Source of the DNA: a virus
Length of the DNA stretch: 23,185 bases
Reading direction: 5' to 3' (one strand)
Virus record (IMG/VR): IMGVR_UViG_3300036719_003541
Coordinates: 1-23,185 of that record
Shown here: positions 1 through 23,185 of the stretch, in pieces
Numbering within the stretch: the stretch's first letter is position 1
Layout of the letters: every line of letters starts with the position of its first letter
Position numbers and translations under genes: made by a program
The notes under the pieces: generated by a model
Told to the model about the DNA's origin: nothing
The model's database searches: none
The model's input: only the letters and a program-made list of their open reading frames with translations

Positions 1-462
1 GTCAATATTGAGAGCTGCTGACCATATAGCAATGTCACTTATATAACCATCGAAACCTTCTACTGTATTTGTTCCAATTAAAACTCTAGTTAAACTAGTT
101 GGCGTAACATCAGTCGTATTAGTGCCACTGGAACCTCCATCTCTATAAATTGTTCGTGATGTTGAGGATGAACAAACGAAACAAACATGGTGCCAAGTAT
201 TAATAGTGAATCCACTAGTGGTTTGGGCAATATAATTTACTGTTGTTAATAAATTACCTCTAATAGGATCTGCTACTGCTTGGCCAGCAAATAGCGTACG
301 AAATCCTTGATTAGTAGCTGCTTGCAGCCAAGACATAATTGTCATAGCAACAGTATCATTAGTAGCATAGGCCCATGCGGAAAAAGTTACAGGATAAACA
401 GAAATAGATGGTCCATTACCAGAAATAGATTGTGAGCTTGCTCTAACAAAATTATATGCCAT
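1..462 (-). CDS. LamG/concanavalin A-like lectin-fold virion protein, partial (C-terminal part beyond window)
   Basis: An open frame starts at ATG 462-460 and runs without a stop to the window edge, giving 154 residues. Its start overlaps the stop of the upstream fibre gene by one base (TAATG), which indicates translational coupling. The visible protein has the signature of a LamG/jelly-roll domain: a W-H-H-V strand near residue 90, an I-Y-R-D-G turn (about residues 108-112), an R-V-L-I-G strand and an F-D-G-Y-I-S-D-I-A-I-W strand near the window edge. In that family such domains bind glycans or serve as adhesion modules. Placed last in a row of fibre genes, it is most likely a receptor-binding or fibre-tip protein (inference). 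There is no signal peptide or membrane segment in the visible part. Confidence 0.75.
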   Translation of the reverse strand, partial: MAYNFVRASSQSISGNGPSISVYPVTFSAWAYATNDTVAMTIMSWLQAATNQGFRTLFAGQAVADPIRGNLLTTVNYIAQTTSGFTINTWHHVCFVCSSSTSRTIYRDGGSSGTNTTDVTPTSLTRVLIGTNTVEGFDGYISDIAIWSAALNID

Positions 463-2531
463 TATAGAACACTCCTAACTTCCACAGCAATAAGTTCAGC
501 ATCTCCAGTCATAGTGTCATTAGTAGTATCACTAACATCTCTATAAATTTTGATCCTAAAGAAATCACCAGCAACTAATGAATCTATGGTTGTGCATGTT
601 ATTGTTGTTGTGGTTGGTATTCCGGCGGTGCCGTTAGTAGCAGAATGAGCTTCTGTTGCGGTATCGAATGAATCGGCATCCTCGTCGGTATTCATATCTT
701 CAAATTGAATACCCCAACGACAATTACCACTGGTAGCAGTAGTTGCCATCCAATGAATTCGTACTGAAAGTCCTGATGCTAGATTAGCATTATCTGGTAC
801 AACCCCAACAAATACTGCACTTTCTTCTGTCGTGTCGTCGAAATCTAAAACAGCAATACTGTTTCTCGTATCTAATGTTGCGAATGCGGATGCTGGAGGT
901 TGATTATCTAGAGCTGTAAATAATCTTAAAGTTTTTGTTTTTAATGGAGTTCCTGCGGTCGCAGCACCCTCTGTTATATCTAGATAGTATCCTCTGTTAG
1001 ATCCTGTGGTCTCAAAAATTCGTAATCTATTTTGCCATAAATCTATTGTGAGATTACCACTAATGGAACTATTTGTTGCTGGTTTATTGAGTAATATTTC
1101 TCCACCCTCATCGCCAGATGATTGTGAGCTAATAAATCTATTAGCATTAATATCTGAACTAAATAGACCAGAGCCAATAACATGAAGTTTTGAGGTGGGC
1201 GACGCTGTTCCAATTCCAACATTACCACCACTACTAATTACAAAATCATTTTGATTATATCGTCCACCAATCACTCTATCATCACTAAATACTTCAAACA
1301 CTGGTAACCCAGCATTATTATTAACACTCATAAGAGTGCCACTAAGATTGTCTATAACGCTAAATAATGACCCATTAGTACCCTCAACATTAAATATCAT
1401 ATCCCCACTAGTAGCTGAATACAGATCTAGTAAAGCATTTGGAATTATACCTGTTGTGGTAGAAAACAATCCAGTTCCTATAACATTTAATGTTCCGGAT
1501 GGTAAAGCGGTACCTACACCCAATCTATTATTAGTAGCGTCCCAAAATAATTGACTAGCATCGTGAGCTATTCCGCTACTACTAGTCCAGTATGCTATAT
1601 GATTCGCTGCTCCTGTGCCAGTAACAGGATTTGTTAAAGTATTTTGTTTAGCATTAAGTTGGGTTTGTAGTGCGCTCGTAACACCCTTAACATAACTTAA
1701 TTCGGTTAAGCTTGGATATGTTCCAGTAGCTAGAGAGGTAATATTTTTATTACCGTCAAAACCCGCTATGGTGTTTGCTGTTTGATTATTTATCGTTACA
1801 TTATTACTAAAATAACCACTACCAGTAACATATAGAGCATAGTCATTTACCGGTGAAGCGCCAACACCAACAGAAACTCCTGATCCGCTCCAATTGAAAT
1901 TTGGTTGTCCATAGTTATTAACTAAACTTCTACCGCCCCAACTTACTGAATTGATTCCGTCGCTGCTATTTAGTATAAGTTCTTCACCCTCAAATATAGG
2001 AATATCATTGAAATTTCTAATAAAAACATACTCATCATCCACATCTATATAATCTAAATTTCCTATTCTAGCACTTCCGCTACAAACAAAAGTAGTACCA
2101 TCAAATGTAAGATTCGACTCAGCATTTATGCCAACAGTACTTCCTGTGCTTGTAAGAATTCTATTATTTCCACTATTTGATATGGTTGGTAATAATCCAC
2201 TTACGCTAGAGTTAAAGTCAGTTATATTTGACGAGGTATGGGTATGACCACTAAAACTAACCCCGGTTACACTAACAGTAAAACTATTAGTACTATCATT
2301 ATAGTTTAGATTGATGCCAGTACCAGCAACGAATAGTCCACTGCCTATACGATCATCAACAGCCTCATTGAAATCAGTAATTGAAGAAGCCGTATGAGTA
2401 TGACCACTAATACTGACAACAGTTCCATTAAATGTTAGATTAGTAAAAACACCACTAATAGCGGTAACTATACCACTAACACTAATATTGCCACTACTAG
2501 ATACATTATTTGTACCATAATCAATAGGCAT
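462..2531 (-). CDS. Tail fibre / virion surface protein, 689 aa, with fibre-shaft cassettes and a beta-rich C-terminal domain
   Basis: This is a Gly/Ser/Thr/Asn-rich virion surface protein. The first ~120 residues carry two G-H-T-H-T-(A/S)-S-x-I-T-D-F-N cassettes, followed by R-I-L-T-S-T-G-S-T modules that recur in the 1700-residue fibre. The middle has repeated 'N-R-L-G-V-G-T-A-L-P-S-G-T-L-N-V-I-G-T-G' type segments, typical of trimeric phage fibre shafts. The last ~150 residues (from about T-L-D-T-R-N-S) form a beta-rich domain that I recognise as a recurrent C-terminal module of environmental phage structural proteins. An AAGGAT SD precedes the start. The stop overlaps the LamG-like gene. 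There are no chaperone or endosialidase motifs. The likely role is host attachment as part of the tail fibre or head decoration; which of the two cannot be decided from sequence. Confidence 0.75.
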   Translation of the reverse strand: MPIDYGTNNVSSSGNISVSGIVTAISGVFTNLTFNGTVVSISGHTHTASSITDFNEAVDDRIGSGLFVAGTGINLNYNDSTNSFTVSVTGVSFSGHTHTSSNITDFNSSVSGLLPTISNSGNNRILTSTGSTVGINAESNLTFDGTTFVCSGSARIGNLDYIDVDDEYVFIRNFNDIPIFEGEELILNSSDGINSVSWGGRSLVNNYGQPNFNWSGSGVSVGVGASPVNDYALYVTGSGYFSNNVTINNQTANTIAGFDGNKNITSLATGTYPSLTELSYVKGVTSALQTQLNAKQNTLTNPVTGTGAANHIAYWTSSSGIAHDASQLFWDATNNRLGVGTALPSGTLNVIGTGLFSTTTGIIPNALLDLYSATSGDMIFNVEGTNGSLFSVIDNLSGTLMSVNNNAGLPVFEVFSDDRVIGGRYNQNDFVISSGGNVGIGTASPTSKLHVIGSGLFSSDINANRFISSQSSGDEGGEILLNKPATNSSISGNLTIDLWQNRLRIFETTGSNRGYYLDITEGAATAGTPLKTKTLRLFTALDNQPPASAFATLDTRNSIAVLDFDDTTEESAVFVGVVPDNANLASGLSVRIHWMATTATSGNCRWGIQFEDMNTDEDADSFDTATEAHSATNGTAGIPTTTTITCTTIDSLVAGDFFRIKIYRDVSDTTNDTMTGDAELIAVEVRSVL

Positions 2532-2541
2532 ATTTTAATCC

Positions 2542-2898
2542 TTATTCTGGAGAAACTGGCGTTTCTGGCTCAACTATAGTAACGGTACCATCTTCATTTA
2601 TTATAAAGTTACCAACTAGATCAACTCCTTCGGCTATGGCTTCTGGTTTAACGGTAGCAATAAGTTGGCCGAGCTTGTGATGCAACTCAAAAACTTCTTT
2701 AGCGTCTTCCCCCAATTCAGCAGCAATCTCTGATGGGGTGGCGCCCATACCATTTTTCCAAAATATTTGAGCACCCTGATTAAAAGATTGAACCATTTGT
2801 TGATAAGTTTGTTTGGTCATTTGAATTAAACGATTAGCGGCCATTTTAGCTTTGGGAATTTCTATTCTGTCTGGCCTGTTGTTGTCTAATATACTCAT
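2542..2898 (-). CDS. Hypothetical protein, 118 aa, in fibre cluster
   Basis: A soluble protein with a mostly helical N-terminal two thirds (about residues 15-85, rich in Gln, Met, Lys and Glu) and a short beta-type C-terminus ending in Pro/Glu/Val (V-E-P-E-T-P-V-S-P-E). The start sits one base after the stop of the sulfotransferase gene, with a GGAA-type SD inside that gene's end, so the two are co-translated. A segment 'A-T-P-S-E-I-A-A-E-L-G' looks like a helix-turn-helix half but no full DNA-binding domain is evident. Small proteins of this kind often follow fibre genes in aquatic phages and may be fibre assembly or virion proteins (inference). I assign no function. Confidence 0.6.
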   Translation of the reverse strand: MSILDNNRPDRIEIPKAKMAANRLIQMTKQTYQQMVQSFNQGAQIFWKNGMGATPSEIAAELGEDAKEVFELHHKLGQLIATVKPEAIAEGVDLVGNFIINEDGTVTIVEPETPVSPE

Positions 2899-2899
2899 T

Positions 2900-3700
2900 T
2901 TAATTTTTCCATAATTCTAGATTACTATATTTTTCTACTAAAAATTTACCTAATATTTTATCACTATCATGGGGAACAGGAACTACTACTGGTTTGATTT
3001 TGTGCAAATCTTGGATTCTATGAACTCCTTCGTCATCCTCCTGAGTGTATTGTTCCACATTATTAAAGTTGTGTTGATAGTAGGGTAATTCTAAATAATC
3101 ATACACCATTTTGAGGGTCTGCGTTGGCTGGCTAGTTAATTGGTCAAATTCCACAAAAAGAAGATCGTTCTGATAGCCTCTAGTAATAGTATCTTTTACT
3201 CTGTTGTATGCTAGTCCTACTGGTTGACCAGCACTAGCCCAAATATCACAGCGTCCCTCCACAGTTTGACTCTTGATATAATCACCCTGTTCAAAGTTCC
3301 ACTGACTTTGACCAGTACTTTTTCTCCATAGTTTTTCAAAACTACTTAGTATTTCTGTAATATTACGCACCGGGACTATAATTTTAGGGGTTGAACCATT
3401 TATAAATTCAATCATTTCTATCAAAGAAAGCCATCCTCTACCCTTATCAATAATAGTATTTTTATCTGTTGAATGATAATTATTTAATATAGAGTTTAGT
3501 ACTCTCTTTAGTTGATTATAATCCACACCTTCCGCTTGATGCTCAATCAGTTTATCCCACTGATTTCTAACACCAAACAAAACATCGTGACAGCCACTTG
3601 TTGCTTTGCTAACAAAAACGTTGTCATTTTGGGCTAATATATTACAAAGTAAGGTGCTTCCAGATCTTGGAAGTCCGCTAATAAAAAAGAACTTTTTCAT
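2900..3700 (-). CDS. Sulfotransferase-family protein (PAPS-dependent type), 266 aa
   Basis: The N-terminus reads F-F-I-S-G-L-P-R-S-G-S-T-L-L (residues 5-18). This is the P-loop-like 5'-phosphosulfate-binding loop of sulfotransferases that use 3'-phosphoadenosine 5'-phosphosulfate. A second family signature, I-I-V-P-V-R-N-I-T-E-I-L-S-S-F (about 106-121), corresponds to the 3'-phosphate-binding Arg/Ser segment. The length fits a single complete catalytic domain and no signal peptide or membrane helix is seen. An AGGAG SD lies 6 bases before the start. It lies between the giant fibre and the 118-aa gene, in the same operon. The acceptor is unknown; candidates are a virion glycan, a tyrosine on a fibre, or a host surface polysaccharide (inference). 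Family assignment is firm; the role is not. Confidence 0.8.
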   Translation of the reverse strand: MKKFFFISGLPRSGSTLLCNILAQNDNVFVSKATSGCHDVLFGVRNQWDKLIEHQAEGVDYNQLKRVLNSILNNYHSTDKNTIIDKGRGWLSLIEMIEFINGSTPKIIVPVRNITEILSSFEKLWRKSTGQSQWNFEQGDYIKSQTVEGRCDIWASAGQPVGLAYNRVKDTITRGYQNDLLFVEFDQLTSQPTQTLKMVYDYLELPYYQHNFNNVEQYTQEDDEGVHRIQDLHKIKPVVVPVPHDSDKILGKFLVEKYSNLELWKN

Positions 3701-3747
3701 ATTGTCTCCTGTTGTATCAGATCCTTATCCTATAATACTCATAAACA

Positions 3748-6700
3748 TCATGGTGTACCATAACTAACTTGAGAGATATCCACAACTGCTACCCAGCGAA
3801 TATTTTTACTAGTTAATCCGGTTACTCTTATTTCTAATGCTTCGTTAGTATCATCAGCAACCACACTAGCACTTGCGCTATTCATGGCGGTTTCTTTCCA
3901 ACTTTCTTCTATTAAACTACCAACTAATGTTGTGCTGTTAGCGGCGTTTCGTCGTATAACTCCTCGATATATCCAGCCAGCGGCAACATTATCAGTATCA
4001 TTATATGCGCTCAATTTGATTTCGAATGTCCAAGTTGTTTCTGCTGGTAGTGTTAATAGTTCTTGAGCTGTTACCCCAATCGCTCCGTTTAGTGTTAATC
4101 TGCTACTAGTAACAGTTAATGAATGAGTTCCACTTTGAGTTCCGCTAGTATTAACAGCACTTCCGCCCGCACTTGTACTAACCCTAAAGGCATTGGCGCT
4201 GATACCAGAACTAATAACATGGTAGGTTGTGGTAGTATTTAATCCTGTTGGTAAACTTCCTGTGGTGCTTAGTGTTATGGTATCTCCAGCTTTTAAGTTG
4301 TGATTACTTTTTGTAAATACTGCTGGACTAGCTATGCTAACAGTAAACGTTCCGCTTAGTGTTGATGTTCTTGCTAATAGTACTGTGTGCTGAGCATCAC
4401 CATTATTAGCAAAGCGTCCTGCCGCGTGACACAATTCGCCGTATTTTGTTGCTGCTGCTCTAAATCCGCCAGGAACGGTGCTGTAGTAGCCGCTGCTGGT
4501 GTTGTTATGTCCCCCACCAACTGTGCTGTAGAAGTTGCTGGCAGTGTTTTGATATCCCCCGCCAACTGTGCTTTTGTTTCCGCTGCTGGTGTTGTCATAT
4601 CCCCCGCCCACGGTGCTGTAGTTGTTGCTGCTGGTGTTGCCATTTCCCCCGCCAACGGTGCTAGCGAATCCGCTGCTGGTGTTGTTAAGTCCCCCGCCAA
4701 CGGTGCTGTAGTTGTTGCTGCTGGTGTTGATTCTTCCCCCGCCCACGGTGCTGTAGGTGCCGCTGCTGGTGTTGTATTTTCCCCCGCCAACTGTGCTGTA
4801 GAGGTTGATGCTGGTGTTGCTTCCTCCCCCGCCAACTGTGCTGTAGTATCCGCTGCTGGTGTTGCTATTTCCCCCGCCAACGGTGCTAGCGAATCCGCTG
4901 CTGGTGTTTTCATACCCCCCGCCAACTGTGCTTTTGTTTCCGCTGCTGGTGTTGCTACTTCCCCCGCCCACGGTGCTGTAGTTGTTGCTGCTGGTGTTGT
5001 TATATCCCCCGCCAATAACACTATAATTTCCACCAGCCACCATGGTGCCGCTAGATCGCACAGTTTGCCAATCAACAGCATATTCTCCCCTAGCGTTTCC
5101 GCCACTATCACGCTGTAATGCTCCAGTACCACTTGGTTGTATAATAATACTACCATTAGAGTTTGTGCTACTAATAGTATTACCGTCTAGTCTTAGATTA
5201 TCAACAGTTACGGCTCCGCTAACTGCTAGTGTGGTTCCATCAAAAGTAGCATTAGTTTCAGCATCAATGCCAGTGGTTGTGCTGTCTCTACTAGTTAATA
5301 TTCTATTGTTTGCAGGATTGCTTATGAGTCCTGTGACACTGACAGCGAAGCTGTTGCTACCATCATTATAATTTAAATTAATACCAGTTCCGGCCGCAAA
5401 TAATCCTGATCCTATGCGGTCATCAACAGCCTCATTAAAGTCTGTTATTTGTGATGCTATGTGGGTATGTCCACTAACGCTAACAGGAGTAGTGTTAACA
5501 TAAAGATTTGTAAATTTGCCACTACCAGCAGCAATTAGATTTTGTGTGTATGTTGTGTCTGGTTGTACTCCGGTAAGATTACTACCTAAAATAAATACAT
5601 TATTATATCCTCCATCATTATTATATTCTCCTCCAATTATTGAACTAAAATTTCCACTAATATTATTAAGAGATCCTGCTCCTATAAAAGAGTAGTCTCC
5701 ACTAACACTATTTCTATCTCCGCCAACAACAGCAGAATAAGCTCCTAAAGCTTTATTTGTTGTTCCACCAGCTATAACAGAAACAAGGCCATCCGTATAG
5801 TTGCTATTTCCACCCGCTATAACATTCTCTTGTCCAGCCGCTCTGTTGTATGTTCCTCCACCTATAACACTCCATGGCCCAGAAGCTACTTGATTATTAT
5901 TAAATCTCTCTGTCTGCCAGTCAACAGCATAGGAACCTCTGGTATTTCCACCACTATCTCTTTGTAATGCTCCGCTACCACTTGGAGTTATAATAATGTT
6001 ACCATCAGTATTAGTGGAACTAATAGTATTTCCATCTATTCTTAAATTATCAACATTTAATATTGGTCCGATATTAACGCTATTATTAAAAGCATTAAGA
6101 TTTAAACTACCGCTCTCAGCAAGAATACTTAGATCATAATCGGCTAAAGAGTAAATTTCATTAACATTAGCTGAAGGACCATTTCCATTATAATTTTCGG
6201 TATTATAAGAACCTATAATTAATTTATTGGATGATCCACCAGCGCTTCTTAATTTAATTTCTGTAGGATAGTCTTCGGCTGTTTCATTTGTAATTATTAA
6301 TGTTGGATTATTAGTTCCAAATATTGTTACTCCTCCACTACCAGCAGCAGCAGAATATTCCGACGTGTCAATAAAGAGTTGATCAACATTAATACCTAAA
6401 TAGTGTTTATTGTTTGTTGGTGTTTCTGCAAATATAACGTTATTATCTATTTTAACTTTATCAACTATTAATACCCCGCTAACAGCTAATGTGGTTCCAT
6501 CAAACGTAGCGTTGCTTTCAGCATCAATACCTGTGGTTGTGTTGTCTCTACTAGTCAATATTCTATTATTGGTTGGGTTATTAACTAGACCAGTAACGCT
6601 AACCGTGAAAATATTTCCAGCATCATTGTAATTTAGATTGATACCAGTTCCAGCAACAAACAATCCGCTACCAATCCTATCGTCTATGGCCTCATTAAAA

Positions 6701-8850
6701 TCTGTTATCTGAGAGGCTGTGTGTGTATGACCACTAATGCTAACTCCGATACCATTAACTAATAATGTAGTAAAGTTTCCACTACTACTAGGAACCCAAT
6801 AGTCTGTAGCAGAATTGTATTGTAAAAATTGACCATTAGTAGCACCACTAACAGCCACATCATGATTATCATTTAAATGACCATAACTTATGGGTCTTAC
6901 AAATATTTTACCATTATTAGCAGCATCAAGAATTATGGCGGCGGAGATACTATGTTTGGGTTCGTTCTTAGTGAGTTTACCCGCTACGGTTGGATGCACA
7001 TACAATATATCTCCATTAGCCCATGTTTCATCGCCCACAGCAATATTGCTAACAACATTTCCACGAGTATCAATATTATTTACATGACCAAAATGAATAA
7101 CGTAACCATTATTATTATCATTTATGTTTTCATAAACCAGCCCCATAAATCTTACTTCTCTGACACTACCATTAGCGGTATATAAGCTTGGCTCTATAAT
7201 ACCATTAGCGTGAACTCCACTAGCCATAACGGCCTGACCTTTGTATAGAACGCCACCTGTCTCGTTTCTAACTCTAAACATTTCATGTTCACCAAGATTT
7301 ATAATAGCAGTATCTGTTAGAGCTATATCAACAGTGCCCTCAGTATCATTCCAAGCCATTTGTCCTTGTAATAGTGTTGGTTCTATATTGGTATTAAAAT
7401 ATAAAACATCTAAATTGCCAGTATTAGCAACAAGATTTCCGCTAATAGCTAATAGAGAACCATTAAACGTAAGATTGGTTTCGGCATTAACGCCAGTTGT
7501 GGTTCCATCACTAGTTAATATCCTATTATCTGCATAATTAGTTATAGACGGAATGCCTCCTTGTATACCTTGAACTCCTTGACTTCCTTGTATGCCATCT
7601 AAGCCCTGACTGCCAATAGTTCCTTGTATACCCTGGATTCCTTGAGTTCCTTGCAGACCCTGGGTTCCTTGAGAACCAATCTGTCCTTGTGCTCCTATAG
7701 TTCCTTGTACTCCTTGTGTTCCTTGAGCACCTTGACTGCCTTGGATACCTGTCTGTCCCTGAATGCCTTGCTCTCCTTGTATTCCCTGTGTTCCTTGAGA
7801 GCCTTGAGATCCAACACTCCCTTGGCTTCCCACAGATCCCTGAGAGCCAGTGGTGCCTTGGATTCCCTGAGTACCCTGATTGCCTACGCTACCTTGAGTT
7901 CCTTGACTTCCTTGGCTTCCAATTGTTCCTTGAGTACCTTGACTACCCTGTAATCCTTGAGAGCCTTGACTACCAGTGTTTCCTTGGCTTCCAGTAACAC
8001 CCTGGATCCCCTGAGTTCCTTGGGTACCTTGAGTACCTTGTGTACCATTAGATCCTTGGGCGCCAGTGTTGCCCTGTATGCCTTGAGTACCCTGAGTTCC
8101 TTGAACACCTTGTATACCCTGATTTCCCTGTATGCCTAATAAGCCCTGAGTGCCTTGATTGCCTTGAACGCCTTGAACGCCTTGTGTTCCTTGAATTCCA
8201 ACAGATCCTTGAGTACCAGTATTGCCCTGAATTCCTTGAGCTCCTTGGATTCCTTGTGTTCCTTGGTTACCAACTAACCCTTGTATGCCTGTAGTTCCTT
8301 GATTTCCTTGAACACCTTGTATTCCCTGGATACCTTGTATGCCAAGAGAGCCTTGTACACCTTGAGTACCTTGTGTTCCTTGGTTTCCTTGTACTCCTTG
8401 AGTTCCTTGGACCCCTTGAATTCCTTGAATTCCTTGAGTTCCTTGAGTCCCCTGGATTCCCTGAGTCCCTTGACGACCTTGAACTCCTTGAGTTCCTTGA
8501 ATACCATAAAATCCTTGTATTCCAGTTGTTCCTTGAGGACCCTGTATGCCTTGTATGCCTTGAGCGCCCGCTCCAGGAGGACCTTGTTGTCCTTCGTTAA
8601 TTGTTACTACAGAATTAGATATTTCCGTAGTAGCAACAGATATTGTTGATGATTCTGTTGGTTGTATAGTAACAACATTAATTTCAGCATCATCTAATGA
8701 TATATTTTGGCTTTCAGAGCCAAGTTCAGAAACAGACACATTATTAGTTGATCCAACACCTTCTGTGACCTCAAGATTATTTGAGTTCGGTTGATCAACA
8801 TTTATGGTGTATGTTTCACCATTAAGCGTTACTATCGTAATAGTGCTCAT
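3748..8850 (-). CDS. Giant tail fibre-like protein, 1700 aa, with collagen-like and YadA-head-like repeats
   Basis: The protein is modular. Residues 1-86 form a Ser/Thr/Asn-rich beta-type head. Residues ~87-431 are an uninterrupted Gly-X-Y collagen-like stretch dominated by G-I-Q, G-T-Q, G-V-Q and G-S-Q triplets. Next comes a region with 'V-R-N-E-T-G-G-V-L-Y-K-G-Q-A-V' seen in many phage fibre proteins, then two copies of a G-H-T-H-T-A-S-Q-I-T-D-F-N-E cassette with R-I-L-T-S-R-D modules. There are two arrays of YadA-like head repeats: an imperfect one (DNA ~5580-5890) and a near-perfect one of 15-residue units S-T-V-G-G-G-x-x-N-T-S-S (DNA ~4465-5030), capped by S-T-V-P-G-G. The last ~250 residues are a beta-rich C-terminal domain. 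All of these elements are trimerising fibre folds, so a long trimeric fibre is expected. The start overlaps the previous stop (TAATG). Confidence 0.85.
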   Translation of the reverse strand: MSTITIVTLNGETYTINVDQPNSNNLEVTEGVGSTNNVSVSELGSESQNISLDDAEINVVTIQPTESSTISVATTEISNSVVTINEGQQGPPGAGAQGIQGIQGPQGTTGIQGFYGIQGTQGVQGRQGTQGIQGTQGTQGIQGIQGVQGTQGVQGNQGTQGTQGVQGSLGIQGIQGIQGVQGNQGTTGIQGLVGNQGTQGIQGAQGIQGNTGTQGSVGIQGTQGVQGVQGNQGTQGLLGIQGNQGIQGVQGTQGTQGIQGNTGAQGSNGTQGTQGTQGTQGIQGVTGSQGNTGSQGSQGLQGSQGTQGTIGSQGSQGTQGSVGNQGTQGIQGTTGSQGSVGSQGSVGSQGSQGTQGIQGEQGIQGQTGIQGSQGAQGTQGVQGTIGAQGQIGSQGTQGLQGTQGIQGIQGTIGSQGLDGIQGSQGVQGIQGGIPSITNYADNRILTSDGTTTGVNAETNLTFNGSLLAISGNLVANTGNLDVLYFNTNIEPTLLQGQMAWNDTEGTVDIALTDTAIINLGEHEMFRVRNETGGVLYKGQAVMASGVHANGIIEPSLYTANGSVREVRFMGLVYENINDNNNGYVIHFGHVNNIDTRGNVVSNIAVGDETWANGDILYVHPTVAGKLTKNEPKHSISAAIILDAANNGKIFVRPISYGHLNDNHDVAVSGATNGQFLQYNSATDYWVPSSSGNFTTLLVNGIGVSISGHTHTASQITDFNEAIDDRIGSGLFVAGTGINLNYNDAGNIFTVSVTGLVNNPTNNRILTSRDNTTTGIDAESNATFDGTTLAVSGVLIVDKVKIDNNVIFAETPTNNKHYLGINVDQLFIDTSEYSAAAGSGGVTIFGTNNPTLIITNETAEDYPTEIKLRSAGGSSNKLIIGSYNTENYNGNGPSANVNEIYSLADYDLSILAESGSLNLNAFNNSVNIGPILNVDNLRIDGNTISSTNTDGNIIITPSGSGALQRDSGGNTRGSYAVDWQTERFNNNQVASGPWSVIGGGTYNRAAGQENVIAGGNSNYTDGLVSVIAGGTTNKALGAYSAVVGGDRNSVSGDYSFIGAGSLNNISGNFSSIIGGEYNNDGGYNNVFILGSNLTGVQPDTTYTQNLIAAGSGKFTNLYVNTTPVSVSGHTHIASQITDFNEAVDDRIGSGLFAAGTGINLNYNDGSNSFAVSVTGLISNPANNRILTSRDSTTTGIDAETNATFDGTTLAVSGAVTVDNLRLDGNTISSTNSNGSIIIQPSGTGALQRDSGGNARGEYAVDWQTVRSSGTMVAGGNYSVIGGGYNNTSSNNYSTVGGGSSNTSSGNKSTVGGGYENTSSGFASTVGGGNSNTSSGYYSTVGGGGSNTSINLYSTVGGGKYNTSSGTYSTVGGGRINTSSNNYSTVGGGLNNTSSGFASTVGGGNGNTSSNNYSTVGGGYDNTSSGNKSTVGGGYQNTASNFYSTVGGGHNNTSSGYYSTVPGGFRAAATKYGELCHAAGRFANNGDAQHTVLLARTSTLSGTFTVSIASPAVFTKSNHNLKAGDTITLSTTGSLPTGLNTTTTYHVISSGISANAFRVSTSAGGSAVNTSGTQSGTHSLTVTSSRLTLNGAIGVTAQELLTLPAETTWTFEIKLSAYNDTDNVAAGWIYRGVIRRNAANSTTLVGSLIEESWKETAMNSASASVVADDTNEALEIRVTGLTSKNIRWVAVVDISQVSYGTP
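4465..5030 (-). repeat. YadA-head-like 45-bp coding repeat array
   Basis: About 12 near-identical 45-bp units coding for the 15-residue pattern S-T-V-G-G-G-x-x-N-T-S-S-x-x-Y. Variation is limited to the two x positions after GGG and the last residues. An older, diverged array of the same type lies at ~5580-5890. Confidence 0.9.
7555..8592 (-). repeat. Collagen-like Gly-X-Y coding repeat
   Basis: About 1 kb of 9-base-periodic sequence (forward strand 'CCTTG' every 9 bases) coding for roughly 115 Gly-X-Y triplets, mostly with Gln in Y. The frame has no interruption. Confidence 0.95.
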
Positions 8851-9254
8851 TAAACACCAGCACAGCTAATTTTCGTAATCTCAGGTTCTACAGTAATTGT
8901 GCCTTGTAATAATCTTATAACTTGCGGACCTCCGCCACTATAAAATACAGCATAAGATTCTAATTCCATATCATAATTAGCCGATGTGAAGTCGTATCCT
9001 GCTGTGATACTAGCTGGTAATTTAAAATTAATAATACCACTACTTAATGGTGATCCAAATTCAAATAAATATAAACCACTATTTGTATTAGTAGTAGTAA
9101 ATTGATATGTATTATTATTATTTGCGTTCCACTGCATTCTAGCACACTGGAATCCGGATAGATTTATTGGCACTCCACTAGAATCCGCATATGTTAAGCT
9201 AAGACCAAAAGAGGCCCCTTGTTCTATAGTAAAATTATAAGTTCCTGCTGGCAT
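8850..9254 (-). CDS. Small virion protein, 134 aa, BppU N-terminal-like
   Basis: The start G-T-Y-N-F-T-I-E-Q-G-A-S-F-G-L-S-L-T-Y followed by 'G-V-P-I-N-L-S-G-F' and a beta-sandwich-like remainder resembles the small baseplate/fibre-anchoring proteins with a BppU N-terminal-type domain that are common in tailed phages. It is all beta-type, with no membrane or signal segment. It lies between the 173-aa neck-type gene and the giant fibre, and its stop overlaps the fibre start, so it may anchor or initiate the fibre (inference). AGAGGT SD about 7 bases before the ATG. Family resemblance is by eye only. Confidence 0.6.
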   Translation of the reverse strand: MPAGTYNFTIEQGASFGLSLTYADSSGVPINLSGFQCARMQWNANNNNTYQFTTTNTNSGLYLFEFGSPLSSGIINFKLPASITAGYDFTSANYDMELESYAVFYSGGGPQVIRLLQGTITVEPEITKISCAGV

Positions 9255-9270
9255 AGTTTATACCTCTAGT

Positions 9271-9792
9271 TTACGGATAAAAGCCACTACGATCACTGTT
9301 TTTGCTTCTCTCATGTTGAAATTCTGGATCAAATTTATTACCACTAAATGGTCCAAGAATAGCAGCAATAGCACTAGCATTAGAAACATCCCAATATTCT
9401 GCTAGATCTCTATAAAGCTTGCATGGACCGTGTTTTAAAATCATCTCCCAACCAGCAGCGGCTCCACCAACACTTAAACTAGCAGGCCCTAGAGCAGCCC
9501 TAACTCCTTCTGTGGCGGCTTTTGATCTTAAAGTTCCCTGGTCCACTAAGCAAGAAGCTTTTAGAGATAATAATATTATAAAAAATTGATCATTAATTTG
9601 AGTAGGGTCGGGCGACATGGTAAGATTTGTAACATCTATTGTATATTGATTATCAAAATCAACATCAAATTGTATGTATTTACCAGCGACTAATATTGTT
9701 TGTACTATTCTATTATCACTAAATTGATATGGTTTTGTGGCATCGTTAATTAAAGTTCTGACCATTGCGGTCAACTCTGTTTGCCATGACAT
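9271..9792 (-). CDS. Probable head-completion / neck protein, 173 aa
   Basis: A soluble mixed helical/beta protein. Its position, directly after the major capsid gene and before the fibre genes, is where head-tail connector or neck proteins usually lie. The N-terminus (W-Q-T-E-L-T-A-M-V-R-T-L-I-N-D) is helical. The middle contains 'Q-F-F-I-I-L-L-S-L-K-A-S-C-L-V-D' and a Gly/Ala-rich stretch. The C-terminus has 'N-K-F-D-P-E-F-Q-H-E-R-S-K'. No enzymatic motif is present. The gene is separated from the capsid gene by a terminator and a ~110-base gap, so it probably has its own promoter there. The call rests on position and general look. Confidence 0.45.
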   Translation of the reverse strand: MSWQTELTAMVRTLINDATKPYQFSDNRIVQTILVAGKYIQFDVDFDNQYTIDVTNLTMSPDPTQINDQFFIILLSLKASCLVDQGTLRSKAATEGVRAALGPASLSVGGAAAGWEMILKHGPCKLYRDLAEYWDVSNASAIAAILGPFSGNKFDPEFQHERSKNSDRSGFYP

Positions 9793-9840
9793 ATTATATC
9801 CTCAGATTTTGTTGTATATAAACACTATACACCTAATAAA
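9793..9840 (-). promoter_or_regulatory. Short gap upstream of the 173-aa gene, possible promoter
   Basis: The minus strand holds AT-rich -10-like words (GTGTATAGTG, TTTATATAC) between the capsid terminator and an SD GAGGAT. No convincing -35 partner is visible. A promoter is expected here because a terminator lies just upstream, but the assignment is weak. Confidence 0.25.
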
Positions 9841-9869
9841 CAAAAAAGCCGCCCAGTAAAGAGCGGCTT
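9841..9869 (-). terminator. Rho-independent terminator after the major capsid gene
   Basis: On the minus strand, AAGCCGC and GCGGCTT form a perfect 7-bp stem with a 10-base loop, followed by a run of T (fwd A-run at 9842-9847). It lies 36 bases beyond the capsid stop codon. It would end or attenuate the transcript after the most strongly expressed gene. Confidence 0.85.
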
Positions 9870-9904
9870 AATTGTTTGATATTTAAGTTATTAACTTATA
9901 GTAA

Positions 9905-10906
9905 TCAGAGAGAGCCTAGTAGGACACGTCTGTTATCAAGAACAGCAAAGCCCTGTTCTGCCCAGCCATAGAAACCAGCTCTCTTTTGACGATGTAGAGT
10001 ATCGTCTTCGAAAATCTGAACTTCTTGACGAACTGGCATTATGAAACTATCTCTCTTGCGCATATCAAGGCCAACAACTAATTCAACGTCACTAGCGGCT
10101 AATGTGCCATTAAGAACATTGGTATAGAATAGTTGATATTCTTGACTTTCGCCAAGTTCATCAAGATCATGAAGATTCACGCCGAAAACTCTATTAAGTG
10201 TGCCATCAGCAGCAACATAGATTTCTCTACGAGTTACTTCATCAACTTGATCAACACCCCAATTACGAATGTCTTCCATAGCTTCTGGAGAGACATAAAG
10301 ATCAGTTAACATACCACGATTATTACTGGCACTGTTACCGCCGCCATTTCTACGCATAACAGTCTTCATTAGACTTACTAGGCGTTTTGTAAATTGACCA
10401 GCAGCAGCATCGCTATCGAATACTACGATATTACGATCAACACCAGCAGCGAGAAGTGTATGCCAGCCATCGTCATTCATCTTCTTGACGAATTGGGCTT
10501 CCATAACTTCCATAGCACGACCAACAACGTCCCAGCGAGCATCACGAGCATACTTTAAGAGGTAGTCGATTGAAGCGCCGATGTCATAGGTTGGAACCAT
10601 GACATAATCGCCTTCAACGTGACGCTCTGGAATATAACCGTGATTAGGAATTGTGTAAGCCACAAAGTCCTTTTCAGTACCTGGAGCAAGGAAATCTAGT
10701 GGGAATTCTGGAGTAGCACTTTGGGCAAGTGTGATTGGCTCAAAGATGCCGTCTAGAATATCGCCATTTAGAATGCCTTGACGAAGTGGAAGTTCTAGAG
10801 CTTTTGCAAATTCTGCATTAGCACCTAGTGCCTCTTCTTTATTTAATGAGCCAGAACGAACTAGAAGATCGGTAAGTTCTGGTGTTGGTTCAAAAGCCTT
10901 AGTCAT
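9905..10906 (-). CDS. Major capsid protein, HK97-fold type, 333 aa
   Basis: It has the usual size and position for a capsid protein: after protease/scaffold and a small head protein, and before a strong terminator. Features resembling HK97-type capsids are an N-terminal arm, a P-E-F-P-L-D-F-L region, a long helix-rich 'spine' (about residues 105-145: S-I-D-Y-L-L-K-Y-A-R-D-A-R-W-D-V-V), a middle domain ending in Y-V-S-P-E-A-M-E-D-I, and a beta-rich C-terminal part (about 245-333). I recognise the general sequence from uncultured freshwater and marine phages, though without a named group. AAGGGAG SD close to the start, almost identical to that of the gene upstream. Codon use and GC are slightly higher than in neighbouring genes, consistent with high expression. 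Confidence 0.85.
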   Translation of the reverse strand: MTKAFEPTPELTDLLVRSGSLNKEEALGANAEFAKALELPLRQGILNGDILDGIFEPITLAQSATPEFPLDFLAPGTEKDFVAYTIPNHGYIPERHVEGDYVMVPTYDIGASIDYLLKYARDARWDVVGRAMEVMEAQFVKKMNDDGWHTLLAAGVDRNIVVFDSDAAAGQFTKRLVSLMKTVMRRNGGGNSASNNRGMLTDLYVSPEAMEDIRNWGVDQVDEVTRREIYVAADGTLNRVFGVNLHDLDELGESQEYQLFYTNVLNGTLAASDVELVVGLDMRKRDSFIMPVRQEVQIFEDDTLHRQKRAGFYGWAEQGFAVLDNRRVLLGSL

Positions 10907-10924
10907 ATTTTTTTTCTCCCTTAA

Positions 10925-11380
10925 TTAAGCGATGTTTACGGATACTTTGGCATAACCATCGGTGTCCTTACTACTTAAGAACGAACCGATCTGAACAGCA
11001 TTTGTACTACTTGTACCAATTAGACCACTAGCACCAACATATGCTGGAGTACCCGCTGTTGGAGTAATGCCAGATACGAGACGGTTTGTTGTTACCTGAC
11101 CATTGCGTAATAGTGTTACTTTACCACCAACTTGCACTTCATCTTTGTGCCAGTTAATGTGTTGTCTTGTAAGATCAAGATTAACAACATCATTTAGTAA
11201 AACGCCTAATGGTTTAGCGCCAGAAGCAGCAGCAGCATAAGCTACTACAGCACTAGCGTCGTCCATTGAAACGCCTGAACCACTTGTTACTGCACTAACA
11301 ACACCGCCTCTTTCAGCAGTTGTTGTCATGAAGAAAGAGATATCAGTTAAAAGTTCGATACGATCTGATTTAAGAGCCAT
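10925..11380 (-). CDS. Small head protein, probable capsid decoration/cement protein, 151 aa
   Basis: A small Ala/Ser/Gly/Val-rich, beta-type protein encoded between the scaffold and the major capsid protein, the standard place for head decoration proteins. Visible features are 'A-K-P-L-G-V-L-L-N-D-V-V-N-L-D' and 'V-G-G-K-V-T-L-L-R-N-G-Q-V-T-T', typical of a beta-tulip-like decoration fold where K-P-x-G-V-L is common. No enzyme motif. The leader TAAGGGAGAA mirrors the one before the capsid gene, suggesting matched high translation. Role is inferred from position plus general composition. Confidence 0.6.
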   Translation of the reverse strand: MALKSDRIELLTDISFFMTTTAERGGVVSAVTSGSGVSMDDASAVVAYAAAASGAKPLGVLLNDVVNLDLTRQHINWHKDEVQVGGKVTLLRNGQVTTNRLVSGITPTAGTPAYVGASGLIGTSSTNAVQIGSFLSSKDTDGYAKVSVNIA

Positions 11381-11384
11381 ATTA

Positions 11385-12056
11385 TTATTCTCCCTTATTA
11401 AGTTTTTTACCTAGTCTAGCGCATACAAAATCAACTAATGCAGCACGGGTGGTGTTAACACTTTCTTGGGTGTCGCTACCAGCACTGAGATCAAGATCAT
11501 CATTTGGTTCTACGTTATCAAGAATTTCCTCAACTTCTGTTTCAGAAGCTTTTGGTTTTTTGACTTCTGGCATTTTAACCTTTTTAGCCGCATTACTGAC
11601 TAGTTCTACCATAGCATCAAAAGCAACGTCTTCTAAGGATTCAAATTGATCAACGGCTGACGAAGCAACTTCTTGATCTAGACCTTTTTCGAGTAAAGAA
11701 GCCATTCTTTTCATTTTCTTTTCTTTCTTCATCATCTCTTCTTCTTTACCCTTGTAAGCAGCAATCGCCTCTAGAGCAGAATCGAGTTCCGATTTGGCCT
11801 TCTTCATTTCTTCTTCTTTTTTCATCATTTCTTCTTCGCTCATCTTTTTAGCGGCTTCTGTTTGAGCAACTAATTCGTCGATTGAAGATTTTGTATTTAC
11901 TAACTCAGTGGACTTGGTTTCAAGTTCTGATTGTAAAGAAGCTACTGTTTCTTTTAGCTCAATAATTTGAGCATAAGCTTCCTTGGTAGCTGAGGCGCAG
12001 TCTGTCATGGCCTCTACCTTTTCTTTTAATTCTGCTACTTCTTTTTCTAAACTCAT
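11385..12056 (-). CDS. Nested scaffold protein from internal start (223 aa, same frame as the protease gene)
   Basis: The ATG at 12056-12054 (M-S-L-E-K-E-V-A-E-L) starts exactly where the coiled-coil scaffold begins and is preceded by GGAGG at 12069-12065 with an 8-base spacer. This is as good an SD as any in the operon. A separately translated scaffold nested in frame inside the protease gene is the arrangement of lambda C/Nu3. The sequence shows the start signal directly; that the product is made is inference. Confidence 0.5.
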   Translation of the reverse strand: MSLEKEVAELKEKVEAMTDCASATKEAYAQIIELKETVASLQSELETKSTELVNTKSSIDELVAQTEAAKKMSEEEMMKKEEEMKKAKSELDSALEAIAAYKGKEEEMMKKEKKMKRMASLLEKGLDQEVASSAVDQFESLEDVAFDAMVELVSNAAKKVKMPEVKKPKASETEVEEILDNVEPNDDLDLSAGSDTQESVNTTRAALVDFVCARLGKKLNKGE

Positions 12057-12872
12057 ATTATTAGCCTCCATAGGATTTGTACTCTTTTCTGATACACCCG
12101 AAAAACTTTTTTCGCTATTTTTTGTTGTTGATAAACTGGTAAAATTTTCCTTGTTAAATATTATACTATCCGGATTGGCTGGTTTGTCAACATAGCCTTT
12201 ACCAGAAAAAGTAATATTTCTCAATACTCTACCTATATTATGGTTTTCATATTTACCACTTCCACCATATGCTCTAAGATGTTTTGTTAAAAATGATGTC
12301 TCATCAGATCTAGATAATATCTTATATTCTCCAGTAGCCTCATTAATTAATCCATAATCAAAACCCTTAAACATACATTCCATACTAACATATTTTGTTC
12401 CGTTTTCAATTTCAGCTATTAATTTAGCTGTTCTATTTTTTAATTCTGGATTTGTATATGCTTTGTAAATTACTGAGCCTGTGACAATATGAAATCGATC
12501 TGGTAAATTATCCACATCGGTATTATTGTCTATAAGTATTCCGTCATCTGTAATTGACCAATTAGAAACAATATGGCCTATAATAGTGTTTTCATCATGT
12601 TCTAAATTTGTTGGTTTGTCCTCTGGAGTATCTTTAGCTGCCCAAACTTCTTCTTTGGGAAAAATATCGTCATTTTTATTCCAAGAAGATGTAACTAAAA
12701 TAGATTGAACATAATAAAGATCTTCATCATTATAAGAAGCTAATGCTTTAATGTTTTTATTAAATATTTTTTTATTATCTGCTGGCTCAACTATAGATGC
12801 TATACTAATTAGTGGAGTGGCCAAAATTAGGTCTTCTAGATCGTCTTGTTTTTCTTGAGCGTATATAATCAT
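11385..12872 (-). CDS. Prohead protease with C-terminal scaffold domain, 495 aa
   Basis: The N-terminal half (about residues 40-230) looks like a phage prohead serine protease. It has 'N-L-E-H-D-E-N-T-I-I-G-H-I' with a candidate catalytic His near 94 or 102, and 'T-K-Y-V-S-M-E-C-M-F' with a candidate Ser about 70 residues later. A linker (about 245-272) follows. The remainder is a highly charged coiled coil (about 275-400, with repeated E-E-M-M-K-K-E) and an acidic tail, the hallmark of a scaffold. In phages of this kind the protease digests the scaffold during head maturation. The gene is 12 bases downstream of the portal gene. An internal Met at 12056 with a perfect SD suggests that the scaffold is also made separately. 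The catalytic residues are proposals from spacing. Confidence 0.75.
   Translation of the reverse strand: MIIYAQEKQDDLEDLILATPLISIASIVEPADNKKIFNKNIKALASYNDEDLYYVQSILVTSSWNKNDDIFPKEEVWAAKDTPEDKPTNLEHDENTIIGHIVSNWSITDDGILIDNNTDVDNLPDRFHIVTGSVIYKAYTNPELKNRTAKLIAEIENGTKYVSMECMFKGFDYGLINEATGEYKILSRSDETSFLTKHLRAYGGSGKYENHNIGRVLRNITFSGKGYVDKPANPDSIIFNKENFTSLSTTKNSEKSFSGVSEKSTNPMEANNMSLEKEVAELKEKVEAMTDCASATKEAYAQIIELKETVASLQSELETKSTELVNTKSSIDELVAQTEAAKKMSEEEMMKKEEEMKKAKSELDSALEAIAAYKGKEEEMMKKEKKMKRMASLLEKGLDQEVASSAVDQFESLEDVAFDAMVELVSNAAKKVKMPEVKKPKASETEVEEILDNVEPNDDLDLSAGSDTQESVNTTRAALVDFVCARLGKKLNKGE
12065..12069 (-). promoter_or_regulatory. Internal Shine-Dalgarno for nested scaffold
   Basis: GGAGG on the minus strand, 8 bases before the in-frame ATG at 12056. 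It lies inside the codons Met-Glu-Ala of the protease reading frame. It is the feature that decides the nested start. Confidence 0.6.
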
Positions 12873-12884
12873 ATTTTTGTCTCT

Positions 12885-15086
12885 TTAGTTGTGTAGATTT
12901 TCATACACCATAGAATAGAAATAAGATTTAACCTGTTTTAGTTCGTTAACAGTCAATTCTCTGGCAAAAGACTTTTTAATATTGGTAAGAAAATAAGAAT
13001 ATTGATCAAAAATTTTATTGACATTATTATTGTTAATAGTCGCAAAACTTTTTTGTATAAAGTCTTGATCTATCTTATCGAAAGGTGATGCAGAAAAGAG
13101 GATTTTAGATCGTGTTTCTTCGGCCTCTAAATATTGAATGCTAGATAAACTTCTCATATTTTTCTTTTTATAAAAATCTAATAGAATTGGATTTATAATT
13201 TCAGAAATGTTATCTTGTGCGCTATCTGCCCATAACTGAAGTGTGGCTCCGGTTTGTGGGGAAAATTTCTTTTCTTTTCTCTTTGAAGAATCTTTTAAGT
13301 TTTTGGGCCTTCCTTGTCCTGGCACTCCTTTTAAAGATTCTGGCGAATCTTTAACGCTAGTTGGTTGGCCAAAGGGAGCGGCTGGTATTTTCATTTCCAA
13401 AACAGTTTTTTCTCCAGATTTTTTCTTTTCCAACTCAAGACCAACTTGACTCGGAGTAGCAAGACCTATTTGCAAAGCAATTTTTTTCATTGCTTCTTCA
13501 AACATAGGATCATACCAAGGACCGGCTTTGGGAACCATCCTATTTGTATCTCTTTCTCTATTTTCTCTATTAAGTCTAATTTTTTCCATTTCAGAATCAA
13601 ATCCAAATCTGGATTGAATAAGTTCATCACTAATAATATTACGATCTGCTAATTGAATTAATAGTGCTTTTTCTGCATCTTCGTTACTTAGATCCATTCT
13701 ATCAAACTCTAATCTAGCTGAGTATTTAAAACCCATAGCTTTTTGTACTAACTCAAATTCTTTCTCCCAAAAAGAGATCAAAGTATCTCTGCCATACTGA
13801 AGTCTTTGAGTAAGTGTTTTCAGGCTTATGAAATTATTTGTTGTGCCAGCAGCACCGAATGTTCCTGTTAAGGTTGGAGGAATGCCAAGACCAGCATAAA
13901 CACTATTCATATGCGGAATGTATTTATTTTCCCCTAAAAATTGATGTACGTTAGTTTGGGATTCTAAAAGCTCGATATCTGGACCCCAAACAAGATCTAA
14001 AGTTCCTCCACCAACATTATTTTGTAAAATATTTGATAGTTTACTTGCTGCTGCTTTTGTTGGAGCAATTTTATGTTCGAGATTACCAAGTTTAAAAATT
14101 CTAATATTTGATATTGCTCCGTCTAGCGCGGCCATATCTGCTAATTTAAGCTTTTCTATAACTGTAATATCATCCATAATGCTATAGATCATAGGAAATG
14201 CCCAACTCTGCCAATCATCTTTTTTATAATGAAATACAAGAGTTTTTTGTGGGTCTAAAGGATACGGTTTTTTAGTTTTTGCTGCTTCTACAATTTGTGA
14301 TGGTAATCCAGCAATTATAGCTTTTTCATTATCTGTTTTTGGTGATGTTATAATTTTTCTTAATCCAACTGGGATAGAAAGCTCGTATCTTTTTTGACCA
14401 ACAAAAGATGCTAAAGGACCAGCAGCCACATTAACATAAACTGGATCTATAAAAGTATATCTCCAAGGTATCTCTCTTTTCTCTACGTCTACATTGAGAG
14501 AGTCTTGTTCTGTAGTATCTGCTGCCGCTGTTGCTCTAAAGAATTCATCAGCAGTTTTTAAACTAATTTTTGCTGTTTGTCTATTAATTACTACGTTTGC
14601 TACTCTATAAATATTATTTAAGAATCTTTCGCTTCTCTCTTTACCATTAATTTTCTTAAACCATTTTCTATAAAATCTTTCTATTCTTTTATTTTTATGA
14701 ACTGGTTTAATACCCTGAACAGCAAAGTCTGCCATAAGATCAATAACATTCTTTACAAGACCAACCCTTTGATAAACATCATCTGCTCTACGAATAATCT
14801 GTTTTATTTCTGTTGGAACAGCTTCGTCTGGACGAAAATAATCATATCCTCGTCTAGTTAATCCTGGTTTACCGCTTATATCTCCGGGTAAAAGATTAGA
14901 ATAATCATTGCTACGATAGTTAAATCCAGCGTTAGCTTTGAAAAGACCGTATTCATCTAAGCATCCTGCTGTTTGTTTGAGAGCGTCTTGTTTGCTTTTT
15001 AAGTCATCCCCCCAAGTAACATATGCTTCAGAATCGGCTAAAACAGCATCTTGAATAGCTTCGCTTTTTGGATATTTTTTGGCCAT
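12885..15086 (-). CDS. Portal protein, 733 aa
   Basis: The large protein between the terminase and the protease, in the invariant portal position. The early region has 'Y-D-Y-F-R-P' and 'I-R-R-A-D-D-V-Y-Q-R-V-G-L-V-K-N-V-I-D-L-M' and the middle has 'H-M-N-S-V-Y-A-G-L-G-I-P-P-T-L-T-G-T-F-G'. The latter is like the clip/stem region of portals, where a P-P-x-L-x-G pattern is common. It is followed by a long helical segment with 'R-N-I-I-S-D-E-L-I-Q-S-R-F-G'. The portal forms the dodecameric DNA channel of the head and docks the terminase. It is at the long end of the family because of a Lys/Ser-rich C-terminal extension of ~150 residues (from about G-Q-G-R-P-K). Family assignment from position, size and these segments. 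Confidence 0.8.
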   Translation of the reverse strand: MAKKYPKSEAIQDAVLADSEAYVTWGDDLKSKQDALKQTAGCLDEYGLFKANAGFNYRSNDYSNLLPGDISGKPGLTRRGYDYFRPDEAVPTEIKQIIRRADDVYQRVGLVKNVIDLMADFAVQGIKPVHKNKRIERFYRKWFKKINGKERSERFLNNIYRVANVVINRQTAKISLKTADEFFRATAAADTTEQDSLNVDVEKREIPWRYTFIDPVYVNVAAGPLASFVGQKRYELSIPVGLRKIITSPKTDNEKAIIAGLPSQIVEAAKTKKPYPLDPQKTLVFHYKKDDWQSWAFPMIYSIMDDITVIEKLKLADMAALDGAISNIRIFKLGNLEHKIAPTKAAASKLSNILQNNVGGGTLDLVWGPDIELLESQTNVHQFLGENKYIPHMNSVYAGLGIPPTLTGTFGAAGTTNNFISLKTLTQRLQYGRDTLISFWEKEFELVQKAMGFKYSARLEFDRMDLSNEDAEKALLIQLADRNIISDELIQSRFGFDSEMEKIRLNRENRERDTNRMVPKAGPWYDPMFEEAMKKIALQIGLATPSQVGLELEKKKSGEKTVLEMKIPAAPFGQPTSVKDSPESLKGVPGQGRPKNLKDSSKRKEKKFSPQTGATLQLWADSAQDNISEIINPILLDFYKKKNMRSLSSIQYLEAEETRSKILFSASPFDKIDQDFIQKSFATINNNNVNKIFDQYSYFLTNIKKSFARELTVNELKQVKSYFYSMVYENLHN

Positions 15087-15133
15087 ATTTTTTCTATTAG
15101 TATTGTAATAGGATTATAATTGTATTATACACA
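15087..15133 (-). promoter_or_regulatory. AT-rich gap before portal gene, candidate weak promoter
   Basis: One of the few real gaps in the packaging operon (47 bases). The minus strand carries TATAATAC (fwd 15122-15129) and TTATAATCC, both close to a -10 box. No -35 at the proper distance is visible, so this could be an activator-dependent or phage-sigma-dependent promoter, or simply AT-rich spacer. Confidence 0.25.
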
Positions 15134-17137
15134 CTACTTCCGTATTCCTATATAAATATCCTCATTTGCTGCTTCTGTAAACCAAGTAGGACCTTTATAC
15201 ATTTGACCATTATTTTTAACTGATTTGGAAGCGTCTGTTCCTATTATATCATAAGTTACTGGTTGTAATGCTCTATTTATTTGTCTAGCTAACATATTTG
15301 CTATTAATAATGCGCTATATCTATCTTTTCGTAGTTTTCCTTTTTTACCATTTGGCATTTTAATATCAGGAGTATCCCATCTATCTCTGGCTCCGGATGA
15401 TCCACTGGTTTGGCTCATTACTATAGTTGTCAGTTCATTTTTTAGTTCTTCTATTTCTAGTACGCATTCACTAGTTGTATCATAAAGAGGAGTTAGATCT
15501 GCTGTTTCTATATTTCTATTTTCTTGATCTAAAGCTAAAACTAAACTTAGTTCGTCAAATCTTGGGAACAATAAAACTTTATCTTCAAGATCTTTTCTTA
15601 AACCATGATTAGATTGTGCTGTCCAGTCTGCCTTGGCAAATTGAACCAATTCTAAAATATGCAAGCCTACTTGATCATCAGTATCTTTACTTTTTTCTTC
15701 TATAACTGGCCATATTAGATTTTCTCCTTCTTCTAATTTTGCTGGATCATGTAGAGCTTCTTCTATTGCGATACCTCCGCCCTGAGCATCCATGCCTATG
15801 CGTTCGCATGGAAATACTTTCATTAAATTACGTATTTTTCTTGCACAAAACGCATAGAAGTCGTGATCTGATATTAGACCAGCCTTTTGTCTTTCTTTAA
15901 AATTTGTTCTATTTGTTGTCCAACAATAAACTATTCGACTATGAGAAGGATGTAATTCTAAAACAACTATACTAAAATTATCTTTTTCACTAGCAGGATC
16001 CACACCGTAAATATATTTTAATTTTGGATCTCCGACTATCTTAGCATCAAATACGATATTTTCATTGCCAATAATAATTGGACTATTATCTTTTGTTACA
16101 CAACTTTCTATTAACGACCTTCTGAAGAACCCGTCGCTATCTTCTGTAAAACATGCTGCGTATTCCATGTTGTATATGCCAGTATGAATGGTAGCTTTTG
16201 CTCGCGCTACTTGTTTGTCATCCATAAATCCTTTGGGTATTAATTCATATGGTATTCTAAGAATACTATAGTCTTTCCAGTTAAAATTATCTGGTACTTC
16301 TCCTTTAAAAATTTCTTCTAGTTTATATTTTTCTCCTCTACTTTCTATAATAGATTTATATCGTTTCCAATAACTAGCAAAATGTTTAAAAGCATAATCA
16401 GCGGTTCCAGCAATTAGTGCTTGATTACCCATGCTTTGGCTTAGTGTTTCAAGATCTTCGTTCCATATTCCTGCGTCTTTCATTGCTTGTTTTTTTGCTT
16501 CTTTCTTTACGTTTTGTATTGGTGTGGCACTAACAGCAGCGAAGCCAGAAACAACCGTTTCATAAATATCCGGACTAATAGAAGCAAATTCGTCCGCGAT
16601 AATAATGTGAGCGCGCAAACCTCTGATCTTTTCACCTGTTCCTAATGGAATAGCAATGGCCCAACTTGTTCCTAGTCTCATAGTGCATCTGTCAACATCG
16701 CGTCGTGGACCATCTTCATTGCCACTAAAAATACTACGAATAATAGCACTGTTTCTCCATAATGTTTCCATATATTCAAATATAACTTTACTCTGTCGGA
16801 AAGCGGCGCCCACAATAACAATTTTAGTGCCCGGAACAAATATGCATTTCAAAAAAGCATATAATGCTAAAATAAAAGACTTGCCGAAACCACGACTAGC
16901 AACGAACATGGGAAATGGTCTTGTCCAAAACTCTTGTAATATTGCCACCTGTATAGGATGAAGCTCTATATCAAACAGGAGTTTACAGGTTGCTCCAAAG
17001 TATTCAGGATCTTTAAGTAGCTTGATTAAATGTCGATCAGGGTTTTCTATATCTTTTTTATTCCGACGAATCATAGGGTTCGTTGGTATAACGATTTTAT
17101 CTAGTTCGCCTAATCCCAACCAAGCATCATCATACAT
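15134..17137 (-). CDS. terL: Terminase large subunit (ATPase-nuclease), 667 aa
   Basis: The DNA packaging motor. The ATPase part shows a Q-like H-P-I-Q motif (60-63), a Walker A-type loop A-S-R-G-F-G-K-S (80-87), a Walker B segment I-I-I-A-D-E (178-183) and a coupling 'L-I-A-G-T-A-D' (241-247). The RNase H-like nuclease part has candidate metal-binding acids at D380 (Y-G-V-D-P-A-S-E-K-D) and D450 (I-G-M-D-A-Q-G-G-G). A third is likely in 'R-W-D-T-P-D' or 'R-K-D-R-Y-S-A-L' near the C-terminus. The length is slightly above the usual 450-600. The start overlaps the end of the ERCC4-nuclease gene by 8 bases. Replacement of the first Walker residue (G) by A/S is common in phage terminases. High confidence. 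Confidence 0.95.
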   Translation of the reverse strand: MYDDAWLGLGELDKIVIPTNPMIRRNKKDIENPDRHLIKLLKDPEYFGATCKLLFDIELHPIQVAILQEFWTRPFPMFVASRGFGKSFILALYAFLKCIFVPGTKIVIVGAAFRQSKVIFEYMETLWRNSAIIRSIFSGNEDGPRRDVDRCTMRLGTSWAIAIPLGTGEKIRGLRAHIIIADEFASISPDIYETVVSGFAAVSATPIQNVKKEAKKQAMKDAGIWNEDLETLSQSMGNQALIAGTADYAFKHFASYWKRYKSIIESRGEKYKLEEIFKGEVPDNFNWKDYSILRIPYELIPKGFMDDKQVARAKATIHTGIYNMEYAACFTEDSDGFFRRSLIESCVTKDNSPIIIGNENIVFDAKIVGDPKLKYIYGVDPASEKDNFSIVVLELHPSHSRIVYCWTTNRTNFKERQKAGLISDHDFYAFCARKIRNLMKVFPCERIGMDAQGGGIAIEEALHDPAKLEEGENLIWPVIEEKSKDTDDQVGLHILELVQFAKADWTAQSNHGLRKDLEDKVLLFPRFDELSLVLALDQENRNIETADLTPLYDTTSECVLEIEELKNELTTIVMSQTSGSSGARDRWDTPDIKMPNGKKGKLRKDRYSALLIANMLARQINRALQPVTYDIIGTDASKSVKNNGQMYKGPTWFTEAANEDIYIGIRK

Positions 17138-17600
17138 CTTTGATATTTTCTTTCTTGTATATTTTTCTCATTAAAGACAAAGCTATTTTTTCAGCATTTG
17201 AGCTGTCGCCACAGAAAATAATTTTAATATTGTGTTCAACTTGCAGATCCACAATATGTTTAATAATAAAGGCCGGACTAATTCTAATTTTGTTCCATAG
17301 TCGTTTTGGTATATTGCTTCCAATGGGATAATTCATTACATCTTTCATGTCGAACTCGAAAAGAATAAATGAGTATTTAGTTTTGCTTAATCTATCAACA
17401 ACATCAGTAAAACGACTTTCTGTTATATTATTGGCGAATTCTGATATGTTCCTTTTGCGTTCTATAGCGAGAATGCTTTCTAGTCCTTGTATACTATAGT
17501 CTCCAGTATCTAACTTATGGTTAGCAGTAGCGTGATTAGAAAACTCCCAGGGTTTTTGTTCGCGCGTATCTATTATAATAGTAAATTCATTATCTATCAT
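17130..17600 (-). CDS. ERCC4-type nuclease, 156 aa
   Basis: A stand-alone XPF/ERCC4 nuclease domain. Visible motifs are I-I-D-T-R-E-Q (9-15), L-D-T-G-D-Y (30-35) and I-E-R-K (46-49). The last matches the ERK active-site motif, although the Asp that usually follows at E-R-K-x3-D is Ser53 here, with Glu54 next. This family cuts branched or flapped DNA, and no helix-hairpin-helix is attached. The start forms an ATGA overlap with the HNH gene stop and the end overlaps terL by 8 bases, so it is translated with the packaging genes. It probably resolves replication or recombination branches before packaging (inference). Confidence 0.85.
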   Translation of the reverse strand: MIDNEFTIIIDTREQKPWEFSNHATANHKLDTGDYSIQGLESILAIERKRNISEFANNITESRFTDVVDRLSKTKYSFILFEFDMKDVMNYPIGSNIPKRLWNKIRISPAFIIKHIVDLQVEHNIKIIFCGDSSNAEKIALSLMRKIYKKENIKDV

Positions 17601-17863
17601 TTTTTACTCGCTAAAATTTTACTAAATACTGGAGCATATATTTCTTCCTGGTTTTTAATCATATCATGATGAATTTTGCAGAGAGAAATTCCATTATCTA
17701 TTACGAATCTTAGAGCGGGGAAATCGGCCCATTTGTAAATATGGTGGGCGTGTAATTTTTTCTTGAAGGTGCAATTTGGCCATTGGCATTGATAGTGATC
17801 TCTTTTGTAAACATTTTTTCGCCACTGTTTATAAACAGGATCGTTGTAGTTTCTATTGTTCAT
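17597..17863 (-). CDS. HNH endonuclease, 88 aa
   Basis: A compact HNH nuclease. It has a zinc-binding C-Q-W-P-N-C pair (residues ~27-32), the catalytic H-A-H-H (about 39-42), the central Asn in D-N-G-I-S-L (about 60-65), and the C-x2-H-H ending (C-K-I-H-H, about 66-70). HNH proteins encoded next to terminases are known to assist DNA cleavage during packaging in phages such as HK97. The gene overlaps the upstream small-terminase candidate by 11 bases and the ERCC4 gene by 4 bases. It could instead be a homing nuclease, but its tight overlap on both sides argues for a resident packaging role. Confidence 0.85.
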   Translation of the reverse strand: MNNRNYNDPVYKQWRKNVYKRDHYQCQWPNCTFKKKLHAHHIYKWADFPALRFVIDNGISLCKIHHDMIKNQEEIYAPVFSKILASKK

Positions 17864-18677
17864 GTTTCATTACTGATTCTGGAGTTAAAAATGGGGTATC
17901 TAATTTGCCGTCTTGATATTGGTGATAACTCATAAGGTTGTCTTTGGCTTTGTTTGTCGCCAAGCGAATAATTTCCATTTCGCGTCCCTCTTTTTCTCTA
18001 ACATCTTCGTCTTCTAGCATTCTTATTAAACCAACCCAACTACTTTTACCATCTTCGATTCTTTTGATACGTTGTTCTCGTGTGGCTTTTAAATCTTTAC
18101 TAATTTTTTGTTGTTCGCCAAGTAATTTAGTATATTCATTTGTATAATTTGCTATACTATTTCGTGCGAAACTTAATTGGGTTTCTAAATTTGCTAATCG
18201 TGGAACATCTCTTTGATCATCGGGCTTGTCGTATTCTGCATCTACCAGACGTTGTAATTTTTCGGTTTCGCTAATATGACGCTTACGCTCTTTCATACTT
18301 CTATTGATAAGAATATCTATAGTGATAAATTGTTTGATCTGTAATTCTTCAGCAGGAAGAACGTCCTCTCTGAACTGCTTCAATAAATTAATCCAAACAT
18401 TCTCAAAGTATTCTAGTTCACCACTCTCTTCGTCAAATTGCTTTTTAATTTCGTGCCAGAATGTTTTTCCGTATAGTTTTTGTTTGAGCAGATCATCTTC
18501 TGCTGCTTGGTCTCCTGATAAGAGATTCTTAGTTTCGCTAATATATCTTTTAATGGGGGCAACATTGCGATTTAATTGTTCGGCAATAGTTTCTACTGTT
18601 AAAGTTTGTAGATTATCTCGTATGAATTTTTCTTCTTCGAGACTAAGTTGGCCACGTTTTTTAGGAATCGATGTCAT
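17853..18677 (-). CDS. Probable terminase small subunit, 274 aa
   Basis: The N-terminal ~45 residues form a helix-turn-helix-like segment (L-S-L-E-E-E-K-F-I-R ... T-I-A-E-Q-L-N-R-N-V-A-P-I-K-R-Y-I), a pattern used by small terminases to recognise packaging DNA. The rest is long and highly helical, with coiled-coil character around 150-215. It lies directly upstream of HNH, ERCC4 and terL and overlaps its neighbours at both ends. It is longer than most small terminases (usually 150-200). A separate transcription regulator is the alternative, but the order favours packaging. No enzymatic motif. Confidence 0.6.
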   Translation of the reverse strand: MTSIPKKRGQLSLEEEKFIRDNLQTLTVETIAEQLNRNVAPIKRYISETKNLLSGDQAAEDDLLKQKLYGKTFWHEIKKQFDEESGELEYFENVWINLLKQFREDVLPAEELQIKQFITIDILINRSMKERKRHISETEKLQRLVDAEYDKPDDQRDVPRLANLETQLSFARNSIANYTNEYTKLLGEQQKISKDLKATREQRIKRIEDGKSSWVGLIRMLEDEDVREKEGREMEIIRLATNKAKDNLMSYHQYQDGKLDTPFLTPESVMKHEQ

Positions 18678-19299
18678 GATCTTTTAATATTTGTTTAATC
18701 TCTTTAATAAGTTTATTTATTTCGGTTTTGGGGACTTTGCTGTTTCCTAATAGTTTGAGAAATATGGGGCGATTTTTAACACTAATATTTTCATCTATTA
18801 TTTTGATGATTTCCTTATTGCTAATATTTTTGAGCAGATTGTCATTCGTTATCTCTTTGCTATTTTCACTTATGTTATCTATGGTCACGGGCTTCATAAT
18901 ATTCTTTTTGCTTTCGTTTCTTTTGGTCCAAGAAGAATATAAAGAACATTCAGCTTTGTCTGTGAATTCGGAACATTGGCTAGAGCAAGACGAGTCCTTT
19001 CCCTTAAAAAAGGGGCAAGTTAAGCAAGGTTTATCGGGCCTTTGATAGTTATCTCTTTTATAATTAAAAAGTCTATTACGAACGTGGGTCCAAAGGAAAT
19101 TTTCTAGGGGGCGACTTTTATCGTAATTTTTAAGTCCTTCCAATGCGAATATTGCGGCTTGTTGCTTCATATCTTCGTGACTGTGATATCCAAACTTAAA
19201 TTTATAACCAAGTTTTTTACTAATTTTTTCCCAAACAGCAACAAATTCAGCTTCTTTCACTGTTGGGTGAAACTGGCTTTTCTTGGTTTTCTTTGTCAT
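18661..19299 (-). CDS. Sigma-70 region 2-like protein with Cys-rich insertion, 212 aa
   Basis: Residues ~38-85 resemble sigma factor region 2: H-S-H-E-D-M-K-Q-Q-A-A-I-F-A-L-E-G-L (helix facing the polymerase) then 'F-L-W-T-H-V-R-N-R-L-F-N-Y-K-R' (the -10 recognition helix). A five-cysteine segment follows (about 92-118: P-C-L-T-C-P-F-F, S-S-C-S-S-Q-C, A-E-C), probably a zinc-binding insertion. The C-terminal part is Lys/Ile/Asn-rich and may hold a degenerate region 4 (S-K-V-P-K-T-E-I-N-K-L-I). Similar proteins occur in uncultured phages and are related in outline to T4 gp55. Near the front of the late operon it would direct late transcription (inference). It overlaps the small-terminase candidate by 17 bases. 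Confidence 0.7.
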   Translation of the reverse strand: MTKKTKKSQFHPTVKEAEFVAVWEKISKKLGYKFKFGYHSHEDMKQQAAIFALEGLKNYDKSRPLENFLWTHVRNRLFNYKRDNYQRPDKPCLTCPFFKGKDSSCSSQCSEFTDKAECSLYSSWTKRNESKKNIMKPVTIDNISENSKEITNDNLLKNISNKEIIKIIDENISVKNRPIFLKLLGNSKVPKTEINKLIKEIKQILKDHDIDS

Positions 19300-19420
19300 T
19301 TAATATTTCCTTTAGTGGTTTATCTTCGGCGTTAGCGATTTCTTCTTCGGTAACAAGGTTTTCGCTAGCCACAGTTTTTAAAGTTGATGATATTGTGTGT
19401 ATGTGTTTAGAATTTTTCAT
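19247..19420 (-). CDS. Small acidic protein, 57 aa, first ORF of the leftward operon
   Basis: An open frame from ATG 19420 to TGA 19249-19247 preceded by AAGGAT at good distance (AAGGATAAATAATG). The product is Lys/Glu/Ser-rich and polar (starts M-K-N-S-K-H-I-H-T-I), with no recognised domain. It overlaps the start of the sigma-like gene by 53 bases, which is more than usual in this operon. It may therefore be a short leader ORF coupled to the sigma-like gene, and the sigma-like gene could also begin downstream. Its SD and its position just after the promoter support it; no homology was recognised. Confidence 0.45.
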   Translation of the reverse strand: MKNSKHIHTISSTLKTVASENLVTEEEIANAEDKPLKEILNDKENQEKPVSPNSERS

Positions 19421-19429
19421 TATTTATCC

Positions 19430-19457
19430 TTGACCAGATTTTTGTTCTATTTATAGT
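19430..19457 (+). promoter_or_regulatory. Rightward sigma-70-type promoter for the HTH gene
   Basis: TTGACC (19430-19435), a 16-base spacer, and TATAGT (19452-19457); an alternative -10, TATAAT, is at 19457-19462. The 16-base spacing matches that of the three promoters in the right arm. It overlaps the leftward -10 region, giving a compact divergent switch. Confidence 0.45.
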
Positions 19458-19486
19458 ATAATAGATGTTTGATACACAAAAGGCAA
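19458..19486 (-). promoter_or_regulatory. Leftward sigma-70-type promoter for the late/packaging operon
   Basis: On the minus strand TTGCCT and TATTAT are separated by 17 bases, upstream of the 57-aa ORF. A TATAAATA word (fwd 19448-19455) follows directly and equals the T4 late promoter box. It overlaps the rightward promoter of the HTH gene, so the two compete for the same stretch. Confidence 0.5.
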
Positions 19487-19504
19487 ATTTAGCAGGAGAA
19501 TAAA

Positions 19505-19723
19505 ATGTCAAAAACATACAAAAAGTGGACTAAAGAAGAGATGGATTTTGTGGCCAATAACAGTAAAAACATGAAGGACGAAGAAATTGCTACCTATTTG
19601 AACAAGATTGATGGGTCAAGAGTTATTACTGTGGGCATGGTAAGACGTCAAAGGCGTAAGATGAGTATCTCGAAGCCAAGGGGTCGTAGGCCATCTGTTG
19701 CTAAGATTGAAAACGCAACCTGA
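19505..19723 (+). CDS. Small helix-turn-helix DNA-binding protein, 72 aa
   Basis: A basic protein starting with K-K-W-T-K-E-E-M-D-F-V (SANT/Myb-like first helix) and D-E-E-I-A-T-Y-L (second helix), then V-R-R-Q-R-R-K (recognition helix and basic stretch) and a basic tail R-G-R-R-P. The layout resembles the N-terminus of the small-terminase candidate but is a separate gene. AGGAG SD with an 8-base spacer. It sits alone on the right of the divergent promoter with its own terminator, so it is a good candidate for a regulator of that promoter or of the early/late switch (inference). Confidence 0.7.
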   Translation: MSKTYKKWTKEEMDFVANNSKNMKDEEIATYLNKIDGSRVITVGMVRRQRRKMSISKPRGRRPSVAKIENAT

Positions 19724-19752
19724 ATCTGCGAAATATAACTAGGAATAAATCG

Positions 19753-19779
19753 GGCGATGTTAAGAGCATCGCCTTTTTT
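19753..19779 (+). terminator. Rho-independent terminator after the HTH gene
   Basis: GGCGATG pairs with CATCGCC (7 bp, 7-base loop) and is followed by six T. It isolates the HTH gene from the right arm. Confidence 0.9.
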
Positions 19780-19782
19780 ATT

Positions 19783-20235
19783 TAATGTGGGGATTAAGGC
19801 TATTAAACTGGCTAATTAGATATGGGTTGCTTACTATGTTTATACCACCGCCGGGTTTTGGGGGTTCAACCCCCCATTGGAGGGAAAACAGAAAAACCCC
19901 CCTATTGGGGAATAGGCTACATACCCCCCAACGGTAGGGTAACCTCGAGCAAATCCCATGCCAAACCGATAGAGCGACGAAACTTTCACCAACCCCACCA
20001 ACGGGGGAGATATTGAATCGGCCAGATTCGATTTTGCCAAGGTGTCCATTGGGCGTAACTCCAATACTGGTAAGGGTTTAGGGAAAATCTGAAAATCGGA
20101 TTTGACCGTTTCGCATAAAATGGAACGTCGAAAGAAAGAATCTAAAAACTCACAAGATTCTAACTTGCGACTGCCGAAGATAGAGAGTAGACTTCGGGCA
20201 TGATGATGGAAACCCAAACCCAAAAGGCTAATAAG
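19783..20235 (+). other. Gene-free stretch of ~450 bases with GC hairpins and a sigma-54-like site
   Basis: No convincing coding region is seen. The first ~75 bases are ordinary AT-rich sequence. From 19860 to 20007 there is a run of C-tract/G-tract hairpins with short loops: GGGGG-TTCAA-CCCCC at 19860-19874, CCCCCC-TATT-GGGG at 19897-19910, ACCC...GGGT at 19923-19940, CCCC-ACCAAC-GGGGG at 19993-20007. A minus-strand TGGCATGGGATTTGC (19949-19963) matches the sigma-54 consensus. At 20173-20197 CCGAAG and CTTCGG form an inverted repeat around the candidate -10. Composition is clearly more GC-rich than the left part of the window. Confidence 0.6.
20165..20193 (+). promoter_or_regulatory. Candidate promoter of first right-arm gene
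   Basis: TTGCGA (20165-20170), 17 bases, TAGACT (20188-20193). The -10 lies inside an inverted repeat CCGAAG/CTTCGG, which could act as an operator. A start there would give a ~38-base leader to the ATG at 20236 but almost none to the ATGs at 20200-20206, which favours the later start. Confidence 0.35.
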
Positions 20236-20475
20236 ATGCAAACCGCATACGCTCCCGTTCACACCGGCCACTACATTTTCGCCACCCGCAAGGATGGCCG
20301 CGATTTTGTGGGCCATATTCAATCCGTCAAGGCTCTTGCCAAGGGTACGTTCGTTGTCGTGAGGATTGCGGATGACGTAGACGGGCCGGTTTACAAGTCC
20401 TTTTATCTGGAAAGCCTCAACTCGTGGGCGACCCATGAGGACTATAGCGTTCTCGCCCACGACTATAACCTGTGA
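20236..20475 (+). CDS. Unknown small protein, 79 aa, paralogue of the protein at 21066
   Basis: A small beta-rich protein with an SH3-like look: 'T-G-H-Y-I-F', 'R-D-F-V-G-H-I', 'A-K-G-T-F-V-V-V-R-I' and 'Y-K-S-F-Y-L-E-S-L-N-S-W'. The same pattern occurs in the 81-aa protein at 21066 (G-Y-G-F, Y-A-G-E-I, A-R-G-T-L-V-T-I-R-Y, S-I-Y-L-E), so the two are paralogues. I chose the ATG at 20236 because it has AAGG eight bases upstream and aligns with the start of the paralogue. ATGs at 20200, 20203 and 20206 would add 10-12 residues. No enzyme motif; function unknown. Confidence 0.65.
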   Translation: MQTAYAPVHTGHYIFATRKDGRDFVGHIQSVKALAKGTFVVVRIADDVDGPVYKSFYLESLNSWATHEDYSVLAHDYNL

Positions 20476-20528
20476 GGGTTGTAGACCGGCGTTTATAGGG
20501 GTATATTGAATCCAACCGAAAGGAAATC

Positions 20529-20684
20529 ATGAGCGATTTTGAGCGTATCATTGCCGATAGTATGATCGACGAGGATGGTCGCGAGTGGATTGTTGAGGAT
20601 GCTACGGGTTGGGATGATGACGAATGGATTGACGTTGACGATTATTACCCCGAAGATTTTCAAGGTGAGGAGGAGTTCGCATGA
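20529..20684 (+). CDS. Very acidic small protein, 51 aa
   Basis: Open frame from ATG 20529 with AAAGGAAA upstream. The product is strongly acidic (D/E-rich, with W-D-D-D-E-W-I-D-V-D-D-Y-Y) and has no Cys. Its stop overlaps the next start (ATGA), so it forms a coupled pair with the small Cys-rich gene. Its composition suggests a DNA mimic or a protein-binding acidic peptide, a pattern seen in phage anti-host proteins (inference only). No family recognised. Confidence 0.6.
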   Translation: MSDFERIIADSMIDEDGREWIVEDATGWDDDEWIDVDDYYPEDFQGEEEFA

Positions 20685-20821
20685 CGATTCTGGAAAGCGA
20701 TTGCTGCTACGCTCCGGTGGTGCTGGAGGACATTTGTTCACGATGCAAGGAACATTGTGAGCCTATATGGGTGGAAACCGAGGAGGATAACGGACAGCCC
20801 GGATTCCTTCCGGGAACCTAA
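20681..20821 (+). CDS. Small Cys-rich (zinc-finger-like) protein, 46 aa
   Basis: Contains C-C-Y-A-P-V-V near residue 8 and C-S-R-C-K-E-H-C at about 19-26, i.e. paired Cys that fit one zinc-binding site. Tiny proteins with C-C-x-A and I-C-S-x-C-K-E-H are frequent in phage genomes and of unknown function. ATGA overlap with the acidic gene and an internal GGTGAGGAGG SD at 20665-20674 support translation. A hairpin lies at its end. Confidence 0.65.
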   Translation: MTILESDCCYAPVVLEDICSRCKEHCEPIWVETEEDNGQPGFLPGT

Positions 20822-20852
20822 CCCCCTCTATGGTAGGGAAACAACGAACTCT

Positions 20853-20867
20853 CCCCCGTAAGGGGGG
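20853..20867 (+). terminator. GC hairpin downstream of the Cys-rich gene
   Basis: CCCCC-GTAAG-GGGGG forms a tight stem without a proper T-run (GTTGAC follows). It may be a weak or factor-dependent terminator or a transcript-stabilising hairpin. A second C/G pairing, CCCCC...GGG, lies at 20822-20838. Confidence 0.4.
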
Positions 20868-20871
20868 TTGA

Positions 20872-20915
20872 CTGCCAAAATGGCAGAAATCCCGCGGTTT
20901 CTGCCAAAATGGCAG
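20872..20915. repeat. Tandem palindrome element, copy 1
   Basis: Two identical CTGCCAAAATGGCAG palindromes (20872-20886 and 20901-20915) with a 14-base spacer containing CCGCGG. It is the first of three copies, all upstream of right-arm promoters. Centre-to-centre distance is 29 bases. The symmetry points to a pair of dimer-binding sites. Confidence 0.9.
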
Positions 20916-20920
20916 GCACT

Positions 20921-20935
20921 GCAAATCCTGTGCCA
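20921..20935 (-). promoter_or_regulatory. Sigma-54-like -24/-12 sequence, minus strand (copy 1)
   Basis: TGGCACAGGATTTGC read on the minus strand fits TGGCAC-N5-TTGC exactly. It starts 5 bases beyond the second palindrome and points back into it. Whether it is a promoter or part of an operator cannot be told from sequence. Confidence 0.45.
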
Positions 20936-20953
20936 AACTCTATAAAAAATATT

Positions 20954-20968
20954 TGGCATGATATTTGC
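20954..20968 (+). promoter_or_regulatory. Sigma-54-like -24/-12 sequence, plus strand
   Basis: TGGCATGATATTTGC matches TGGCAY-N5-TTGC and points to the 21066 gene, with the palindromes 40-80 bases upstream. It is the only plus-strand site in this arm; the corresponding places in the other two modules are degenerate. Confidence 0.4.
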
Positions 20969-21004
20969 TCTCACAAAAAAACTTTTTCCTAACACAATCC
21001 TAAC

Positions 21005-21032
21005 TTGAATCCTAAAGTTCGATCTGTATAAT
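21005..21032 (+). promoter_or_regulatory. Sigma-70-type promoter of the 21066 gene
   Basis: TTGAAT, 16-base spacer, TATAAT (21027-21032). The start codon is 33 bases beyond the -10 with an AGGAG SD between. Confidence 0.8.
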
Positions 21033-21065
21033 GTCGATATAAGAAGTAACCCAGGAGAACAGAAG

Positions 21066-21311
21066 ATGACCAAGTTCGGAAGCGTCAAGGTTGGATACGG
21101 TTTCGAGTGTGAGAAGAATAACGGCAAGACGTATGCGGGTGAGATCGTCAAGGTTGCCGCATACGCTCGCGGTACACTGGTCACGATTCGATACCCTGAT
21201 CGTCTCGAAAATGATCGTATGTATAGTGTGGGTGAGATGTCGATGATCCACAAGAGCATCTACCTTGAAGATTGCAAGGTTTGGTTCACCGAGGAGCCAT
21301 CCCTCGTGTGA
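21066..21311 (+). CDS. Unknown small protein, 81 aa, paralogue of the protein at 20236
   Basis: A beta-rich protein sharing the pattern G-Y-G-F, Y-A-G-E-I-V-K-V, A-R-G-T-L-V-T-I-R-Y and S-I-Y-L-E-D with the 79-aa protein upstream. Its SH3/KOW-like alternation suggests a small nucleic-acid- or protein-binding fold, but no named family is recognised. AGGAG SD 8 bases before the ATG and a strong promoter 33 bases upstream. It is the first gene after the first tandem palindrome module, probably highly expressed early. Confidence 0.75.
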   Translation: MTKFGSVKVGYGFECEKNNGKTYAGEIVKVAAYARGTLVTIRYPDRLENDRMYSVGEMSMIHKSIYLEDCKVWFTEEPSLV

Positions 21312-21376
21312 GGGGGTTGTGCAGCATAGAAAAGTTTGGTACATTCCGTTTTTCACTTCACCATAGGAAAAGAATC

Positions 21377-21697
21377 ATGAGTTTCCCGATCATCGAAAAT
21401 GCCAAGCGTCAAGCCTACCTGTGCTTCGTGGGATTGGCGATCCCTTGCGACAAGCGTACCGTAGACGGCGGAACGATTCGCAGTGAGAAGGTTCTGAAGT
21501 TCAATCGGTCTGCTATGCGGGATAGCGTCAACGTCAAGGCCGAAAAGGTTGACCCCCGCATGGGTAGGGGTGAGGATACGATGATCGTCAAGGTTGGCAA
21601 GCCCGGTAGTCGGGAGAGGGTGGAGGCTTTGCGGTCGCAGTACGAGGCTACCCTCACTATGGGGGAGGAGATTAGCCCCTTCGCTTGGGAGGGGTGA
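21377..21697 (+). CDS. Unknown protein, 106 aa
   Basis: The start at 21377 (M-S-F-P-I-I-E-N-A-K) is chosen because AGGAAA stands 6 bases before it. The frame is open 105 bases further upstream, but that stretch overlaps the previous gene and lacks an SD. The product is Lys/Arg-rich with 'A-Y-L-C-F-V-G-L-A-I-P' and 'R-S-E-K-V-L-K-F-N-R', beta-type in the middle and helical at the C-terminus (R-E-R-V-E-A-L-R-S-Q-Y). No family recognised. It has no promoter of its own in the 65-base gap and is probably co-transcribed with the 21066 gene. Confidence 0.6.
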   Translation: MSFPIIENAKRQAYLCFVGLAIPCDKRTVDGGTIRSEKVLKFNRSAMRDSVNVKAEKVDPRMGRGEDTMIVKVGKPGSRERVEALRSQYEATLTMGEEISPFAWEG

Positions 21698-21737
21698 CCC
21701 ACCCACAAGAGGGGATCTGTCAAGTTGGCAGCCTCGA

Positions 21738-21781
21738 CTGCCAAAATGGCAGAAACCGCGGCCTTTCTGCCAAAATGGCAG
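21738..21781. repeat. Tandem palindrome element, copy 2
   Basis: CTGCCAAAATGGCAG at 21738-21752 and 21767-21781, 14-base spacer with CCGCGG. A further half-site TTGGCAG at 21725-21731 pairs with the first CTGCCAA to form a larger inverted repeat. Same length as the other copies. Confidence 0.9.
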
Positions 21782-21787
21782 GCACAA

Positions 21788-21802
21788 GCAAATACCGTGC
21801 CA
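21788..21802 (-). promoter_or_regulatory. Sigma-54-like -24/-12 sequence, minus strand (copy 2)
   Basis: TGGCACGGTATTTGC on the minus strand is a full match to TGGCACG-N4-TTGC, 6 bases beyond the second palindrome. Confidence 0.45.
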
Positions 21803-21835
21803 AACAACAAAATATTATTTTTGGTATTTTTATGG

Positions 21836-21863
21836 TTGACATTCAAGGTATGGCTGGTAGAAT
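21836..21863 (+). promoter_or_regulatory. Sigma-70-type promoter of the 21894 gene
   Basis: TTGACA, 16-base spacer, TAGAAT (21858-21863); the start codon is 30 bases further. The -35 is consensus. Confidence 0.85.
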
Positions 21864-21893
21864 ACCGATATACCTAGCAGAGAGGAAAAGAAA

Positions 21894-22109
21894 ATGATCG
21901 ACAACAAAATCAAAGATGCGTTGGTTCAGATTTGGGGAAGCGAAAGCCATAACGTCCAGTTTATCGGTTTGGCCGATGGTAAACTTTACGCCGAGTGTGC
22001 AGAAACTCTCCAGTGTAAGCGTCTTACCGATCTCAACTATCGGAACGTGCTGAACGATATGTTCTACGATTACTGCGTGGAAAAGGCCGCTTGGATGGGG
22101 ATTTCGTAG
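21894..22109 (+). CDS. Unknown protein, 71 aa
   Basis: A small acidic-neutral protein beginning M-I-D-N-K-I-K-D-A-L-V-Q-I-W, with a beta-hairpin-like 'V-Q-F-I-G-L-A-D-G-K-L-Y-A-E-C' and a helical C-terminus rich in Tyr. Two Cys lie at about 35 and 41, one more at 64; no clear metal motif. GAGAGGAAAAG SD. First gene after the second module; a GC hairpin lies directly behind its stop codon. No family recognised. Confidence 0.65.
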   Translation: MIDNKIKDALVQIWGSESHNVQFIGLADGKLYAECAETLQCKRLTDLNYRNVLNDMFYDYCVEKAAWMGIS

Positions 22110-22110
22110 T

Positions 22111-22126
22111 CCCCCTGTTGTGGGGG
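22111..22126 (+). terminator. GC hairpin directly after the 21894 gene
   Basis: CCCCC-TGTTGT-GGGGG begins one base after the stop codon. A short T-containing tail (TTGATTTGTCTT) follows. Probable weak terminator. Confidence 0.45.
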
Positions 22127-22139
22127 TTGATTTGTCTTA

Positions 22140-22154
22140 TCCGATCCTATCGGA
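22140..22154. promoter_or_regulatory. Inverted repeat TCCGAT-CCT-ATCGGA
   Basis: A 6-bp perfect inverted repeat with a 3-base centre, 15-29 bases upstream of a TATAGT word at 22169. Its position suits an operator at the promoter of the next small genes, but no -35 is visible. Confidence 0.3.
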
Positions 22155-22192
22155 TTGGCAAGGTGGGCTATAGTCAGCGAAAGTGAGGGAAC

Positions 22193-22279
22193 ATGGAAAT
22201 CCTTATTAGTTTGGTATTGACAGGATGGATTGCTGGTAGTATGATTCTTAGTATGATTTGGTTGCTTTCACTGGAGTAG
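22193..22279 (+). CDS. Tiny membrane protein, 28 aa
   Basis: ATG 22193, stop TAG 22277-22279, with GTGAGGGA upstream. The product is one hydrophobic segment (I-L-I-S-L-V-L-T-G-W-I-A-G and on) with no charged core, i.e. a single membrane helix. It is followed after 4 bases by the next gene. Such mini-proteins may affect the host membrane or lysis timing (inference). Short, so less certain. Confidence 0.45.
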   Translation: MEILISLVLTGWIAGSMILSMIWLLSLE

Positions 22280-22283
22280 AAAA

Positions 22284-22499
22284 ATGGATTACCAGAAAAC
22301 CTATAAGTTTGATAATGGTTACGGGGCTAGTGTGGTTTGTAACTTTGGAACCTATGGGGCCAAAGATGGTCTTTTCGAGGTTGCTGTGCTTGACAGTAAC
22401 GGAGAGATTGCATACAATACGCCCATCACTAATGATGTTATTGGTTGGCTTGACTTTGCGGACGTTGCGGATATTCTGAATAAGATTAAGGCTCTGTAA
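22284..22499 (+). CDS. Conserved phage hypothetical protein, 71 aa
   Basis: Begins M-D-Y-Q-K-T-Y-K-F-D-N-G-Y-G-A-S-V-V, then 'L-F-E-V-A-V-L-D-S-N-G-E' and 'V-I-G-W-L-D-F-A-D-V-A-D-I-L'. I recognise this as a small protein recurring in many unrelated phages, with no known role. The start has only a short gap of four A after the previous stop, so translation is probably coupled to the 28-aa gene. Soluble, alpha/beta. Confidence 0.75.
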   Translation: MDYQKTYKFDNGYGASVVCNFGTYGAKDGLFEVAVLDSNGEIAYNTPITNDVIGWLDFADVADILNKIKAL

Positions 22500-22514
22500 T
22501 CTAAGGAAAATAAA

Positions 22515-22817
22515 ATGAACTACGCCGAAGCGGTATCTATGGTGCATGGGAAGACCAATCGTAAAGAACGGAAGATTGGTAATAATACATACGCCGAAAT
22601 CGGATATGATGATAGCGTTTCCATTCGGTTGCATGGTACAGCGGTTGTAAGGTTTTATCCTAACGGGCTGGTGAAGTTGAATAGTGGCGGATGGCGAACC
22701 AGTACCACAAAGGATAGGATTAACAAGTATTCTCCTGTTAAAGTTTACCAGCGAAAGTATGAATGGTATTTGCAGGATGGTACAGAGTTTGAAGATAATA
22801 TTCTGGTTAACTCTTAA
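22515..22817 (+). CDS. Conserved phage hypothetical protein, 100 aa
   Basis: The centre reads 'V-S-I-R-L-H-G-T-A-V-V-R-F' and 'L-N-S-G-G-W-R-T-S-T-T-K-D-R-I-N-K-Y', a signature of a protein family common in environmental and actinobacterial phages and of unknown function. Beta-rich, basic, no Cys. SD AAGGAAAA about 6 bases before the ATG. It lies in the same small operon as its neighbours. The exact biochemical role is not known. Confidence 0.8.
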   Translation: MNYAEAVSMVHGKTNRKERKIGNNTYAEIGYDDSVSIRLHGTAVVRFYPNGLVKLNSGGWRTSTTKDRINKYSPVKVYQRKYEWYLQDGTEFEDNILVNS

Positions 22818-22832
22818 AGAAAGGGGCTAGGG

Positions 22833-22940
22833 ATGGCCGATTTAAACTGGGTACAGATTGGTGTGGGATTTCTTTGCGGTGTTATTGCTAGTTACTTTGT
22901 TTGTGATCTTGTTTTTCCAATAAGGAAGCATGATGAATAA
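22833..22940 (+). CDS. Tiny membrane protein, 35 aa
   Basis: ATG 22833, TAA 22938-22940. One hydrophobic helix (V-G-F-L-C-G-V-I-A-S-Y-F-V-C) flanked by a charged tail P-I-R-K-H-D-E, consistent with N-out/C-in by the positive-inside rule. AAAGGGGCTAGGG stands before it. Overlaps the next tiny gene by 8 bases. Confidence 0.45.
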   Translation: MADLNWVQIGVGFLCGVIASYFVCDLVFPIRKHDE

Positions 22941-23007
22941 AAGTGATTATATTATTTTGACCGGATCTTTTATCCTGGGTTGCCTCACAGTTTACCTAAT
23001 CCACTAA
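22933..23007 (+). CDS. Tiny membrane protein, 24 aa
   Basis: ATG 22933 (or in-frame ATG at 22930), TAA 23005-23007, with AAGGA upstream inside the previous gene. One hydrophobic helix (I-I-L-T-G-S-F-I-L-G-C-L-T-V-Y-L-I). Very short, so uncertain, but the SD and overlap speak for it. Confidence 0.35.
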   Translation: MNKSDYIILTGSFILGCLTVYLIH

Positions 23008-23017
23008 ATCTAACGGG

Positions 23018-23061
23018 CTGCCAAAACGGCAGTTTCCGCGGCCGATCTGCCAAAATGGCAG
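23018..23061. repeat. Tandem palindrome element, copy 3
   Basis: CTGCCAAAACGGCAG (23018-23032, one base altered in the centre) and CTGCCAAAATGGCAG (23047-23061), 14-base spacer with CCGCGG. The spacer length is conserved although its bases differ from the other copies. Confidence 0.9.
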
Positions 23062-23065
23062 GCTA

Positions 23066-23080
23066 GCAAACGGTGTGCCA
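23066..23080 (-). promoter_or_regulatory. Sigma-54-like -24/-12 sequence, minus strand (copy 3)
   Basis: TGGCACACCGTTTGC on the minus strand fits TGGCAC-N5-TTGC, 4 bases beyond the second palindrome. Confidence 0.45.
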
Positions 23081-23112
23081 CAAAAATCTTTTTTTGACTA
23101 CATTTTCTTTGC

Positions 23113-23140
23113 TTGACAAGCCGATATCTAACTGTAGAAT
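23113..23140 (+). promoter_or_regulatory. Sigma-70-type promoter of the gene at the right edge
   Basis: TTGACA, 16-base spacer, TAGAAT (23135-23140), 29 bases before the ATG at 23170. Confidence 0.85.
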
Positions 23141-23169
23141 CAACGCATCACCCCAACGGAGATTGAAAA

Positions 23170-23185
23170 ATGATTCTCGAAGATA
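23170..23185 (+). CDS. Start of an unknown gene, cut by the window edge
   Basis: ATG with GGAG upstream (CGGAGATTGAAAA) and a strong promoter before it; only M-I-L-E-D is visible. Nothing can be said about its product. Its promoter context is the same as for the genes at 21066 and 21894. Confidence 0.55.

Follow-up and report, generated by a model that had tools for sequence, protein, structure and literature searches.

What reads three copies of a double palindrome in the genome of a large uncultured phage, and is the factor encoded by the phage or by its host? The stretch of DNA analysed (the window, positions 1-23,185) comes from a phage record of 159 kb. It contains CTGCCAAAANGGCAG-N14-CTGCCAAAANGGCAG in three exact copies (Table 1), each consisting of two 15-mers of the form CTGCCAAAA(T/C)GGCAG with a gap of exactly 14 bases and CCGCGG in the gap. 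When up to 2 mismatches were allowed, the window held 7 occurrences of the palindrome CTGCCANNNTGGCAG, against 0.52 expected and a maximum of 3 among 100 shuffles. The initial annotation had described these three elements with their 14-base gaps, each followed by a sigma-70-type promoter, and both elements and promoters were recovered, all three promoters having 16-bp spacers. Its CCGCGG is present in every window copy, although it is not constant as such over 252 arrays of the wider family, in which seven central spacer positions are ~90-100% G or C and a central CG is favoured.

Table 1. Positions of arrays, promoters and neighbouring features in the window
Feature	Positions	Strand	Details
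Predicted three-helix (HTH) protein	19505-19723	+	72 aa; tail RGR(R/P), AT-hook-like; shortly before the array region
Type-1 array, copy 1	20872-20915	+	Pair of 15-bp palindromes with centres 29 bp apart and a GC-rich spacer
E2 element	20921-20937	-	GCAAATCCTGTGCCAAA; minus strand reads TTTGGCAC-N5-TTTGC-like (sequence, family logo, genome map)
E2 element	20953-20968	+	TTGGCATGATATTTGC; forward orientation
Promoter 1	21005-21032	+	TTGAAT at 21005, N16, TATAAT at 21027; 89 bases past copy 1
ORF 3' of copy 1	21066-21311	+	81 aa; no Pfam match
Extra (seventh) palindrome	21717-21731	+	CTGTCAAGTTGGCAG; degenerate; starts 21 bp before copy 2
Type-1 array, copy 2	21738-21781	+	
E2 element	21788-21804	-	GCAAATACCGTGCCAAA
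Promoter 2	21836-21863	+	TTGACA at 21836, N16, TAGAAT at 21858; 54 bases past copy 2
ORF 3' of copy 2	21894-22109	+	71 aa; homologues in 3/7 type-1 and 2/5 type-2 records
Type-1 array, copy 3	23018-23061	+	T to C in one palindrome
E2 element, degenerate	23066-23080	-	GCAAACGGTGTGCCA
Promoter 3	23113-23140	+	TTGACA at 23113, N16, TAGAAT at 23135; CCGATA in spacer; 51 bases past copy 3

Two array types at orthologous promoters

Strict arrays of the window's kind (type 1) were present in 74 stretches of IMG/VR DNA, most contigs of the family being fragments. The 29-bp spacing was nearly exclusive, with 235 neighbouring palindrome pairs and no more than 11 at any other spacing. Seven large records carried 17-37 palindromes each (up to 1 mismatch), mostly paired at 29 bp and, apart from one stray site, confined to one region per record. 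Each palindrome has a polarity: its AAA loop strand runs with transcription, and the right half was the more variable in 7 of 9 variable stem pairs. Random or intragenic placement, named at the outset as the outcome that would tell against a promoter-linked motif, was checked and did not hold, 84 of 90 arrays in the seven large records lying outside same-strand ORFs of at least 50 codons with ATG and Shine-Dalgarno sequence.

Relatives with a different array (type 2) carried TAAGnnCTTA sites spaced 15/38/15 around a GC-rich core, before the same promoters. They share neighbouring genes with type-1 phages, and their early genes are 64-91% identical. Among 51 loci, 13 were classed as type 1 (five of them, L204-L208, with the identical HTH gene and near-copies of the window's phage), 16 as type 2 and 22 fell below both thresholds; none passed both, stray matches having been checked. 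L220, L222 and L225 were assigned to type 1 on one double each, and G025 and L257 to type 2 on two sites only, G025 yielding no full array. By sequence, a given phage has arrays of a single specificity type, and in relatives TAAGnnCTTA stands at orthologous promoters. The two types interleave on the phage tree, with at least 7 changes over 34 tips; as few changes were obtained in 5 of 1000 shuffles, so array type also follows ancestry, and several tip pairs are near-identical. In three of six displayed orthologous gene families, gene and promoter were kept and the array was swapped.

No match to the array was found in a phage DNA collection, the best cultured terminase relative was only 26% identical, and searches of open-licence PMC papers gave, among the titles listed, no paper on these motifs, one hit that was examined being a plasmid terminator primer. 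What is new is that relatives carry a second array type at the same promoters, as if the whole set of switches had changed together.

Promoter linkage, helical phase and a proposed mechanism

Of the 241 type-1 arrays with enough flanking sequence, 196 were followed by a TTGACA-N16-TAGAAT-type promoter on the side to which the AAA strand points, against 7-15 in shuffles; 18 had one leftward on the other side and 11 had one upstream on the same strand. Promoter logos were built without the 52 of 252 arrays that had no scored promoter, and a redundancy filter left 157 of 200. The promoter spacer was 16 bp in 133 of these 157 and, for type 2, 17 bp in 55 of 80, under a scoring that favours 17. Type-2 arrays were counted on both strands, 174 hits corresponding to ~87 arrays, 80 with a promoter; the criterion for their outer sites allowed up to 3 mismatches in 8, which by our own arithmetic ~3% of random sequence would satisfy.

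Array-to-promoter distances followed a helical repeat of ~11 bp in both types. For type 1 at up to 40 bp R was 0.74 (n = 90), and for type 2 at up to 85 bp, where related promoters were filtered by identical 60-bp arrays only, it was 0.75 (n = 59); in neither case was any of 3000 jittered sets as high. When one value per distance was used, 20 (type 1) and 5 (type 2) of 3000 jittered sets were as high. Over all type-1 distances, phasing was not robust outside the 20-27 bp group in one analysis and was robust up to 40 bp in another; the window copies lie beyond 40 bp, where it was not robust. A class I activator or UP-element promoter is expected to have its sites before -35 on one favoured side of the helix, as is seen in both types, in type 1 only up to 40 bp. 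Changes in the palindrome stems were one-sided in 212 cases (28 keeping a GU pair) and compensated in 5, in arrays chosen with up to 3 mismatches, which limits compensated pairs while still permitting them. Helical phase together with the near absence of stem compensation points to a DNA-bound protein, rather than an RNA hairpin, acting at the arrays. Geometry, promoter link, short-distance phase, types that do not co-occur and repeated switching can all be read directly from the DNA.

The explanation that we favour, at a little under an even chance, is that these are upstream control arrays of a presumed early regulon, bound by two dimers of a protein that is probably host-encoded, with array type following the host. 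The dimers would occupy the two palindromes next to each other at 29 bp, with an A/T-rich UP-like stretch and then the TTGACA-N16-TAGAAT promoter following downstream. They would favour one helical face with respect to RNA polymerase and would control rightward, presumably early, transcription units. The protein would most likely be an activator, repression being the alternative. Counted from the inferred start, the commonest distance places the palindrome centres at about -66 and -95; the window copies lie farther upstream, with E2 in between.

At E. coli rrnB P1, Fis sites follow one another at intervals of ~30 bp, and an UP element and a strong sigma-70 promoter come after them. The arrays resemble such Fis-activated rRNA promoters in having serial sites at about that distance before an UP element and sigma-70 promoter, but differ in site sequence, phage location and type switching, and their factor is postulated. 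The promoters themselves are like the early promoters of T4, also a large phage, which have strong UP, -35 and -10 elements and are read by host polymerase; the portion of that source describing them mentions no upstream protein-binding array (PMC2988021).

Phage or host origin of the factor

The HTH gene at 19505 had been put forward as a possible binder of the palindromes. Relatives with an entirely different array also carry it with the same RRQRRK helix (among the matches listed; that helix was the search pattern), and in the type-2 relative L209 it is 85% identical. Being common to both types, it was rejected as determinant of array type. What stands of the original interpretation is a promoter-linked set, in one region, with a geometry that fits cooperating proteins; the 19505 protein as binder of the palindromes is not supported. 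It remains a candidate regulator, and its fold search gave no significant match, the best being a small-terminase HTH (E 1.4).

Phage genes that track array type were sought in 7 type-1 and 5 type-2 records, the weakly typed G025 being among the latter, and fragmentary contigs limit this search. Two patterns counted as type-1-linked: presence in all of G001, G002, G004 and G006 with absence from every type-2 record, or presence in 6 or more type-1 records with no more than 1 of type 2. Six ORFs passed the type-1 filter, five of which overlie the motif, the sixth being a 53-aa hydrophobic peptide also present in G025. Type-1-linked genes comprised motif-overlying ORFs and small proteins, and 11 small ones that were scanned had no DNA-binding Pfam or PHROG match. 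Some genes do go with type: 24 ORFs were found in 4 or all of the 5 type-2 records and in no more than 1 of the 7 type-1 records; the ten scanned included glycan and methyltransferase-like genes. No phage gene with a recognisable DNA-binding domain was found to track array type in these 12 records. A 135-aa early family had 14 type-discriminating columns in 11 records and was rejected because only 1 was left with 22 sequences. Five other shared families exceeded all 60 label permutations in such columns in the same comparison: IMPDH-like 42190; 24151; 45129 with its relative G004_114038; 41685; and G002_155473. Pfam searches with four of the five gave IMPDH, a deoxyribosyltransferase-like match below cut-off and two without a match. 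The search may have missed a phage regulator of very small size or a shared protein whose alleles differ between the types.

These results bear on a reading that we consider unlikely: that the arrays are operators of phage-encoded repressors, for early shut-off or superinfection immunity, with at least two immunity types. As in a stoperator regulon, each genome has numerous type-1 sites that are almost identical and follow the direction of transcription; they occupy one region, and the types were not found together and were repeatedly switched, a pattern in line with heteroimmunity. Cluster A mycobacteriophages (L5, Bxb1) likewise have many similar sites per genome, mostly in one orientation, with stoperator motif groups that differ between relatives (PMC6550527). 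Here, unlike in Cluster A, the sites are fixed-spacing double palindromes just upstream of promoters; Cluster A phages encode the cognate repressor, whereas no phage regulator tracking the motif type was found, neither the 11 scanned small proteins nor the HTH protein common to both types fitting that part.

In GTDB (84,980 species) the double element was absent, single host sites being outside the reach of this search. Palindrome plus promoter gave 19 matches and no plausible host regulon. Four sites in Phycisphaerae/Planctomycetota, one per genome, with L186 and L199 before a UbiA-like gene, were judged unrelated, as were palindrome-plus-promoter sites in Paludibacteraceae. Mimicry of a host operator is the leading option by exclusion only. 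A wider proposal is more tentative than the favoured explanation: a family of large uncultured phages may rely on a transcription factor of the host at some dozen presumed early promoters. On host change they would swap the complete array set (CTGCCAAAATGGCAG pairs against TAAGnnCTTA quartets) with genes and core promoters kept, and host adaptation could then be read from the array type. Were the factor host-encoded, the arrays in a genome would tell which host regulator, and hence which host, an uncultured phage has adapted to; were it phage-encoded, they would amount to immunity-like control in which about a dozen operators of a large phage switch in concert. In either case the promoter set switches while the genes stay, so that evolution of the set can be tested in the relatives G001/L209 and G005/L270.

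In these same pairs the early genes beyond the HTH gene can be aligned in patches only, and a promoter-linked repeat lies between shuffled early genes, as in the PeSL of T4-like phages (PMC4503421). Mobile promoter cassettes of that kind, whose repeats would make early genes recombine and shuffle, regulation being a secondary role and the types being homogenised repeat families, would account for flanking genes being kept while the array differs and for shuffling among relatives. We regard this as improbable, since rigid spacing with variable spacer bases, short-distance phase and a similar layout in two unrelated types are not needed for recombination. Unlike PeSL, the arrays have no conserved RNA stem (5 compensated against 212 one-sided changes), look protein-binding and come in interchangeable types.

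The E2 element and the least probable readings

Between array and promoter lies a further element, E2. In a scan that imposed only GCAA and TGCCA, the two motifs start 10 bases apart in 87 cases, and no other offset between -30 and +30 has more than 17. Among the matches listed, E2 accompanies both array types. With TGGCAC-N5-TTGC at fixed spacing, it was first favoured as a sigma-54 promoter: its logo TTTGGCAYRANATTTGCT agrees with the -24/-12 consensus, and the palindrome centre CCAAAATGG resembles NtrC sites, so that the palindromes would be enhancers and E2 the promoter. This reading was then lowered to very improbable. The GG and GC were imposed when the logo was built, and those positions are 100% by construction; E2 points away from the gene in 118 raw hits and toward it in 33; a variant in type-2 phages, TTTGGCAC..ATTAT, has no GC at -12 (among the matches listed), so that this GC is not invariant; and E2 is found with both array types. 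Genes for a sigma-54 activator, RpoN or HTH_8 were absent from 11 of 11 phage records, and the host would have to supply them.

Least probable of all are RNA hairpins (terminators or processing signals) or single-stranded hairpin promoters, the form taken by N4-type phage promoters: each palindrome could form a 6-bp stem with a 3-nt loop, but the hairpin or terminator reading was rejected for want of compensatory change in the stems, and the arrays lie upstream of sigma-70-type promoters.

The last TGCCA-like site sits a constant 36-39 bp before -35, but the search pattern spans both elements and so produces part of this constancy itself. The 19505 protein may serve E2, which is common to both array types.

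Type-1 arrays and their promoters

The window was identical to positions 116655-139839 of G001, a phage record of 159,255 bases, and its three type-1 arrays (two 15-bp palindromes, 14 bases apart) lay exactly where the initial annotation had placed them. The palindrome occurred seven times in the window at ≤2 mismatches (0.52 expected), and the record as a whole had three matches to the strict 44-base pattern (reversed-pattern control, 0). Searching IMG/VR DNA with the strict pattern returned 74 stretches, which came from 53 contigs (the longest 224 kb); looser matching yielded 252 distinct oriented arrays. Judging by IMG sample numbers, the source samples are probably mostly freshwater.

Seven large records each carried 17 to 37 palindromes (≤1 mismatch) in one region, with one stray site outside the array region in G006 and a region running over contig ends in G004. 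They had 90 to 151 ORFs in common with G001, and the amino-acid identities averaged 51.5-67.0%. The G+C content of the G001 array region was 43-44%, versus a genome mean of 35%. Arrays within a same-strand ATG+SD ORF (≥50 codons) numbered 6/90 in the seven records. Of 241 arrays, 196 had a promoter scored ≤150 bp downstream; the corresponding counts were 18 for leftward promoters on the opposite side, 11 for same-strand promoters upstream and 7-15 after shuffling the sequence. Confinement to one region, scarcity inside ORFs and this promoter link argue against random scatter or a location inside genes, the outcomes named beforehand as contrary to a regulatory role. Eight tRNA genes lay inside or adjoining the array region of G001, and the window also encoded a repetitive 1700-aa ORF.

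A spacing of 29 bp separated 235 neighbouring pairs of palindromes, and no other spacing was seen more than 11 times. Spacer positions 18-24 were ∼90-100% G or C with a central CG favoured and the actual bases variable; the AAA loop was on the transcription strand. An RNA or cruciform stem was rejected as the conserved feature because stem changes were nearly all one-sided (212 cells versus 5 compensated) and the right half was the more variable in 7/9 variable stem pairs (the left in two).

Downstream of the array the order was an optional element (E2), A/T-rich tracts, TTGACA, a 16-bp spacer often containing CCGATA, and TAGAAT or TATAAT, followed by a conserved AT that starts at the seventh base beyond the -10. 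E2 (AGCAAAT-N3-GTGCCAAA) usually faced away from the gene, was present with both array types and had a forward variant ending in ATTAT. It is a close match to the sigma-54 -24/-12 consensus, which we treat as a lead only. Terminator-like C-run/G-run hairpins (CCCCC..GGGGG) lay ≤60 bp upstream of 24/252 arrays, and among the matches listed a recurrent element (∼CTAATCCTACGGATTTGGC..GTGG..TAGTCAGCGAAA) preceded other promoters of the region with both array types.

Coordinates of features in the window, in G001 and in related loci (L handles)
Feature	Location	Strand	Remarks
Type-1 arrays	window 20872-20915, 21738-21781, 23018-23061
E2	window 20921-20937, 20953-20968, 21788-21804, 19949-19965		reads TTTGGCAC-N5-TTTGC-like
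HTH gene	window 19505-19723		72-aa product
Possible phage sigma factor	window 18661-19299	-	weak sigma-70 region 2 match, below Pfam cut-off; adjoins D5-like protein
1700-aa ORF	window 3748-8850	-	many 9-base and 45-base repeat units; possibly collagen-like tail protein
C-run/G-run hairpin	window 20853-20867
Recurrent element	window 22130-22185		differs somewhat
Eight tRNA genes	G001 141726-152389 (L123)
Possible third array type	L212 ∼10800-12900		TGTAGCAAAATGC-like repeats
Glycosyltransferase/rhamnan-synthesis and methyltransferase-like genes	L284 11965-15758, L283 14733-15287, L302 6659-7237, L290 8466-9251		mostly in type-2 records

A second array type and its switching among relatives

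In the six type-1 records where the HTH gene was found, it directly preceded the array region; the gene product was predicted as a three-helix protein (pLDDT 81) that has an RGR(P/R) tail and contains the helix RRQRRK. With this helix as the pattern, relatives were found in 316 viral stretches, and many of the best 80 of these were without type-1 palindromes. In one such stretch, L209, TAAGnnCTTA sites around a GC-rich core occupied the same places (11 copies in 10 kb). These type-2 sites had rigid spacings of 15, 38 and 53 bp and formed symmetric quartets. Counted by strand there were 174 (∼87 arrays), 166 with each outer site at ≤3 mismatches and 80 with a scored promoter. The core was 68% GC versus 39% further downstream. 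A palindrome like CCTTACGATATTGTAAGG often lay between array and -35 in type-2 phages (L263, L246 and L236, among the matches listed), and L212 carried a possible third array type.

Typing covered 51 loci that extend >2 kb past the HTH gene on its downstream side. Thirteen were type 1 (≥4 type-1 palindromes, zero TAAGnnCTTA), 16 were type 2 (≥3 TAAGnnCTTA, ≤2 type-1-like matches) and 22 fell below both thresholds. The type-1-like matches in type-2 loci, inspected in all five loci having them, formed no 29-bp pair.

In three of six orthologous families displayed, the gene and TTGAC...TAGAAT or CCGATA were kept and the array was swapped, type 1 preceding the promoter in type-1 records and type 2 in type-2 records. 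The type-2 records G020, G021 and G024 had identities to G001 of 91, 91 and 65% (234-aa gene), 81, 75 and 74% (363-aa gene) and 71, 71 and 64% (99-aa gene), respectively; no array was seen before the promoter of the 99-aa gene in G002. The other three families mostly had no array within the 230 bp shown. As far as the HTH gene, the DNA of the record G005 and of the stretch L270 was 84-87% identical, and the following genes matched in patches; the compared stretches contained 25 and 0 type-1 palindromes, respectively. For L209 and G001, identity as far as the HTH gene was 80%, and the counts in 10 kb were 0 and 20.

At least 7 type changes were required on a 34-tip tree built from three neighbouring genes (shuffled mean 11.6; 5/1000 as low). 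Since the tree follows flanking genes, some of the switches may represent exchange of the entire array region, although a gene inside the array region was also mixed between types. Identity of shared genes to G001 did not separate the types; the gap was positive in 3/76 families, of which one was an ORF overlapping the motif.

Helical phase and the putative binding protein

Distances from array to -35 clustered near 3, 13, 24 and 36 bp for type 1 and near 35, 45, 57 and 79 bp for type 2. At a period of ∼11 bp the vector strength was 0.74 for the 90 type-1 distances up to 40 bp and 0.75 for the 59 type-2 distances up to 85 bp. Jittered sets reached these values in 0/3000 cases for either type, and in 20/3000 (type 1) and 5/3000 (type 2) with each distance counted once. 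Over all type-1 distances the signal was carried by the 20-27 bp group; the window copies, 51-89 bp from the -35 with E2 between, lie outside the phased range. The phasing is read as that of a bound protein that would have to face RNA polymerase.

DNA-binding candidates common to both types were the 72-aa HTH protein, a 274-aa D5-like protein and a sigma-like protein. The HTH protein, which the initial annotation had named for a binding test, was not supported as the binder, being common to both types and 85% identical in the type-2 stretch L209. Filters for type-1-linked genes picked out small proteins and ORFs that overlap the motif; none of 11 small proteins scanned matched a DNA-binding family. 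An early family with an apparent link to type was rejected when the link was lost with more sequences; other shared families also have type-discriminating columns. Linked to type 2 were 24 ORFs (≥4/5 type-2 and ≤1/7 type-1 records). Ten were scanned: three matched glycosyltransferase or rhamnan-synthesis families, two a methyltransferase domain (with a further match, for one of them, to a PHROG named DNA methyltransferase), and the remainder nothing above the Pfam cut-off. The glycan and methyltransferase genes would fit host-surface adaptation, of which they are a possible sign. By exclusion of other candidates, a host factor is the leading candidate for the putative binder, followed by a missed or allelic phage regulator. 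The reading as a whole, upstream control arrays of a presumed early regulon bound by a probably host-encoded factor, is given slightly less than an even chance, a value lowered a little because some genes go with type.

Related systems and host search

Judged by sequence, the arrays would work in the manner of an operator regulon or of an upstream-activated UP promoter. In the literature consulted, the nearest described parallel is the stoperators of Cluster A mycobacteriophages, which differ in that the phage repressor is known there and none was found here (PMC6550527). PeSL cassettes have in common the tie to shuffled early genes and differ in a conserved stem that is absent here (PMC4503421). 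We call these genes presumably 'early' on the strength of their location, their small size and variability, and the kind of promoter.

No host was found. Terminase, capsid, polymerase and rIIA led to no close cultured relatives, and the best-matching ribonucleotide reductase was 48% identical. In the GTDB collection (84,980 species) a search for the double pattern with free loops gave no match, and GTDB matches to palindrome plus promoter revealed no regulon. Four Phycisphaerae or Planctomycetota genomes (loci L186, L187, L196 and L199) each held one two-palindrome site 30 bp apart, which precedes a UbiA-like gene in the two loci with ORFs listed.
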